Positions 1 through 64,000 of a stretch of DNA of 64,000 nucleotides are shown here, in pieces (the stretch's first letter is position 1; the number at the start of each line of letters is the position of its first letter). Made by a program: the position numbers and the translations under genes. The stretch covers positions 1 to 64,000 of the forward strand of contig DATMXP010000007.1 of assembly GCA_035561515.1 (NCBI GenBank). The letters are read 5' to 3'. A model generated the notes under the pieces. The model saw only the letters and a program-made list of their open reading frames with translations. It made no database searches and was not told the DNA's origin. The stretch is from Terriglobales bacterium (GTDB lineage Bacteria; Acidobacteriota; Terriglobia; Terriglobales; Acidobacteriaceae).

Positions 1-11
1 AAAATATCCAC

Positions 12-38
12 TTGACGTTGGAGATGTATAAGTATACT
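12..38 (+). promoter_or_regulatory. Putative promoter of the first operon
   Basis: TTGACG at 12-17 and TATACT at 33-38 resemble -35 and -10 boxes with a 15-bp spacer, slightly short of the optimum. The palindromic operator begins inside the -10 box, so a bound repressor would block RNA polymerase. Transcription would start near 45, only about 5 nt before the first in-frame ATG at 50. Confidence 0.45.
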
Positions 39-54
39 GTCGACGGTCGATGCG
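36..54. promoter_or_regulatory. Regulon operator copy 1
   Basis: ACTGTCGACGGTCGATGCG: the left half-site is perfect (9/9) and the right matches 5/9 of the consensus ACTGTCGACNGTCGACAGT defined by the perfect copy at 19480-19498. It overlaps the -10 region and the first possible start codon of the MBL-fold gene. Confidence 0.6.
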
Positions 55-799
55 GATCGCCGAGTCACTAGCGATGGTGGGAAGCATGCAGTTTGGTCTT
101 TCAGGACCCCACGACTGTCATGTTTACGCATTGCGGGTACCCGGGGGGCTCGCGCTTATTGATTGCGGCGCGGGGACACACATGGATCGAATCGTCGACC
201 ACATCTCCAGTGAATATCCAAACTGCCCCGTTTTGGCGCTATTAATAACGCATGCTCACCTAGACCACTGCGGTGGCGCGGCCTTGACGAAACTGCGTTA
301 CGGCTGCGAGGTCATCGCTCCTGAATTGTCCAGAACAGTGCTACAAGATGCCGACGAGGAAAGATCTGGCCTTCGCACGGCGAGGGACCAAGGGGTCTAT
401 CCGGCCGGCTTCCGGATGCAACCGTGCACATTGGATCGGGTCGTTCAGGACGGCGACCGTTTTTTAGTAGCAGGACAGGAATTTACCGCGATTCATGTTC
501 GCGGACATAGCCGCGATGCTTTTTGCTACGAAGCCCAAACTGACCTGGGGACCATTCTCTTCAGTGGTGACGTAGTCTTCTATGGCGGGGTACTCGGAGT
601 CATCAACGCCGACGGCTCGGGAATGGAAGGATATCGAGCAGATCTGCACAAGCTCGAAGGTAGAGACATTCACGGACTCTTTCCGGGACACGGGATGTTC
701 ACCGTCAGCCAGGGGCAAAGGCACGTGAACATGGCCATCGAACAACTCAGGAGCGGGTTTCTTCCGCGACAGATTGGACAGGGAGATCTCCTGTTTTGA
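50..799 (+). CDS. MBL-fold metallohydrolase
   Basis: A 249-residue metallo-beta-lactamase-fold hydrolase. The zinc motif HxHxDH is intact (H68, H70, D72, H73), and later ligands are visible: a His in VRGHSRD, an Asp in FSGDVVF and a His in FPGHGMF. Family members hydrolyse lactones, thioesters or phosphoesters; the substrate here is unknown. The ATG at 50 lies inside the operator, so an ATG at 74 or 86 may be the real start. Either would keep the whole fold. It is the first gene of a tightly coupled operon and ends in a TTGA overlap with the PLP enzyme. No signal peptide is seen, so it is probably cytoplasmic. Confidence 0.85.
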   Translation: MRIAESLAMVGSMQFGLSGPHDCHVYALRVPGGLALIDCGAGTHMDRIVDHISSEYPNCPVLALLITHAHLDHCGGAALTKLRYGCEVIAPELSRTVLQDADEERSGLRTARDQGVYPAGFRMQPCTLDRVVQDGDRFLVAGQEFTAIHVRGHSRDAFCYEAQTDLGTILFSGDVVFYGGVLGVINADGSGMEGYRADLHKLEGRDIHGLFPGHGMFTVSQGQRHVNMAIEQLRSGFLPRQIGQGDLLF

Positions 800-1830
800 G
801 CCGGATTGCAACACTCGGTGAAGGAAACACGCCACTCGTCGAGAGCGCGGAAATCGGCCGTGAATATGGCTTGCGAATTCTCTTCAAACTCGAGATGTGC
901 AATCCAACTGGCTCTTACAAAGACCGGTTTATCGCAGCGGAAATAACGGAGCTTCTGACGCGTAACATCAAGGCCTGCATTGCAACCTCGTCCGGCAACA
1001 CGGGAGCGTCGTTGGCGTCATTTAGTTCAAGGTATCGAATCGCATGCGCGATCTTTGTGAACGAGGCCGCTCCTGCGGGGAAGCTAGCGCAGATGCAGGC
1101 GCACGGGGCGCGAGTGTTCCGAGTGAAAGACTTCGTGACCTCTCCTGAAGTGACGGCCCGCGTGTATCGACGGCTGGACAAGATATCGAAGTGCGGCACA
1201 GTTCCCATGGTGGTTTCTGCCTATCGGTATTGCCCTAACGGGATGAAAGGAGTCGAAAGAATCGCCAAGGAACTGATCGAGCAATCCAATTCGCAGATCG
1301 ATCACGTTTTTGTTCCGGTTGGCGGTGGAGGATTGTTCAGTGCTGTGTCGCGTGGTTTTTCCGCTGACGGGAACCCGCGGACCAAGATTCATGCCGTGCA
1401 GCCAGAAGGTTGCGCCACTGTGGTTTCCGCCTTCGTCGAAGGCCGCAATTCCATCGAACCGATCGTCAGCACAACGTGCGTAAGTGGTCTGTCGGTTCCG
1501 TACGACATTGATGCGAGTCTTGCTTTGTCGCAATTGAGGCAGGGGGGTGGTCGGGGGGTAACCATTTCTGACAGGGATGTCTTCGAAGCCCAACAACTCA
1601 TGATGAAAACAGAAGGAATTTGGTGTGAACCGGCTGGGGCAGCCGCACTTGCAGGATGTCTTCGCGCGAGAAGGGCTGGCTGGATTAACAAGGGCGAGAC
1701 CGTCGTGTGTCTCGTCACAGGTCATGGTTTCAAAGATCCAGAATCATTGGTTAGTGTCGCGAACGCGAATCCAGTCAAACTCATCGACGAAGGTGAAATT
1801 GGAGCAGAACTGCTGGGGGCATCGGCATAA
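796..1830 (+). CDS. PLP-dependent lyase, threonine synthase/ammonia-lyase-like
   Basis: A 344-residue fold-type II PLP enzyme. The PLP lysine is K42 in NPTGSYKDRF, the substrate/phosphate loop is SSGNTG (65-70), and the glycine loop binding the PLP phosphate is GGGGL (176-180). Relatives are threonine synthase, serine/threonine dehydratase and hydroxyaspartate or hydroxyectoine-derived ammonia-lyases. Sequence alone does not separate these. The start is TTG at 796, overlapping the stop of the MBL gene (TTGA), which implies translational coupling. A RidA protein is encoded in the same locus (23778). RidA hydrolyses the enamines that such dehydratases release, which favours an elimination reaction over threonine synthesis (inference). 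Confidence 0.85.
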   Translation: MSRIATLGEGNTPLVESAEIGREYGLRILFKLEMCNPTGSYKDRFIAAEITELLTRNIKACIATSSGNTGASLASFSSRYRIACAIFVNEAAPAGKLAQMQAHGARVFRVKDFVTSPEVTARVYRRLDKISKCGTVPMVVSAYRYCPNGMKGVERIAKELIEQSNSQIDHVFVPVGGGGLFSAVSRGFSADGNPRTKIHAVQPEGCATVVSAFVEGRNSIEPIVSTTCVSGLSVPYDIDASLALSQLRQGGGRGVTISDRDVFEAQQLMMKTEGIWCEPAGAAALAGCLRARRAGWINKGETVVCLVTGHGFKDPESLVSVANANPVKLIDEGEIGAELLGASA

Positions 1831-3290
1831 TGCGCATCGCGGTTGGAGGAATCTACCACGAGTCGAATTCGTTCTTTTCCGAACGCATGACACTAGAGCG
1901 CTTTGCCGAGTCACAGCTTCATTACGGCGAAGAGATTTTTCAGCGCTGGGCGGGAACTTGCTCGGAAATGGCTGGTTTTCTGAAGGGAGCGGAGCGATTC
2001 GGATTCGAGCCGATCGCTACGTTAATGGCTTGGGGCATGCCATCCGGTGTGGTAACGAGTGACACCTTTGAAATACTCGTTGGCGATCTCGTTGCCCGTA
2101 TAGAAGCGTCGATGCCGCTGGATGGCGTCTTACTGAGCCTTCACGGTGCGATGGTATCCGAATCTTTTGACGATGCCGACGGAGAAATTCTGCGCCGTGT
2201 CCGGGCCAAAATCGGTTCTGAAGTTCCGCTTATTGCTACGCTCGACTTTCATGCGAATTTGACCGAACAGATGGTTCGCTGGGCCGATGCACTGGTCGTT
2301 TACGATACCTACCCACATGTGGACCAAGTCGAGCGAGGTCTCGAAGCTGCCGACATCATGCGCAGAATGCTGCGAGAAGGTCTTCGAGTGAGGATGGCGC
2401 TTGCTCGCCGTCCACTTCTGCCGCACATCCTGACCCAGTGCACTGACGGTCCTCCGATGGCGGACATACTTTCGGCTGCCCACGAGTGTGAAAACTCTCC
2501 TGAGATCGTCTGTGTCTCCGTAGCCGCAGGTTTCTCTTACACCGATGTCCCTCAGGCGGGTTTTGCCGTAGTTGCGGTGGCGGAATCACAGGATGCCGCA
2601 GATACGAGCGCTCGTTCGGTGGCCGATCTAGCCTGGCGGAGGCGCATCGAATTCGGGCGTGAGCTGCCAGATCCGAAAACTGCCGTTAAAGAGGCAATCT
2701 CCGCACGGGAAGGACTCACCGTATTGGTCGATGTAGGGGACAATCTCGGAGCCGGCACACCAGGCGACGGAACCATCCTGTTGCAGGAGTTACTCCGGGA
2801 AGGAGCACAAGATGCCCTCGTGCTGCTGTGTGATCCCGAATCGGTTGATGTTTCCATTCGGGCCGGAGTCCGCAGCAAGTTTTCTGCCAGAGTAGGCGGT
2901 AAGCGCGATGCTCATCACGGTGCGCCGGTCGAGGTAAATGGAACAGTGCGACTGTTAAGCGACGGTATTTATCGCAATGTCGGGTTCATGCGCGAAGGAG
3001 TACTCGAAGATCAGGGTCGCACCGCTGTAATTGATGCAGGCGGGGTGGTTCTGGTGCTGACTGAGCGTCGCATGCCGATGTGGAACTTACAGCAGTTGAG
3101 GTCATTGGGTATTGAGCCAACCAAGCTAAAAATAGTCGTGGTGAAGGCTGCGATTGCATACCGGGCTGCTTACGCGCCGATTGCGAACAAGATAATTGAG
3201 GTCAACACGCCAGGGCTGTCTGCGGCAGATGTGAAGGCCTTTAATTATAAGAAATTGGCACGCCCAATCTATCCGCTGGACGAAACATGA
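1830..3290 (+). CDS. M81 family metallopeptidase (MlrC-like)
   Basis: A 486-residue protein with the two-domain layout of the M81/MlrC family (MlrC N-terminal DUF1485 plus C-terminal domain), whose founding member finishes microcystin breakdown. Visible family motifs are HESNSF near the N terminus, LHGAM, LDFHANLTE (metal-binding region) and the C-terminal DVGDNLGAGTPGDGT. Most M81 proteins have unknown substrates. The ATG shares one base with the upstream stop (TAATG). No signal peptide. With the aspartoacylase-like gene two positions downstream it suggests that amide or N-acyl bonds are cleaved in the cytoplasm. Confidence 0.87.
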   Translation: MRIAVGGIYHESNSFFSERMTLERFAESQLHYGEEIFQRWAGTCSEMAGFLKGAERFGFEPIATLMAWGMPSGVVTSDTFEILVGDLVARIEASMPLDGVLLSLHGAMVSESFDDADGEILRRVRAKIGSEVPLIATLDFHANLTEQMVRWADALVVYDTYPHVDQVERGLEAADIMRRMLREGLRVRMALARRPLLPHILTQCTDGPPMADILSAAHECENSPEIVCVSVAAGFSYTDVPQAGFAVVAVAESQDAADTSARSVADLAWRRRIEFGRELPDPKTAVKEAISAREGLTVLVDVGDNLGAGTPGDGTILLQELLREGAQDALVLLCDPESVDVSIRAGVRSKFSARVGGKRDAHHGAPVEVNGTVRLLSDGIYRNVGFMREGVLEDQGRTAVIDAGGVVLVLTERRMPMWNLQQLRSLGIEPTKLKIVVVKAAIAYRAAYAPIANKIIEVNTPGLSAADVKAFNYKKLARPIYPLDET

Positions 3291-4051
3291 GCCTTGCTGG
3301 AAAAACCGCATTAGTCACCGGAGGGGCCACAGGTATTGGATTTGCAGTGGCTAAGTTGCTATCGGATCGAGGCTCACGGGTCGCCATTGGGCAGCCTGAT
3401 CCGGATCAAGCTCGAAGTGCTGCCGCGCAATTACAGACCCCAGAAGCGATCGGCTTAGAGTTGGACATCCGAAGCCACTCTTCGGTAATTCGCTGCGTGG
3501 ACTCACTCATTCACGCTTATGGCAGCCTTGATGTACTCGTGAACAACGCTAGCGTTACAGGCTGCACAGCATTGGAGCCATTCCTGACAAGCAGCCCCAG
3601 ACTGGTTGACTTGATCGTCGATACCAATCTGAAGGGTACGATCTATTGCTCCCAAGCCGCCGCACAGCACATGAAAAGCTCAAAGCGAGGAGGAGCCATC
3701 GTGACCATAGCCTCCGTCGCAGCATATGCAGCACAAGAAAACGCGAGCCTTTACTGCGCTACGAAGAGCGCACAGGTAGCGCTGACGAAGGCCATGGCAA
3801 TTGAGCTAGCGCAACATGGCATTCGGGTGAATTGCGTTGCGCCAGGAGATATTGAGACAGAAACGAGCGCGAATGCGATCAGTGACATAAAGGAGTCAGG
3901 AGCCAGTGGACGATTTCTAAGATATACGCCCGCAGGGCGACGAGGATCTCCTGCCGAAGTTGCGCAAGCAGTCGCTTTCCTCGCGTCGGATGAGGCACGT
4001 TTTATCACGGGCACAACCTTGCTGGTTGACGGCGGATTCCTTGCTTATTAG
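3287..4051 (+). CDS. SDR family oxidoreductase
   Basis: A 254-residue classical short-chain dehydrogenase/reductase. The NAD(P)-binding motif is TGGATGIG, NNA is present (VNNASVTG), and the catalytic YxxxK is in LYCATKSA. It presumably oxidises or reduces a hydroxyl/keto group of a pathway intermediate; substrate specificity cannot be read. The ATG overlaps the M81 stop (ATGA). It is one of three SDRs in the window, the others being at 21833 and 51554. Confidence 0.88.
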   Translation: MSLAGKTALVTGGATGIGFAVAKLLSDRGSRVAIGQPDPDQARSAAAQLQTPEAIGLELDIRSHSSVIRCVDSLIHAYGSLDVLVNNASVTGCTALEPFLTSSPRLVDLIVDTNLKGTIYCSQAAAQHMKSSKRGGAIVTIASVAAYAAQENASLYCATKSAQVALTKAMAIELAQHGIRVNCVAPGDIETETSANAISDIKESGASGRFLRYTPAGRRGSPAEVAQAVAFLASDEARFITGTTLLVDGGFLAY

Positions 4052-4063
4052 GAAACAGAGATT

Positions 4064-5068
4064 TTGAGCGATTTGAATCCAGTTCGGACAATTAAACCGT
4101 GCGACTTCGATCCATCGGAATACAGGCGCGGAGCTAAGTATGCGTTTGGGATGGATTTGGGGGGCGATGGCGTGGTCATTCCGTTGCTTCTGGTTCGTGG
4201 GGGCAGGCCGGGGAAAACCTTAGTGGTCACGGCCGGGGTTCACGGTGACGAGTTCGAAGGCGTTCGCGCCATCATGGAAACGTACGATGAGCTCGATCCG
4301 AACGACATGAGGGGAGATGTTCTCGCGGTGCCGGTTGCGAATCCGCCGGCATTCTGGAACCGGACGCGCACAAGTCCGCTGGATGGTAGCAATCTCGCGC
4401 GCTCTTTCCCGGGAACCGAAAGCGGTACTCCGACGCAGCTCATTGCCTTCCATCTTGGCCGCAGCATCATCGCCCGAGGTGACTTCTACCTGGATCTACA
4501 TAGTGCGGGCATAAAGTTACTGATGCCGAGCATGGTTGGTTTTGCGGCGCATGATGCTCGCGCATGCGAGGCAGCCAAAATTTTTGGAGCGCCTGTTCTA
4601 TGGGCACATCCATCCATTTCGCCCGGAAGGACCATATCTCTTTCAACTTCTCTCCATATTCCATCGTTGTACACCGAGGCACGAGGTGCGGGTCGAATCT
4701 CTCCTGATGATCTGAAGATGTTCAAGCGAGGAATTCGCAACCTGCTTTTCCACCTTTCGATCCTGGAAGGCAGTCCTGAAGTACTTCCGATTGAACACTA
4801 TCTTGAAGGTGGTGGAGATATCGATGCGAGTGTCAGTGCCAGCCACAAGGGCTTTTTTGTCCCCTCCGTGGAGTTATTGGAGGAGGTTCGTGCAAATCAG
4901 TACGTTGGTAAAACTGTGAACCTATACGGACAAGAGGTGGAAAAGTTTATATCGCCTCGGGATGGCGTGATCGGCATGATTCATGCGCTCCCAGTCGTAC
5001 AAGCGGGCGATTCGGTTTTTCTGATTACAGGTAAACACAAACAAGAGCTTCGGCGAGGAGACATTTGA
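4064..5068 (+). CDS. Succinylglutamate desuccinylase/aspartoacylase family deacylase
   Basis: A 334-residue M14-like zinc carboxypeptidase-fold protein of the AstE/AspA family, which removes acyl groups from N-acyl amino acids. The zinc motif HxxE is present as GVHGDEFEG (H60, E63), and a third ligand His is in LDLHSAG. The likely start is TTG at 4064, preceded by AGGAAA at 4051-4056. N-acetyl-diaminobutyrate deacetylases of ectoine catabolism belong to this family, but no ectoine hydrolase is seen nearby. The gene abuts the next one directly (TGA then ATG at 5069). Confidence 0.85.
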   Translation: MSDLNPVRTIKPCDFDPSEYRRGAKYAFGMDLGGDGVVIPLLLVRGGRPGKTLVVTAGVHGDEFEGVRAIMETYDELDPNDMRGDVLAVPVANPPAFWNRTRTSPLDGSNLARSFPGTESGTPTQLIAFHLGRSIIARGDFYLDLHSAGIKLLMPSMVGFAAHDARACEAAKIFGAPVLWAHPSISPGRTISLSTSLHIPSLYTEARGAGRISPDDLKMFKRGIRNLLFHLSILEGSPEVLPIEHYLEGGGDIDASVSASHKGFFVPSVELLEEVRANQYVGKTVNLYGQEVEKFISPRDGVIGMIHALPVVQAGDSVFLITGKHKQELRRGDI

Positions 5069-6061
5069 ATGGCAACGGATTGGAATCGTCGTGACTTCCT
5101 TAGAGCAAGCGTACTTGCCGGGACCGCTGCAGCATTGCCGCAGGTCGTGTTTGCGCGACATGCCGCAAATTCAAATAAGCTTTCGCCCGCAGACTTCAAA
5201 CATCAACTGCGGGGACCCATCGTTTCCATCCCAACCCCCTTTACGCGGGAGTATTCGCTCGATGCTGTCGGCATTCGGCGGATGATCGACAACGCGCTGC
5301 AATATGGAATCCGGATTTTCGTGCTTACTGCCGGGGATAGTCAATATTTGTACTTGTCATACGATGAGATTAAGCAACTTGCTCGACTGGTAACGGACGC
5401 GGTGGGCCAGCGAGGCATCACTATTATTGGAACAGGTGCATGGTGGACAGACAGGACCATCGATTTTGCACATTATGCAGAAAAGATCGGGGCGACAGCA
5501 CTGCAAGTTCTCAAGCCAACCGGTACAAACGAGGACACGGTCGTTGAGCACTTCAAGAGGATCTCTGAGGCGACAAAACTTCCTCTCGTTTTGCATGGCA
5601 ACTTCCCCATGCCTGAACTTGGAAGATTGACTGAGATAGCTTCCGTTGTGGCGCTCAAAGAAGACATTAGTCTGGAGTACTACGTCGATGGAATTATTCG
5701 GTATGGAAACCGCATTAACTGCTTCTCGGGTGGTGGACTAGATTGGTTTGTGGTTGGGCAGCCCTACGGGGCAACCGCCTACTTCGATTCTTTTGCAACG
5801 TTCGCTCCTGAGATTTCTGCCCAATTCTGGGAAGCGGTCAAGCGCAACGATTACAGAGCCGAAACCGAGATCATCGCAAAATACGACCATCCATTCATCA
5901 AGAACTTCTCGGCGCCATTCTGGCACGCAACGCTCGAGTACTTTGGTATTGCGCAACGCTACTTAAGGCCTCCCCAACCAAGTTACACCGACGCTGAAAT
6001 GCTCAAGGTCAAAGAGTTCTACGACCAGATGCATCTGCGTCCACGCAAGAAGTCTGCATAG
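5069..6061 (+). CDS. Tat-exported DapA/NanA-family protein with altered active site
   Basis: A 330-residue dihydrodipicolinate synthase/N-acetylneuraminate lyase family TIM barrel. The N terminus carries a twin-arginine signal (RRDFLRAS at 7-14, then a hydrophobic stretch ending near VVFARHA). Enzymes of this family are normally cytoplasmic. The Schiff-base lysine is probably K197 in ALKEDI. The usual GTTGE pyruvate-binding motif reads AGDSQ (88-92), and the Y in the usual YNxP motif is replaced in HGNFP (176-180). Pyruvate-dependent aldolase chemistry is therefore doubtful. It is followed by a kelch protein of the sialic-acid mutarotase type. Confidence 0.85.
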   Translation: MATDWNRRDFLRASVLAGTAAALPQVVFARHAANSNKLSPADFKHQLRGPIVSIPTPFTREYSLDAVGIRRMIDNALQYGIRIFVLTAGDSQYLYLSYDEIKQLARLVTDAVGQRGITIIGTGAWWTDRTIDFAHYAEKIGATALQVLKPTGTNEDTVVEHFKRISEATKLPLVLHGNFPMPELGRLTEIASVVALKEDISLEYYVDGIIRYGNRINCFSGGGLDWFVVGQPYGATAYFDSFATFAPEISAQFWEAVKRNDYRAETEIIAKYDHPFIKNFSAPFWHATLEYFGIAQRYLRPPQPSYTDAEMLKVKEFYDQMHLRPRKKSA

Positions 6062-6072
6062 GGGGACAACAT

Positions 6073-7032
6073 ATGTTGAGGAGAACTGCAATGTTGATGG
6101 GGGCATTAGCGCTTTTGAGTTCTGCACAAGCGGAACCCCTGAAGTGGAGAGAAATGGCAGAGTTGCCTCGGCCGGTTGCGGGATATATGGCTGGGGTAAG
6201 TAAGGGGAAACTTCTGATCATCGGGGGCAGTTATTGGAATGACGGTCAGAAGTACTGGTTTGACCAGGTTCAGATTTACGATCCTGCAACGAACAAGTGG
6301 AGTGTTGGCAGTTCGTTGCCGGAGGGACGCAGTGATGCTGCATCGGCGACCTTGGGCGAAGATATCTACGTTTTCGGCGGTGGGAGTAACTCGAACGTAG
6401 TGAAGGATGCGCTCGTGTTACATGAGGGAAAGTGGAATAGAGTTCCGAATGCTGACCTGCCGGAACCTCGTCTCTACTCCAATGCCGTTGCTGCACGTGG
6501 ATGCATCTATCTCCTGGGCGGTATGTCGAAGGCGGGTGATTACAAAAATATGAGCAATTCGTTTTGGCGCTGGCGTCCCGGAAACAACAATTGGGAGATA
6601 CTTCCCCCGCTGCCGGGGCCCGGCAGAATCAATCACGCCATGGCCGAAGTCAACGGCGTGATTTATGTATTCGGCGGTGCGGCCTCAGGACCGAAAGACG
6701 TCCAAAACCTGAACGACGCTTACAGCTTCGATCTAAACACCCGCAAGTGGACCCGGCTGTCTGATCTCAACGTGGCAAATCGCTCGTGGTGGGCGATCGG
6801 CGTTGGAACTCGTGCGCTCATCCTCGCCGGATACACAGATACGTTTGCCCGGGAAGTTTATTGGTACCAGCCTGGCCACGGACTCGAACCGGCTGGAGAA
6901 CTGCCTCACGGTTTGGCCGATGTAAAGTTCTATCAAATCGGAAATATGGTGGTAGGCACAGGTGGCGAAGCCGGACCTGGCGTCCGAGGGAAGTGGACAG
7001 TGAAAGCCGAACTTCCGACTGATCACTCGTAG
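6073..7032 (+). CDS. Secreted kelch-repeat protein, NanM-like
   Basis: A 319-residue protein with a signal peptide (about 1-20, ending AQA) followed by a kelch beta-propeller. Repeats contain paired Gly plus conserved Tyr/Trp: LLIIGGSYW...NKWSV, IYVFGGG...KWNRV, IYLLGGM...NNWEI, IYVFGGA...RKWTRL, and two weaker ones. The nearest characterised type is periplasmic N-acetylneuraminate epimerase (NanM), which mutarotates sialic acid; galactose-oxidase-like folds are the alternative. A G-rich ribosome site (GGGGG at 6061) precedes the ATG. Last gene of the first operon. Confidence 0.8.
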   Translation: MLRRTAMLMGALALLSSAQAEPLKWREMAELPRPVAGYMAGVSKGKLLIIGGSYWNDGQKYWFDQVQIYDPATNKWSVGSSLPEGRSDAASATLGEDIYVFGGGSNSNVVKDALVLHEGKWNRVPNADLPEPRLYSNAVAARGCIYLLGGMSKAGDYKNMSNSFWRWRPGNNNWEILPPLPGPGRINHAMAEVNGVIYVFGGAASGPKDVQNLNDAYSFDLNTRKWTRLSDLNVANRSWWAIGVGTRALILAGYTDTFAREVYWYQPGHGLEPAGELPHGLADVKFYQIGNMVVGTGGEAGPGVRGKWTVKAELPTDHS

Positions 7033-7098
7033 GACTGTCGGCGGAGGTTAGTTTCATCCATACGGTCCGCCCACTTATCGCCATATTACAAATCAATA

Positions 7099-7117
7099 AT
7101 TGTCGACTGTCGACTGA
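7099..7117. promoter_or_regulatory. Regulon operator copy 2
   Basis: ATTGTCGACTGTCGACTGA matches the consensus palindrome at 15 of 18 informative positions. It lies just upstream of the TATAAT at 7126-7131, in the -35/spacer region of the aminotransferase promoter. A perfect-looking extra left half-site (ACTGTCGGC) occurs at 7033-7041, right after the kelch stop. Confidence 0.7.
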
Positions 7118-7125
7118 TTTCTGAT

Positions 7126-7131
7126 TATAAT
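7126..7131 (+). promoter_or_regulatory. -10 box for a probably leaderless aminotransferase mRNA
   Basis: TATAAT at 7126-7131 is a perfect -10 hexamer, but the ATG of the following gene starts at 7139, about where transcription should begin. No ribosome-binding site fits in between, so the mRNA is probably leaderless. No good -35 is seen at 17 bp; the operator occupies that place. Confidence 0.5.
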
Positions 7132-7138
7132 TTCTCTC

Positions 7139-8470
7139 ATGCCTGCCGTAGCCACCCTCGATCTCGACCGTCGCGATAGAAGTATTCGATCCAAAACCAA
7201 AGGATCGTTGCAGCGATACGAACGCGCTCAGAAGACGTTAGCCGGAGGGGTATCCAGTGGATTGCGCCGAGCTGCCCGACCCTATCCTTTGTATTTCAGT
7301 CGCGGGAAGGGAGCACATGTTGAAGACGTGGATGGCAATGTTTACACGGATTACGGGCTGGCTTGGGGCCCTCTGATTCTGGGGCAATCCCCTGATGAAA
7401 TCAGCGAAGCGGTAGCGGAACAGTTAAGGCATGGAATCACCTTCGGCGCCCAGCATGATCTTGAGTTCGAGGTCGCCGAGCAACTGACTGAAATCATTCC
7501 TTGCGCCGACCAGGTTTGTTTCGCGAACAGCGGCACGGAAATCGTGCAAGTTGCGCTGCGGTTAGCGCGGGCGTACACGGGACGGGCAAAGTTCGTGAAA
7601 TTCGAAGGGCACTATCATGGATGGGAAGACAGCGTTCTGGTCAGCTACCATCCCACGGCTTCGCAATTGTCTGCTGGCAAAATCGTTCCGGCGCCGGTTG
7701 CTTGCGGACAACGTGCTCACGACAGCGTTCTGATCGCTCAATGGAACGACCGTGCATCGGTCGAACAATTGTTTGCAGAACATGCACAACAGATCTCTGC
7801 GGTAATATGCGAACCTCTACTGTGCAACAGTGGGTGCATTCCAGCGGAGCCGGGATTTCTTGAGTTTCTCCGGGAGATAACCTCCCAGAACGGTGCACTC
7901 TTAATCTTTGATGAAGTGATCACGGGTTTTCGTCTTCACCTGCAAGGGGCGCAGGGTGTCTACGGAGTCGCGCCGGATTTGGCCACATACGCCAAGGCGG
8001 TCGGCGGCGGTCTACCTTTCAGTGTTCTTGCAGGACGAAAAGAGTTCATGAGTTTGATCGCCGAAGGCACGGTCGTGCATGCTGGTACGCTCAACGGAAA
8101 TCCTGTCGTGCTGGCTGCCGCCAAGGCCACTCTCGATCTTCTCTCGAAAAATAATGGCTCGGTCTACAAGGATCTGGAGAAGCTCGGTTCTCGATTACGA
8201 GATGGAATTGAGATCCGTCTTCGCGAGCGCGGATATTCAGTCGTGACTTCGGGGGCAGGTGCGGTGTTTCACGTTTCCTTTATGGAACGGCCGGCACGAT
8301 GCTACCGAGATATGCTGAACGCTGATACTCGGCAGTACAGTGATTTTGCTTTAGCGCTACTCGATGAAGGAGTACTCGTTCTCCCAGACGGCCGCTGGTA
8401 CTGCTCGACTGCCCACACAGTAGAAGATATCGACGCGACGCTTCATGCAGTGGATCGTGCGCTTTCGTAA
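7139..8470 (+). CDS. Class III aminotransferase, glutamate-1-semialdehyde aminomutase-like
   Basis: A 443-residue PLP aminotransferase of class III. Motifs: SGTEIVQVALRLAR, the PLP-binding FDEVITGFR and the lysine K286 in TYAKAVGGG. It is closest in style to glutamate-1-semialdehyde 2,1-aminomutase (HemL), but its place in a catabolic regulon argues against a tetrapyrrole role. More likely it deaminates an omega-amino or beta-amino acid intermediate (inference). An ATG closer to the fold is not obvious, so 7139 is kept as start. The class IV aminotransferase follows 14 bp later. Confidence 0.85.
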   Translation: MPAVATLDLDRRDRSIRSKTKGSLQRYERAQKTLAGGVSSGLRRAARPYPLYFSRGKGAHVEDVDGNVYTDYGLAWGPLILGQSPDEISEAVAEQLRHGITFGAQHDLEFEVAEQLTEIIPCADQVCFANSGTEIVQVALRLARAYTGRAKFVKFEGHYHGWEDSVLVSYHPTASQLSAGKIVPAPVACGQRAHDSVLIAQWNDRASVEQLFAEHAQQISAVICEPLLCNSGCIPAEPGFLEFLREITSQNGALLIFDEVITGFRLHLQGAQGVYGVAPDLATYAKAVGGGLPFSVLAGRKEFMSLIAEGTVVHAGTLNGNPVVLAAAKATLDLLSKNNGSVYKDLEKLGSRLRDGIEIRLRERGYSVVTSGAGAVFHVSFMERPARCYRDMLNADTRQYSDFALALLDEGVLVLPDGRWYCSTAHTVEDIDATLHAVDRALS

Positions 8471-8484
8471 ACAGGAGAATATTT

Positions 8485-9429
8485 ATGGTTTCAGAACCGC
8501 TGGTATATATCCGTGGTCAGCTTCTTCCTGCATCGCAGGCTCACGTTTCCATCTACGATTTCGGAATTGTGCTTGGAGCGACAGTTACGGATCTGCTCAG
8601 AACCTTTCGGCAGGAACCCTATCGCCTGGAAGATCACATACGCCGTTTTTATGATTCGTGCAAATATGCGCGAATCACGCCTCCAATTTCAGCTAACGAA
8701 ACAGCCGAGATCACAAAAGATTTAACTCGGCATAATGCCAAACTTGCGGGCTCCGATGCGGAGTTGGCTTTGGTTTACTTCATTACGCCCGGAGAGAATT
8801 TTGTGTATGCAGGTTCCGCGGCCGGTGGTGGCAGTAAACCGACTCCGACGTTGTGTATACATTCATTTCCAATGCCGTTTCACCTTTTCCGCCGATTCTT
8901 TGAAACCGGGTTACACCTCGTTACACCTGCAACACGTCACGTCCCACCGGAATGTGTGGATCCCAAAATCAAGAATCGCAGCCGATTGCACTGGTGGCTG
9001 GCGGAGCAGGAAGCACATCTTGTGGAGCCCACGGCCATGCCGCTTCTACTTGATCTGCAAGGGAATCTAACAGAAACCAGCGGATCGAATTTTCTTCTGG
9101 TCAAGAATGGCACGGTTTATTCGCCGCCGCCGCGAAATATCTTGTTGGGAATAAGCCGTAAGGTAGTGATTGAGCTTTGCCAAAAACTGCGTATTCCCTT
9201 CGTTGAGAGGGATCTTCAGGTGTACGACGCCCTTACGGCAGACGAGGCGTTCGTGACAACCACTCCGTACTGCATGGCCCCCGTAACCCGTATCAATGGA
9301 ACTACGATAGGGGATGGGGCGGTCGGAGGACCGGTGTTCAATCGAATTCTTGAAGCGTGGAGCTACGCGGTTGACATCGATATTCGTGGCCAAGTGCTTG
9401 GATTGAAATCAGCCAACTCAGCTGTTTAG
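8485..9429 (+). CDS. Class IV aminotransferase (BCAT/D-amino-acid transaminase type)
   Basis: A 314-residue fold-type IV PLP enzyme. The PLP lysine is likely K161 in DPKIKNRSRL, and the family motif GNLTETSGSNFLLV binds the PLP region. Relatives are branched-chain aminotransferase, D-alanine aminotransferase and aminodeoxychorismate lyase. AGGAG at 8473-8477 gives a clear ribosome site. Having class III and class IV transaminases side by side under one operator implies that an amino group is moved twice or that two amino acids are released from the substrate (inference). Confidence 0.87.
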   Translation: MVSEPLVYIRGQLLPASQAHVSIYDFGIVLGATVTDLLRTFRQEPYRLEDHIRRFYDSCKYARITPPISANETAEITKDLTRHNAKLAGSDAELALVYFITPGENFVYAGSAAGGGSKPTPTLCIHSFPMPFHLFRRFFETGLHLVTPATRHVPPECVDPKIKNRSRLHWWLAEQEAHLVEPTAMPLLLDLQGNLTETSGSNFLLVKNGTVYSPPPRNILLGISRKVVIELCQKLRIPFVERDLQVYDALTADEAFVTTTPYCMAPVTRINGTTIGDGAVGGPVFNRILEAWSYAVDIDIRGQVLGLKSANSAV

Positions 9430-9447
9430 GATTTTTCGCGTCTCTTG

Positions 9448-9477
9448 AGCCGATGGCATCGCCTGATTCCATCGGCT
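9448..9477. terminator. Hairpin between convergent genes
   Basis: AGCCGATGG and CCATCGGCT form a perfect 9-bp stem with a 12-nt loop, between the ends of the class IV aminotransferase and the symporter. There is no T-run on either side, so it is either a weak bidirectional terminator or an mRNA-stabilising hairpin. Confidence 0.5.
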
Positions 9478-9518
9478 GTTCTGGCGAGAAAGTAGATTCT
9501 ACGGGCCCCGAATCAGCA

Positions 9519-11024
9519 TTAAGCATCTTTTGGAGTGGCCAGATCGAGTCCAAGAACTAAGCCGCTTAGCTCAGATTCGTCGCGTGCCGGCTGAAGGAAG
9601 CCGAACAACCATCCAGCCCCGAACGTTACAAATGTGCCCACGATTGCATAGTAAAAGAACGCGATTTCAGTCTGCCAGGCTAACAGCGAAACGCTGAGCA
9701 ATCCGATGATGGATCCCCCAATCGCAGAGGTTCCACGGGTTCGTTTCGTCAGCATTCCAAGGAGGAACATTCCGAGTACTGGTCCTCCGAGGAAGCTGTT
9801 GATCATGTTGAAGGCGTTGATAATCGGGCCAAGCCGATCAGCAAACAAAGCCGCAAGCGTCGCCGCTGCACCCCATCCCACCGTGCCAACTCGCCCCACA
9901 AAAACGGTTTCGCTGTCACTGCAATTAGGCCGAAACAATCGTTTGTAAAAGTCGACCGTTGTTGCAGTTGTCAAGGCATTGATGCCGGCGCTCATAACAG
10001 CCATTGACGCGGCAAAAATGGATGCAATGATCAGTCCCGAAAACCATCCGCCTAATTCGTTGACCACAAAGAAGGGCAGAATTGCATCCATGCTAGGCAA
10101 CCCCTGTAACGATTGGGGATGGAACTCGTAGAACGCGTATAGAACTGGCCCAACTAAGTACAGCATCAGGGAAACCGGAACGAGAATAATAGCGTCCAGC
10201 AGAATCGATTTCCGGCCCTCCTTTAGGGAACGCGTGGTGAAGTAACGCTGCAAATAGGCCTGGTCAGTGCCGAGAGTGGAGAGCGCCATGAATCCGCCAC
10301 CAATTGCAGCTGCCCAGAAAGTCGTAATTTGTGTGAGGTCGGTCGAGAAATTAAATAGATGGAATCGGCCTGCGCGTTCCGAAACATCCACCACAGCCCG
10401 TAGACCGCCCGGCACATGGGAAATCGACAGGCTCACGACGGTTATTAACCCGAAGATTAGAATCGAAAACTGCAGAACATCGGTCCAAATGACGGCCCTC
10501 ATGCCACCCAGCGTCGTGTACAACGTGGTGCAGACTCCCATCATGAGAATGCATCCCCACAATGGCAATCCGGTTATCAGAGACAAAACCAGCGATGGTG
10601 CATAAATCACAATTGCGACATGAGATCCACGCAGCAACATAAAGATAGCGCTGCCCACAAGCCGGGTTTTCAGGTCAAAGCGACGTTCCAAATATTCATA
10701 CGCCGTGAAGAACTTGAATCGTGAGTAGAAAGGCATGAACAAAAACATAACGGCTGGAGCGACAAACAAATATGTCCAGCTGGACCAGACCAATTCAAGA
10801 TTGTTTTGATATGTCCAAGCTGGCGCACCCATATAGCTGATCGCACTCATATCAGCCGCAACCAGCGAAATTGCAACGGGTAGTGCACGCATATTGCGCC
10901 CACCCAGAAAGAAATCGCCAGTAGACGTCTTCTTACGGTAGAAGAGACTGCCAATAATACTGATAGCGGCGATGTACCCGCCCAGAATGGCCCATTCCGT
11001 GATGCCGAAATTGTTCACATTCAT
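9519..11024 (-). CDS. Sodium:solute symporter (SSS family)
   Basis: A 501-residue inner-membrane protein with about 13 hydrophobic segments. The family signature near the N terminus is intact: FFLGGRNMRALPVAISLVAAD, followed by ISYMGAP. SSS members import sialic acid (SiaT), sugars, amino acids or carboxylates with Na+. It is transcribed away from the TonB receptor, and each has its own operator copy, so the pair would carry the substrate across the outer and inner membranes. The ATG lies directly next to the operator (11023-11041), leaving no room for a normal leader. Confidence 0.9.
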   Translation of the reverse strand: MNVNNFGITEWAILGGYIAAISIIGSLFYRKKTSTGDFFLGGRNMRALPVAISLVAADMSAISYMGAPAWTYQNNLELVWSSWTYLFVAPAVMFLFMPFYSRFKFFTAYEYLERRFDLKTRLVGSAIFMLLRGSHVAIVIYAPSLVLSLITGLPLWGCILMMGVCTTLYTTLGGMRAVIWTDVLQFSILIFGLITVVSLSISHVPGGLRAVVDVSERAGRFHLFNFSTDLTQITTFWAAAIGGGFMALSTLGTDQAYLQRYFTTRSLKEGRKSILLDAIILVPVSLMLYLVGPVLYAFYEFHPQSLQGLPSMDAILPFFVVNELGGWFSGLIIASIFAASMAVMSAGINALTTATTVDFYKRLFRPNCSDSETVFVGRVGTVGWGAAATLAALFADRLGPIINAFNMINSFLGGPVLGMFLLGMLTKRTRGTSAIGGSIIGLLSVSLLAWQTEIAFFYYAIVGTFVTFGAGWLFGFLQPARDESELSGLVLGLDLATPKDA

Positions 11025-11041
11025 AGTCGACTGTCGGCAGA
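11023..11041. promoter_or_regulatory. Regulon operator copy 3
   Basis: ATAGTCGACTGTCGGCAGA matches the consensus at 14 of 18 positions, seven in each half. It touches the start codon of the symporter. Its centre is 134 bp from the centre of copy 4, in the divergent symporter/TonB promoter region. Confidence 0.6.
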
Positions 11042-11128
11042 TACTGCCACATTCTGTCTGGGAATTGCAATCAAGTTCTGAAGCAATCTGCGTGAAACAT
11101 ACCGCTGTGGGCTTAAATAAAATTTCTC

Positions 11129-11157
11129 TTGACTTTCGGTATGGAGTGGTTTAGAAA
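11129..11157 (+). promoter_or_regulatory. Promoter of TonB receptor 1
   Basis: TTGACT at 11129-11134, a 17-bp spacer and TAGAAA at 11152-11157 make a good sigma70-type promoter. Operator copy 4 begins on the last base of the -10 box. Confidence 0.6.
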
Positions 11158-11175
11158 TCGCCGACTGTCGACAGT
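11157..11175. promoter_or_regulatory. Regulon operator copy 4
   Basis: The right half-site GTCGACAGT is perfect and the left matches 6/9. It covers the predicted transcription start of TonB receptor 1, as expected for repression. Confidence 0.65.
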
Positions 11176-11224
11176 TTGCAGTAGCCAATTGCTCGACGAA
11201 CTTGCCTTGTGGGGGATGGCGCGT

Positions 11225-14200
11225 ATGAGGTTCACCTCGCTTGTACTGGTTATTTTGCTGATTTCGGGGCTTGCATGGACGCAAACAACTACCCAAGGAG
11301 CTATTGTTGGAACCGTATACGACCAGTCGGGAGCGGTTGTGCCTGGTGCCGTCGTTAAGGCCGTCAATGTCTCCACTGGCATTGAAAATACCACCAAAAG
11401 TAATAGCCAAGGTGATTTCCGGTTTCGTCTTCTGCCCCCAGGTACATACTCCATCGGCGTAGAGCACGAAGGGTTCCAACGGTCGGAACTGCAGGGCATT
11501 GTGGTTGGCGTAGGCACTGTGGTGCGTGCGGATGTGGGGATGCAGATGGGGGCAGCTAGCTCGGAAATCACGGTTAGCTCCGATTCGGTTCAGGTGAATA
11601 CGGAAGACGCCTCGAAAGGCAGTGTGATCGGAGCGGAGCAAATCCGGCATCTGCCGCTCAATGGACGCGAGTTCCTTAAGTTAGCCGCACTGGAAGCGGG
11701 TGCGGTTTCGGGTAATACGAAGCGCGGCGTCCACGGAAGTAAAGGGGTGGACGTCAGCTTTAACGGCTCTCGTAGTGGCTACAACAGCTACTACGTTAAT
11801 GGTGCCGCAAATACAGATCCCCTTTACAACCAGATGCAGTCTTCACCGTCACTGGACGCGGTAGGCGAGTTCCGAGTGATGACCAACATGTACTCGGCGC
11901 AATACGGCAGGTCGGGCGGCGCGGTTGTGTCAATTGTCACCAAATCCGGCACCAACAATTTTCACGGCACCGCGTATGAGTACCACCGGAACAAGGCGCT
12001 CGATGCCTTGCCATACTTCTTCAAGGGAGAAAGAAACGAGCTTTCGAACTATTTGTTCAATCAGTTCGGCGGAACAATCGGTGGACCCATTATCAAGAAA
12101 AAGACTTTCTTTTTCTTCAATGCCGAGTTCTTTCGGCAAAAGAAACCAGGGCAACAGATGGTAAGTTTTGCACCCACAGCTGCAGAGCGACAGGGTGATT
12201 TCAGCAACACCATCAATCCGTATACAGGGAACCCTGTTCAATTGGTTAATCCGTTTACGGGAGATCCGATACCCGGAAACGTTCTTCCCGAGTCATTAAT
12301 CAGTCCCATTGGAAGGAAGTTGATGGAAATATGGCCGGAGCCGAACCATTCCGGCGACGCGTTCCTGAACCTGCACCTGTTCCGCTCGGGTAAGCAGCGG
12401 CAGAAGAAATACCTGACCCGAATCGACCACCACTTCTCCGAAAAAGACGTCATTTCCGGAACTTTCGACTTTAACAACTACGACAACTTGAATCCAGGTA
12501 TGAATGAATACGGAGATAAAGAATATGTCGAACACAGCCGTACCTGGTCGGGTTCATGGACGCATACCTTCACTCCCACGCTGGTCAACGATCTCAAGGG
12601 AAGTTTCTCTTCAATTCAGGCCGGAGACCAGTTCGCGCTGAATGACAAGAACTATTGCGTAGAGTGGGGTATCCACCCGATGACGAATACTCTGAAAGGC
12701 ACATGCCGGATTCTGTTGTACACAATCGGGTATCAGCGTTACGACATCGGCAATGGAGGGGATTACAAGCACCATAACAACAGCTTTTATCTGAAGAATA
12801 ATTTGATGTGGACGAAAGGGAATCATTCGTTCGCGATCGGGGGAGAGTTCACCCGCGACATGTTTAACTGGCAGTACAACGCCGGCAGCACTGAATATTA
12901 CATCGGGCTGTTGGACGGAATGCCCGGGTACGAAAGCATCTATGGTGTCACTGGCACCGTGTTCGGCGATCTGCTCACAGCCATACCCAACCTCATTAAC
13001 TACGGACTTGGCGGTACGGCTGGATCTCCAGATATGCACTTTAAGCGCAATGTCATCGGTGGCTACTTTGAAGATACGTGGAGAGTTAAGCCGTGGCTGA
13101 CATTGACGCTTGGGATCCGGTACGACTACGAAGAGCCATTTGCTAATACCGACAACAAATTCATGACTCTCGATTTCGACACAGGATTGCCTCGCTATTC
13201 GAAGGGCGCCCCGCAGGACCTTTTAGAGCTAGTGCAATTCAATTACGAAACGGGCGGTCCCAACCGGCCGTATGATCCCAACAAAACGAATTTTGCGCCG
13301 CGTTTTGGTTTTGCTATCAGGCCATTCAATGACAACGGTACTGCGATTCGAGGCGGATACGGGCTGTTTTACACAACCGAGAATGCGTTCAACACCATGT
13401 ACGGATCATGGGTGGCTCCATTCCAGGGCTTGGTAGGTGCCAGTGTTGGATATGCTCCGTTCTGGCAGGATAACCAGCGGCACCTGCAGACAATGGACCA
13501 ACCGCCCTATGGGCTGGATTATGTCCGCGGTAAGAGTCCTGGCTTCTTCCTGCCCAATACTCCTTATTATCCAACCGGTTATGTACAGCAGTGGAATCTG
13601 ACGGTTAACCGGGACCTCGGCCACAAGATGGGACTTGAGGTTGGATACGTTGGCAGCCATGGAGTAAACCTTAATGGCCAGATAAACATACAAGCTTATT
13701 CAGCGGACCTGCACAAGAAGGTTATAGCGAACAACTTCAGCAACTTTGGCCTGCGTACCAAAGGATTTAACTCACAATACGATGGCCTCCAGGCGACTTT
13801 CAAGAAGGCCACCTCGCATGGCCTCAACCTCTTGGTGAATTACACCTGGTCGCATACCTTTGCCCAATCATCCAATGACGATGCGCTGGAAAACCTTTTT
13901 ACGGACGTTACAGCATCCGGCACAATTGCGAAGAAGATGTGGAGCCAAGCAGACTTCGATGTTCGTCATCGACTGACTATTTCAGGAGGTTACGAACTGC
14001 CTTTCGGCCGAGGAAAGGCTTTCGGCCCAAACTGGAATGGATTTCTAAACCAAGTGTTGGGCGGCTGGCGTTCGAATTTCATTTACACGTTCCAGAGCGG
14101 ATTGCCGTACACGGTTTACACTTCGGCGCTTCGTTTTCCAGATCGTACGTGTGATGGAAACCTTCCAGCCGGTGAAAGGACAGCCGATCGCTGGTTCGAC

Positions 14201-14524
14201 TACACTTGTTTCAGTACTCGTCCGCCGACCCCATACACAGATCCGAACACGGGAGTGACAACCCAAATCAATCTGCAGGGTGATTCCCGGCCGAATATTA
14301 TTGCGGGTCCACGGCAAAACAGCCTCGATTTCGGTATCGAAAAGTACTTTACGATCCGCGAAGGCCACACACTGCAACTCCGAGCTGAGGCGTTCAATAT
14401 ACTGAATCACCCGAATCTACTGAGCCCGTCGGGCAATTACTTCTTCAACTCTGCTTCTGGGGCAAAAATCACAACTGCGCGAGATGGACGAGATATTCAA
14501 CTAGCTTTGCGATACTCGTTCTAA
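11225..14524 (+). CDS. Oar-like TonB-dependent receptor 1
   Basis: About 1099 residues. Signal peptide MRFTSLVLVILLISG..., then a carboxypeptidase-regulatory-like domain (GAIVGTVYDQSGAVVPGA ... LLPPGTYSI), a plug-like region (SGYNSYYVNGAANTDP, GRSGGAVVSIVTKSGTN) and a long outer-membrane barrel ending in the aromatic signature RYSF. This is the Acidobacteria Oar/OmpA-like TonB family, thought to import oligosaccharides or siderophores; no TonB box was identified. The chosen ATG at 11225 has GGGGG at 11211-11215; an ATG at 11216 is possible. Longer readings would begin inside the promoter and are rejected. A strong terminator follows. Confidence 0.9.
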   Translation: MRFTSLVLVILLISGLAWTQTTTQGAIVGTVYDQSGAVVPGAVVKAVNVSTGIENTTKSNSQGDFRFRLLPPGTYSIGVEHEGFQRSELQGIVVGVGTVVRADVGMQMGAASSEITVSSDSVQVNTEDASKGSVIGAEQIRHLPLNGREFLKLAALEAGAVSGNTKRGVHGSKGVDVSFNGSRSGYNSYYVNGAANTDPLYNQMQSSPSLDAVGEFRVMTNMYSAQYGRSGGAVVSIVTKSGTNNFHGTAYEYHRNKALDALPYFFKGERNELSNYLFNQFGGTIGGPIIKKKTFFFFNAEFFRQKKPGQQMVSFAPTAAERQGDFSNTINPYTGNPVQLVNPFTGDPIPGNVLPESLISPIGRKLMEIWPEPNHSGDAFLNLHLFRSGKQRQKKYLTRIDHHFSEKDVISGTFDFNNYDNLNPGMNEYGDKEYVEHSRTWSGSWTHTFTPTLVNDLKGSFSSIQAGDQFALNDKNYCVEWGIHPMTNTLKGTCRILLYTIGYQRYDIGNGGDYKHHNNSFYLKNNLMWTKGNHSFAIGGEFTRDMFNWQYNAGSTEYYIGLLDGMPGYESIYGVTGTVFGDLLTAIPNLINYGLGGTAGSPDMHFKRNVIGGYFEDTWRVKPWLTLTLGIRYDYEEPFANTDNKFMTLDFDTGLPRYSKGAPQDLLELVQFNYETGGPNRPYDPNKTNFAPRFGFAIRPFNDNGTAIRGGYGLFYTTENAFNTMYGSWVAPFQGLVGASVGYAPFWQDNQRHLQTMDQPPYGLDYVRGKSPGFFLPNTPYYPTGYVQQWNLTVNRDLGHKMGLEVGYVGSHGVNLNGQINIQAYSADLHKKVIANNFSNFGLRTKGFNSQYDGLQATFKKATSHGLNLLVNYTWSHTFAQSSNDDALENLFTDVTASGTIAKKMWSQADFDVRHRLTISGGYELPFGRGKAFGPNWNGFLNQVLGGWRSNFIYTFQSGLPYTVYTSALRFPDRTCDGNLPAGERTADRWFDYTCFSTRPPTPYTDPNTGVTTQINLQGDSRPNIIAGPRQNSLDFGIEKYFTIREGHTLQLRAEAFNILNHPNLLSPSGNYFFNSASGAKITTARDGRDIQLALRYSF

Positions 14525-14538
14525 GAAGCCTCTTCCCT

Positions 14539-14567
14539 GGGGCCTCGCTTCAGAGGCCCCATTTTTT
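14539..14567 (+). terminator. Rho-independent terminator after TonB receptor 1
   Basis: GGGGCCTC, a 6-nt loop (GCTTCA) and GAGGCCCC, then ATTTTTT. The 8-bp GC-rich stem with a T-run is a textbook intrinsic terminator, separating the receptor from the sialidase genes. Confidence 0.9.
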
Positions 14568-14624
14568 GTCCTTAAGTAAATGGTTCAGTGATCCGCCATT
14601 CATGGCAGAGGAGGTTTGGGAGGG

Positions 14625-16385
14625 TTGCGCACAACTGTACTTTCTCCGCGCTCAGCGTTACTTGTCTCCTATTTACTGTATTCACTGGGCCTGCATGGCG
14701 CGGAACCGATGAAAACTTCGAACGCCGCCAAGGTGGAGTCCCCCTCCATTGTTGCCAGGTTCGCCGAAAGGGAATCGCCTCATGACAATGTAGCCAAACC
14801 TGTGATTCTAAGCGACGGCCGCTTACTTGGCCTCTCGCTTCAGACCACCGGAAATAAGCAGGAGATGTTTGGCCGATATTCGAAAGACAATGGGTATAGT
14901 TGGAGCGTTCCTCAATTCTTGTTCGCTCTCCCAGAACACGTAGGCGGCTTCGGTTACTTTTACGCATTTGCGGACCGTGACGGGGAAGTGCATGTGTTCT
15001 ACCTCAATGACGGTAATACTGGGGTGATTCTCCCAAAATCTCCCGACGAAAAGGGTGTCCGCGAGGGAAACGTCCTCGACATCTGGCATGTGGTGTCACG
15101 CCATGGAGCGACGGAGTGGTCCCATGCAAAGAGCATCTGGACAGGCAGAGCGGGCGACCCACTTTCGGTCATTCAATTGAAGAGCGGCCGTATCTTGTTT
15201 CCGATTTCATACATGACTCCTCGCTCCTGGTCGAACCGAGGCGGCGGATTCAAGGAGTTCGAATACGTTGGTACCTTCAGCACCAGTGCCATCTACTCCG
15301 ATGACGGCGGAAAAACGTGGATACAGTCCTCCGATGAACTGGTAGTGGCAGTTCCGGATCTATCGACTATCGGAGGTATGGAACCGGTGGTTCTGGAACT
15401 GCAGGACGGCAGGGTATGGATGTTGATCCGCACCCAACTCGGCCGATTCTACGAATCGTTCTCCCAAGATGGCGGCGAACACTGGACGCGCCCGAAACCG
15501 TCGTCGATTACTGCGTCTGAATCGCCAGCCGCGCTTGTTCGATTGCCGAACCAGGACATTCTCATGATATGGAATGAAGCGCGTCGATATGCCTATGCTT
15601 ACGGCGGGCGACAGGTGCTGCATGCGGCAATTTCTTCCGATGAGGGACGAACCTGGCGTGGTCATCGAGAGATCTTTCGCGATCCGGCACGGAAGGACCC
15701 GCCACCACCTTCCGGCGACTGGGGTATTTCCTATGCGTTTCCGGTGGTCGCCAGAGATGGAGCTGTCATTTTTTCGGCATGGGTGGAGACGGGAAACGCG
15801 CGTCACATGTTCCGGCTTGATCCACGATGGCTGATCGAGACTCGTCAAGCGACAGACTTCAGCACTGGTCTCGACGACTGGACTGTCTTCGGGACGCGCG
15901 GCGTTGAATTAGTTCGAGTTGGTCAGCAATCCAAGTCTGTGCTGTCGATACGCCGAAGCGATCCTGAGTGGCCAGCCGGAGCCGTATGGAACTTTCCGAT
16001 CGGCAGGGCGGGTACTCTGAAATTGAGGTTAATGCTCCGCGATGGGTTCGGAGGAAACACTCTCGGGCTGACTGACCACTATTCTGTACCGTTTGATGGG
16101 CGGGATGTTTTTCATAATGTTTTCAATTTTCCTATTCGTCCAGACGGAGTTCTGTTGGGAAAGAAGCTTACCGTCAATGTCTGGCACGACCTCGAGTTCC
16201 GTTGGGACACTGCTCGCCGCGTCTGTACAGTTCAAGTTGATGGGAAGCGCATAGGATCGGTGGATTCACAACATGTCAGCCGAGGCATCAATTACTTGCG
16301 GTTTCACGCCACGCCTGAGGAACCGGACTCTGGATTGTTAGTGCAGTCAGTTCAGGCGGATGTGTCAGAGGGGTGGCCGAGGTAG
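14625..16385 (+). CDS. Exported sialidase-like BNR protein 1 with C-terminal jelly-roll
   Basis: About 586 residues. Signal sequence (SALLVSYLLYSLGLHGA), then a BNR/sialidase six-bladed propeller with Asp boxes YSKDNGYSW, YSDDGGKTW, SQDGGEHW and SSDEGRTW. A C-terminal region of about 180 residues starting at DFSTGLDDWTVFG looks like a lectin-like jelly-roll. The Arg of the GH33 FRIP motif is not found; the equivalent reads VAKPVIL. A retained Arg lies in MLIRTQLGRFYESFS. Start is probably TTG at 14625 with AGGAGG at 14609-14614; TTG at 14616 is the alternative. It is a close paralogue of the gene at 26717. Confidence 0.8.
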   Translation: MRTTVLSPRSALLVSYLLYSLGLHGAEPMKTSNAAKVESPSIVARFAERESPHDNVAKPVILSDGRLLGLSLQTTGNKQEMFGRYSKDNGYSWSVPQFLFALPEHVGGFGYFYAFADRDGEVHVFYLNDGNTGVILPKSPDEKGVREGNVLDIWHVVSRHGATEWSHAKSIWTGRAGDPLSVIQLKSGRILFPISYMTPRSWSNRGGGFKEFEYVGTFSTSAIYSDDGGKTWIQSSDELVVAVPDLSTIGGMEPVVLELQDGRVWMLIRTQLGRFYESFSQDGGEHWTRPKPSSITASESPAALVRLPNQDILMIWNEARRYAYAYGGRQVLHAAISSDEGRTWRGHREIFRDPARKDPPPPSGDWGISYAFPVVARDGAVIFSAWVETGNARHMFRLDPRWLIETRQATDFSTGLDDWTVFGTRGVELVRVGQQSKSVLSIRRSDPEWPAGAVWNFPIGRAGTLKLRLMLRDGFGGNTLGLTDHYSVPFDGRDVFHNVFNFPIRPDGVLLGKKLTVNVWHDLEFRWDTARRVCTVQVDGKRIGSVDSQHVSRGINYLRFHATPEEPDSGLLVQSVQADVSEGWPR

Positions 16386-16412
16386 TATCACCGGCTGCAA
16401 CATCAACAAGCT

Positions 16413-17531
16413 ATGGGAAACATGATCGAATATCTAGAGTCGCTTGTCGTTTATGACAACCCGAGACCCCACGTCCACAGCCGTCATGGTTATCACCCTG
16501 GGCTGGCAGAACTACCTGATGGAGAATTGATCGGGTTGTTTCTGTTCGCTGAGGCATTCGAAGCTCCGAATGGAACGACTGTCGTCTCACGATCTCGCGA
16601 TTCAGGCAAAACATGGGAGTTGCAGGGGCCGGTATACGACAAGTCTGTGATCGGATTTGAGACCACAGACACAATGAAACCTTGCGTTCTGCGTGACGGC
16701 ACCCTGGTTGCGACCGGATATCGATTCCATCGGCATGATCCGGAACAAGCGATCGCCATACCGGAGACAGGAGGTTTTCAGCCCGGCGACAACATCGTCT
16801 GTTTTTCAACCGATGGAGGGCACACCTGGACAGTACCGCAGGCTATTCAGCGCAGTTACCCTGAACTACTGGAATTGTCCGGTCCCTGCATCGAGACTGC
16901 TTCTGGCGATCTGGTAGCAACTGCAGGTTTCTACAACTTACCGGATGGTTCCAATCCCACAGGCAGGTTTGGAGTAATTCTGCGAAGCCGCGACAAAGGC
17001 AAAAGCTGGGACGATGACGTCTACTTTGTGCCACCCGGCAAGATTACCCCATGGGAGACTCGGGTATGTGAGATGCAACCCGGACGCTTGGTTGCAATCG
17101 TCTGGGCCTATGATGCCGATAACCAGAGACACCTCTCCAACCGCGTAACCGTTTCGAACGACAATGGTTTTACGTGGTCTCCGCTCATTGACACCGGCCA
17201 CATGGGTCAGGCTTCGAATTTGCTCTACTTCGGTGGAGATTATCTCGTCACGATTCATGCACACCGCGCCGAAGACCCGGGCATTTATATACGAATCGTG
17301 GATTTCTCGAACAATCACTGGAGGCTCGTCGATGAGACTTTGATCTGGGGCCGTGCTCTTGGCGAACAGACTAGATCTGGGCAATCGATGCGACAGATGT
17401 TCAGTTCGTTGCGGTTCGGCCAGCCATCCATCATGCGCCTGTCCAATGGAGAATTTATTGCGAGTCACTGGAGTATTGAGGATGGGCAAGGAAAGATCAG
17501 GGCGCACCGCTTGAGAATTTCCATCGACTAA
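16413..17531 (+). CDS. Sialidase-like BNR protein 2, no signal peptide
   Basis: 372 residues, all propeller. Asp boxes: SRDSGKTW, STDGGHTW, SRDKGKSW, SNDNGFTW. No signal peptide or membrane segment is seen, so this copy should be cytoplasmic, unlike the four exported ones. At the FRIP position it reads GYHPGLAELPDGELI, lacking the sialate-binding Arg. An internal ATG at 16422 is an alternative start. It sits 27 bp after sialidase 1 and 20 bp before the sialidase-SGNH fusion, probably co-transcribed. It may process imported oligomers (inference). Confidence 0.78.
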   Translation: MGNMIEYLESLVVYDNPRPHVHSRHGYHPGLAELPDGELIGLFLFAEAFEAPNGTTVVSRSRDSGKTWELQGPVYDKSVIGFETTDTMKPCVLRDGTLVATGYRFHRHDPEQAIAIPETGGFQPGDNIVCFSTDGGHTWTVPQAIQRSYPELLELSGPCIETASGDLVATAGFYNLPDGSNPTGRFGVILRSRDKGKSWDDDVYFVPPGKITPWETRVCEMQPGRLVAIVWAYDADNQRHLSNRVTVSNDNGFTWSPLIDTGHMGQASNLLYFGGDYLVTIHAHRAEDPGIYIRIVDFSNNHWRLVDETLIWGRALGEQTRSGQSMRQMFSSLRFGQPSIMRLSNGEFIASHWSIEDGQGKIRAHRLRISID

Positions 17532-17551
17532 TTTGCAAAGGAAGTTCCTGG

Positions 17552-19390
17552 ATGCGTTATTGCAGCTTATTACGTCACTTTTGGCTGGTGCTGATAGTAG
17601 CCAGCCTTTTGAACGCCAGTAACGTACAAGAAGTCACTGAGAAACCAAGGTTTAAGGTCGAGATCGCGCCGTGGCTGACGATACTACACAGTGCCGATAA
17701 CAAAGAGATTTCATTATCAAAAGCCGCAGTATCGTCCGGCTTTCCACTAGTTGTTGGACCTAATCGTATCTTGATGCTTTTTCGAGGTCCTAAGCTTAAC
17801 GAGGTGCAAGTTGCGATTTCGACCGATGGAGCGCGATCGTGGTCTCCTCGCGGTGTCATCGATAAAAATCCGGAACCCGGCATTACCGTTGGCCGCCCTG
17901 TCGCCGTGAAGTCGCGACACGGCTCGCTTTGGGTGTTCTATACGGGCTCCCTATCAGATGATGCTGAATGTCCCAAAGCTGGCTTGTGGGTGATCCAAAG
18001 CGACGACGGGGGAAAGTCGTGGGCTGAGCGGAAACGGATATGGACGGGAGACGCGGCAAATTTGCAGGGGGCGGTCGAGACCAGGTCCGGAACAATTGTT
18101 CTACCGTTCGGCTATCTTGTCTCACCCAATCGGTTCGCAAATGGAGTTATTCTTTCCCGCGATCGAGGGAAGACGTGGAAGTTAGTACCGTCAGTAGTTG
18201 ATATTCCTCTCGCTGCGGACAGAGCCAGACGCGAACATGGCGTGGCTGGAGGCGCGCTGGAGGCAGCAATCGTGCAGCTGAAGGATGGCCGGCTTTGGAT
18301 ATTGGCGCGCACAATCACCGGCAACCTATGGCAATCCTTTTCCAAGGATGATGGCGAAACTTGGGCGCCGGCATCTCCAAGCTTATTAACGTGCGGGGGA
18401 TCGGTGCATTTGACACGTCTGGCCAGTGGCAGGTTAGCGTTGGTTTGGAACCAGGCGGACTGGTCCAATGATCCATTCTGGCATTATCCATGGAATTTAC
18501 GTGAAGTATCTCTCGCATTTTCCGAAGACGACGGCAAGACGTGGGATAAGCCGATGGTGTTTGCACGCGGTGAGTCAGAACTGCATTCCCTCGTTACCGA
18601 AGTTTCGCCCGGAGTTCTGCTGCTCACGCTTCCGCAGGACGGGTTGCTGTTGGAAGGCAGGGAAGGATCGATCAGGACGGCTCAAGAGTGGGCACGCTTT
18701 GATTCGCCGTTCATATTTCGCAAATATTCCTCCCGGCCGACAGCCCCACAAGTGTGGGCGCAGCTCTACCGTTATGGCCATATGAATAAAGAGGAGGCAG
18801 GGGCGGAATCACCTCGCGTGGTCTTTATTGGCGACTCCATCACGGATTATTGGAGTCTCGACAAGTTTTTCCCGGGCCGCGGGTATATCAACCGCGGTAT
18901 CTCAGGGCAGACTACCCCTCAAATGATGTTACGTTTCTTTCCTGATGTAATTGCTCTGAAACCAGACGTGGTGGTTATCCTCGGAGGTACCAACGATGTT
19001 GCCCGTGACCCAGGGCCCCATGTTCCGGTTCAGATGATGGAAGACTCTGTCCGGGCGATGGTAGAGTTGGCACACAAACATCATATTCGCGTTGTGCTCT
19101 GCACCATTCCTCCGGTAAGCGACTATAACGGATTCAGTCGCACCAAAGACAGACCGGCTGCGGCTATCAAACTCTGGAACAGCTGGCTTCGAAAATATGC
19201 TGCCGAAGTACAAGCGGGATTGGCGGATTACTTTTCCGTTATGGCAGACGAAAACCAACTGCTAAGGGCCGACTACTCAATCGATGGCGTTCATCCTAAT
19301 GACATCGGCTATGCTGCAATGGCGCCGGCAGTGCAATCGGCGATCGAACGGTCCACACAACATGGACCTGTCGGCAGTCGTCAGCCATGA
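17552..19390 (+). CDS. Exported sialidase-like/SGNH esterase fusion
   Basis: 612 residues with a signal peptide (LLRHFWLVLIVASLLNA). The N-terminal part (about 40-400) is a BNR propeller with Asp boxes STDGARSW, SDDGGKSW, SRDRGKTW, SKDDGETW and SEDDGKTW. The C-terminal part (about 420-612) is an SGNH/GDSL hydrolase: GDSITD with nucleophile S429, Gly in INRGISGQT, Asn in GGTNDV, and DGVHP with D578 and H581. Such esterases remove O-acetyl groups. The fusion would couple glycosidic cleavage with de-O-acetylation, as for O-acetylated sialic acid or a decorated uronate. AAGGAAG precedes the ATG. Confidence 0.85.
   Translation: MRYCSLLRHFWLVLIVASLLNASNVQEVTEKPRFKVEIAPWLTILHSADNKEISLSKAAVSSGFPLVVGPNRILMLFRGPKLNEVQVAISTDGARSWSPRGVIDKNPEPGITVGRPVAVKSRHGSLWVFYTGSLSDDAECPKAGLWVIQSDDGGKSWAERKRIWTGDAANLQGAVETRSGTIVLPFGYLVSPNRFANGVILSRDRGKTWKLVPSVVDIPLAADRARREHGVAGGALEAAIVQLKDGRLWILARTITGNLWQSFSKDDGETWAPASPSLLTCGGSVHLTRLASGRLALVWNQADWSNDPFWHYPWNLREVSLAFSEDDGKTWDKPMVFARGESELHSLVTEVSPGVLLLTLPQDGLLLEGREGSIRTAQEWARFDSPFIFRKYSSRPTAPQVWAQLYRYGHMNKEEAGAESPRVVFIGDSITDYWSLDKFFPGRGYINRGISGQTTPQMMLRFFPDVIALKPDVVVILGGTNDVARDPGPHVPVQMMEDSVRAMVELAHKHHIRVVLCTIPPVSDYNGFSRTKDRPAAAIKLWNSWLRKYAAEVQAGLADYFSVMADENQLLRADYSIDGVHPNDIGYAAMAPAVQSAIERSTQHGPVGSRQP
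19367..19385. promoter_or_regulatory. Possible auxiliary operator inside the fusion gene
   Basis: CCTGTCGGCAGTCGTCAGC matches the operator consensus at 14 of 18 positions but lies in the last codons of the sialidase-SGNH gene. Its centre is 113 bp from the perfect copy at 19480-19498. It could be a second site for looping, or chance. Confidence 0.35.
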
Positions 19391-19452
19391 GCCACTTTGC
19401 AAATTCGGCTGTTCAACCATAAACAGCCGCCAAAAGTAACCTCGTATTCTGC

Positions 19453-19481
19453 TTGTAAATTGTCTAGGCAAGTGCTAAAAC
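19453..19481 (+). promoter_or_regulatory. Promoter of the FG-GAP 1 operon
   Basis: TTGTAA at 19453-19458, a 17-bp spacer and TAAAAC at 19476-19481, with a TGC extension before the -10. The perfect operator starts on the -10 box. Transcription should begin near 19488, leaving a leader of only about 12 nt. Confidence 0.5.
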
Positions 19482-19498
19482 TGTCGACGGTCGACAGT
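19480..19498. promoter_or_regulatory. Regulon operator copy 5, perfect palindrome
   Basis: ACTGTCGACGGTCGACAGT is a perfect 9-1-9 inverted repeat ending one base before the ATG of the FG-GAP 1 gene. It defines the consensus for the other copies. Each half also contains the self-complementary GTCGAC, so the site reads as a tandem TGTCGAC-like repeat as well. Confidence 0.85.
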
Positions 19499-19499
19499 T

Positions 19500-21836
19500 A
19501 TGATTGTAAACTGCCTTCGCCGGAATCAGTCATTTGTGTGCGTGCTGTTTTGGATGCTGTTCGCTGGCGAGTTTGCGGCCGCTCAGAAACTACCACCGTG
19601 GAGCGACCGACACCCTGATCGCTTGATCATGAGAATTGAACCTCATGACCTGAGGGGTCGCGCTCTTGATCGGATGCCGGCACAAATTAGGCTAAACGGA
19701 CCAATTGATCCGGGGTCGATCCAGATCGTTCAATTCGATCCTAAAACGGGCAGAGTGATTAATGATGCGGTCCCGTTTCGGTTTAACTCGTCCCCGCCAA
19801 CATTGTTCATGAGTCATTACTGGTCACCGAATGGCGGTAGCGGCGGCACTCTTGCCTGGTTGCACGAACAACAAGGAAAGCAGAGTTCCTACTATCTCGT
19901 ATATTACGACGGCAGCGATGTACGCTCGGGAGTGCCACCCCGCTCATGGCTGGGTGACGGCGACATACCATACGTGCCGAGAGCTGCCTTTCCGCAAGTT
20001 TTGATGATTCGTCCAGCGGCATTCGACTGGGACGGCGATGGCCGTTCGGATGTGATTGTCGGCGATCAGCTTGGGTATGTCGCGCTGTACCGCAACACCG
20101 GTTCAAAAAGTTCGCCTGCATTTGGCATGGGCGAACCGATTATTGCCAATGAAAAGGCGGTCAAAGTGCAATGGTGCGCGGCACCTGCAGTCGTCGATTG
20201 GAATGGCGACGGACTGCCGGACCTTTTGGTGGCACAAGAGCCGCAGGGCGTGATCCGCTATTACCAAAATGTGGGAACCAGGAAATCGCCAATCCTCGCT
20301 GATCGAGGACTGGTCCAGGCCGACGGTGAGGTGCTGAAGCCTCCTTATCTGCCTGTGCCCGAAATGCCTCCAGGCATCTTTGGTGACACGTATGGAAGTA
20401 TTCCAACCGCTGTCGATTGGGACGGGGACGGAAAACTGGATCTACTTCTGGGGAGCTACATCACAGGGCAGTTTTATCTTTATGCCCAAGCCGGAAAGAA
20501 TCCCGACGGAACACCCGTATTGCGCTATTCCGGACCGTTATCTGGGGAGGCTGGGCCACTGGACGTGACATGGAACTCCACGCCTTCCGTGGCCGACTTG
20601 AATGGTGATGGCAAACTCGACCTTGTAAGTGGAAGCTTCGGTATGTCATCCACAGGGTCCGATCGTCCAGAGGATTCTCGAATCCACTATTTCGTGCGAA
20701 ACGGTACGTCGATGCACGAGCTTCCCTTTCCATTTGAAGGAGATGAGTCGAGTATTCTGCAGAAACTAGCAGAGAACGGAGGCGCTCCCTTTTCGACTGC
20801 GCTTGCCGATTTGAATGCCGATGGATTGACCGACCTGTTGATCGGAACGAACGGCGGCACCGTTGTCTACTTTCCCAATGTTGGCGATGCGAAGAATCCA
20901 CAATTCCGTTTTAGTGGAACATTGGAAGGTTCCTGGGTCCCCAATCGCTGGAACTTCGATTCGATCGTTGACTTCCATGAAAATGGACAGCGCGCTCTTC
21001 TCGAAGGTTTATACGGAACCAAGGTCACTCTACGAACTAACTGGCCTGACAAAACGGAGAGTATCGAGCTAAAGACGGTGTCAGGAAAATCCATCGGTCG
21101 CCCGGCATCGCACGGCGACAATTTCGGTAATGCACAGATGTACGACTTCGACCGCGATGGGAAGCGTGACCTGATTTTCGGCACAGTTGACGGACGCGTG
21201 TTGCTTTATCGAAACGTGGGGACGCGTCACGAGCCTGCTTTTGCTGATGTTGAAATGATGCACCTTTCCAGTGGCGCCCCGCTCGTCGCAGGTTTTCCTG
21301 ACGACACTAACATCACCGATTTCACTGTTCTGCAAGGGAATCGCGCCATTCCGGCCGCTGCCGATTTCGACGGTGATCAAAAAACCGACCTCATCGTCGG
21401 CAATGCAATTGGGCAGGTTCTATTCTTCAAAAACGTCGGCGACAATGCGAAACCGGCATTTGCCGCTCCTGTTCAACTGCTTGAGCGAGAAGGACGAGTA
21501 TTTCTCGTCGCTACAGACTGGAATCGAGACGGTATACCGGACTTGGTCGTGACTTCTGGTGGCAAGCGGGGCAAGCAGATATCGATACTTTTACACGGGC
21601 GGGATCCCGGATCGGCTTCATTTCTCCCGGTAAAGGATATTCCGGCGCAAACGGAAATTCCATATCCCGTCCCGGCGGTGATCGACTGGGACCAGGATGG
21701 CGATCAAGATCTGCTCGTGGCCTCCTCTTATGGATTTGTTTATCGATTCGATGGAAGTTTCATTGAGCACGGATACGCGAAAGCCGACCTCATCAAACAT
21801 GAGAGCAGGCGAAAAGAAGCGAAAGGCGTTAGATGA
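19500..21836 (+). CDS. Exported FG-GAP/VCBS repeat protein 1
   Basis: 778 residues. Signal peptide (SFVCVLFWMLFAGEFAAAQ), an unassigned N-terminal domain (about 40-150; LIMRIEPHDLRGR ... GGTLAWLHEQQ ... YYLVYYDG), then FG-GAP/VCBS beta-propeller repeats. These contain calcium-binding DxDxDG loops: DWDGDGRSD, DWNGDGLPD, DWDGDGKLD, DLNGDGKLD, DLNADGLTD, DFDRDGKRD, DFDGDQKTD, DWNRDGIPD, DWDQDGDQD. Such propellers bind ligands or fold as hydrolases/lyases. The N-terminal domain recurs in the protein at 24179. The start is fixed by the signal peptide although it touches the operator. Confidence 0.85.
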   Translation: MIVNCLRRNQSFVCVLFWMLFAGEFAAAQKLPPWSDRHPDRLIMRIEPHDLRGRALDRMPAQIRLNGPIDPGSIQIVQFDPKTGRVINDAVPFRFNSSPPTLFMSHYWSPNGGSGGTLAWLHEQQGKQSSYYLVYYDGSDVRSGVPPRSWLGDGDIPYVPRAAFPQVLMIRPAAFDWDGDGRSDVIVGDQLGYVALYRNTGSKSSPAFGMGEPIIANEKAVKVQWCAAPAVVDWNGDGLPDLLVAQEPQGVIRYYQNVGTRKSPILADRGLVQADGEVLKPPYLPVPEMPPGIFGDTYGSIPTAVDWDGDGKLDLLLGSYITGQFYLYAQAGKNPDGTPVLRYSGPLSGEAGPLDVTWNSTPSVADLNGDGKLDLVSGSFGMSSTGSDRPEDSRIHYFVRNGTSMHELPFPFEGDESSILQKLAENGGAPFSTALADLNADGLTDLLIGTNGGTVVYFPNVGDAKNPQFRFSGTLEGSWVPNRWNFDSIVDFHENGQRALLEGLYGTKVTLRTNWPDKTESIELKTVSGKSIGRPASHGDNFGNAQMYDFDRDGKRDLIFGTVDGRVLLYRNVGTRHEPAFADVEMMHLSSGAPLVAGFPDDTNITDFTVLQGNRAIPAAADFDGDQKTDLIVGNAIGQVLFFKNVGDNAKPAFAAPVQLLEREGRVFLVATDWNRDGIPDLVVTSGGKRGKQISILLHGRDPGSASFLPVKDIPAQTEIPYPVPAVIDWDQDGDQDLLVASSYGFVYRFDGSFIEHGYAKADLIKHESRRKEAKGVR

Positions 21837-22633
21837 CTCAAGCGCGAATACCGCAAGCGCCCGAATTATACAGCCTCGGTGACCGGGTCGCGTTGGTGAC
21901 AGGTGGCTCCGGAATATATGGAGCGCACATTGTTAGTGCACTCGCTGAATCCGGCGCACATGTTGTCGTCGCATCTCGCAATCGCGAGAAATGCCAGAAA
22001 TTTGCGGCAAAGCTGTGCGCCTCGGGATTGCAGGTCGAGGCTACCGAACTCGATCTTACCTCGGAGGCCTCTATTCAGAAAGTCCGCGACGAAATCGTCA
22101 TCAAGTTCGGCCGAATCGACGTGCTGGTGAACAACGCCGTGGCGCGAGCCGGCGGAGACCTCCATAACACTACGGCTGCCGAATGGGAGGAGACCATGAG
22201 AGTGAACTCCACTGGACTTTTTCAGGCGTGCAAGGTCTTTTCCGGGCCGATGCAAGAGAGACGCAGCGGTTCAATCCTTAACATTGCATCCATTTATGGA
22301 ATGGTCGGTCCGGATTTCTCGATCTACGAAGGCACATCCCTGACCAGTCCCGTCGCCTATTCCTTCGCTAAGGGAGGGATGATCAACTTGACGCGATATC
22401 TCGCCAGTTACCTGGCTCCTTTTAATGTCCGCGTCAATTGCCTCTCCCCTGGCGGCATGCAGACCGAAGATACACCGATAGAGTTCGTACCTCAGTACAG
22501 TCGCCGGACGCCTATGAGCAGGATGGCGGAACCGGCCGACATCAAAGGTCCCGTCGTGTTCTTCGCATCAGAGGCATCTCGTTACATCACGGGTCAGAAT
22601 CTTGCTGTAGACGGCGGTTGGACCGCCATCTGA
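21833..22633 (+). CDS. SDR family oxidoreductase (gluconate/KDG dehydrogenase-like)
   Basis: A 266-residue classical SDR: TGGSGIYG cofactor motif, VNNAVAR, and catalytic Y-x-x-x-K in AYSFAKGGM. The overall pattern resembles gluconate 5-dehydrogenase and 2-keto-3-deoxy-gluconate dehydrogenase types, but specificity is not certain. Overlaps the FG-GAP stop by 4 bp (ATGA). No signal peptide, so it acts on the imported product. Confidence 0.87.
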   Translation: MTQARIPQAPELYSLGDRVALVTGGSGIYGAHIVSALAESGAHVVVASRNREKCQKFAAKLCASGLQVEATELDLTSEASIQKVRDEIVIKFGRIDVLVNNAVARAGGDLHNTTAAEWEETMRVNSTGLFQACKVFSGPMQERRSGSILNIASIYGMVGPDFSIYEGTSLTSPVAYSFAKGGMINLTRYLASYLAPFNVRVNCLSPGGMQTEDTPIEFVPQYSRRTPMSRMAEPADIKGPVVFFASEASRYITGQNLAVDGGWTAI

Positions 22634-22651
22634 TACACGGAGGCATTAAAG

Positions 22652-23773
22652 ATGCGGATGAAAGCTTTTTGGCGCTATGCCGCCATCAGTTTGTTCGTTC
22701 TGCAAATGTCTGTTGGTCTTCGAGCGGAGCAACCGATGTTTGAGCTTGGAGTCGTTGCACCGTCGCGAGCTCCTGACTTCGTTACCAATGCGTATTCTGT
22801 GATTGCTCGTCTCACGAACGGGAGGCTGGTCATCGTCTATTCCGTGGTCGGATCGCAGAAGCCGTCAAAGATGAAGATTGTCAGTAGCGTTTCGGATGAC
22901 GGAGGCAAGACATGGTCGGCCCCGAAGATCGTGTTCGATCATCCTGGCGCCCTGGACGCCGATCCGAGTCTGCTCGTCGACCGGGATCGTGTATTGGTCT
23001 TTTCTACGACGGTTCCGGAGCCCACCAAAATTGATCGCAGTCTGATCTACATGCGTGAAAGCAAGGACGGCGTGAATTGGGGCGAGGAAGTCCTGCTGAA
23101 GACGCCACGTCGATACATAGCCGGGAAGATTCACCAGGGACATCGTTTATCCGATGGGACACTGATCATGAGCTACGCCTGGGACACCTGGGCAGATCAA
23201 GGTATGCCTCCCGCCACCGAGGGCGAGATGAATCTGAAGGCAGGAGTATTGCGGTCTACCGACGGAGGTAAGACCTGGGTGCCTGGAGCCGATCTCTACG
23301 CCGATGTGCCCAAAACCTCGCCACATTCCACTGCGGGACTAGACGAGGCAGCGATCGTGGTTCTCGCCGACGGCAGAGTCATGACGCTGATGCGTGCTCC
23401 AGGAACCAAACTCTATCAATCATGGAGTAACGATGGGGGCCTGACATGGGAAACGCCACGCCCGAGCACTTTGACTGCGCATAACTCGCCTCCCGCTTTG
23501 TGGAAACTCGACAACTCCTCCGATGTCGTTGTGGTTTGGAATAACTCTCCGACCGGACGAACTCCACTCTGCGTGGCATTGTCCAGCAATGGAGGAAAGT
23601 CATGGTCGGAGCCGAAGGTAATCGTCGATACGAAGGGGCCGCAGGTGTCCTATCCCTCCGTGGCGCAGGCCAAAGACGGAACCATCATCGCCGTTTGGCA
23701 ACAGCAGTTACCAGAAGGGGGTAGAGAGATTCGCATGGCCCGTTTCAATCGTGCTTGGCTGCAGGGGAAATAA
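22652..23773 (+). CDS. Exported sialidase-like BNR protein 3
   Basis: 373 residues with a signal peptide (WRYAAISLFVLQMSVGLRAE) and a single propeller. Asp boxes: SDDGGKTW, STDGGKTW, SNDGGLTW and SSNGGKSW (the last with Asn for Asp). The FRIP region reads NAYSVIARLTNGRL, again without Arg. GGAGG lies 10 bp upstream of the ATG. The next gene, RidA, begins 4 bp after the stop, so it is co-translated. Confidence 0.82.
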   Translation: MRMKAFWRYAAISLFVLQMSVGLRAEQPMFELGVVAPSRAPDFVTNAYSVIARLTNGRLVIVYSVVGSQKPSKMKIVSSVSDDGGKTWSAPKIVFDHPGALDADPSLLVDRDRVLVFSTTVPEPTKIDRSLIYMRESKDGVNWGEEVLLKTPRRYIAGKIHQGHRLSDGTLIMSYAWDTWADQGMPPATEGEMNLKAGVLRSTDGGKTWVPGADLYADVPKTSPHSTAGLDEAAIVVLADGRVMTLMRAPGTKLYQSWSNDGGLTWETPRPSTLTAHNSPPALWKLDNSSDVVVVWNNSPTGRTPLCVALSSNGGKSWSEPKVIVDTKGPQVSYPSVAQAKDGTIIAVWQQQLPEGGREIRMARFNRAWLQGK

Positions 23774-23777
23774 GGAA

Positions 23778-24179
23778 ATGAGACAAACCATCCGAACCGA
23801 CAAAGCTCCTCGGCCGGCTGCTTCATATGAGCAGGGGGTGCGTGCCGGCGATCTGGTGTTCGTTTCTGGGCAGGTAGCAAACGACCTAACCGGCAAGATC
23901 ATCGACGGATCAATAGAAGAGCAGGTAACGCTCGCACTGACAAACATCGAAAACATCGTAAAAGCCGCGGGAGGAGACCGAAACGACATCGTTCGGTGCG
24001 GCGTGTACTTATCTGACCTGGCCGATTTCGCCGCCATGAACAAAGCCTATACGGAGTTCTTCGGCGAGGCTGTGCCGGCGCGCACGACGGTCCAGGCTGG
24101 ACTCGGAGAACTTCGTGTCGAGATCGATGCCTTCGCACACGTTCCAGCAGAAACACAAAAAGAACGCCGGAGGAAGTAA
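23778..24179 (+). CDS. ridA: RidA family imine/enamine deaminase
   Basis: 133 residues from ATG 23778 (AAGGA just upstream). Typical RidA/YjgF features: VRAGDLVFVSGQVAND near the N terminus, the conserved Arg in VRCGVYLSDLADF, and the C-terminal PARTTVQAGL with the active-site Arg. RidA hydrolyses 2-aminoacrylate-type enamines to keto acids and ammonia. Its presence in this operon links it to the PLP lyase at 796. The stop overlaps the next start by one base (TAATG). Confidence 0.9.
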   Translation: MRQTIRTDKAPRPAASYEQGVRAGDLVFVSGQVANDLTGKIIDGSIEEQVTLALTNIENIVKAAGGDRNDIVRCGVYLSDLADFAAMNKAYTEFFGEAVPARTTVQAGLGELRVEIDAFAHVPAETQKERRRK

Positions 24180-26647
24180 TGCGGAACGGGTTCCGCTTCG
24201 CCTTATCGATAGTTCGATCACCAGCACTGAGATCGCTGGCGGTGCAATGCTTTGCCTGGATGATCCTGTGGAGCGGAACTGGCTGGGCGAGCGGATCGGA
24301 AGTTCGAAAAGAGCCAGAATGGGTCGGCAAAGGGAAGTACCGCATCCTCGTCCGTGTCGATCCAATCGATTTGGGGTCCCGGAAATCGGATGAGATGCCT
24401 ACGCGCATTCACATCAGTTCCGAGACAATTCTAGCCAGCGCAGGGCACGCCGGCAGGCTCGACGTTCGCTCGATCGAAGTGGGGCGGTACGATCCTGTTA
24501 TGGGCCGTCCACTCCCGTACGGCAAATGGGTATATGCACATGCCGATTGGGAAGTTCCTTTTCGCTGGTACGACGACTCGATTCCGGAGGATTTCCCCGA
24601 AGCTGACAACATCAACCCGGCTACCGGCGAACTAAAGTTCACACCGCAGCGCGGCTGGGGATACTTCTATGAAACACTCGGCGAGTGGAAGAGTGGCAAT
24701 CTCGCCTGGATTCACACTCAACAGAGAAATAGTCCCTCTTACTATGCAATTTATTTTGATCTGCTTCCGCCGGGGACTGAACCGAATGCAACGCCCCGAA
24801 CTGGATACCTCGGCGATGGCATGGAGCGGATTGCCGAGATCGGGGAAAGCACCCACGGACTAATCCTGAGCCGGGTTGAAGTCGCTGATTGGAATGGCGA
24901 TGGCCTTCCGGATATCCTGGTCGGCGCGCAACGTGGCGGCATTGTGTGGTATCCGAATCGCGGCACCGCGCAGGATCCGAAATTCCCCTATTCCCAGCTT
25001 CTCTTTACCGTCGATGGTAAACCGCTGGATGCGGGATTCAGTGCAACTCCGCTGGTCGTGGATTGGGACGGAGATGAAATAGAAGACCTTGTCTGCGGAG
25101 CCGAATGGAACCGCCTGATCTGGTACAAAAACGTCGGCACCAACAAGGACCGCCGTCTCGTTTACAAGGGTCTCATCTATGCCGATGATGGTAAGCCCTT
25201 CGAACTGCCACACAAGCCCGTACCGGAAGGCGAGGGCATCTATTTGCGTGATTATCACCCGGTAGTTGCATCAGCCGACCTCACCGGGGATGGCAAGCCG
25301 GACATCATCGCGGGTGGATATGTTACCGGTCGTATTTACCTGTTCGAAAACCGGGGACGTGACAGAAACGGACTGCCCATACTGCACTTCGTGGGTCCGC
25401 TCGCAGCCGAAGGAATTCCTATCGATGTGGGTTGGTCGGCAGCTCCAACGGTTGCTGACCTCAACGGGGACGGACTCCTGGATATCGTCTCCGGCGATAT
25501 GCCTATGACCGAAGGCGGAGGCGATTCGGGGAGCAGCGAGGACTTTCTCTACTACTTTGAGAACGTGGGCACCCGTAGCTCGCCGGCGTTCAAGAAGCGC
25601 AGATTCCCGGTGCAGGGAACCTTTCCCGTAGGTGCGATCGCGGCGCCTCGCACCGCGGACCTTAACGGTGATGGCCTTTTGGATTTGGTTGTAGTCGCCA
25701 ACACCAATCTGTCTATTTACTTCAATGTTGGCAGCAACAAGTCGCCCCTTTGGAAATATGAGCCTCCACTACCCGGAGCCTGGAAAACGGCACCCTTGCT
25801 CGCGTGGAGCTCCCAGGCGATTGATTGGAATCAAGACGGACATTTTGATCTGGTCGATGGTTTTTCGGTTCGCCTTAACGAAGGTAAAGGGAATCCGCAA
25901 TTGTTTGGCGAGCCGAAGAGCATTCTCGGAAAGGGAGAAGAGATCTTCCACAAATCGCCGTATGGAGATCAGTGGACGTTTACGCACGTTGCTGATGTCG
26001 ATGCCGATGGCAAGCAGGACGTCCTCTACGGGGTTCATGAAGGAAACGTATTCCTGCATAGAAATCTTAGCGACGCTAAGGGCACTCGCTTCGATGTGAA
26101 AGGCGTCTTGTTGAAAACCGAAAACGGTGAGCCCATTCAGGTGGGTCCCGAGCCCGGACGTAAGTGGGATTTTGATGTTCTGCAGGGAGCCCGCACCACT
26201 TTGGCTGCTGCGGACTTCGACCGCGACGGAAAGTTGGACCTGGTCGTCGGCGACACGTACGGAAAGGTCCGATATTTCCGAAACAAAACTGGCGGGCCTG
26301 AACCTCGATTTGAAGATGCTCTGCTCATTGCCGACGCCGGCAGTCGATTAGTGCCGAGCGTCGTTGATTGGAATCTAGATGGCTGGCCTGACGTCATCAT
26401 TGGGACGGGCCAAGCATCGGTTGTTTTAAACAGTGGGTCCCCCGGCGGGAACCGCTTCCTGGCAGCTAAATCGTTGGACCTTTCGTACCTTCCCTTCCAG
26501 GTCTCGATCCTGCCGGTGGACTGGAACGAAGACGGAGATATTGATCTCGTCGCACGCGCTTCGTACGGCTATACCTGCTGGTTTGACCGGACGTTCCTGC
26601 TCAAAGGATACGCGGCAGCGACGGTCCAAAAAGTAGAAGCACGCTAG
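24179..26647 (+). CDS. Exported FG-GAP/VCBS repeat protein 2
   Basis: 822 residues. It has a long signal peptide (about 1-40, ending GWASG), the same unassigned N-terminal domain as the protein at 19500 (YRILVRVDPIDLGSRKSDEMPTR ... NLAWIHTQQR ... YYAIYFD), and FG-GAP repeats: DWNGDGLPD, DWDGDEIED, DLTGDGKPD, DLNGDGLLD (twice), DWNQDGHFD, DVDADGKQD, DFDRDGKLD, DWNLDGWPD, DWNEDGDID. About eight or more blades' worth of repeats suggests a large propeller or two. Probably binds or cleaves the same polymer as the sialidase-like proteins. Confidence 0.85.
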   Translation: MRNGFRFALSIVRSPALRSLAVQCFAWMILWSGTGWASGSEVRKEPEWVGKGKYRILVRVDPIDLGSRKSDEMPTRIHISSETILASAGHAGRLDVRSIEVGRYDPVMGRPLPYGKWVYAHADWEVPFRWYDDSIPEDFPEADNINPATGELKFTPQRGWGYFYETLGEWKSGNLAWIHTQQRNSPSYYAIYFDLLPPGTEPNATPRTGYLGDGMERIAEIGESTHGLILSRVEVADWNGDGLPDILVGAQRGGIVWYPNRGTAQDPKFPYSQLLFTVDGKPLDAGFSATPLVVDWDGDEIEDLVCGAEWNRLIWYKNVGTNKDRRLVYKGLIYADDGKPFELPHKPVPEGEGIYLRDYHPVVASADLTGDGKPDIIAGGYVTGRIYLFENRGRDRNGLPILHFVGPLAAEGIPIDVGWSAAPTVADLNGDGLLDIVSGDMPMTEGGGDSGSSEDFLYYFENVGTRSSPAFKKRRFPVQGTFPVGAIAAPRTADLNGDGLLDLVVVANTNLSIYFNVGSNKSPLWKYEPPLPGAWKTAPLLAWSSQAIDWNQDGHFDLVDGFSVRLNEGKGNPQLFGEPKSILGKGEEIFHKSPYGDQWTFTHVADVDADGKQDVLYGVHEGNVFLHRNLSDAKGTRFDVKGVLLKTENGEPIQVGPEPGRKWDFDVLQGARTTLAAADFDRDGKLDLVVGDTYGKVRYFRNKTGGPEPRFEDALLIADAGSRLVPSVVDWNLDGWPDVIIGTGQASVVLNSGSPGGNRFLAAKSLDLSYLPFQVSILPVDWNEDGDIDLVARASYGYTCWFDRTFLLKGYAAATVQKVEAR

Positions 26648-26716
26648 CCCTCGGGCTTTGAGAACAAGCGGCCAACGATTAGGAACTACAAAAGAGGAAA
26701 ACAGCAGACCATAACT

Positions 26717-28570
26717 ATGAATAGTGCTGACCAACTCAATCTCAAAATGCAAGGCCCTTCCAAAAACCGTGCTTTTCTGATTGTCGTCTGTATCCTTGCA
26801 TTTTTTACGCTCACTGCGCCTGCAGCTTCGCGTAACCACCCAAGCTCTCTCAATCCTCCCCGCGTTGTGTCCCAGTTCTCTGCAGCTCCTAACGCGCATT
26901 ACCCGTTTCGCGAAAACATGCACAGGGCCTTGCTGCTGCCCGATGGCCGCCTAATCGCCCTCTCGATTGCACGGGAGAATGGTCAGCAGACGATGCAGGC
27001 CCGCTACTCTTTCGACAACGGAGAACACTGGTCAGAGCCAGAAAATCTCTTTTTATGGCCAAAGGAGGCAGGGGGCTTTGGGTTGTTCGAAGCTCTCGTG
27101 GACAAAGATGGTGAGATTCACATCTGGTCATTGTGCGACGGCAATTCCGGCATTCTCTATCGCAATCCGAAAGGCAAAGCTGTCCGGCCTGGGATGGTTC
27201 TCGACATCTGGCACGTGCGTTCAAACAACCGGCGAAATGCTTGGACGCAACCTAAAGCAATTTGGACTGGCCATGGGAGCGATCTGCTTTCGGCCATCCA
27301 ATTGCACAACGGGCGTTTAGTTCTTCCGTATTCTTTCAATAACGGTGAACGCTGGGAAAGCCCAACATCTGGGTTTCACGCTTTTTCTTACTCTGGCCCT
27401 TATCGCGTCTCGGTCTTGTATTCCGATGACAACGGCGATAGCTGGCACCAATCCCCCGACGTTTTGAGCGTCCAAACACCGGACCTGAGTACATACGGGG
27501 CTGACGAACCCGTCGTAATACAACTCAAGAATGGTAGGGTTTGGATGTTGATTCGAACCCAGCGTGGTCGTTTCTACGAATCGTTCTCAGACGACGGTTC
27601 GCGCTGGAGTACCGCCGAACCAACGCAACTTTATTCTTCCGATTCTCCCGCTGGCTTGCTGCGCCTTAAGGACGGATCGATACTGCTAATTTCGAATGCT
27701 TGCCTGCGATATCCGTATGCCTATGGTGCCCGAAACGTGCTGCACGGAGCTATCTCCAGCGACGAAGGCGAAACATGGCGAGGCTTTCGGGAACTCGTGA
27801 GAGACCCTGCGAGAGATGATCCTCCCGATCGCAAAGGCGATTACGGCATCTCTTACTCGTTCCCGACCCTAACCAAGGATGGCAAGGTGCTGTTTTCCAA
27901 TTGGGTTGAGAGCGGGAGAAGTCGCACGTTCCGGCTCTTCGATCCTTCCTGGTTGCTGGAAACGAAGCAATCGACCGATTTCTCTAACGGAATCGACGAA
28001 TGGTCGGTTTTCGGCAGCAAAGGTGTGAGCCTGGCACCGGATCCGAGCAAGAGCTCGTCAAAGGCCCTGGCCATTCGGAAGCTAGATGCGCAGTGGCCTG
28101 CGGCCGCAGTATGGAATTTCCCAGTTGGCGCAAAAGGTCGACTGCACTTGGAAATAATGCTTCGCGATGGCTTTGGTGGAGCACTTATCGGCCTTACTGA
28201 TCACTTTTCTGTTCCATGGGATCTCGAAGACAGAATCTATAACGCGATCAGCCTTCCTATTAATTCAGACGGAAACATTCTTTCAGACGCAAAGCTGGCC
28301 GCTGGCCGATGGCATTCGCTGCTACTCGAATGGGATGCTGGCAAGGGACATTGTCGTATTTCTGTGGACGGCAAGCCGGCAGGCGTGCTCGGGATGAATC
28401 GACGGGTACGAGGCATCAATTATTTACGGATTCGATCCGTTGCAAATCGCCCGGATTCAGGATTGTTGATACGTTCCGTAAGTGCTGACGTAACGGATTC
28501 GTGGAGCGTGAATTCCGCCGCGGCGGTTCTAAGCGGTCAATCTAATCACGCGACGAGGGTTGAAAAATGA
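26717..28570 (+). CDS. Exported sialidase-like BNR protein 4 with C-terminal jelly-roll
   Basis: 617 residues, the closest paralogue of the protein at 14625. Shared blocks include VLDIWHV, AIWTGxxxDLLSAIQL, VWMLIRTQxGRFYESFSxDG, YAYGxRxVLHxAISSDEG and the C-terminal LRDGFGGxxxGLTDHxSVPxD. Hydrophobic export signal at about 20-38 (FLIVVCILAFFTL). Asp boxes: YSFDNGEHW, YSDDNGDSW, SDDGSRW, SSDEGETW. Start is uncertain: ATG 26717 is about 20 bp from GAGGAAA, and an ATG at 26747 also keeps the signal. The stop overlaps the dioxygenase start (ATGA). Confidence 0.82.
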   Translation: MNSADQLNLKMQGPSKNRAFLIVVCILAFFTLTAPAASRNHPSSLNPPRVVSQFSAAPNAHYPFRENMHRALLLPDGRLIALSIARENGQQTMQARYSFDNGEHWSEPENLFLWPKEAGGFGLFEALVDKDGEIHIWSLCDGNSGILYRNPKGKAVRPGMVLDIWHVRSNNRRNAWTQPKAIWTGHGSDLLSAIQLHNGRLVLPYSFNNGERWESPTSGFHAFSYSGPYRVSVLYSDDNGDSWHQSPDVLSVQTPDLSTYGADEPVVIQLKNGRVWMLIRTQRGRFYESFSDDGSRWSTAEPTQLYSSDSPAGLLRLKDGSILLISNACLRYPYAYGARNVLHGAISSDEGETWRGFRELVRDPARDDPPDRKGDYGISYSFPTLTKDGKVLFSNWVESGRSRTFRLFDPSWLLETKQSTDFSNGIDEWSVFGSKGVSLAPDPSKSSSKALAIRKLDAQWPAAAVWNFPVGAKGRLHLEIMLRDGFGGALIGLTDHFSVPWDLEDRIYNAISLPINSDGNILSDAKLAAGRWHSLLLEWDAGKGHCRISVDGKPAGVLGMNRRVRGINYLRIRSVANRPDSGLLIRSVSADVTDSWSVNSAAAVLSGQSNHATRVEK

Positions 28571-29316
28571 GTTTATCTGACCTGAAGCATAGATTTGACC
28601 TGGACGGTTATGTCGTTGTTCGAAACTTCTTGAATGGAGAGAAGCTTGGAAAGTTAAGAAATGAGCTGGATCGATATATCACAACAATCGTGCCAGCTCT
28701 TCCTCGCACAGACGTCTTTTACGAGAACCGTATGACTGAATCCACTCTAAAACAAATGGCGAAGATCAAGGAGCACGACAGCTGGTTCTCTGAGTTGATT
28801 AGCTGTGAACCGTGGATAGGGCTAGCCAAAACGCTTCTCGACGACGAGGTCGTGCCGCGAGAATTAGAGTGGTTCAATAAGCCACCGAGAATCGGTAAGC
28901 CTACGCCGCCCCATCAGGATGGATTCTATTTCATGCTTGAGCCAAATGAGGCCGTAACAATGTGGTTGGCTCTCGATCCAGCAGACGAATCTAACGGATG
29001 CGTTCGCTATATCCCCGGTTCGCATAAGCTCAATATTCGACCACACCAAAAAACCCAAGTGTTGGGATTCTCTCAAGGTATCTCCGACTACGGCCCCGCT
29101 GATTTCGAGAAGGAAGTGCCGATGATAGTTGAGCCCGGGGATTTGCTTGTACACCACGCGCTGACAATCCACCGCGCTGATGGAAACGAAAGCGAGAGAG
29201 ATAGGCGCTCCTTGGGCATGATTTACTTTGCAAAACGAGCTCGACAGGATTCGAGCACCCTTTCTGCATACCAGGAAAACCTGTATGCCGAACTTGAAAA
29301 GAACGAGAAAATCTGA
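28567..29316 (+). CDS. Phytanoyl-CoA dioxygenase (PhyH) family enzyme
   Basis: 249 residues, Fe(II)/2-oxoglutarate dioxygenase of the PhyH superfamily. The iron ligands are HxD in PPHQDGF (H116, D118) and a distal His in TIHRADGNES; the following Arg (RDRRSLG) would bind 2-oxoglutarate. Members hydroxylate acyl-CoAs, ectoine or small acids. It closes the run of genes starting at 19500 and may activate a substrate carbon for cleavage. Translationally coupled to the sialidase upstream. The regulon ends here. Confidence 0.87.
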   Translation: MSLSDLKHRFDLDGYVVVRNFLNGEKLGKLRNELDRYITTIVPALPRTDVFYENRMTESTLKQMAKIKEHDSWFSELISCEPWIGLAKTLLDDEVVPRELEWFNKPPRIGKPTPPHQDGFYFMLEPNEAVTMWLALDPADESNGCVRYIPGSHKLNIRPHQKTQVLGFSQGISDYGPADFEKEVPMIVEPGDLLVHHALTIHRADGNESERDRRSLGMIYFAKRARQDSSTLSAYQENLYAELEKNEKI

Positions 29317-29714
29317 TGACATCTGGCCGGCGCACTTATTTTGGTAGTGCGTGCAGGCGCACCTGAGGCTCCCTCCACCTCAAACCGACAGCCATTCCAT
29401 TCAATTCCGTCGCCTCGTATCTTTCCCGCCCCTCCTTCCTCCCGTCGGTCACACCCTATCCGATCAGCGTTCTCCGCGTCTCGCTTGCACCCATGTATCG
29501 AACGGCTCGCGGACAGAAGCCCTGTTGCTAGCGGCAGGGCTTCGATTTTGCTGAGCGCATTGAGGTTACCTTCCTTTGGACGGAGGTGGCGGTGCTGGCT
29601 ACTCGACCCGCGCCAGCCGCCGATTCCGCGCCGGTTCCAGTCAGAAAACGACTAAGACGTTCGCGATCAACATCGCGAGAAGCTGACAAACACTAGAACT
29701 CAGAGTCACGCTGA
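29317..29714. other. Intergenic stretch without a recognisable gene
   Basis: About 400 bp between the dioxygenase and the HU gene. Short inverted repeats occur just after the dioxygenase (CGCAC/GTGCG around 29332-29350) without a T-run. No convincing coding sequence or promoter is seen. This is the right border of the sialidase-like locus. Confidence 0.6.
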
Positions 29715-29993
29715 CTATTTCTTCCCCACCACTTTCTTGAGTTCCACTCCGGGGCTGAACCTTACAGCTCGTCTGGAGGCGACCTTTATCAATGCCCCGG
29801 TTTGTGGGTTATGGGCGTTCCGTGCTTTACGCTGGTAGGTGGAGAAGGTGCCGAAACCGTAAAGGGTTACGTCATCTCCGTGCTTCAGGGCAGCGGTGAT
29901 CGCGGTGATCATTGTTTCGATCATCTTAAGTGCACTGGCCTTACTAGTCTCGTTTTCCAGAGCGATTCGGTTGGTAAGGTCTGTTTTGTTCAT
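29715..29993 (-). CDS. HU/IHF family DNA-binding protein
   Basis: 92 residues, the usual HU length. N-terminal MNKTDLTNRIA helix pair, the beta-saddle GFGTFSTYQRKARNAHNPQTG and the arm ending VRFSPGVELKKVV are all intact. It is a nucleoid protein that bends DNA, and its location beside accessory genes suggests an element-linked copy. Transcribed convergently towards the dioxygenase. Confidence 0.9.
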   Translation of the reverse strand: MNKTDLTNRIALENETSKASALKMIETMITAITAALKHGDDVTLYGFGTFSTYQRKARNAHNPQTGALIKVASRRAVRFSPGVELKKVVGKK

Positions 29994-30180
29994 CTACCCT
30001 CGCGTGTTACGCCCCTCGCGGAGACAGAAGGAACTCGCTGCCGCAGGACGCGCTTTCGTGGAATGCCGCAGCCTGTCACCATTTTGGGGGTTGACTCAGT
30101 GATGTGGCTCACATTTATGGAACAAACTTCGTGCGTGAAACCGGGTGAAGCAGCATCAGGCACCGGAATAAAATGCTTTC

Positions 30181-30423
30181 ATGATCACCGAAAGGGTTGG
30201 CGACGGTAGCTGGGCGGATATACCCGGCACTCATTTGCGCGTCTACGCGGAACTGGAGCCAACTGGATGGGCCTTCTCCGTCTTCGATCTCAACCGAAAG
30301 GTCTGGGTGGTGCAGGGGCAGAGTGCTGATGACGAGGCAGACGCGCGGAACACAGCCGAGCGATGGGTTTTTCAAGCTGGGCTCTTGATGCCGGGGACCT
30401 CGCTTCAGTGGCAGCGGCAATAG
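30181..30423 (+). CDS. Hypothetical small protein
   Basis: 80 residues, rich in Trp and acidic residues (GTHLRVYAELEPTGWAFSVFDLNRKVWVVQG), then an alpha-helical Ala/Asp-rich tail. It resembles small uncharacterised proteins with one beta-sheet domain, but no family is recognised. No clear ribosome site precedes the ATG. Coding potential is moderate. Confidence 0.45.
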   Translation: MITERVGDGSWADIPGTHLRVYAELEPTGWAFSVFDLNRKVWVVQGQSADDEADARNTAERWVFQAGLLMPGTSLQWQRQ

Positions 30424-30455
30424 GCAATAGCGTAGCGGCAAGGAGTTCGAAGGTT

Positions 30456-30617
30456 ATGTTAAACCTCATGACGCAGCTCGAGTGGCTCTGTTTTCTAGGT
30501 GCCATCGCCGGAACAGCGTTAATGATGTACTGCATCAAACTCCGCTTTGACCGCAAAGACAGGACACGATCACATTCTGGCAAGCAAACGTGCGTCGGGA
30601 AATCAGATACTCTGTGA
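30456..30617 (+). CDS. Possible small membrane protein
   Basis: 53 residues with one hydrophobic helix (LEWLCFLGAIAGTALMMYCI) followed by a basic tail. AAGGAG lies about 12 bp upstream of the ATG at 30456, with a second ATG at 30468. It could be a real single-pass protein or chance. Confidence 0.3.
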   Translation: MLNLMTQLEWLCFLGAIAGTALMMYCIKLRFDRKDRTRSHSGKQTCVGKSDTL

Positions 30618-30727
30618 GTCCGTGACTTAACAGGTGCTCTCTACTAACACCTGCGTGACGTAAATCACAGCTTTACCTTCTACGGTTCGGCAGTATACGG
30701 CTCAAATCCACGCTGAGGAGATCAGGT

Positions 30728-30976
30728 ATGGCAAGGAATCTGAAACTCAGTAAAGCGGTGGCAAATCTCCGTACCAAACTCGAACTATCCCAAGGCAAGT
30801 TTGGCGAAAAACTCGGTGTGAGTGCGATGGCGATCTCAAGGTGGGAGGCAGCAACGAATCAACCACCTGCTGACTGCACCGTGGCCATGGCAAAGATGGC
30901 TCCCAATTTTGAGCAGTTTTGGTTCTTTCTGGGACAGATTGGTCTGACCAAGAAAGATATTGCACGCCGGTCTTAA
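30728..30976 (+). CDS. XRE-family helix-turn-helix regulator
   Basis: 82 residues. Single HTH_3 domain: KLSKAVANLRTKLELSQGKFGEKLGVSAMAISRWE, with the recognition helix at VSAMAISRWEAA. GAGGAG sits 8 bp before the ATG. No partner toxin is adjacent, so it could be a solitary phage- or element-type repressor. Confidence 0.8.
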   Translation: MARNLKLSKAVANLRTKLELSQGKFGEKLGVSAMAISRWEAATNQPPADCTVAMAKMAPNFEQFWFFLGQIGLTKKDIARRS

Positions 30977-31013
30977 AACGTTCGACGCGGTTGCGAACTG
31001 AGGATTCGCGTTG

Positions 31014-31309
31014 TCAGCGTTTCCGCTTTTGGCGCCGAACAGCGGAGATCGAGTCTTTGAGTGCTGCGGAGATGTCAACGTCGGTTCTCGCGACATGAGC
31101 GGGACCGGGCATGTGCGCCTCTTGACCTAGCCAGCGACTGATCTCTCGAGCGTCGGCGACCATGAATCGCCCTGCCGCTTCACTGGCATACCACTTCTTG
31201 CCCAACGTTGGGCGGTAGCTGTGCCGATTCCTAGATAGTCACCGATCGCCTTCCAGCCCGTGAGGACTTCAGGCGGATGGTTTTGTGCGTTCTTCTTCGC
31301 CTTCGGCAT
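31014..31309 (-). pseudogene. Frameshifted helix-turn-helix gene
   Basis: The first part, from ATG 31309, reads MPKAKKNAQNHPPEVLTGWKAIGDYLGIG... through SGMPVKRQG, the Acidobacteria HTH type (LTGWKxIxxYLG ... RWxxxGMPV). The expected continuation (RFMVADAREISRWLGQE ... RRQKRKR) is in a different frame. A one-base loss near 31168-31172 would join them into one protein of about 98 residues. Either the gene is broken or there is a sequencing error. Confidence 0.65.
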
Positions 31310-31471
31310 GGCCTGCGATCTAACGCCTAGCGTGACGGGACGCCGCTCCGAAATAGCGATCAGGATACCGCTCCCGCATGGGTGGAAATGGGCCACTTGT
31401 CCAAAGCGGAACTCTACCGAGTGCCCATTAAATCATTGGGGATGCTACCCGGCTCGCGCTTAGTTAAGGCT

Positions 31472-32470
31472 TCAGTCAACCAGGTGAGCGCGGAAAAACT
31501 CCACCACCTTGACGTTGAACTCCGCGTGGAATGCAGCCCGATCGAAACCGGATGCTGACGAACAGATTTCCGGCTTGGCGGCGGCGAGGCGTTTATCACA
31601 TGGCGGCAAAAAATCGTAATGGCCCGCTGCTGGTACCACGTGATACTCCGGTGGAACAGACAATGCTGCCCGTACGGCCTCTTCGTAATAAGGAGTGGGC
31701 TGGTGACGGTCATTTTTCGCACGCCAGATCTGGATGGGTATGCGGGCGTTCTTCAGTCCCTGTTTGTCGAAGGTGAATCCGAACGCCGGAGCAGCGGCGA
31801 CAATCGCCTTGATCCGCACGTCGGAAATCCAAGCGTCTCTTGGCTCGCGAATTGGGAGATTGCGCGGATCGATACCCGCTCGGCGCATGGCGGTGCACAA
31901 ATCGTGATCGCGGTGAGCCTGGCAGTAAGCTCCAATCCGTGTTAAGTCCGGGATGCCGCCAGCTGCCACCAAGACTGTGAAACCCCCGTTCGAAAATCCG
32001 AATGCCCCGACTTTCTTGTGGTCAAGGATACGGCGTTCTGACCATTTCCCAAGCATATATGAGATGAGCGTGTGGAGCTGTTTCGGCCTGCGCCATAGCT
32101 GCAGGACCTTGCTCTCACCATCGTATGAATCGCCGGAATGATTTATTGCCGCGACCACGAAGCCCGCCTGAGCGAGAGCGATCGCGGTGTCGTGATGACC
32201 TTCGTATGAGCCGCCGCCACCATGCGATAGCACAATTAAAGGTAAATGGTCGCCTTGCACCGGCGCATTCGAGACGACACCAGGCCTGTTCCCCTGTGCC
32301 GCACTCCGCCCCGAAGTCGGATACCAGATACCACCCTGCAGTGGTGTCTCCGAGCCGTTATCGATGAGGATTTTTTCGAAGCCGACCATGCGGACATCAA
32401 CCGCTTGAGCAATGGCCGTCGCGGCACCAAAACACAACAGAAAGGCTGTCATGGTAATGACTGTTCGCAT
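31472..32470 (-). CDS. Exported alpha/beta hydrolase (dienelactone hydrolase/PAF-AH type)
   Basis: 332 residues from ATG 32470, with AGGGGA 5 bp upstream and a signal peptide MRTVITMTAFLLCFG...IAQA. Alpha/beta-hydrolase features: oxyanion LSHGGGG, nucleophile in GFSNGG (Gly-x-Ser-x-Gly) and catalytic His in AAGHYDF. The four Cys near AYCQAHRDHDLC and PPCD/EICS may form disulfides, fitting a periplasmic location. The family splits ester bonds; the substrate is unknown. A longer reading from 32509 would lose the signal peptide at the terminus. Confidence 0.8.
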   Translation of the reverse strand: MRTVITMTAFLLCFGAATAIAQAVDVRMVGFEKILIDNGSETPLQGGIWYPTSGRSAAQGNRPGVVSNAPVQGDHLPLIVLSHGGGGSYEGHHDTAIALAQAGFVVAAINHSGDSYDGESKVLQLWRRPKQLHTLISYMLGKWSERRILDHKKVGAFGFSNGGFTVLVAAGGIPDLTRIGAYCQAHRDHDLCTAMRRAGIDPRNLPIREPRDAWISDVRIKAIVAAAPAFGFTFDKQGLKNARIPIQIWRAKNDRHQPTPYYEEAVRAALSVPPEYHVVPAAGHYDFLPPCDKRLAAAKPEICSSASGFDRAAFHAEFNVKVVEFFRAHLVD

Positions 32471-32958
32471 TTGTTCCCCTAACCATCGATCGCACATGAT
32501 ATCGAACAAATCTGTTCCCCAGTTGGTGAGAATATCTCATCTCGCCAGTGTCTGGTCCTTTCCCAACAACAAACAAGTTAGGGCGATCCACTCAGCGCCT
32601 CTTCGGCGCTTGGTCTACCGCAGACCTATTGAAAGCACCAGTTCGTAGGAAGTCTTCCGGAAGACCGCGGGTTTTGTAAGGCTCTGGCGAATACTGTGTC
32701 CGAAGCGACCTAGTGTCCGCCGTGAAATGCCGACTCGATTTTGGCCAAGTAGCTAGTGGGTGCAATCGCTGCTACGACTGTAAGCGGCGGCCTCTGGCAG
32801 CTCTTCTCATGCTTTAGCGCCATATGTTGGCATAGCGTCGATAACAGGCGCTTGCGCTCACTGTCTCACCGTCAGATTACCTTGTGTACGGGATTTCCGA
32901 ACAGCAATCACGAGTCTGGAAGGCTTGAAGCGCCTATAATTTAAGCCTTCACACATGC
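32471..32958. other. Intergenic stretch without a recognisable gene
   Basis: About 490 bp between the hydrolase and the response regulator. No convincing gene, repeat or terminator is seen. Confidence 0.55.
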
Positions 32959-33786
32959 TTAAACAGTTTCTTCGACTCTACGCCGCTCACGAAGATACGA
33001 AGAGATGCTTACTTCCAACTGCGCTGCGAGGCTGTCGTCCAGCCACTTCAGGTCAGGGATGACAGTGCTTATTTCAAGTTCCAGAAGATGCGACTGAAGG
33101 CAATCGTGGATCGCTCGCATGAGCATGCGAGCATCACGCACCAAGAGTTCTATCTTGAAGCCTTGTTCAAATCTCATTCTTCCATGAGATTCGGCAGCAC
33201 GCATCGTCTTGGCAGGCGTCACCTCGGGATGTTTGGACTCTAGCGTCTCTGCTAGTTCCTGAACCATTAGCCGCAGGTGGTCTGCCCTGTCCTCTTCATT
33301 TAGCGGGAGTCGGGATAACTTGTCATCCATTCTCATGTACTCCAGAGTGACCTTAACAATCGCACTTGATTGTTCCCGCAGCAAAGTCGATACTCGCTTG
33401 TTGCCCGAACCTCTTGATTGACTGGGTTCGGTTATGCGCTTTGCGAGGGCCTCTACCAACTCAGTTGGATTGGCTGGCTTTACAAAGAAATCATCTACCT
33501 GTGCTCGGATCGCTGTCAGTGCACTCTCGAAGGCCGGATACCCCGTCAGGATGAAGTTGCGACATTTGGGCTGCGAACGGCGCATCGCACTCACAACCGT
33601 GAATCCGTCTCCCGGCTCACCGATGTTCAAGTCGCTCAGTAACACGTCGAATTCCATTGTGGTGATAAAGCCTAGAGCCTCAGATACGCTCGCCGCGACT
33701 GTGGTGTGGTAACCAGACATCTCCAAGACGTGCGGCATGGTCGCTCGTAGTCCGGGGTCGTCATCTACAAACAGGAGAGTCGGCAT
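32959..33786 (-). CDS. Response regulator with RsbRD-like output domain
   Basis: 275 residues. N-terminal REC domain: acidic pocket D8-D10, phosphoacceptor D52 in LLSDLN, conserved T81 in ILTG and K103 in FVKPAN. The C-terminal part (about 135-275; SSAIVKVTLEYMRMDDKLSRLP ... SYLRERRR) is helical and resembles the RsbRD N-terminal/co-chaperone-like domain rather than a DNA-binding domain. It probably signals by protein-protein contact. No partner kinase is next to it. ATG 33786 has no strong ribosome site. Confidence 0.8.
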   Translation of the reverse strand: MPTLLFVDDDPGLRATMPHVLEMSGYHTTVAASVSEALGFITTMEFDVLLSDLNIGEPGDGFTVVSAMRRSQPKCRNFILTGYPAFESALTAIRAQVDDFFVKPANPTELVEALAKRITEPSQSRGSGNKRVSTLLREQSSAIVKVTLEYMRMDDKLSRLPLNEEDRADHLRLMVQELAETLESKHPEVTPAKTMRAAESHGRMRFEQGFKIELLVRDARMLMRAIHDCLQSHLLELEISTVIPDLKWLDDSLAAQLEVSISSYLRERRRVEETV

Positions 33787-34141
33787 ATTTGATTGGATGA
33801 AGATGGATCCCGCAAAAATGTGCGCTACCTTCCGCCAGCAGCTCGAAAGCGGTGGGAAAACGATCCGAACAAAGCATCCACGGGCGCGGTAAAAGCATCG
33901 GCCAAAGGGATGACCACAGTTCTAGACGAGGTGAGTCACTGTTCTAATCTGAATCCGCCTCCGTGGTGGCGCTCATGTGCTTCGAAATTTCGTCGAGCAC
34001 CTCGCAGACACTTCAAGCCCTCCTTCTTTCCTCCCTAGCACGTCAGGATACCGATCGGATCAATGCCACGGCCCGAATTTAAGGTCGAGACCGTGGTGAG
34101 TGACGAGGAAATGCGATTGACGTCGCCAAACGCCTCACTTC
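33787..34141. other. Intergenic stretch without a recognisable gene
   Basis: About 355 bp between the response regulator (leftward) and the 3' end of the DUF4139 gene. A plus-strand reading at 33793-34038 has a Pro/Arg-rich, low-complexity translation and is not considered a gene. Confidence 0.5.
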
Positions 34142-35593
34142 CTACCACGTGTAGTGAACGCTGTAGGTCACTATCTGCTCAGCGTTGGGTTGCACCGTGA
34201 CCTGAAATTCCATCTGTTGTGCATCGGTCTTGCGATGGGTATGGGACTCCTGCGCGATGCGCCAGTTGAGTCCGCGATAGAGGCGTTCGACAACCGTGAA
34301 CGTGACCGGTTCTTTCTTGCGGTTGCGAAGTCGAATCTCGAACGATTCATCGATGAAATCCTTGTTGGTATCGATAATGTAATTAGTACGCTTGCGCTCG
34401 CCGACGAGGTCGAAGGCGTTACCGGTATAAACGCGGATCAGTTCATCTTTCGGGGTGTGGTCGATCAGGCTCTCGCCGGTAAATTGCAGGCTGCCATCGA
34501 TGTCGCGACGGTAGAAGCGGAGCTTTCCCTTCGGCAGTGGGATACCTAACCCATTCTTCCCGGAGTTTGTGAACTGTGTCATTACCCACACTTTTTTGTT
34601 GCATTGTGTTCCAAGTTCGCGGTTGCCGCGGATACTTTCGCCCGACCAATAACGGTACTGATTCCAGTCGAGGTTAGCGCCGTCGTATACATAAAGCTTC
34701 CTCGCGACCACGCCGGTGCCTCGGACGAACTCAACCTGCTTTGTTTCCTGGTCGTGAAGGGTAGTGGGATGCGCCAGAGTGTAAAGGTGATATTCGTCAA
34801 ACGCGCGTTCCGTCACCACCGGCGACATGGCTTCCTCAGCTCTTGCCTTGGCGGCAGCGGCCTGAAAATTACGGTAGTCGTTCGTTTCGATCTTATTTAC
34901 GTCTCCTGCAAGGAGCCGGATGTTAGCGTTTTCGAAGACATGGCCCGTCCGGTTATTGATCGTAATCCAGCCCACCAGATCGAGAATGTCGCCCTTTGCA
35001 GGCGCAACGAGGTTGTAGTCGGCTTCCCAGCCCATGCCGCCGGTAACATAGGAAAGTTCGGCGTCAAACTGTCCGGGTTTGTCGGTGCGGACCTGCCAGG
35101 CGAGAGCCGGTTTAAGGATCGTGTCCCCGGTCAGAGCAGGGAACAGCGGTAGGCCAGGCAATCCAAAGCGAAGCTGTCCATTAACCTCGATGAGTGGTTG
35201 CTGGTAACTGGCTTGCTGGTATTGCCCATACCGCGGGATGTATCCGCTACGAATGATCTTTCCCTTAACGATCTTCGTCGTGTCCACCTGGAAATCGATG
35301 GTCTGTCCCTCATAGAGAGACAGCAGAGCCTCCTGGGTTATCGGATCCGCTCGATAGTTCTGCTCCAGGACTTGTAGCGACCGCTGCATCGTCGGATCGC
35401 GAAGGACGACTGAGTCAGGCTCGACCAGTGCTGTGATTTCGGTGAAACGAACGTCGTTGATTCCGGGGGAAAGGTTCAGGGAGACCGTCTCGCGTACCAA
35501 CCCGAAATTCTGGTTGTAGATCGTCAGTGAGGTGTTTTGCGCCGCGAGAGTGCAGCCGGTGAGTAAAGCTACTGCCCATAGAGCTAATTTCAT
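34142..35593 (-). CDS. DUF4139 domain lipoprotein
   Basis: 483 residues. N terminus MKLALWAVALLTGC is a lipobox (LTGC), so it is probably a lipoprotein. The beta-rich DUF4139 fold is recognisable: SLTIYNQNFGLVRETVSLNL, WITINNRTGHVFENANIRLLAGDV, and a C-terminal region with FEIRLRNRKKEPVTFTVVERLYRG. Function is unknown; members are exported and may bind carbohydrate or act as surface proteins. GAGGAAG precedes the ATG. Confidence 0.85.
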   Translation of the reverse strand: MKLALWAVALLTGCTLAAQNTSLTIYNQNFGLVRETVSLNLSPGINDVRFTEITALVEPDSVVLRDPTMQRSLQVLEQNYRADPITQEALLSLYEGQTIDFQVDTTKIVKGKIIRSGYIPRYGQYQQASYQQPLIEVNGQLRFGLPGLPLFPALTGDTILKPALAWQVRTDKPGQFDAELSYVTGGMGWEADYNLVAPAKGDILDLVGWITINNRTGHVFENANIRLLAGDVNKIETNDYRNFQAAAAKARAEEAMSPVVTERAFDEYHLYTLAHPTTLHDQETKQVEFVRGTGVVARKLYVYDGANLDWNQYRYWSGESIRGNRELGTQCNKKVWVMTQFTNSGKNGLGIPLPKGKLRFYRRDIDGSLQFTGESLIDHTPKDELIRVYTGNAFDLVGERKRTNYIIDTNKDFIDESFEIRLRNRKKEPVTFTVVERLYRGLNWRIAQESHTHRKTDAQQMEFQVTVQPNAEQIVTYSVHYTW

Positions 35594-35644
35594 GTTCTTC
35601 CTCGTCTTACAGGAGGAGAACGGGGCAGAGTTGCCGGCTTGCAG

Positions 35645-37270
35645 TTACCTTGGTGTAACCGGCATCGGATCCTGGGATTTGGTCGTGTGAGTCAGCCTTG
35701 TGTTTCGTCCTTTTAGATTGGCGGCGAGTCTTTCAGCTCTTGTGCTCGCTTTTGTTAATCTGCCTACCGCGTCGTACAGGTCCGAGATACCATTTAATTC
35801 CACCGAGCTCCTCAAGTACCTGTCACCGGGATGGAACCTGGCTTCGGTACGGGGTCGGATTCTCTTTTGTATAACGAAGAAGCGCTCCAAGTATTGATTG
35901 CTGGAGTCAAACAGGCAAAGCAGTAACACACGGTTCTTCTTCTTATCTGAACTGGCTGGTGTTACTCTCCAGCGCGGCTCTCCGGACTTAGTGGTGAAAT
36001 ACACGCACGTGACGACGCCGACGGTGCCTCTTCGTTTCAGACGGAGATAGCTTTTCTGAAAACGCTTGCCTGCGACGATCGCAACTCTGTTCGGGTCCGC
36101 CCGGACGATTGCTTCCATGATCTCGCTTCGGATCATCAGATTCTTCCGTCGTCTTTCGCTCCGCGCAATCTGGGTGGTGTGATCAATTCCCAGACGCTCA
36201 CACAACTTCCCAATCGAACCGAACCTCTCGATAAAAGTATGCAAGTGCGCTGCGCCGGGAACGGTGTTGATGCCCGAAAGGGGAGCATTTAAACCATGAT
36301 GCTCGAGGTAGGCTCGCATTTGACCCAACAACTCCTCGTCGCTCCGGTAGAAGGTTCGATTCCGCAAAGCCGCTTGGGCCTTGTCGAAGAGTTCTTGGCT
36401 TACGATCGCAGCATGAGTGTTTGGGACGATAATCCATTCATCGGGAGGTAGGCGTTTGACACCCTCTCCCAGTCGCTGGGTCCTTTTTCCAAAGACCGTC
36501 GATCCCATGTACTTGGGTTGAGTCAGAATTCGACTGACGGCCTGAAAGTACCATTTGCGGCCATTCAGAAACGGCACGCCACGGTTATTCAAGTGCCTGG
36601 CGATCGCTGTCGGCAACATTTCGTCCTCGGCCGCTAGTCGGTAAATCTCTCTCACAACTTCTACCTCTTCGGCCGGACCATGGACCAGGATTACGTGGTC
36701 GCTTTGAATCGCCTTCCGTTCGCCATAGTTGAGCAAATACTTCGGAATTCTGTCCCTGCTGACCAGCATTCTGCGAAACCCATAGCCAGGCGCACATCCG
36801 ATTTTGAAGCCCAGATTCACTACTCTTTTTTGCCCTTCGTAAACCTTCACCGATAGCTCGCGACTGTATTCACCTGCCATCACTCTTTTCAGACTCTTCA
36901 TGATCAGGCTCGGCATGGAATTGTCATTTGCAAACGTTTCGGCACAGTAGTTGACTGGCACTCCTGACGACTTACAAATGAACTCGTAGTGGGCCGCTTC
37001 GTCGGTGTCCTGGAACCTTCCCCATCGGCTTACGTCATAGACCAAAATAGCCTTGTAACCAGCGTCAGGGCTGACGACATCGCGGAGTAGCTGCTGTAGG
37101 CCCGCCCTTTCTCTCAGCACTAACCCAGAGCGCGCCTCGTCGAGATAGGTCCTAACGATTTCAAAACCGTGCGCTTCGGCATAGCGAGCGATGGTGGCTG
37201 CTTGGTTTATGAGGGAATACTGTTGTTGTTCGGTCGACATGCGGAGATACTGTGCGGCGGGAACAGACAT
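35645..37270 (-). CDS. Large serine recombinase
   Basis: 541 residues from ATG 37270 (AGGAG 8 bp upstream). N-terminal resolvase domain with nucleophile S12 (YLRMSTEQQ) and conserved Arg in SRWGRFQD; a recombinase domain follows (GRKWYFQAVSRILTQPKYMGS), with a long variable C terminus. Such enzymes excise or integrate mobile DNA. No cognate att pair was found, so it may be a remnant or a chromosomally acquired copy. It is not adjacent to the element-like genes at the right end. Confidence 0.9.
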   Translation of the reverse strand: MSVPAAQYLRMSTEQQQYSLINQAATIARYAEAHGFEIVRTYLDEARSGLVLRERAGLQQLLRDVVSPDAGYKAILVYDVSRWGRFQDTDEAAHYEFICKSSGVPVNYCAETFANDNSMPSLIMKSLKRVMAGEYSRELSVKVYEGQKRVVNLGFKIGCAPGYGFRRMLVSRDRIPKYLLNYGERKAIQSDHVILVHGPAEEVEVVREIYRLAAEDEMLPTAIARHLNNRGVPFLNGRKWYFQAVSRILTQPKYMGSTVFGKRTQRLGEGVKRLPPDEWIIVPNTHAAIVSQELFDKAQAALRNRTFYRSDEELLGQMRAYLEHHGLNAPLSGINTVPGAAHLHTFIERFGSIGKLCERLGIDHTTQIARSERRRKNLMIRSEIMEAIVRADPNRVAIVAGKRFQKSYLRLKRRGTVGVVTCVYFTTKSGEPRWRVTPASSDKKKNRVLLLCLFDSSNQYLERFFVIQKRIRPRTEARFHPGDRYLRSSVELNGISDLYDAVGRLTKASTRAERLAANLKGRNTRLTHTTKSQDPMPVTPR

Positions 37271-37398
37271 TACCGATCTCCTGATGTGGAATGCCAAATG
37301 CTATCGGTACCGAAATGGGAAAGTCGGAATGCGAAACCGAGGAGCGGCCTTGCCGATTACATTATGTCCGCAAATGTTGAACCGGTCACAATAGAAGC

Positions 37399-37713
37399 GT
37401 GAAATCGAAATCTGAAGCTCATGATCAGTTGTCGTTGGCAGCTGCAGTAGCACGTCTCAGCGATGACCTGAACAACCACCTAACTGCGATGACACTTCGG
37501 GTTGGTATTCTACGAGAAAGATGCAACTGGGAATGTGACGGCTATTCCTTATTAGAACTCGCCAAGGCAGCAGCGGCGATAACGAGAATTAGTCTAGAGC
37601 TTCGCGATCTCAGCGACTCTGTTTTGGATACACAGGTCTCGGAAAACACCGGATCAGAAACTCAGAAAAGCGGTTTCTTGATAGGTGTGAGTGCCACCTC
37701 GGTTCCAGAGTGA
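37399..37713 (+). CDS. Small protein resembling a degenerate histidine-kinase DHp helix
   Basis: 104 residues from GTG 37399. The segment LSDDLNNHLTAMTLRVGILRER resembles the histidine-kinase A helix (typical form AHDLNNLLT), but the phosphorylated His is replaced by Asp and no ATPase domain follows. It is either a truncated kinase remnant or a helical partner protein. Confidence in it as a real gene is moderate. Confidence 0.5.
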   Translation: MKSKSEAHDQLSLAAAVARLSDDLNNHLTAMTLRVGILRERCNWECDGYSLLELAKAAAAITRISLELRDLSDSVLDTQVSENTGSETQKSGFLIGVSATSVPE

Positions 37714-38050
37714 GTCGACCGCCATCATCGCTAATCTACGGCTGATGACCAACCTTTTTTGGCGTATCTCTGGACATCGCGTTTCCTGGCGCACGGCCCT
37801 AGGTTGACTCCGAATTCATGAACGGCATACAAGCGTCCCTGTGGTGGGCGAATCGTTGTCTGGTAGGGCAGAGGTGGTTTAGTCCCGTTTTGCCGTTCAA
37901 TGTCTTTGGAAACGCCGATGACCGAGCTCCGATTGTCCGAAGTTTACATTCCTGTGTCCTGTCGGAACCTCCCGTTTAACGTTTTGCACCACTAAGCTTA
38001 AGTTCATGAAAGAGGAACCGAATTCATATGCTGGCCGGAGGACTTATCCG
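37714..38050. other. Intergenic region with a partial second-regulon site
   Basis: 337 bp upstream of the 3-hydroxyacyl-CoA dehydrogenase gene. Apart from the site at 37956-37970 (see separate entry) no coding sequence is seen. Confidence 0.5.
37956..37970 (+). promoter_or_regulatory. Partial second-regulon site (upstream of 38051)
   Basis: GTCCTGTCGGAACCT matches the first 15 bases of the copy at 51433 at 13 positions. The second part of the motif is lost. A possible TAAGCT at 37993-37998 lies at the same spacing as the -10 boxes of the other copies. Confidence 0.4.
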
Positions 38051-38974
38051 ATGGGGTTGCAGGTAGCCATTATTGGTGCAGGCTTGATGGGTCATGGGAT
38101 CGCGCAGGTGTTTGCAACTGCCGGGCACGAGGTAGTAATTGTCGATGTAAACGACCTTACCTTAAGCACCGTGCATAACCGAGTCTCGGCGAGCCTCGCT
38201 GAGCTTGGCATTGAATCGGGATCAGTTCTCGGCCGGATCAAGCTGAACAAATGCGCCGGAGATGCCGTGCGCGACTGCAGTGTGGTCATTGAAGCTGTGC
38301 CTGAGAGACTGGATCTGAAACGGGCCCTGTTCCAAGAGATCGCCGAAACGGCTCCGGTTGAGGCTCTTCTGGCAAGCAACACGTCGACAATTCCGATTAC
38401 AGAAATCGGTCGCGATCTGCCGGAGAGTGCGCGCCGCCGCCTCGTGGGATTACATTGGTGGTACCCTGCCGTGCTGATCCCCTTGGTTGAGGTGATTGCA
38501 ACGGATTTTGTCGACCCTGAGTATTTCGATCGCGCCTTTCAGTTGATGGCATCCATCGGCAAGGAGCCTGTAAGGGTCAATCGCGATATTCCCGGCTTCC
38601 TCGGAAACAGACTGTTGCACGCATTGAACCGGGAAGCCTTGTCGCTGGTGAACTCGGGAGTCTGTGACGCAGAAACCATCGACAAAGTAATCAAGCTCAG
38701 TTTTGGCAGGCGCTTTTCGGTACTGGGTCCCATGGAGGGAATTGACCTGGTGGGGCTTGAATTGGTAAGGAACGTCCATAACATACTGTTCCCTTACCTG
38801 GAAGACTCTTCCGAAGCATCTCCTCTTCTTGACCGACTCATTGATCGGCACAACCTTGGAATGGCAACCGGCGAAGGTCTCAGAAAGTGGACAGCGGAAC
38901 AGATCGCAGAAACCAAGAGCCACTTATCGACTCACCTACTAACAATGGCTCGCGGCGCGAATGGAAAAGGTTAG
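38051..38974 (+). CDS. 3-hydroxyacyl-CoA dehydrogenase family protein
   Basis: 307 residues from ATG 38051, with GGAGG about 10 bp upstream. Rossmann motif IIGAGLMGHGIAQ near the N terminus and the substrate-domain signature SNTSTIPITEIG. The usual HFFNP motif reads HWWYP, so substrate recognition may differ from true 3-hydroxybutyryl-CoA dehydrogenase; L-carnitine dehydrogenase-like enzymes belong to the same superfamily. It lies convergent with and 5 bp from the cupin gene. A second paralogue is at 39518. Confidence 0.85.
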   Translation: MGLQVAIIGAGLMGHGIAQVFATAGHEVVIVDVNDLTLSTVHNRVSASLAELGIESGSVLGRIKLNKCAGDAVRDCSVVIEAVPERLDLKRALFQEIAETAPVEALLASNTSTIPITEIGRDLPESARRRLVGLHWWYPAVLIPLVEVIATDFVDPEYFDRAFQLMASIGKEPVRVNRDIPGFLGNRLLHALNREALSLVNSGVCDAETIDKVIKLSFGRRFSVLGPMEGIDLVGLELVRNVHNILFPYLEDSSEASPLLDRLIDRHNLGMATGEGLRKWTAEQIAETKSHLSTHLLTMARGANGKG

Positions 38975-38979
38975 CTTTG

Positions 38980-39498
38980 CTATTGCGTGACGAGGACCGC
39001 CATCAGGAGCGCGTCCTCGTTCCCGCGATTCACCCAGGCATGATTGGTGCCGCGCTGCACTACCGCATCAAATGGCTCTAAGTCGTGCTCGGTTTTGTCC
39101 AGAACCAGGGTGATCTTTCCCGGCAAAAGAATAATGTAATCGGTAGTAGGCGTTTTGTGCATTCCCGGGTCGCGGCTGCTATCTGGCTGAGCGTCGCCGG
39201 CATCCATCGAGAGGAACAGGTCCGCCCATAGTTTTTGCTGCTCAGCAGTCGACAGGTGAGCCATCTTCGACGCCGGGGGGATCTGAAAAAAGCGAAAGAC
39301 GGTGCCACCTTCGCGCCGGTAGAGCTGTTTGGAATGTAGGCCCAAGTCTTCCGTTGATGACTGCGTAGGCAAATCCCGGCCTGTCATCCAGATCTCGGTG
39401 AGTCCGCCTATCACATTCTTTGCGGGCCCGTCGGCAAGCCCATACGACATGCCACGCTCGTCATTGCAGGTGATAATGCGGCGAATCGACCTGATCAT
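38980..39498 (-). CDS. Cupin-domain protein
   Basis: 172 residues. A C-terminal double-stranded beta-helix cupin: GMHKTPTTDYIILLPGKI (motif 1) and DAVVQRGTNHAWVNRG (motif 2). The metal-ligand His in motif 1 is present, and the N-terminal half has no assigned domain. Such cupins often act as small isomerases or decarboxylases in catabolic operons. Last gene of the operon; GAGGAAG upstream. Confidence 0.8.
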   Translation of the reverse strand: MIRSIRRIITCNDERGMSYGLADGPAKNVIGGLTEIWMTGRDLPTQSSTEDLGLHSKQLYRREGGTVFRFFQIPPASKMAHLSTAEQQKLWADLFLSMDAGDAQPDSSRDPGMHKTPTTDYIILLPGKITLVLDKTEHDLEPFDAVVQRGTNHAWVNRGNEDALLMAVLVTQ

Positions 39499-39517
39499 TG
39501 CGACTTCCTCGGAACCG

Positions 39518-40390
39518 CTAAGAGGAATAGGAATAAAATCCCTTGCCTGCCTTGCGCCCCAGCCAACCAGCGTTGACCATGCGAATCAGCAAGGGACAAG
39601 GACGGTACTTCGGATCGCCAGTTTCCTCGACCAGAACCCGCATAATGTCTAGGCAGATATCGAGGCCGATGAAATCCGCCAACGTCAAGGGTCCCATCGG
39701 GTGAGCCATGCCAAGCTTGAAGACGGCATCGACACTTTCCGGCGTCGCGATGCCTTCCATCACGGTGAACATCGCTTCATTCAGCAGTGGCATCAGCACG
39801 CGATTGGATACGAAGCCTGCGGAGTCATTCACCTGTACCGGTGTTTTTCCCAACTGCTGCACAAGCTCAAGAACGATCTGCGTGGTTTCCTCCGACGTTT
39901 GTATGGCGCGCACGACCTCCACCAGTTTCATCACTGGGACAGGATTGAAGAAGTGCATGCCGATCACCTTGTCGGGCCTGGACGTAGCAGCCGCTAATTT
40001 GGTGATGGAAATCGACGAGGTGTTCGTGGCCAGAATCACGCTGTGCGGCAGAATGCCATCCAATTGGGCCAACACGCCGCGTTTCGTTTCGTATTTCTCA
40101 TGAATGGCTTCAATCACCAGGGAAGACTGCACCAGGTCACCGAGACTCCTGGTTGTGCTGATGCGGCTCAAGGCTTGTTTCTGCTCATCCTCGGTGATAA
40201 CGCCGCGGCTAAGTTCACGACCGAGGTTTTTGGTGATGGCAGCCATGGCACGCTCCAATGCGCCATCTGCCGAGTCGCACAAAGCGACGAACTTACCACT
40301 GCGAGCGACAACGTGGGCTATTCCTGATCCCATGGTGCCCGCACCAACCACTCCAATGCGCAGGCCAGCCTGGACCGTGTTACCAGCCAT
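39518..40390 (-). CDS. 3-hydroxybutyryl-CoA dehydrogenase
   Basis: 290 residues, the typical length. [15 protein letters not shown] is the NAD-binding motif, [17 protein letters not shown] the catalytic region, and [10 protein letters not shown]-like C-terminal signature ([18 protein letters not shown]). Converts (S)-3-hydroxyacyl-CoA to 3-oxoacyl-CoA with NAD+. It sits 20 bp before the cupin gene and 98 bp after the esterase. In this cluster it would oxidise a hydroxy-acyl intermediate feeding the thiolase at 46157. Confidence 0.9.
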
Positions 40391-40488
40391 AGCAGTCCCT
40401 TCTTTCCATTCATAGTTATCGACATCAATACAAAGTTATTGACCGCCAGCAACGCGACAAGTTGTGAAAATCGAGCATCGATTCCAAT

Positions 40489-42204
40489 CTATCGCTCAGG
40501 CGAAGCCGCGCACTTCTGCGTCTGTTTACACTGCGCCTGCTGAGCTGGGAGTTTCGGCGAGACTATACCGACGTTCCAATGCCAAGGCTGGTCTCCGCGC
40601 GCTCGCCGCCTGCAAACCACCTCTTCGGTGAGCTCGTACATCCCCGGCAACAGGCAGCTTGAAGGATGAGGTGCATCCGTTATATTCATATACGCGCCTG
40701 CGGATCCAAAAGCCGGCCAGGCGGGCCCATGCTTGGCCGTCGGATGGCCGGTACGAGCAAACGAGGTCCAATAATCAGTCATCGCTTCGGAAAGCGTCTT
40801 CTCTTCTTCAGTGTCCGGGTTTTTCGGCCAAAGCGGTGGTGTTCCACTGAACGTGCCGAACACATACGGCACCTCGCTTGCGTGAAAGCCGTGCAGGCCA
40901 GCGGCATCCGCGGCGGGGTAACCGTGGTCCCAGAAGTAAAGGAATGATGGCACTCCCAGTGCAGTCTGCTTTTCTACGAGGCGCATCGATGACCATCCAT
41001 AGAAAGCATCTCGCGTCGTCGCCAATACGCTCTCCTGGAGATTGGCAGAAGGATAGAGCCGAAGGAATTCGTCGGCGAGATCCGCATATCGGTCGCGAAT
41101 GATGGCCTCGTATTCAGCGGCGCTCGCCGGCGGCGGCGGGGCGAGAATCCGCAACGATCGTATTTCGCCGCTGTTAAATCCGGTAAGCAGCGGTACAGGA
41201 GCTTGTTCGCCGCGATCAAACACCTCAACCAACTGGCGGGGCAGCACGCGGCCGTCAATCGTGCCGGAAGGAGCAAATCCTTCCGCAACCGCCACCGCAG
41301 TCAGCGTGCCTCCGTCCATGGCACGCAACGCGGCAATATTTGGCATATGCAGGGCGTCAGCAAGCTTGGCGCCCACTTCTTCGGCGGGTAGTAATCCGAA
41401 GCGTCCCTGTTTCAGTTCAGGTGTCGTGGCCATGTAGGTACTTTGCACGATCGATTTGGCAAACAGGCCACGAGCGGAAGGCGCCGCCATCAGGTAGGTG
41501 ACGCTCAGTCCGCCGGAGGATTCGCCGGCGATGGTGACATTCGACGGGTCGCCACCGAATGCGCCAATATTGTGATGAACCCATCGCAGCGCTTCAATCT
41601 GGTCCAACAGCCCGTAATTTCCGGATACCTGGAGCGGCGACTCCTTGCTTAGCTCGGGATGCGCGAGCCAGCCGAGGACACCAACGCGATAGTTAATCGT
41701 GACGACAACGATGCCCCGGCTGGCCATCTGGGAGCCGTTGTACATTGGATCTCCGCCAAACCCAGTGAGGAGAGAACCTCCGTGTATCCAGACAAAAACT
41801 GGCGCCTTGTGCGATCCTGCAGGAGCCCAAACATTGAGCGTCAGGCAATCCTCGCTCATCGGTTTTGGACCGCGAACATAGATCTTCGAGAGTGTAGGTT
41901 GGGGCTGGAAACATGCCGACCCGAACTCGGTGGCTTTCTTGATGCCATTCCAGCGCGGCATGGGGCGCGGCGGCTTCCAGCGCAGCGACCCAACCGGCGG
42001 CAGTGCATAAGGGATGCCCCTGAATACACGCAGACTCCCTTCAGCCCGGCCTTCCAACGTCCCTGCTGGCGCCTTAACCAAAACGTTGGCTTCGCTACTG
42101 GATCGCATAGGCGTCGTTTGAACTTGTTGAGCAAAATTCGACGGCGGCAGGACGATAACCGCCACCGTTAAGGACGAGACGAAGAAGCGACGAAAAGAGA
42201 TCAT
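40489..42204 (-). CDS. Exported type B carboxylesterase 1
   Basis: 571 residues with a signal peptide (FFVSSLTVAVIVLPPSNF). Alpha/beta-hydrolase, carboxylesterase family B: oxyanion GGSLLTGF, nucleophile in GESSGG, acid NSGE, and catalytic His in FHASEVPYVFG. It hydrolyses carboxylic esters outside the cytoplasm. It is a clear paralogue of the protein at 53850, and both sit in the same regulon (shared promoter motif). Lies 24 bp downstream of the BKACE gene. Confidence 0.88.
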   Translation of the reverse strand: MISFRRFFVSSLTVAVIVLPPSNFAQQVQTTPMRSSSEANVLVKAPAGTLEGRAEGSLRVFRGIPYALPPVGSLRWKPPRPMPRWNGIKKATEFGSACFQPQPTLSKIYVRGPKPMSEDCLTLNVWAPAGSHKAPVFVWIHGGSLLTGFGGDPMYNGSQMASRGIVVVTINYRVGVLGWLAHPELSKESPLQVSGNYGLLDQIEALRWVHHNIGAFGGDPSNVTIAGESSGGLSVTYLMAAPSARGLFAKSIVQSTYMATTPELKQGRFGLLPAEEVGAKLADALHMPNIAALRAMDGGTLTAVAVAEGFAPSGTIDGRVLPRQLVEVFDRGEQAPVPLLTGFNSGEIRSLRILAPPPPASAAEYEAIIRDRYADLADEFLRLYPSANLQESVLATTRDAFYGWSSMRLVEKQTALGVPSFLYFWDHGYPAADAAGLHGFHASEVPYVFGTFSGTPPLWPKNPDTEEEKTLSEAMTDYWTSFARTGHPTAKHGPAWPAFGSAGAYMNITDAPHPSSCLLPGMYELTEEVVCRRRARGDQPWHWNVGIVSPKLPAQQAQCKQTQKCAASPER

Positions 42205-42228
42205 CGGGCCAACTTTGCGGTTTTGTTT

Positions 42229-43218
42229 TCAATTACGCAGGCCAACGCCAGAAACAGCAACACCGCCTTCGAAATGGACATGTTCTGCGCCCTTAAGTTG
42301 CAATGTCTGTCTCACCTCCGCGGGAGTTGCTATCTCAAAGGAAAGTTCTTCGATGATACGGCGAATCTTCCTTACCTGCTCGGCGTTACTTTTCGCCTTT
42401 ACGCCCGGCGCGAGAAACAGATTGTCTTCCAGCCCTACCCGGACATTTGAGCCCATGATGACTCCCGTGGTGAGAAGGGACATTTGGTGACGTCCTGCGC
42501 CCAATACGGAAAACTGATAGGAATCACGTCCGAAGAGTTTGTCGGCGGTGGATCGCATCGTCACGACGTTTTCTGGGTCAGGCCCAATGCCTCCCAGGAC
42601 TCCGAATATGGCCTGAATAAAGATCGGTGGCTTAACGATCTGGCGATCGACGAAGTAGGCAAGGTTATAAAGATGACCGACATCGTAGCATTCAAGCTCG
42701 AACCGAGTGCCTTCTTCGCCGAGATGGCGGAGGATGTATTCGATGTCCGCGAAGGTGTTCTTGAAGACAATATCTTTCATGCCTTCAACCTGTGGTTTCT
42801 CCCAGTCATAGCGCCACTCGCTGATGCGCTCCGCCACCGGATGAATGGAGAAGTTCATTGACCCCATGTTCAACGAGCACATTTCCGGTTTCACTTCCAT
42901 CGGGTAGGTGAGTCGTTGCTCGATGGTCATATTTGTGCTGCCGCCGGTCGTGATGTTAATAATCGCGCCGGTGCGTTCTGCCAGTATCTCTGCCAATTTC
43001 GGGCAAATCTGCCGAAAGTGTTCCGGATCACCTGAAGGCCTGCCATTGGCAGGGTTTCTGGCATGCATATGGAGAATCGCGGCCCCAGCCTCGGCCGCCT
43101 CAACAGCGCTGTCAATAATTTGGGACGGAGTGATCGGGAGATACTCCGACATGGTCGGAGTGTGGACAGCACCGGTAACAGCGCATGAAACGATAACTTT
43201 GCGGTTCTTGCTTGCCAT
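42229..43218 (-). CDS. Beta-keto acid cleavage enzyme (BKACE, DUF849 family)
   Basis: 329 residues from ATG 43218 (GAGG 7 bp upstream). BKACE TIM-barrel: VIVSCAVTGAVHTP, the zinc region HMHARNPANGRPS, MSLLTTGVIMGSNVRVGLED. The founding member is 3-keto-5-aminohexanoate cleavage enzyme (Kce); others cleave dehydrocarnitine. The reaction is beta-keto acid + acetyl-CoA to acetoacetate + a new acyl-CoA. Its product matches the CoA-transferase at 44797 and thiolase at 46157. First gene of an operon with the esterase, dehydrogenase and cupin. Confidence 0.88.
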   Translation of the reverse strand: MASKNRKVIVSCAVTGAVHTPTMSEYLPITPSQIIDSAVEAAEAGAAILHMHARNPANGRPSGDPEHFRQICPKLAEILAERTGAIINITTGGSTNMTIEQRLTYPMEVKPEMCSLNMGSMNFSIHPVAERISEWRYDWEKPQVEGMKDIVFKNTFADIEYILRHLGEEGTRFELECYDVGHLYNLAYFVDRQIVKPPIFIQAIFGVLGGIGPDPENVVTMRSTADKLFGRDSYQFSVLGAGRHQMSLLTTGVIMGSNVRVGLEDNLFLAPGVKAKSNAEQVRKIRRIIEELSFEIATPAEVRQTLQLKGAEHVHFEGGVAVSGVGLRN

Positions 43219-43247
43219 ATTCGGCCTCAAATGAAGCAATCACCGCG

Positions 43248-43291
43248 ATGATAAGAAGTTGAAGATAAGACACGACAGGTTCTCAGCGGAC
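43248..43291 (-). promoter_or_regulatory. BKACE operon promoter with second-regulon motif (copy A)
   Basis: Read on the minus strand from 43291: GTCCGCTGAGAACCT then GTCGTGTC (to 43269), a 15-nt gap, then TATCAT (43253-43248) as -10 box. No good -35 is seen, consistent with activator dependence. The ATG at 43218 is about 30 bp downstream. Confidence 0.65.
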
Positions 43292-43431
43292 TTTTTCATG
43301 TCGTTTTCGGACCCTTAGAAATCGCCGCAGGCGGACTGGCTCCACCCCCGTCCTTTCGACGTACCTCGAAGACGCCTATGCCGGGGAGGTGAGGCCGCTT
43401 CGGTACGTAGTAAGCCGGGATGAACTCGGCT

Positions 43432-44490
43432 TCAGGATTGAAGGGAAGATTGCAGCTTTCTCCGAAAGTTTGCCGGCGTGCCGCCCGTCCATCTGTGAAA
43501 CGCATGCCGAAAGTTCGCGGCCTCGCTGAACCCCAACAGCTCCGAAATCTCTTCCGTGCTGAGGTTCGTTGCGCGGAGATATTCTTTAGCGAAATTGCAG
43601 CGGACATCGTCGAGGATCTGCGTAAACGAGGTTCCCTCGGAGCGCAATTTGCGATGCAACGTACGCACGGTAGTGGCGAGCTGTTGGGCGACCATTTCCA
43701 TGGTTGATGAGTGTTTCGGTGTCGAGGCGATGATCTGATAAACCTCACCCACCACCCCGGTCGAGGTCTTCACTTCGCCGAGGATCCGCTCGCAGGTGTC
43801 GCGCATGAGCTTGGAGGTCAGGCGATGCGCCATGTGCGGTTTCTCACCGAGGAGGGAGGCGGGATAGGAAAGCTCGCACACTGGCTCGCCGAACCGCAGT
43901 TCGCAACCCACGTAACGTTTATAAAGGCTAAGGTGCCGGGGAGCTGGGTAGGGAAGCGCCGCGCGGAGCGGACGGCAACGCTCCGGGTGCACAACCGTTT
44001 TCAGATGTGTCGTCAGCTGGGTCAGCTGCTGCTCCAAGAGAAAGCGAGTCAGGAGAGCAGAGTGGGTCATCGTCGGGTTCATCGCCAGGACCCATGAAAC
44101 AGACTCGTTCTCCTCGCGCCAGGTCATCGACACAAGTGGCGTCGCCAGCCGGTGATACTTGACCGCCACCTGGAAGTACTCACGAATAGTCGTACTGCAC
44201 AGCAGCGCAAAGCCATACATCCCATACGCCGACAATGGAATTCGACTTCCGACACGGAATGGAGTTTCCGGATCTTTAGATAGCTGCAGAGCGTTGTTGC
44301 AAACCGTGATGTACTGGCGAATACACGTTAGAGTCTCGGGGTGAGTAAGACTCTCCAGCGACAGGCCAGTACCTGACAGGCTCGCTTCCGGCGCAATCCC
44401 CTGCTCCCTGAGAACTTCAACCAGGGCTGCAATCTTGTAAGGTCCGTATCGTTTTTCATTCCAAAGAGGAAGTTGGTGATCTCGAAACAT
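43432..44490 (-). CDS. AraC-family transcriptional regulator
   Basis: 352 residues from ATG 44490 (GAGGA just upstream). The N-terminal region (about 20-200) is the Arabinose-binding type found in OruR/ArgR-like AraC regulators (YGMYGFALLCSTTIREYFQVAVKYHRL). The C-terminal HTH_18 domain carries MVAQQLATTVRTLHRKLRSEGTSF and EISELLGFSEAANFRHAFHRWTG. It is the obvious candidate to bind the shared promoter motif of this cluster. It lies between the BKACE operon and the CoA-transferase genes. A short palindrome ATCGG-TGT-CCGAT lies just upstream at 44507-44519. Confidence 0.88.
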   Translation of the reverse strand: MFRDHQLPLWNEKRYGPYKIAALVEVLREQGIAPEASLSGTGLSLESLTHPETLTCIRQYITVCNNALQLSKDPETPFRVGSRIPLSAYGMYGFALLCSTTIREYFQVAVKYHRLATPLVSMTWREENESVSWVLAMNPTMTHSALLTRFLLEQQLTQLTTHLKTVVHPERCRPLRAALPYPAPRHLSLYKRYVGCELRFGEPVCELSYPASLLGEKPHMAHRLTSKLMRDTCERILGEVKTSTGVVGEVYQIIASTPKHSSTMEMVAQQLATTVRTLHRKLRSEGTSFTQILDDVRCNFAKEYLRATNLSTEEISELLGFSEAANFRHAFHRWTGGTPANFRRKLQSSLQS

Positions 44491-44796
44491 TGTCCTCAAC
44501 GAAACGATCGGTGTCCGATTAAAACATAGCCCGTTTCATTATGCATAACTAGTCTTGCGTTTCAAGAGGCTGACTAAATCTCTGCTTTTGTTGAGAACGG
44601 TCGGTCCTGTGCTGGCGCGTTAGGACCCTGCGAGTCTTGGGGTCTCAGGAAGAGTGTTTCATCGGACGTTCGCCTCAGAGCGAGCCGGAAAGGAGCTTCA
44701 CTTCGTGACCTGGGAGTCGTTTTGAGTCGAACGAAGCTTTGCCGCGAATCGAAGTGGCGAACTGTTGGAGATCAACAGAACGAAAGGCCATTATCT
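44491..44796. other. Divergent intergenic region (AraC / CoA-transferase)
   Basis: 306 bp. Contains the short palindrome ATCGG-TGT-CCGAT (44507-44519) and a weak second-regulon copy near 44590-44606 (GTTGAGAAC, then GGTCGGTC), oriented towards the CoA-transferase. No coding sequence seen. Confidence 0.45.
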
Positions 44797-45459
44797 ATGA
44801 AGAAAGTAATCAGTTGTGAGAAGGCAATCGAGATGATCCCGGACGGCGCATCTCTGCTGATCGGCGGATTCATGGGCGTAGGCTCGCCTCACCGCTTGAT
44901 CGACGAACTGGTTCGTCAGAGCCGAAAGCGGCTTACGGTGATCGCAAATGATACCGGAAGGCCGGGCTTCGGAGTCGGACGGCTGATCGACGCGAAACTC
45001 GTCAGCAAACTCATGGCAACCCACATCGGGTTGAATCCTGAAACCCAAAAACAGTTGATCAACGGTGACATAGAAGTTGAACTTTGTCCCCAGGGGACCT
45101 TGGCCGAGCGTATTCGTTCAGGTGGCTTTGGTCTCGGAGGCGTTTTGACGCCGACCGGCGTCGGAACCGTGGTAGAGGACCACAAGCAGAAGCTTGAAGT
45201 GGATGGCAGAATCTACCTACTCGAAAAACCTGTCACTGCGGACTTCGCTCTTCTGGCAGCGCATCGTTCCGACTATCTCGGCAACTTGGAGTACTCTCTG
45301 ACCGCCCGTAACTTCAATGTAGTAATGGCAACTGCCGGCAAGACTGTTATTGCAGAAGCGGATCACATCGTTCCTAGCGGCGTGATTCCACCGGACGCCG
45401 TGGCCACTCCATTTGTGTGCATCAACTACATCATCGGAAGAGGACAAAATGGACAGTAA
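44797..45459 (+). CDS. atoD: 3-oxoacid/acetoacetate CoA-transferase subunit A
   Basis: 220 residues from ATG 44797, matching the usual subunit A length. The family I CoA-transferase signature DGASLLIGGFMGVGSPH is complete, as is GTLAERIRSGGFGLGGVLTPTGVGT. Moves CoA onto acetoacetate. A longer reading to 44722 gives an extra unmatched N terminus. Overlaps subunit B by 11 bp. Confidence 0.92.
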   Translation: MKKVISCEKAIEMIPDGASLLIGGFMGVGSPHRLIDELVRQSRKRLTVIANDTGRPGFGVGRLIDAKLVSKLMATHIGLNPETQKQLINGDIEVELCPQGTLAERIRSGGFGLGGVLTPTGVGTVVEDHKQKLEVDGRIYLLEKPVTADFALLAAHRSDYLGNLEYSLTARNFNVVMATAGKTVIAEADHIVPSGVIPPDAVATPFVCINYIIGRGQNGQ

Positions 45460-46135
45460 GGTCATCATCGCGAAGCGCGTTGCATTGGAACTGAAGGACG
45501 GCATGCTCGTCAATCTCGGTATCGGATTACCCACTACGGTGCCCAACTATCTTGCACCGGGCAGTGAAGTGTATTTTCAATCTGAAAACGGCATCATCGG
45601 CATGGCTCCGGCGCCGGATGCGGCCATGACAGAACCGTCACTGACGGATGCAGGCGGCGGATACGTCGGCGCTATCCCCGGAGCTGCCAGCATCGACAGT
45701 TGCCTCTCTTTCGGGTTGATCCGCGGCGGCCATCTCGATCTCACAGTTTTGGGCGGTCTCGAGGTCGATGAGGCAGGTCAGCTAGCCAACTGGATGGTAC
45801 CCGGCAAGATGATCCCCGGCATGGGTGGCGCGATGGACCTCGTTACCGGTACAAAGAAAGTGATCGTCGCCATGGTTCATCAGGCAAAGGGGAAATCGAA
45901 AATCCTGAAGAAGTGCACGTTGCCGCTCACCTCAATTCGACGCGTCGATCTCGTCGTTACCGATATGGCCGTTATCGAACCGACTGAAAAAGGCCTGGTC
46001 TTACGGGAACTGGCGCCAGGCGTAACCAAGGAGCAGGTGATTGCGGCTACTGAGGCAACGCTGATCATCCCGGATGAACTACCCGAAATGCCAATCTCCT
46101 GCACCGAAGAAAAGGAACCAGCTGTACATGTGTAG
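45449..46135 (+). CDS. atoA: 3-oxoacid/acetoacetate CoA-transferase subunit B
   Basis: 228 residues from ATG 45449 (AGAGGA upstream). The glutamate in SENGIIG is the catalytic residue that forms the glutamyl-CoA thioester. The GGYVGAIPGAASID and GGHLDLTVLGGLEVDEAG blocks are complete. Works with subunit A in the cytoplasm; together they activate acetoacetate to acetoacetyl-CoA. Confidence 0.92.
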   Translation: MDSKVIIAKRVALELKDGMLVNLGIGLPTTVPNYLAPGSEVYFQSENGIIGMAPAPDAAMTEPSLTDAGGGYVGAIPGAASIDSCLSFGLIRGGHLDLTVLGGLEVDEAGQLANWMVPGKMIPGMGGAMDLVTGTKKVIVAMVHQAKGKSKILKKCTLPLTSIRRVDLVVTDMAVIEPTEKGLVLRELAPGVTKEQVIAATEATLIIPDELPEMPISCTEEKEPAVHV

Positions 46136-46156
46136 TGCATTCTGAAAGGAGTCATA

Positions 46157-47338
46157 ATGACTGACATCGTAATTGTTTCCGCAGCCCGCACCGCCGTCGG
46201 CAAGTTTGGGGGGGCACTTGCCAAGATCTCGGGACCAGAGCTGGGCGCTGTTGCCATTCGCGCGGTTTTGGATCGTGCCAAACTGGACCCCGCTCAAGTC
46301 AGCGAAGTGGTCATGGGCGAGGTGTTGACCGCCGGCTTGGGTCAAAACCCTGCACGTCAGGCATCGATCAAAGCGGGCCTCGCTCACGATATCCCTGCCA
46401 TGACTATAAACAAAGTATGCGGTTCGGGGCTCAAGGCGGTGATGCTTGCCGCGAACTCGATCATCGCCGGCGATTCTGAAATTGTCGTCGCAGGCGGCCA
46501 GGAAAACATGAGCGCCGCGCCACACTTGCTTCCCGGTTCGCGCGACGGCTTCCGTCTTGGCAACGCCACCTTGGAGGACAGCATGATCGTCGATGGTCTC
46601 TGGGACGTTTACAACCAGTACCATATGGGTATCACCGCCGAGAACGTCGCCAAGCAGTACGGCATCACACGCGAACACCAGGATAAGTTCGCGGTGGACT
46701 CTCAAAACAAGGCAGAGGCCGCCCAAAAAGCGGGAAAGTTCAGGGACGAGATCGTGCCGGTTGCGATTCCCCAGCGCAAAGGTGATCCGGTAATGTTCAC
46801 GGACGATGAGTTCATTCGCCACGGCGCCACCCTGGAGTCTGTCCAGGGCCTCAAGCCTGCTTTCGATAAAACCGGCACCGTCACTGCCGCGAACGCTTCT
46901 GGCATCAACGACGGCGCTGCCGCAGTCCTGGTAATGTCGGAAAAGAAAGCCGGCGATCTCGGCCTGACGCCGATGGCAAGAATTGCCGGCTATGCGACCG
47001 CGGGTGTCGACCCCAAATTCATGGGAATGGGGCCAGTCCCCGCATCACGCCGCTGTCTTGAACGTGCCGGATGGAAAGTCACCGACCTGGATCTGATGGA
47101 AATCAATGAGGCCTTTGCCGCACAATCCTGCGCTGTTCACAAGGAAATGGGATGGGACCTTTCCAAGGTCAACGTGAATGGTGGAGCGATCGCCATTGGC
47201 CACCCGATCGGAGCGTCCGGATGCCGCATTCTGGTTACGCTGCTTTATGAAATGCAGCGGCGTCGTGCCGGCAAAGGTCTGGCTTCGCTTTGTATCGGCG
47301 GAGGCATGGGCGTTGCCATGGCTATTGAGCGAATATAG
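46157..47338 (+). CDS. atoB: Acetyl-CoA C-acetyltransferase (thiolase)
   Basis: 393 residues, typical biosynthetic/degradative thiolase length. Nucleophile C88 in NKVCGSG, catalytic His in AIAIGHPIGASG (GHP), and the second Cys in LCIGGGMG. Cleaves acetoacetyl-CoA to two acetyl-CoA. GAAAGGAG precedes the ATG, 21 bp after the CoA-transferase. Probably one operon with it. Confidence 0.93.
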   Translation: MTDIVIVSAARTAVGKFGGALAKISGPELGAVAIRAVLDRAKLDPAQVSEVVMGEVLTAGLGQNPARQASIKAGLAHDIPAMTINKVCGSGLKAVMLAANSIIAGDSEIVVAGGQENMSAAPHLLPGSRDGFRLGNATLEDSMIVDGLWDVYNQYHMGITAENVAKQYGITREHQDKFAVDSQNKAEAAQKAGKFRDEIVPVAIPQRKGDPVMFTDDEFIRHGATLESVQGLKPAFDKTGTVTAANASGINDGAAAVLVMSEKKAGDLGLTPMARIAGYATAGVDPKFMGMGPVPASRRCLERAGWKVTDLDLMEINEAFAAQSCAVHKEMGWDLSKVNVNGGAIAIGHPIGASGCRILVTLLYEMQRRRAGKGLASLCIGGGMGVAMAIERI

Positions 47339-47357
47339 CAATCACAACTGCTTATTT

Positions 47358-47381
47358 CGGGCTCGCATCTTAGCGAGCCCG
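47358..47381 (+). terminator. Hairpin after the thiolase gene
   Basis: CGGGCTCGC and GCGAGCCCG form a perfect 9-bp stem with a 6-nt loop (ATCTTA), 20 bp after the stop. The following bases (TGCCTTTC) have only a weak T-run, so efficiency is uncertain. Confidence 0.6.
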
Positions 47382-47615
47382 TGCCTTTCAGAGGAGTACT
47401 GATACGCCATTGTTGTGAGTTTTGTAGTTCGTAGTGTTTACCCGGGGACCGATCGTTCGCCCCATCATCGCAACCAAGCCAGCGCGACCCCGAGCAGCCC
47501 GGATCCTCCTTCGAGAACGCTTTCTCAGCGCCCAATTTGGAAGCTAGAGTTTTCTGTGCTAATAGAATGCCCCTCCGAGGTTTGTTCTTCGGAGGTGGGC
47601 AACTGACATCAGAAT

Positions 47616-47658
47616 GTCTGTTCAAAACCTGTCGCGTCCAGCATTTGTTTTCTACGAT
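47616..47658 (+). promoter_or_regulatory. TonB receptor 2 promoter with second-regulon motif (copy C)
   Basis: GTCTGTTCAAAACCT then GTCGCGTC (47616-47638), 14-nt gap, then TACGAT (47653-47658) as -10 box. The spacing equals that of the copy at 51433. A hairpin with stem CCTCCGA/TCGGAGG (47572-47595) lies just upstream. Confidence 0.65.
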
Positions 47659-47727
47659 CACGCACGTTTTTCTGTGCCGGATTCGGATAGCAAGATTCGA
47701 AAGGCTAGATTGAAGAGGAGAAAACAA

Positions 47728-50700
47728 ATGCGTTGCTCCCGCCAACTGCAAACGGTTCGCAGGCTGACTCTCTCGTCCTGCGATTGTCCCTTCGCAATGT
47801 TCGTGTTATTCGCACTCTTTGGATTCAGCACTCTGCTCTACGCACAGACAGGTGGAACAGGGGCCATCAGCGGCGTGATCACGGACGCCACGGGTGCAAT
47901 GGTGGTAGGCGCCCAAGTCAAGGTTACGGATGTGGCCACAGGCTATAAGCGCACCTCTCAATCGAATGACAATGGACTCTATGTTGTCTCGCTGCTTCCA
48001 CCGGGTAAATACGCCTTCGAAGTTACGAGCCCAGGTTTTAAAGGAGTGTCGTCGCCGGACGTGCGGGTGATCGTCGCGGAGACAACGACATTGAACATAT
48101 CCATGGAACCGGGCACGGTGACGGAAACGGTTACGATATCTTCTACATCCGTGGATTTGGAGACCGAATCGAGTTCACTGGGGCGCGTGACGGATTCAGT
48201 TTTGGTCGAGAATCTGCCTTTGGTCACGCGTAACTTTACTCAGATTATCGGCTTGAACCCAGGTATCTCGCAGGAGGCAAACAACGCCGGGAGTATCGGA
48301 AAAGGAGGTGGCGGCCAAGGAGCGAGTCCAGGAGCCGGCAGTTTCCTGAGCAACGGGGCCACTTCCGTTGACAACAACTTCAAAATGAACGGCCTACCCG
48401 TCAACGACATAGCGCAGTCACCGGGTGGAGGCTCGCCGGGTGCTCCGGTTCCCAATCCCGACACCATTCAGGAATTCAAAGTGCAAACCGCCCTGTATGA
48501 TGCCACCACAGGCCGCAATGCTGGTGCCAACGTCGATCTCATTACCAAAGGCGGCTCCAACCAGTACCACGCCACATTGTTCGAGTATTTCCGGAATGAA
48601 GCTCTCAACGCCAATGACTGGTTCGCTAATCGTTCCGGCCAGCCGCGTAGTATTCTGCGGCAGAATCAATATGGCTTTACCGTAGGCGGTCCGCTGGTCA
48701 AAGACAAGCTCCTGTTCTTTGGTTCGTGGCAGGGCACAAAGCAGCTCAACGGCGTTGATCCCACGAGTCATAGACTTGTCTCTCTCCCTCCCCTTACAAA
48801 CGACCGGTCAGCAGCGGGATTGGGAGCGGTTTTCGGTGGCGCTTACGGGTACCTCGGCAATTTTCCCGGCAACGTAGTCCTCCACGATGGTTCAAACATT
48901 GCTCCTCAGGCTTTGGCGCTACTCCAGGCAAAACTGCCCAACGGCGAGTACGTAATACCGACGCCGCAGACGATCGACAGTAGCAAGCCGCTCGATATTC
49001 GAGGCACCTCGTATCTGAGCATTCCCGGTACTTTCAATGAAAACCAATGGATGGTGAACAGCGATTACCTGCGGTCCGACCGCGACAAGATGTCCTTTCG
49101 CTATTTCGGCCAGTCCAGCGATATGACTGTGACCCTTCCCAATAGTACTGCCGGATTCCCGCTCACCTATCCGCAGCGTTACGACGTGGTCTCGTTTGGG
49201 GACACCTACGTCCTGAACTCCAATATGGCAAACCAATTTCTCGTCGGTTTCCATCGGACGACCTCGGACATGCTGTACGACAGTGCGTTCAAATTTTCGG
49301 ACTTGGGCATAACCGTCCCACAGCAGGAGGATGCCTACCCGGTCATCGTGGTCGCGGGTCCTGCATTTTCGGTCGGTAATGGTGCGTCGGTGGCCTTCAT
49401 GCAGTACGAGACCAACATCACCGACATGTTGTCCTGGGTGAAGGGAAAGCACCACTTCAATTTCGGCGGTGGCTTCGGCTATGGTAGGGATGTTTTACGG
49501 AAATTTGACTATCCGGGTATCGTTGTTCCGCTAACTTGGGCGGATCTCCTGCTGGGGCGCAACTTTACGTTTGCGCCTGGCCTTGCCTACAGCAACATTT
49601 ACCAATCGACTAACCTGTTTGGCGATACCGGGCGCGACTGGCGCTACAAGAATTTCGACGCCTACGTTCAAGACAATTTCAATGTGAGGCCCGGTCTGAC
49701 GCTCAACCTAGGCTTGCGGTTCGAACACCTCGCTGCCTTAGGAGACGCAGGCGGCCGTATGGGCAACATGGACGTTTCCGCAATCAATCCCGATCCGTCT
49801 GCGGCGGGTTCTATCGAGGGCTACGTCGTTCCGTCGAATTTCAGGGGCACCATTCCCGCTGGAGTGGGCAGGGTGGGTACTACATCTGGATTTAATAACG
49901 AGGGGCAGAATGTATGGAATCCGCGCCTGGGGTTTGCTTGGGTACTACCTGGTTCGGATCGGTTCGTACTTCGGGGCGGTGCAGGCGTTTATCACACTTC
50001 GGTGATTGGCCAGATGAATCTGCAACTGACCACGACGCCTCCGTACGGTATTTTCAATTCGTTAGCCGGACCAGCCAATGGAAGTGCAACTCTTGCCAAT
50101 CCCTTCCCGGCGGCTGTGCCACTCCCTTCATTCCCGGTTTACTCCCCCTCTACCAATTACTCCATGTGGGCAATCGCGATGGACTTTCGTCCTCCGACAA
50201 CCTATCACTACAGTCTCGGTCTTCAGTCCAAACTCCCTGGCGGAGCCATCCTGGATGTCTCCTACGCGGGAGCACGCAACCTGCACATGGTTATGAGTAC
50301 GTCAATTAATCAGGCGAATCTGGCCTCTGCCGCCAACCCGATTCGTGGCGTAACCACCAATACCATTGCGAACATCAATTCTCGCAAGCCGTATCTCGGG
50401 TGGAATACGGGCCAAATGCGCTTGTTTAAAACCGGCGGCCAGGCTTGGTATAACGCATTGCAGGTTTCGCTATCTCAGCAAAGGAAGAAACTGTACTACC
50501 AGGCTTCCTATACCTGGGCGCGTTTGCTAACTCCCCAACCGAGTACTTCCTTGGGGACGAACTACAGCCTCTTATCCGGCGATCAGAACGATCTGCGCAA
50601 AGGATACGGACCGGACCCGTGGATTCGGCCGCAGCGGTTCATATTGTCCGCCGTCTATGGTCTCCCCGAACCCTCGAAATCGAATCGTTTGCTTTCAGCT

Positions 50701-51204
50701 ACTCTCGGTGGTTGGAGTATCTCAACCGTGACCTTGGTCCAGGCAGGCCACCAGATGGGCATTGCCTACAACAATGCTAACAACATTTACGGCATCACCT
50801 CTGATCGCCCGAGCTTTGCACCGGGTTGCACCGCTGCGAATATCGCAGTTCCGGGATCGGTCAGTAGCAAAGTGGACAACTATATCAACCGCTCTTGCCT
50901 TGCCGCTCCGGCAGTTATCGGTAGCGACGGTATCGGCACTGATTTCGGCAACACCCCGATCGGCATACTGCGGGGACCCGGCCAGTTCAATATCGATCTC
51001 TCGCTCGGCAAGAGCTTTCAGGTGCCGTGGCCGAACGATGGCGCCTCCATACAATTCCGGTCGGACTTCTTTAACGCGCTCAACCACGCGAATTTTGCCG
51101 ATCCGAACTTGGGCTACACCACGACGCCTTCTGCCTTTGGGACCATCCGAGCGATGAGTACCAATCCGAGGGTGATTCAATTCTCGTTGAAGTATGCATT
51201 TTAG
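47728..51204 (+). CDS. Oar-like TonB-dependent receptor 2
   Basis: About 1158 residues from ATG 47728 (GAGGAG upstream). Signal region FAMFVLFALFGFSTLLYAQ, carboxypeptidase-regulatory-like domain (GAISGVITDATGAMVVGA ... LLPPGKYAFEV), a Gly-rich linker (GKGGGGQGASPGAG), plug-like segments (DATTGRNAGANVDLITKGGSN) and a barrel ending in KYAF. A longer reading from 47614 begins in the promoter. The receptor should import the ester substrate of the second regulon. A strong terminator follows. Confidence 0.9.
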   Translation: MRCSRQLQTVRRLTLSSCDCPFAMFVLFALFGFSTLLYAQTGGTGAISGVITDATGAMVVGAQVKVTDVATGYKRTSQSNDNGLYVVSLLPPGKYAFEVTSPGFKGVSSPDVRVIVAETTTLNISMEPGTVTETVTISSTSVDLETESSSLGRVTDSVLVENLPLVTRNFTQIIGLNPGISQEANNAGSIGKGGGGQGASPGAGSFLSNGATSVDNNFKMNGLPVNDIAQSPGGGSPGAPVPNPDTIQEFKVQTALYDATTGRNAGANVDLITKGGSNQYHATLFEYFRNEALNANDWFANRSGQPRSILRQNQYGFTVGGPLVKDKLLFFGSWQGTKQLNGVDPTSHRLVSLPPLTNDRSAAGLGAVFGGAYGYLGNFPGNVVLHDGSNIAPQALALLQAKLPNGEYVIPTPQTIDSSKPLDIRGTSYLSIPGTFNENQWMVNSDYLRSDRDKMSFRYFGQSSDMTVTLPNSTAGFPLTYPQRYDVVSFGDTYVLNSNMANQFLVGFHRTTSDMLYDSAFKFSDLGITVPQQEDAYPVIVVAGPAFSVGNGASVAFMQYETNITDMLSWVKGKHHFNFGGGFGYGRDVLRKFDYPGIVVPLTWADLLLGRNFTFAPGLAYSNIYQSTNLFGDTGRDWRYKNFDAYVQDNFNVRPGLTLNLGLRFEHLAALGDAGGRMGNMDVSAINPDPSAAGSIEGYVVPSNFRGTIPAGVGRVGTTSGFNNEGQNVWNPRLGFAWVLPGSDRFVLRGGAGVYHTSVIGQMNLQLTTTPPYGIFNSLAGPANGSATLANPFPAAVPLPSFPVYSPSTNYSMWAIAMDFRPPTTYHYSLGLQSKLPGGAILDVSYAGARNLHMVMSTSINQANLASAANPIRGVTTNTIANINSRKPYLGWNTGQMRLFKTGGQAWYNALQVSLSQQRKKLYYQASYTWARLLTPQPSTSLGTNYSLLSGDQNDLRKGYGPDPWIRPQRFILSAVYGLPEPSKSNRLLSATLGGWSISTVTLVQAGHQMGIAYNNANNIYGITSDRPSFAPGCTAANIAVPGSVSSKVDNYINRSCLAAPAVIGSDGIGTDFGNTPIGILRGPGQFNIDLSLGKSFQVPWPNDGASIQFRSDFFNALNHANFADPNLGYTTTPSAFGTIRAMSTNPRVIQFSLKYAF

Positions 51205-51236
51205 ATCTTCGGTCTTTTGACTTCGTATCATTTTTG

Positions 51237-51277
51237 CCCACCTCTTTGCCACTTACTGGCGGGAGGTGGGTTTTCTT
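51237..51277 (+). terminator. Rho-independent terminator after TonB receptor 2
   Basis: CCCACCTC and GAGGTGGG form an 8-bp outer stem (51237-51244/51263-51270), with a GCC/GGC inner pairing in the loop, followed by TTTTCTT. Confidence 0.85.
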
Positions 51278-51432
51278 GCAGGCCACAAATCACCCTGCAT
51301 GATGTCCGCCCGCAGGAGTTCGCAGGTAAACGACAGTACTTTCAACAATGCCTAAACGACTTCAAATGGTAACGGAGCGAAAAACCGATCAACGAACAGA
51401 CTGTGCTGCGCGGTCGGGAATGACTTGAAAAT

Positions 51433-51475
51433 GTCCGCTCGGAACCTGTCGCGTCTGGTCGTCAATTCTTATCAT
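51433..51475 (+). promoter_or_regulatory. SDR-MFS-esterase promoter with second-regulon motif (copy B)
   Basis: GTCCGCTCGGAACCT then GTCGCGTC (51433-51455), 14-nt gap, then TATCAT (51470-51475) as -10 box. No -35 match is apparent, so the motif likely replaces it as an activator site. GTCCGCTC and GTCGCGTC also form an imperfect direct repeat with 15-bp spacing. Confidence 0.7.
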
Positions 51476-51553
51476 TTTTCACCGCTTACTGTATCAAGAA
51501 CAAGGAAGGCGAACGGTGTCTTCCAGACGAACTGGTAGCCAACGGAGGCAAGG

Positions 51554-52348
51554 ATGACGTTTAAAGAGCGACTCTACCCCCAGCCAGGGCTGCGAGTGCT
51601 GGTGACTGCCGGGGCTTCCGGTATTGGAGCGGCGATTGCAGCTGGGTTCGCGGAAACAGGGGCCGACCTCCACGTCTGCGATGTCGACGACAATGTCTTG
51701 GCCGCTTTCAAGAAATCCTTTCCTTCCAGCGTGGTAACCAATGCCGATGTGGCCGACGAAGCGCAGGTCGCAGCCATGTTCAAGAGTCAGCGTTCCCGAT
51801 TTGGCGGCCTTGACGTCCTCATTAATTGCGCCGGCATCGCCGGTCCAACCGCCGGGGTGGATACGATTGCGTTGGAGGCGTGGACGCGCACGATCGAAGT
51901 GAACCTGACCGGGCAGTTCCTCTGCCTGCGCCATGCTGTGCCCATGCTGCGTGAGTCGAAATACGCCAACATTGTCTGTATATCCTCGGTTGGCGGTCGC
52001 CTGGGCTTTCCCTGGCGCACGCCGTATGCGGCCACGAAGTGGGGCATTGTAGGCATCGTGAAATCACTGGCTATTGAACTCGGCCCCGATAACATCAGGG
52101 TGAATGCGGTGCTTCCGGGTGCGGTCGAAGGTCCGAGGATCGATGCTGTAATAAGTGCTCGCGCGAAGAAAGAAGGTGTGGAAGAGTCGGAGCTGCGCAA
52201 AGAGTACCTCAGCAGAATCTCGTTACGTCGAATGGTAACCGCCGACGACGTCGCGCTCACCTGCCTGTATCTGTGCTCGCCGGCAGGTCAGAACATTTCC
52301 GGACAGGCAATCGGCGTGGATGGCAATATGGAGTACCTCTCCAGGTAG
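51554..52348 (+). CDS. SDR family oxidoreductase
   Basis: 264 residues. Classical SDR: TAGASGIG cofactor motif (with Ala rather than Gly at position two), INCAGIAG, catalytic YAATK in TPYAATKWGI. In this cluster a hydroxy-acid dehydrogenase role (making the beta-keto acid for BKACE) is attractive but unproven. ACGGAGGCAAGG precedes the ATG. First gene of a group with the MFS and esterase 2. Confidence 0.87.
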   Translation: MTFKERLYPQPGLRVLVTAGASGIGAAIAAGFAETGADLHVCDVDDNVLAAFKKSFPSSVVTNADVADEAQVAAMFKSQRSRFGGLDVLINCAGIAGPTAGVDTIALEAWTRTIEVNLTGQFLCLRHAVPMLRESKYANIVCISSVGGRLGFPWRTPYAATKWGIVGIVKSLAIELGPDNIRVNAVLPGAVEGPRIDAVISARAKKEGVEESELRKEYLSRISLRRMVTADDVALTCLYLCSPAGQNISGQAIGVDGNMEYLSR

Positions 52349-52515
52349 CCATTCAAAGAAGAGCGGGCACCACGCAAGCTCGATTTAAGAAAAAATAGGG
52401 AGGGATTTGTGTACAGCAACCCCGGCGCGCGAGTGGCTTCGCCGACCACCAGCCTTTGCGGCTCCGCATTGAGACTGCACTCACCACGCCGCTGCAGCCG
52501 TAGGGGGATGTGATT

Positions 52516-53853
52516 ATGGCAGCGCATCCGCCGTCAACGCATGTAGCACAAGTTGCCCAATCATCCAATCCGATTCCTGCTGTTCCTGGACGCCGCGCGT
52601 GGATTGTTCTTGTAACGCTCATTGTGGTGTACGTGCTGAACTTTCTGTGCCGTCAGTTGCCGGGCATTCTTGCCAAACCAATCCAGGACAGTTTGCACCT
52701 CTCGGACGGCCAGCTTGGGAAGGTAGGTGGCCTCTATTTCGCGCTCTTTTATTGCACGATTTCGATCCCGGTGGGCTGGCTTGCCGACCGGACAAGCAGG
52801 TCAAAGGTTCTGACATTGGCATGCGCTGTGTGGAGCGCCGCGACGATGGCCTGCGGTCAGGTTACTTCGTATCTGCAGTTTGCTTTCGCCTATATGACAG
52901 TCGGCTTCGGCGAGGCTGGCGGCGTTCCGCCATCGTACTCAATCATCTCTGATTATTTCCCGTCCGGCCGCCGCGGAACGGCGCTGGGGCTCTACAACAT
53001 CGGCCCGCCGGTGGGCGCTGCACTGGGAATTGCCTTCGGTGCTTCCATCACGGCCGCTTTCGGTTGGCGTGATGCTTTTCTTTTTCTCGGGGGATTTGGT
53101 CTCATCGTCGCGATCGTGATCCCGTTCCTTGTACGCGAACCTCAACGCGGCGGGTTGGATCGCGCTTCTGCCCAAATGGCCGCTACCAAGCCCGGATTCC
53201 TCGAAACGTTCAAGATGTACTTCTCGCGTCCTTCTCTTGTACTCGCCGCTTTGGCTGCCGGCGCCACTCAGTTCATCACCTATGGGTTAAGTAACTTCGC
53301 CGTCCTCTTCCTCATGCGTGAAAAAGAAATGACGCTCAAGGAAGTCGCCGTCTATTACGCATTAGTAGTGGCGATCGGAATGGGCGGCAGTATGCTTGTC
53401 TCCGGACGCCTGCTTGACCGGTTTGCGCGACGTGCGAAACAGGCTTATGCCTTGGTTCCTGCTACTTCGCTGACACTGGCTGTTCCGTTCTATCTCGCGT
53501 TTGTCTGGCAGCCCTTCTGGGGCATCGCTTTAATCTTCCTTACCGCAACGATGTTCCTGAATTTCTTCTTTTTAACGTCGGTGGTTACACTGGTTCAGGA
53601 GGAGGTGCGTCCGGACCAGCGCGTTATGTCGGGTGCGCTGCTGTTGCTGGTGATGAACTTCATGGGCCTTGGACTAGGTCCCACACTGGTGGGCGCGATG
53701 AGCGACTTTTTCCGTCCCAACCATCCGAATAATTCATTGCAGCTCGCCCTTTACGTGCTCACAGTGTTTTACGTCGTAGCGGTGGCGCTTTTCCTGTTGT
53801 TGGCACGCGTGCTCAAGAAGGAAAGCCGAATCGGTGGAGAAACTGCTCGATGA
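52516..53853 (+). CDS. Spinster-like MFS transporter
   Basis: 445 residues, 12 hydrophobic segments. MFS signature GWLADRTSRSKVLTLAC after TM2 and the central loop VREPQRGG; RRAWIVLVTLIVVYVLNFLCRQ leads the first TM, as in spinster-type MFS. ATG 52516 has AGGGGG 8 bp upstream; a GTG at 52510 is an alternative. It likely imports the esterase product. The stop overlaps the esterase start (ATGA). Confidence 0.85.
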   Translation: MAAHPPSTHVAQVAQSSNPIPAVPGRRAWIVLVTLIVVYVLNFLCRQLPGILAKPIQDSLHLSDGQLGKVGGLYFALFYCTISIPVGWLADRTSRSKVLTLACAVWSAATMACGQVTSYLQFAFAYMTVGFGEAGGVPPSYSIISDYFPSGRRGTALGLYNIGPPVGAALGIAFGASITAAFGWRDAFLFLGGFGLIVAIVIPFLVREPQRGGLDRASAQMAATKPGFLETFKMYFSRPSLVLAALAAGATQFITYGLSNFAVLFLMREKEMTLKEVAVYYALVVAIGMGGSMLVSGRLLDRFARRAKQAYALVPATSLTLAVPFYLAFVWQPFWGIALIFLTATMFLNFFFLTSVVTLVQEEVRPDQRVMSGALLLLVMNFMGLGLGPTLVGAMSDFFRPNHPNNSLQLALYVLTVFYVVAVALFLLLARVLKKESRIGGETAR

Positions 53854-55514
53854 TCGCACTTCGTCAGTTGCTTCTGTCTGCCATGGGCGCCTGCATTGCG
53901 CTGGCACCTGCAAGTTTCGCGCAACTCGAAAAAACCACGACGCCTTCCGCAGTCCGTGAAAAAGGCCCGATCGTGCATGCTCCCGCCGGTGAAGTCGAAG
54001 GGCAACGGGAAGGCGATCTGCGTGTCTTCAAGGGCATCCCTTATGCGTTGCCTCCGACCGGCTCGCAGCGTTGGCGGCCACCCAGTTCGATGCCGCGGTG
54101 GCAGGGAGTTCGGAATGCCACCGCATTTGGATCCAGTTGCTTCCAACTTGCGAGCGTCTACACCTGGGTCCCGATGCAAATGAGCGAGGACTGTCTTACG
54201 TTAAACATCTGGGCTCCCGTCGATGCGCGCAACGCGCCCATCTTCTTTTGGATTCACGGGGGCGCTCTAACCACCGGGACGAGCGCCGGGTATGACGGGC
54301 GACGGCTCGCAGAACGGGGTATTCTCGTCGTCTCCATCAACTACCGACTCGGTGTCTTCGGTTACCTCGCTCATCCTGAACTCAGCAAAGAGTCGGCTTC
54401 TGGCGTTTCCGGCAACTACGGATTGCTGGACCAGATTCAGGCACTCAAGTGGGTGCAGCAGAACATCAGCGCGTTTGGCGGCGATCCTTCCAACGTCACC
54501 ATTGCAGGTGAATCTGCGGGAGCGCTGAGCGTTATGTACCTGATGACATCGCCGCCCGCTCGCGGCCTTTTCGCGAAGGCGATTCTGGAAAGTGCCTACA
54601 TGATTTCAACGCCTGAGCTGAAGAAGCGCAATCACGGCGCGCTCTCCGCGGAGGAATCAGGTTCCCAACTTGCCGCTGCCATTCATGCTCCGAGTGTCGC
54701 GGCATTGAGGGCCATGGATCCCGCTGTGTTGAACAACGCGGCCTTTACCGCCGGATTCGAGCCGTACGGTGCCGTCGACGGGCACGTTTTACCTCGACAG
54801 CTTGTGGACGTGTTCGATCGGGGCGAACAAGCGCCTGTGCCGCTGCTTGCTGGATTCAACAGCGGCGAGATCAGCGCGATGAGATTCCTCGCACCGCATG
54901 CTCCAGCGACTGCGAAAGAATACGAATTCACGATTCGTGACCGTTATCTCGATCTTGCCGATGAGTTCCTGAAGCTTTACCCGAGCGCTCAAATGCAGGA
55001 CAGCATTCTGGCCACCACGCGAGATGCGCTGTACGGATGGACGGCGGAGCGGCTGGTAAGAAAGCAGGCAAAGCTGGGACTCCCGACCTTCCTATATTTT
55101 TTTGATCACGGGTACCCGGCGGCCGACGATGCCGGGGTGCGTGCTTTTCACGCGAGCGAGTTGCCCTATGTGTTTGGGAATATTGATCGCACAATGCCAC
55201 TTTGGCCAAAGATTCCGACAACCGCGTTGGAAAGAAGACTTTCCGACGCAATGATCGGTTATTGGACCGCATTTGTGCGCACGGGGCGCCCATCTGCCGC
55301 AAATGAAGCGGACTGGCCGACATTCGAACCAGCAGGTTCCTACATGGCGTTCGAACAGGCGCCGCGTGCGTCCACCCATCTGTTGCCGGGAATGTACGAG
55401 TTGAACGAAGAGGTTGTTTGCCGGCGGCGAGCGAGCGGGGATATCCCCTGGAATTGGAATGTCGGCTTAGTCTCGCCCAAACTGCCGCCTCAGCCGGCGC
55501 AGTGCACGCAGTGA
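53850..55514 (+). CDS. Exported type B carboxylesterase 2
   Basis: 554 residues with signal peptide (LLLSAMGACIALAPASFA). Oxyanion GGALTTGT, nucleophile in GESAGA, acid NSGE, catalytic His in FHASELPYVFG. It is highly similar to esterase 1 along its whole length, including the C-terminal LLPGMYELxEEVVCRRRA block and the final QPAQCTQ. Two copies under two promoters with the same motif suggest a dosage or substrate-range duplication. Translationally coupled to the MFS. Confidence 0.88.
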   Translation: MIALRQLLLSAMGACIALAPASFAQLEKTTTPSAVREKGPIVHAPAGEVEGQREGDLRVFKGIPYALPPTGSQRWRPPSSMPRWQGVRNATAFGSSCFQLASVYTWVPMQMSEDCLTLNIWAPVDARNAPIFFWIHGGALTTGTSAGYDGRRLAERGILVVSINYRLGVFGYLAHPELSKESASGVSGNYGLLDQIQALKWVQQNISAFGGDPSNVTIAGESAGALSVMYLMTSPPARGLFAKAILESAYMISTPELKKRNHGALSAEESGSQLAAAIHAPSVAALRAMDPAVLNNAAFTAGFEPYGAVDGHVLPRQLVDVFDRGEQAPVPLLAGFNSGEISAMRFLAPHAPATAKEYEFTIRDRYLDLADEFLKLYPSAQMQDSILATTRDALYGWTAERLVRKQAKLGLPTFLYFFDHGYPAADDAGVRAFHASELPYVFGNIDRTMPLWPKIPTTALERRLSDAMIGYWTAFVRTGRPSAANEADWPTFEPAGSYMAFEQAPRASTHLLPGMYELNEEVVCRRRASGDIPWNWNVGLVSPKLPPQPAQCTQ

Positions 55515-55641
55515 GGTAAAACCCGCTGAATGGCATCTACTGCGCCGGCACCGCACTCTGTCGGCGAGAAGGCGTTCCCAGCCGGATTTGCTGTTCTCCG
55601 CAGTGTCGCTGGTGAGGAACTGATCGGGAAGAATCTGGAGT

Positions 55642-56367
55642 TCAGAGCAGATTGGTGTGTTGCAGAAACTCTCCCAACTTAGCCGTTGCCTTGAACTGCG
55701 GCATCGGCTCCAGTTCCTTGAACGCCGACGTGAAGGCGTTCGACAGGCTCCACATCGTGCGCGGCTGGAATTCCTCGTATTTCGGATGGAAGTAGAGGTC
55801 GTGGACCACCCCGGCGAGGTGCTTCGGCGCCTGCAGGTCGCCTTCGATGAACGCGCGATAGATGATCAGTTTGGCCGTGGCGGTCTCTAACTGCAGGGCT
55901 CGCCATTCCTCCGTCTGCCGCCGCATGGGCTCGAAGTTGCGTTGCATGCGGTCGACGCCAATGGCAAGGCTGTCCTGCAGCGAGAAGTTCTTCGAATGCT
56001 TCGCCAGCACCGGTGTGAAATCGCCGGTGAAGGCCATGTTTTCACACACCAGGACCCGCAGGCCGGTGGTGATGGCGAGCCGGAAAGACTTGTCGTGGCT
56101 GTTGCGGATGCCGATGGAGAACCGGCAACCTGCAAATCCGGCAGCCAGGTCGAGCACGCCGAACATCTTCATGCCGTCCGGCGATACTGCGTATTCCTCG
56201 TTGACAACGCCGATCTGGCGGAAGGCGAGGGTTTCGGCCAGCGATTCCACGATCTCGTGGTGTGGAATCGGACGATGGGTTGCGGTTGCGGCGGGCGTCG
56301 GCAGCTGCGCCAACTCGGCCCGCCCAATCTTGGTATTGCTGGAAATCAAGGTGCCAGTCTCAAGCAT
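55642..56367 (-). CDS. DUF932 family phage/plasmid-like protein
   Basis: 241 residues from ATG 56367 (AGGAGG 8 bp upstream). DUF932 blocks: the HHEIVESLAETLAFRQIGV start, DMKM-like region (GMKMFGVLDL), NSHDKSFRLAITTGLRVLVCEN and the C-terminal MWSLSNAFTSAFKEL. Such proteins are typical of conjugative plasmids, ICEs and phages; their role is unclear. First gene of the element-like region to the right of esterase 2. Confidence 0.85.
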   Translation of the reverse strand: MLETGTLISSNTKIGRAELAQLPTPAATATHRPIPHHEIVESLAETLAFRQIGVVNEEYAVSPDGMKMFGVLDLAAGFAGCRFSIGIRNSHDKSFRLAITTGLRVLVCENMAFTGDFTPVLAKHSKNFSLQDSLAIGVDRMQRNFEPMRRQTEEWRALQLETATAKLIIYRAFIEGDLQAPKHLAGVVHDLYFHPKYEEFQPRTMWSLSNAFTSAFKELEPMPQFKATAKLGEFLQHTNLL

Positions 56368-56975
56368 GGGAATGCCTCCTACTGAGTTTCCGGGAGGTGC
56401 GCTCTGGCGGGCGCAACCTCCTAAGATCGCCGCTTCCGGCGGTACGGCCCCGATATCGGGTTGTGAATTGTGCGGAAGGGAGTGGCGGAGCAAGCCAGGT
56501 CCGAGGCATCGCCGCACGCCGCCCGCACCTCATTGGCGTGCAAATTGAGCAACCGAAGGTGAGCCAGGTTGCGCAGGTCGATGGGCGTGAGGTGTTTGAG
56601 AGCACGAAACACCGCACGGCTTGACTTGCCAATCAGATAAAAGTCGCTGTTCTGCCGCTCGCCGCATACAGTCCGACGCATGGTGTAGTGCGCAACTATT
56701 TCAACGGCGACTCGGCCCTCATCGGTGAAGCGATTGCTTTGGTTGGATTCGGCATCTCAGAGGAGCGAGATTGTGTCCGGCTTCGCGGGATTTCTTGCCG
56801 GGAACGTCCGGTGCGCCCGCTCTGGCGTGAGACAGTTCGCTAAATCCCGCACTTGGTTTAACGCGGTCACGAGGTTAGGTGCTCAGATTTAGCCCACGCG
56901 TTTTGTGGCGACGTTTAGCAAGCCCGCCGAGACGGGGTACTTGCGGCCGAAAGGCGTCGCCTCTTCTTATCGGTA
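56368..56975. other. Mostly non-coding stretch beside the DUF932 gene
   Basis: About 600 bp. A minus-strand reading at 56421-56681 (86 residues, MRRTVCGERQNSDFYLIGKS..., Arg-rich) could be a small element gene but has no recognised family. The rest shows nothing clear. Confidence 0.4.
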
Positions 56976-57371
56976 TCACAGTAGACGGGCACGCCTGCCC
57001 TGCGATTGGCAGAGGGACACGGCCTTGGCGTCGAAGGAGACGAACTCGTCTGCACCCAGCCAGTCTCCTTCATAAGCGATCACGCCGTCAGCAAAGTCTC
57101 CACCAGCGTCCAATACGCACAGACCAGCCTCGACGGCTGGCCGATTTGCGACAACATTGGCGCTCCTCATTAGACGACGAATTGCATCCGAGATGTCGAA
57201 AACAGATCTCTTGTAACCTCGACGAAGTACCCACACAAATTCGCACAGGACCGCGATGGGCACTGCGACCAAATCGGCGTCTTCTAGGACCTTGGTGGCG
57301 CGCGGGGCTTGCTTGGAATCGTCCTGAACCGCAGCTCTGATGAGCACGTTCGTGTCCGCTGTAATTTTCAT
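56976..57371 (-). CDS. PIN-domain toxin (VapC-type) 1
   Basis: 131 residues from ATG 57371. PIN acidic residues: D6 in ITADTNVLI, Glu in LCEFVWVL, Asp in DFADGVIAYE and in SFDAKAV. Probably a ribonuclease toxin. It overlaps the antitoxin stop (ATGA, 57368-57371), the classic toxin-antitoxin arrangement with the antitoxin first. Confidence 0.88.
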   Translation of the reverse strand: MKITADTNVLIRAAVQDDSKQAPRATKVLEDADLVAVPIAVLCEFVWVLRRGYKRSVFDISDAIRRLMRSANVVANRPAVEAGLCVLDAGGDFADGVIAYEGDWLGADEFVSFDAKAVSLCQSQGRRARLL

Positions 57372-57619
57372 TTCGCTTTTGCCCATCCCTGGCTGGCAAT
57401 CTCGTTGATCTGATCGACACTCAGCTTGGGGCCTCTCCTTTGGGATAGGCAGCCGACGAATTCGGTAATCTTGCCATCCTGTGAAGCCGCTCGTACCACG
57501 ATCCGGCCATCGGGTAGTTTGTCCGCTTCGATTTTCTCGCCTGGTCTTACCCCAAGATGCTGGAGCAACTCCTGCTTGAGCGTAACCTGGCCTTTGGCAG
57601 TAACGGTAAGCGTCGTCAT
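57368..57619 (-). CDS. AbrB/MazE-type antitoxin
   Basis: 83 residues. SpoVT/AbrB swapped-hairpin DNA-binding domain: LTVTAKGQVTLKQELLQHLGVRPGEKIEADKLPDGRIVV. The C-terminal tail should wrap the toxin. It binds its own promoter in related systems. The partner is the PIN toxin at 56976. Confidence 0.88.
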   Translation of the reverse strand: MTTLTVTAKGQVTLKQELLQHLGVRPGEKIEADKLPDGRIVVRAASQDGKITEFVGCLSQRRGPKLSVDQINEIASQGWAKAK

Positions 57620-57780
57620 ACCTCGTCTCCTAGCTGAATCCTAGTTCCATCGTAAGGCAAAAATGCCTTACTGTCCAGCCGTTGTGAATTGACGTTCGTG
57701 CACAATTTGGATTGACCCTCTCCATTGATCACAGTCGTTGACAGGCGCTTCTAAGACACGGAAATGCCGTGCGGACATCC

Positions 57781-58167
57781 TTACACTTTCTGTATTGGGC
57801 CTGGATACCGGGCCACCAGAGTATCGGTGGTCAGCAGCGTGATACCCTCGACGGTCGATTGTGCCACCAAGACTCGGTCGAAAGGGTCTTTGTGAATTGG
57901 CGGCAAGCTTTCGATTGCCACCACATGATCGCTGCCGATCGGCAACTCGCTATAGTCATTGTCGAGCAGGCCCCGGCGCAGCAGCCGCGTATCCACCTGA
58001 AAGTCGATCCGCCCCAGCCCGCGTTTGATGGTTATCTCCCATAAGCTGGCCGCGCTGAACAGAAGTTCATTCTCCGGATTCTCGATCAGATCATGTGCCT
58101 TCGGGGAAAGGCGGTCGGGTTCACCAACCGCCCATAGAAGAAGATGCGTATCGAGCAACAGTTTCAT
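57781..58167 (-). CDS. PIN-domain toxin (VapC-type) 2
   Basis: 128 residues. PIN features: LLLDTHLLLWA (D6), SLWEITIK, KDPFDRVLVAQ and TTDTLV. Starts 4 bp inside the antitoxin stop (58164-58167). A different PIN subfamily from toxin 1, of the type usually paired with Phd antitoxins. Confidence 0.9.
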   Translation of the reverse strand: MKLLLDTHLLLWAVGEPDRLSPKAHDLIENPENELLFSAASLWEITIKRGLGRIDFQVDTRLLRRGLLDNDYSELPIGSDHVVAIESLPPIHKDPFDRVLVAQSTVEGITLLTTDTLVARYPGPIQKV

Positions 58168-58409
58168 GCGCCACCGCCGAAGATCTGTTCAATCTCCTCG
58201 CTGCCCATTTGGTTGAAATCGTCGGGCACCAGTATCTGTCCAGCCATAAAGCCGAGTCGGCGCACTTTGTCTCCTGTCGGAGCCCCCAGCGGCATAACCT
58301 TCACTAAGGGCTTGCCCGCTTTGGCGATAATGAAGGGTTCACCACTCGATGCCGCCTCAACCAGCTTTGAAAGCTGGGTCTTGGCTTCGTGGATGTTGAC
58401 CGTTTTCAT
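58164..58409 (-). CDS. Phd/YefM-type antitoxin
   Basis: 81 residues from ATG 58409 (GGAGG spaced 6 bp). MKTVNIHEAKTQLSKLVEAASSGEPFIIAKAGKPLVKVMPL is the Phd DNA-binding domain; the tail ends in EEIEQIFGGGA. Pairs with toxin 2. An AT-rich palindrome (58440-58455) upstream is the probable autoregulatory operator. Confidence 0.9.
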   Translation of the reverse strand: MKTVNIHEAKTQLSKLVEAASSGEPFIIAKAGKPLVKVMPLGAPTGDKVRRLGFMAGQILVPDDFNQMGSEEIEQIFGGGA

Positions 58410-58439
58410 CTTTTCCTCCAACTAAAGTCTCCAAATTAG

Positions 58440-58455
58440 ACTAAGTTTAATTAGT
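58440..58455. promoter_or_regulatory. Putative toxin-antitoxin operator
   Basis: ACTAAGTTTAATTAGT: inverted repeat ACTAA/TTAGT in an AT-rich promoter region with TTTAG and TTAGAC repeats, just upstream of the Phd antitoxin. Fits autoregulation by the antitoxin. Confidence 0.45.
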
Positions 58456-58645
58456 TTAGTTTATATGTGGAAAGCGCGAGAGGCAAGTCTCAACGAGGGG
58501 TATAAAAGTTGCGAGGCTCCATCCGAACCTCAGAGGCAAGCTCGCGATGGCTTGCGGACTGCAGGTGACGCTGCTCACTCTCCTCACCAGTCTTCACCAG
58601 TCTTCCGGACCAGAAGAGGGGAGCAGGAATGAAGGTTGCTTTTCG

Positions 58646-60919
58646 CTAGAACAGCGAGAGTTGTTCAATGTCGGGCCTGTGAGAACTGGATGGCGGAGAC
58701 TCCTCGCCGTCTCCCGATGTGGGGCTATCCTCCGACAGCGCCGGATTGCCCATCTTGGCCTGTACCGCCTGAGCACCTTCAAGCTCTTCCGGTCGGCGCG
58801 CGGGAGGCTCTGGCCGCAACTGGCCGAGACTCCGCCAGACGTTCTGCGCCGATTCCCCAATTCCTTTCTTCTCGACCAGCTCGCGCGCCATAGCGGTGAG
58901 CATGTCGTCATCGCCATCGATAGCCTGGAGGCCTTCGGAAGCGAACTTTCCTTCCATCGCCAACGCCACGAGGAGCTTTTTGCCCATGAGCCGCAGACAG
59001 ACTTCCTGCATCGTGTCGTTGTAGGCGAAGAACTTCACCTCCACCGGGCGCTTTTGCCCAATACGCCAGGAGCGGCGGCTGGCCTGGAGTAAGGTGTGCA
59101 GAGAATACCCGGTCTCATGAAAAAGAATAGTTGGGAAATCCAGCAGATCGAGTCCGGTTTCGACGATCTTGGGATGGCAGATCGCGACGTCGATGCCACG
59201 TCGCAACTGTTCGCGGTACCAGGTTTCCCGCTTATGCGTGGGTACGGTGGCCCGCAGGATGGCGGCGCGGATTCCCGCCGTGCGAAACAACTGCTCCAGT
59301 CGCGCGGTGACGTCGTGCTTGTTGGTGTAAACCGCAAAGACCTGGCATTTGCGCCCGCGGGCCAGTTGCGCCCGAACCTCATCGAGCAGGGCCTGCTCTT
59401 TGGGAAAGGTCAGCTGCGGGTCCATATCCACGGTTTCAGCGATCACGAACCGTTGGCGTGACCCGGCGTCCGGATTGAATTCGGAGCCGTAGAGTGTGCC
59501 GAAGCCGTAGGGATGGTCGGGCCAGGCGAGCAGCGCGTTGAGCATGATCGCCACCACACTGCTGTTGCCGCGATGCTCTTTGAGACAAGCCCGGATTTCC
59601 TCCTCGAGTCTTTCGTACGCGGGCTGCAACGGATGCTCCAGCGGAACGGCGAGCACATCTTCGCGATAGCTGGGCAGGCCGTCGGAGATATCCTCCAGCC
59701 CGATGAACGCGCAGTGGTCCATCAGATAGGCGCCGAACAGCAGCGGTGAGGCTCCCGGCTTGCGCTTGACGGTGACTTCCTTCTTTGTCTTTTTCGAGCA
59801 GGCGTTATCTTCGACGGTGATGCGCTCGACCGTTTCGATCACCCCGAAATCGCGGGTGAAGCGCTCGCGGCCCCCGGGGCCCCATTCGTAGCCGTCCGTG
59901 ATCATCCGTTTCGCGTCGGTGCGGAACAGGGTGTTGAACAGGTCGTCGGCGTAGCCCGAGAGCAGTGTTCCTGTCAGGCCCAGAAATCGTTTTGCTACGC
60001 GATTCAGCACGCCCAGTGCGTTGCCTTGCGCGGTGTCCCCAGCGAGTTGATGAATCTCGTCGGCGACGGCATAGTCCCACCACTCCGCCATGTACCGGCC
60101 CATGTATTCCGCCGGTGCGATGCGCGCGATTTTCTCGCGATCCGCCTGCCATAACGCACAGTAGCGGGTTGTTCCTCCCTTCGGTTGATGAACCACTTCG
60201 TGCCGACGCTTTTGGTCGAAATCCATTGTGCTCCAGCGCACCCCGTCGGTTTCGATGGGGCGGCCGGTATCGGGATTGGTCAGCGAACCGAGATAGGGAC
60301 CGGAACGGGCGTGTCCATAGCAGTGTTTCCAGAAGTACGAGAGTTTGGCCTTTTCGCGGCCAATACAGAAGATGGAACTCACCGGACAATTTCGTTGCCA
60401 GCCCTTGCGCCCTAGTCGTCGCAACTCACTCAGCGAGGTATGCAATCCCTCGCGCACGATCTCCCCGCGCCGCAGCTGGACTTCGTTGATGCCGTGCGCC
60501 TCGCGGGGACTCCCGCCATTGCGCATGTCGTCAATCAGAAACACCCGTATTTGCGGCAGCGTCAGGAAGGCTTCGCGCGCCCACTTCTCCACCAGATGCG
60601 GAGGCGCCATTACCAACCCCGTGAATCTGCGGCCCGCGCTGTGTACCAGCATACTGGAGAGCGCGATCAGGGTCTTTCCCGTGCCGCATTCGGCAACCAC
60701 ATTGGCATTGCGCGCCTGCTGCCAGCGTCGGCTCACCCCCATCACGGCTATGGTCTGAGCTGGATAGGGCGTGCGCAGCATCTCTGCCAGCAGCGGCGAT
60801 GGCGCTTCCTCCGCACCATACAGCGCTGGATACGAGGTAAGGATGCGATTCCCGATTTCATCGGAGTGCTGTGTCAAGTATGTGGCGATATCGGTGATGT
60901 CGTCCTGCTTCACGAACAC
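58646..60919 (-). CDS. SNF2-like/DEAD-type helicase of a conjugative element
   Basis: 757 residues (GTG start at 60919). Superfamily II ATPase: Walker A in ECGTGKT, DEIH box in VADEIHQLAG, SAT-like GLTGTLLSG, and motif VI QASRRSWRIGQKRPVE. The long middle insert and C-terminal Pro/Ser-rich tail (PEPPARRPEELEGA...) resemble helicases carried by ICEs and plasmids next to DUF932 genes. Probably DNA processing; exact role unknown. Confidence 0.85.
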   Translation of the reverse strand: MFVKQDDITDIATYLTQHSDEIGNRILTSYPALYGAEEAPSPLLAEMLRTPYPAQTIAVMGVSRRWQQARNANVVAECGTGKTLIALSSMLVHSAGRRFTGLVMAPPHLVEKWAREAFLTLPQIRVFLIDDMRNGGSPREAHGINEVQLRRGEIVREGLHTSLSELRRLGRKGWQRNCPVSSIFCIGREKAKLSYFWKHCYGHARSGPYLGSLTNPDTGRPIETDGVRWSTMDFDQKRRHEVVHQPKGGTTRYCALWQADREKIARIAPAEYMGRYMAEWWDYAVADEIHQLAGDTAQGNALGVLNRVAKRFLGLTGTLLSGYADDLFNTLFRTDAKRMITDGYEWGPGGRERFTRDFGVIETVERITVEDNACSKKTKKEVTVKRKPGASPLLFGAYLMDHCAFIGLEDISDGLPSYREDVLAVPLEHPLQPAYERLEEEIRACLKEHRGNSSVVAIMLNALLAWPDHPYGFGTLYGSEFNPDAGSRQRFVIAETVDMDPQLTFPKEQALLDEVRAQLARGRKCQVFAVYTNKHDVTARLEQLFRTAGIRAAILRATVPTHKRETWYREQLRRGIDVAICHPKIVETGLDLLDFPTILFHETGYSLHTLLQASRRSWRIGQKRPVEVKFFAYNDTMQEVCLRLMGKKLLVALAMEGKFASEGLQAIDGDDDMLTAMARELVEKKGIGESAQNVWRSLGQLRPEPPARRPEELEGAQAVQAKMGNPALSEDSPTSGDGEESPPSSSHRPDIEQLSLF

Positions 60920-61316
60920 CTCGTGTCAAATGAATTTCAAAAATGCGGCCGAATGCGCCTAACCCACAAAAGCCTCCGTGGAGAATCCCCAACCGCAACG
61001 CGAGTCCGGTCGCGCCGGTCGCGCCGCCCAAACGACGGGGGCTCGACGTAGACTTTTTCCAGCTACATATCGTCTGAGGTAACTCCGCCTCGCTGAGCCA
61101 AACTTCACACCTGCCGGCCATCGGCAGAGTGCCGGCCTGACGCTTCGTCGCTTACAATCTGACCAAGCCGGGCTGACTTCTTCCGCGACCGTTCCATAGC
61201 TGCGTGCGTCCATCGGGAGAGCGAGAGGAAAGGTCCATGTAGCTGCGATTGCCGCTGCCAGGCTTACCCCGGTTCGACGCGCTCGCTGACCCGGGGCGCT
61301 CTTGGTCATCGTCTTT
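60920..61316. other. Stretch without a recognisable gene
   Basis: About 400 bp between the helicase and the VOC remnant. The readings here are shadow-like and rich in Arg/Pro; no clear gene is seen. Confidence 0.5.
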
Positions 61317-61565
61317 CTAGTGCGTCCAGCCGAGCTCTTGGGCGAGTCCGATGAGAAGCCCTTCCGGCGCGCCGCCGACGAGCTGCGCGCCGTGCTTGCC
61401 GAGCCTGGCAAGCGTTTCATTGATGTCGCACACCGCAAACATGACGCGGGTATGGCCTGGGGCGTTTACCGGGGCGTGCCGGTGAACCGCGACGGCAGGC
61501 GACGCGAGGAAGTGCGAGAGCCGATCGAAGGAGAATGCGCCGGGCGTGCCACTGGATTGCAGCAA
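61317..61565 (-). pseudogene. VOC/glyoxalase-family remnant
   Basis: An 82-codon reading whose C-terminal half, HTRVMFAVCDINETLARLGKHGAQLVGG...PEGLLIGLAQELGW, matches the end of VOC (glyoxalase/bleomycin-resistance) proteins. About 20 residues that normally lie between LVG and PEGLL are missing. The N-terminal half is not VOC-like, so it is a degraded gene. Confidence 0.55.
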
Positions 61566-62090
61566 TCAGCGCTTCGAAATTGCCCCGCCTTGCCCGAACT
61601 CGGTCAGCTCTTGCGCCATGAGGCGATCGACAATGGCGTCAATAGCGGCGATCACGATTTTGACTGTCTGGTGCTCCGATTCGAGCTGCTCCGCCAACTC
61701 GCGCTGCCCCTTTAGCAGAGCTTCGGTGATGTGCTGAGGGATGTCGGCCGTTGCGGAATGCAGGACTTGTTTTACTCGCGCTACCAATTGTTTCCGGAGC
61801 GCATGCCGGTAGTGAACGATGGTTGTGCCTTGCTGCGCGATTGCAACGTCCAACTCGTGCAGGATGGCTTCCGGCGACGGCTCGCCGGCTTGCGTCAGTA
61901 CGCGAGGCGTCAGGGCGGACGCGAGTTCCTTCTTCGCCCGGGCAAGCAGGGTGTAAAGTAGGGAAATCTGATCGCCGCGAGCGAGCCATTCCGCGATCAG
62001 GTCCTCCAGCGGCTCTCGCCTGACGGTCACGTAGCCGCACTCCCGATCCGATTCGACAAGATCGGCGAGCACATCATCCAGAGCGCTCAC
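61566..62090 (-). CDS. Hypothetical helical protein of the element
   Basis: 174 residues from GTG 62090, with AGGAGG a few bases upstream. Mostly helical (VSALDDVLADLVES ... LLYTLLARAKKELASAL ... ALLKGQRELAEQLESEHQTVKIVIAAIDAIVDRLM), with coiled-coil-like stretches. No family recognised. It lies 62 bp downstream of the gene at 62153 and just upstream of the VOC remnant. Confidence 0.6.
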   Translation of the reverse strand: MSALDDVLADLVESDRECGYVTVRREPLEDLIAEWLARGDQISLLYTLLARAKKELASALTPRVLTQAGEPSPEAILHELDVAIAQQGTTIVHYRHALRKQLVARVKQVLHSATADIPQHITEALLKGQRELAEQLESEHQTVKIVIAAIDAIVDRLMAQELTEFGQGGAISKR

Positions 62091-62152
62091 ACGTCCTCCT
62101 TTGTTCACTGTCTTGTTGTCTTGGAAATAGGTGCGGCAGAGTCCGCCACTGG

Positions 62153-62458
62153 CTAAAGCGGCTGATCGAGTTCGAAATTGAAGTAGAACCGGGGATGATG
62201 CTGAAACTCGAGGCTCCCCACTGCTCCGTCGCTTCGCTGGCGCACCACCACGAACGGCGCGGCAAAACCGATCACCTCGAAGTCGCGCAGCAAATCTTCC
62301 GGAGTCCAGACCTGGCCGTGTCGGGCCTCTAATTTAGAGCGGGAAACCGGATTCCGGTTCAGCTCGCTTGCGCGTTCGCGGCGTGCCATCTCCAGCTCTT
62401 CGCGGCTGAGGCGCACTCTGGTTTCGCACGTTCGTGATTCATACTGACGGGCAGCCAT
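62153..62458 (-). CDS. Hypothetical small protein of the element
   Basis: 101 residues, with GAGGAA upstream. The middle and C-terminal parts read as one alpha/beta domain (VWTPEDLLRDFEVIGFAAPFVVVRQRSDGAVGSLEFQHHPRFYFNFE). Not assignable to a known family. Possibly co-transcribed with the next gene leftwards. Confidence 0.6.
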   Translation of the reverse strand: MAARQYESRTCETRVRLSREELEMARRERASELNRNPVSRSKLEARHGQVWTPEDLLRDFEVIGFAAPFVVVRQRSDGAVGSLEFQHHPRFYFNFELDQPL

Positions 62459-62562
62459 ATGGAGTTCCTCGGTGAATTAGGAGATTTCGAGAGCGCTTCT
62501 GAGCGTCAGTTCGCGCTGGCAGCGCCGCTTCCAGACGTCTTTTGGTGTGCGACAATGGGGGA

Positions 62563-62793
62563 ATGAAGTTAGAGGTGGAATGCCATTCTGGGCGGAAAGC
62601 GAACGAACGGCCGGTTCGCTTCCGGCTGGACGGGCGCGAGTATCTGATAGAAGAGGTGCTGGATCAGTGGTACGGGCCGGGGGACGAATTCTTTAAGGTC
62701 CGTGCCGATGATGGCAACCTTTATATATTGCGTCATGAATCGTCGCCGGTGGAGGGTGGCTGGCACTTGGTCTCATTCCGGCAACCGTCCTGA
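62563..62793 (+). CDS. Hypothetical small protein
   Basis: 76 residues from ATG 62563. MKLEVECHSGRKANERPVRFRLDGREYLIEEVLDQWYGPGDEFFKVRADDGNLYILRH is a compact beta-rich domain widespread in small proteins of mobile elements and Acidobacteria (impression, not searched). The 3' end overlaps that of the convergent gene at 62773 by 21 bp. GGGGGA precedes the ATG. Confidence 0.65.
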   Translation: MKLEVECHSGRKANERPVRFRLDGREYLIEEVLDQWYGPGDEFFKVRADDGNLYILRHESSPVEGGWHLVSFRQPS

Positions 62794-63432
62794 GTCGCAG
62801 GCGACGCTTTTAACAAGAGAGACGTCGGGCCACTCGATCGCGCCGTTCGATTCCGGGAACCTCAGCTTCTTGGTGCGCAGCCCTCGGCGCAGCAGCGCCA
62901 GCAATTCTTTCCGTGTTGCCCTCACCGCCACGCCGGCATAGCCGAAGCTTGGCAACTCCTGAATGCGCTGCTGCTGATGCAATTGCGCGATTACCCAGGG
63001 TCCCCACTCCGGCGTGGCGGGCAGTCCGTAGTTCCGTACCACCGAAGACCAGATGAATCGACTGTCGTCGCTGATCAGGATTAGTGGTCCATTCGAGGTA
63101 GTGTCGGCGATTTCCTGCGAGCAAGCCACAAGGTGTCGCAGCGGGCGCTTGCGTCCGGCAAGCGTGATGGAACCGTGAAAACAGAGCGGCTTTTGTCCCA
63201 GTGAGACCATGCGCTCGAAGCCGGACGGATCGATAGCCGTAAAGGAATCACCGTTGGCGAAGGCTGCGCTCAGTGCTCCAAGCTCCACGTCTCCGCCAAT
63301 CACCGAGACCAGGTGCGCCTTGCCGCGTTCTTCTCCTACGAAGGCATCCAAAAGAACGCGAATGTTGGTGGCCGTCTTTTCCGTCCGCCGCACATAGGCG
63401 AGTTTGCCCAATCGCAGATAGGCATTCTTCAT
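62773..63432 (-). CDS. Hypothetical protein of the element
   Basis: 219 residues, GAGG 8 bp upstream. A mixed alpha/beta protein (LVSVIGGDVELGALSAAFANGDSFTAIDP ... GPLILISDDSRFIWSSVVRNYGLP) with a Lys/Arg-rich end. No family recognised; it might be an element-encoded nuclease- or methyltransferase-associated factor, but nothing specific is visible. Confidence 0.6.
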   Translation of the reverse strand: MKNAYLRLGKLAYVRRTEKTATNIRVLLDAFVGEERGKAHLVSVIGGDVELGALSAAFANGDSFTAIDPSGFERMVSLGQKPLCFHGSITLAGRKRPLRHLVACSQEIADTTSNGPLILISDDSRFIWSSVVRNYGLPATPEWGPWVIAQLHQQQRIQELPSFGYAGVAVRATRKELLALLRRGLRTKKLRFPESNGAIEWPDVSLVKSVACDSGRLPE

Positions 63433-63510
63433 TGCCAGCCTCGCTCAAATAGATGGAGAGTTACATCAATCAGGAAGGTACTAATTTGGACGCAGAGTCC
63501 TGCTAATGAT

Positions 63511-63533
63511 CAGTGGGGGGGGGCCCCGCACTG
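63511..63533. repeat. G-run within an inverted repeat
   Basis: CAGTG, nine G, CCCC and CACTG form an inverted repeat with a GGGG/CCCC core. It could be a hairpin or a G-quadruplex-like stretch, or an assembly artefact. Confidence 0.4.
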
Positions 63534-63597
63534 CGTAAAGGCGCGAGCAGGGAACTCAGCTCTTACTTCTCTGAGTTCACGCTCTTCGGATGGTGTT

Positions 63598-64000
63598 TCA
63601 CCGCTTGGTCTCCTTCAGCTCGATAATCCGCCCATCTTCGTACGCGACCATCAGTTCGTGACTAAACCGTTCCCGCTTTCGAATGATGGTTTCGCTCTCC
63701 TCATCTCCTTGTTCATTGAACTCATCCACGTACTTCACCGAGCGCCAGTGGGCGATGTGCCGCGATTCGCCCTCGCCGAAGATGCCGTTCAGCATGCCGC
63801 TACAAGCCAGCAGTCCGACGTGTCCTTGGTGCAGGGGCGTAACCGGTCGTCCACTCATCTTCTGGTGTTTCGGAACCAAGATGCCGCGAGCCTTTTGCAT
63901 CGCGAGCGAGTTCTCGATCGCATCTTCGATGGCATCGAGCGGCAGACCCGTGTAACGGATCGATACCGGGCGGGATGGAGGAATTGGATAGCGCACTTTG
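63598..64000 (-). CDS. C-terminal part of an element-encoded protein (partial)
   Basis: At least 132 residues, open to the right edge, so the gene is cut. Sequence (GRPVTPLHQGHVGLLACSGMLNGIFGEG ... YEDGRIIELKETK) loosely recalls the C terminus of element-borne DUF6094/methyltransferase-like proteins that accompany SNF2-type helicases. The family call is tentative. Confidence 0.45.
   Translation of the reverse strand, partial: KVRYPIPPSRPVSIRYTGLPLDAIEDAIENSLAMQKARGILVPKHQKMSGRPVTPLHQGHVGLLACSGMLNGIFGEGESRHIAHWRSVKYVDEFNEQGDEESETIIRKRERFSHELMVAYEDGRIIELKETKR

Follow-up and report, generated by a model that had tools for sequence, protein, structure and literature searches.

A putatively Tat-exported clade of DHDPS/NAL-superfamily proteins with an altered active site in Acidobacteriota

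Introduction

Members of the well-studied DapA/NanA superfamily have a single lysine chemistry and a proton relay in common, and those known so far are, to our knowledge, regarded as cytoplasmic. The locus analyzed here raises the question of what role such a barrel would play when it carries an apparent export signal and lacks most of the familiar catalytic residues. A first-pass annotation of the window, i.e., the whole 64,000-nucleotide stretch of DNA under study, had ascribed both features to the product of the ORF at 5069–6061. No publication was found that describes an exported member of the DHDPS/NAL superfamily or a comparable Acidobacteria locus, a negative result that is weak evidence considering the limited literature coverage.

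Predicted export signal

The ORF at 5069–6061 (+) encodes a protein of 330 aa; its ATG closely follows an AGGAG-type ribosome site and directly abuts the stop codon of the preceding gene. The N terminus of the protein reads MATDWNRRDFLRASVLAGTAAALPQVVFA, which contains WNRRDFLRASVLAGTAAALPQVVFA, and the signal sequence region (residues 1–30; 5069–5158, +) presents an RR-x-F-L motif in the form NRRDFL, a stretch of moderate hydrophobicity (GRAVY 1.08), and, near VFA, a plausible predicted cleavage site. The clear RR signal noticed in the first-pass annotation was indeed found, even though the Pfam TAT_signal model (PF10518; E 8e-4, 19.7 bits) stayed under its cut-off of 22.7. The motif was repeated in 4/4 close orthologues (WNRREFL, WSRREFI) whose overall identity was only 60–67%, and for this reason it is not considered a chance occurrence. 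Moreover, TatC was encoded in the source genome, and residues 1–35 were unstructured and placed outside the barrel in the AlphaFold2 model. A candidate twin-arginine signal thus precedes the DapA/NanA barrel, and a putatively exported DapA-family protein, whose predicted location would be the periplasm, is well supported at the level of sequence.

Family, fold and active-site residues

The DHDPS model of Pfam (PF00701) matched residues 47–316 with an E-value of 7.8e-20 and 71.2 bits against a cut-off of 22.1. The AlphaFold2 model, built from 11 relatives, had a mean pLDDT of 86.4, exceeding 90 across most of the barrel, and displayed a (beta/alpha)8 fold with C-terminal helices that aligned to many superfamily members with Z of about 30–32. 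The closest solved folds among the first 50 entries included YagE, ketodeoxy-galactarate dehydratase, DapA, and NanA, with tied scores, and every PDB entry matched in a profile search was named as a DHDPS/NAL-superfamily enzyme, with no close relative among them. By profile and predicted fold, the protein therefore belongs in PF00701. Ketodeoxyglucarate dehydratase and DapA were its best NCBIfam matches, and none of the curated cut-offs was reached (KdgD 62.9 vs 373.95 bits, dapA 54.9 vs 206.15, nanA 20.2 vs 382). Since two motifs of the characterized enzymes were absent, the protein was not filed as DapA, NanA, or KdgD.

The roles of the DapA active-site residues have been described (PMC3188589), and the GXXGE and Tyr/Lys features are common to NAL and DHDPS enzymes (PMC5380162). 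In the alignment with DapA, AGDSQ (residues 88–92) occupied the place of GTTGE, His176 and Gly152 stood at the positions of Tyr133 and Tyr107, respectively, and the Arg138-bearing loop was deleted, being seven residues shorter. Lys197 corresponded to the Schiff-base Lys161 of DapA and was likewise followed by Glu; in the confidently modeled barrel it lay on strand 6, and AGDSQ followed strand 2, as in DapA. Therefore, the earlier reading of the sequence, namely the GTTGE-to-AGDSQ change, the loss of the YNxP Tyr, and the retention of a candidate Schiff-base Lys, was borne out by the alignment and, if anything, understated the divergence, as Tyr107 and the Arg138 loop were lost too.

A putatively exported clade

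Relatives were sought in genomes related to the source genome and in public genomes. Peptide-pattern scans based on the single sequence gave no match in genome contigs or viral contigs, an alignment-based scan of public genomes yielded 22 loci, and plasmid records contained only relatives at about 23–27% identity among the matches listed. Four Acidobacteriota genomes contained close orthologues (60–67% identity), and more distant relatives occurred in Bryobacterales, Chloracidobacterium, and other Acidobacteriota. Further distant relatives came from one metagenome bin each assigned to Lentisphaerae, Dehalococcoidia, Actinomycetota, and Planctomycetota, the Planctomycetota relative being only a fragment; such bin assignments may be wrong on short contigs.

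In a quick 90-sequence tree with some long branches, 22 proteins, hereafter the exported group, fell on one side of a branch with an SH-aLRT of 93. A Tat motif was visible in 16 of them, four had Sec-like N termini, all from one genus-level group, one had no signal (L097), and one was cut at a contig end (L039). The survey of exported relatives proposed at the outset thus revealed a whole clade, and the protein of the window is, as far as sequence data go, no one-off. This group joined a 10-member sister group (starred branch, 95), apart from all canonical proteins, and the long-branched Tat protein L048 also joined it apart from them (starred branch, 99). Members of the sister group had a similarly altered site and, in 9/10 cases, no signal (the exception being L049, in genome G062), which indicates that the unusual active site does not depend on export. 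L040–L047 also contained a cytosolic WGDSL-type relative with an altered site; close to it, in L040, L042, L044, L046, and L047, lay another DHDPS gene with a different odd motif (GAGGE, Lys-Trp).

The lysine was conserved in 22/22 exported-group, 10/10 sister, and 57/57 other sequences, and since it is so widespread in the superfamily, its retention alone is no proof of catalysis. Conversely, Thr44, Tyr107, Tyr133, and the GXXGE Glu of DapA were absent from all 22 members; the carboxylate-binding motif was replaced by AGDSQ in the protein of the window, with Glu at that position in 0/22. Position 176, equivalent to Tyr133 of DapA and Tyr137 of NanA, was never Tyr, being occupied by His (14/22), Gln (4/22), or Lys (4/22), and because of these eight substitutions, no new acid/base residue could be named. 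A different set of residues was invariant across the group: Thr87, Gly89, Tyr93, Glu198, Gly221, and Gly222, which together with Trp126 (21/22) were fixed at strand ends, besides Phe253, Asp273, Pro275, Arg297, Arg300, and Pro302. Position 90 was either Asp or Asn. Judging from these sequences, a new constraint pattern has replaced that of DapA, which argues against a decaying enzyme.

Gene cluster in the window

The DapA-like gene was the sixth of nine codirectional genes (+), most of which abutted or overlapped. It was preceded by genes for an MBL-fold hydrolase (50–799; PF00753, 2.3e-21), a threonine synthase-like PLP-dependent lyase/synthase of the PALP family (796–1830; PF00291, 2.1e-76, under the NCBIfam cut-offs), an M81 (MlrC-like) metallohydrolase (1830–3290; PF07364, 3.3e-94; PF07171, 6e-51), a short-chain dehydrogenase (SDR; 3287–4051; PF13561, 4.4e-58), and an AstE/AspA-type deacylase (4064–5068; PF24827, 2.9e-32) distantly related to DoeB (TIGR02994, 129.6 bits, cut-off 402.7). 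It was followed by genes for a Kelch beta-propeller with a Sec-like N terminus (6073–7032), distantly NanM-like (PF24996 NANM, 76.3 bits, cut-off 45) and better matched by generic Kelch models, a glutamate-1-semialdehyde aminomutase-like class III aminotransferase (7139–8470; PF00202, 2.8e-60; NF000818, 408.5 bits, cut-off 398), and a class IV aminotransferase of the branched-chain or D-amino-acid type (8485–9429; PF01063, 8.5e-40).

Beyond this set, a sodium:solute symporter was encoded on the opposite strand (9519–11024, −; TIGR00813, 3.1e-77), whose best solved match, the first of 16, was 5nv9 (E 1.2e-69), which we take to be the sialic acid symporter SiaT. It was followed by an outer-membrane beta-barrel protein with a carboxypeptidase-regulatory-like domain (11129–14524, +; PF25183, 4.5e-189; PF13620, 2.1e-20), which may be TonB-dependent and Oar-like. 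A downstream block (14616–28570, +) comprised, according to Pfam, five BNR_2 sialidase-like genes (starting at 14616, 16413, 17552, 22652, and 26717), of which the third was fused to a GDSL esterase (17552–19390), two FG-GAP genes (starting at 19500 and 24179), and one SDR gene (starting at 21833). Some 7 kb past this sialidase-like block, a large serine-recombinase-like ORF (35645–37297, −) was recognized by eye from its translation.

Related loci and the adjoining contig

Five other genomes contained the gene set, complete or partial, with numerous BNR_2 genes, a SiaT-like symporter, and another, cytosolic barrel resembling NanA nearby. Between the PALP and class IV aminotransferase genes, the gene order was kept in L072/L089, L073/L088, L074/L090, and L087, either in full or truncated where a contig ended, at 55–81% identity; the DapA-like gene, 60–67% identical across loci, was held as well as its cytosolic neighbors. 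The MBL gene was present in L072, L073, and L086, the last of which (genome G062) carried a rearranged set. A smaller module was found in L091, and mostly in L092, comprising the DapA-like gene, Kelch, BNR, SDR, symporter, cytosolic DHDPS, AstE-like, and GSA-like genes. Relatives in other lineages (e.g., L095, L100, and L101) had different gene neighbors, and thus not every member of the clade is associated with the operon. HpcH/HpaI aldolase genes lay near the exported DHDPS-like gene in L093 (2899–3741) and L095 (12456–13220), both from genomes without the operon, and one protein (L105:16107–18134) joined BNR_2 sialidase-like and NanM-like Kelch domains, linking both functions.

The window starts at base 1 of its contig (C7). 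The last 10 kb of another contig of the source genome (C42; L110) held two BNR genes, an FAA hydrolase, a GntR regulator, and, at the very end and pointing away from the window, a cytosolic DHDPS 77% identical to its L087 counterpart. Since this end holds the matching left part of the locus, with the regulator and DHDPS arranged as in L087 and L089, both contigs probably adjoin, judging by gene order; no sequence overlap between C42 and C7 was found. The cytosolic DHDPS genes (L110:9029–9940, −; L072:15857–16795; L087:3909–4823, −; L091:15567–16490) formed a group with GTMGG or GTMGI in place of GTTGE and with Tyr107, Tyr133, and Lys all kept. Counting both contigs, at least seven BNR_2 sialidase-like genes occurred in about 35 kb (window 14616–28570 and L110 3707–7307), together with two FG-GAP proteins, an unusual sialidase-like locus for a soil bacterium in which NanE was not found.

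Metabolic context

The gene-cluster context frames the role of the DapA-like protein better than the protein alone. The source genome encoded a canonical DapA on contig C39 (L003), and lysine synthesis was rejected as the role of the DapA-like protein on these grounds. The canonical sialic acid catabolic (nan) cluster is defined by nanA/K/E (PMC10570557). Neither NanE (PF04131) nor the GlcNAc 2-epimerase family (PF07221) had a match in the source genome, rated 99.5% complete, so the standard Neu5Ac pathway appears incomplete and ordinary sialic acid catabolism was discarded as a full explanation. An ectoine-like pathway was also considered, given the DoeB/EutE-like deacylase (129.6 vs 402.7 bits) and a EutA-like protein in a variant cluster (114 vs 318 bits), and was retained as an analogy only.

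Altogether, the putatively exported barrel, Kelch and BNR proteins, together with the outer-membrane protein and the symporter, suggest that a glycan, or a sugar derived from one, is degraded and taken up, and that it has sialic-acid-like features. An N-acylated amino sugar acid would be compatible with the cytosolic barrel, SDR, deacylase, PLP lyase, and two aminotransferases.

Proposed function and alternatives

Judging from its signal and neighbors, the DapA-like protein probably acts on a sugar-like substrate outside the cytoplasm. It would be exported folded via Tat and would be a periplasmic Schiff-base enzyme (Lys197) of DapA/NanA-superfamily origin. With the DapA proton relay (Thr44, Tyr107, and Tyr133) replaced and the Arg138 loop lost, the DapA or NanA reaction should no longer occur; more likely, a keto or aldehydo sugar would form an imine and then be cleaved, dehydrated, or isomerized, either prior to its uptake by the symporter of the locus or in parallel with it, and the sugar would probably be released by the exported sialidase-like proteins. 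That the protein is such a periplasmic Schiff-base enzyme, with acid/base residues other than those of DapA and a keto or aldehydo sugar handled by the locus as substrate, is the preferred reading and is given slightly less than an even chance. This reading is favored by the Tat motif and the Sec-like N termini found in its place, by the universal lysine accompanied by other fixed residues at the strand ends, and by the exported Kelch and BNR proteins, outer-membrane protein, and SiaT-like symporter that recur near relatives; against it, several members come from outside the operon-bearing Acidobacteriota orders and have neighborhoods without BNR or Kelch genes. Its fuller version, in which the site of the clade was rebuilt around a lone lysine and catalyzes a sugar or sugar-acid lyase or isomerase step in a sialic-acid-like glycan degradation pathway of soil Acidobacteriota, is put forward tentatively and is, as a whole, rather unlikely.

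The main rival is a catalytically silent periplasmic sugar-binding protein that passes its ligand to the symporter or the Kelch protein, Lys197 being a ligand contact or part of a salt bridge. The disappearance of the whole proton relay and of the Arg138 loop speaks for it, and sugar binding would be compatible with the conserved aromatics Tyr93 and Trp126 close to the strand ends, but an invariant lysine with its following Glu goes beyond what binding needs, and neither another periplasmic binding protein nor a matching partner transporter was seen in the cluster; overall, we regard silent binding as doubtful. A periplasmic pyruvate aldolase or dehydratase of known type (e.g., a sialate, KDG, or KDO lyase) with substitute residues would agree with the best NCBIfam names and the nearest folds. 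In the DHDPS/NAL superfamily, moreover, backbone amides of the GXXGE loop hold the carboxylate (PMC3188589), and a changed loop could still supply them. All NCBIfam scores were, however, far under the cut-offs (64.6 bits vs 278), the Tyr common to NAL and DHDPS enzymes (PMC5380162) is missing, and the second, cytosolic, Tyr-keeping barrel of the locus could perform that step, which makes a known activity improbable. The least probable alternative, a cytoplasmic enzyme whose N terminus merely resembles a Tat signal, would accord with the subthreshold PF10518 score and with the signal-free sister proteins and L097, but it has to contend with the RR-x-F motif and hydrophobic stretch shared by 16/22 members with otherwise unlike N termini, with the Sec-like N termini of four more, and with the unstructured residues outside the modeled barrel.

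If the imine-forming reading holds, a conserved exported clade that retains the lysine alone would be a test of how far an active site can be exchanged without loss of imine chemistry, and would open a hitherto uncharacterized glycan-degradation pathway in common soil bacteria. If the protein is a binding protein instead, it would exemplify the conversion of an aldolase into a periplasmic receptor.

Comparison with known systems

Among known systems, E. coli DapA (DHDPS; PDB 1dhp; mutants 1s5t, 1s5v, 1s5w, 2a6n, and 3i7q) has the same barrel (Z about 30) and a lysine, Lys161, that corresponds to Lys197 and likewise precedes a Glu, at about 20% identity; the 330-aa protein differs in its predicted export signal, in the replacement of Thr44, Thr45, Tyr107, Tyr133, and the GXXGE Glu, and in the deletion of the Arg138 loop. 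KdgD (5-dehydro-4-deoxyglucarate dehydratase) and YagE (PDB 4ur7, 5hwj, and 2v8z) are the nearest folds, with Z of 31.9 and 31.5 tied with many others, and KdgD is among the best NCBIfam names, yet far under the family cut-offs; the 330-aa protein differs from both in its predicted export signal and its active-site residues. The AmGH181 sialidase of Akkermansia muciniphila (PDB 8axi and 8axs; PMC10067855) is matched not by the DapA-like protein but by a neighbor, one BNR protein at the end of C42, which resembles it across the propeller and a CBM-like domain (E 1e-22). N-acetylneuraminate lyase NanA (PDB 2wnn, 1nal, and 5c54) shares the fold and the lysine, and differs in keeping GXXGE and Tyr137 and in being described as cytoplasmic; its model gave only 20–31 bits, and NanE was not found in the source genome, whereas the sialidase-, NanM-, and SiaT-like genes around the DapA-like gene suggest a related sugar context.
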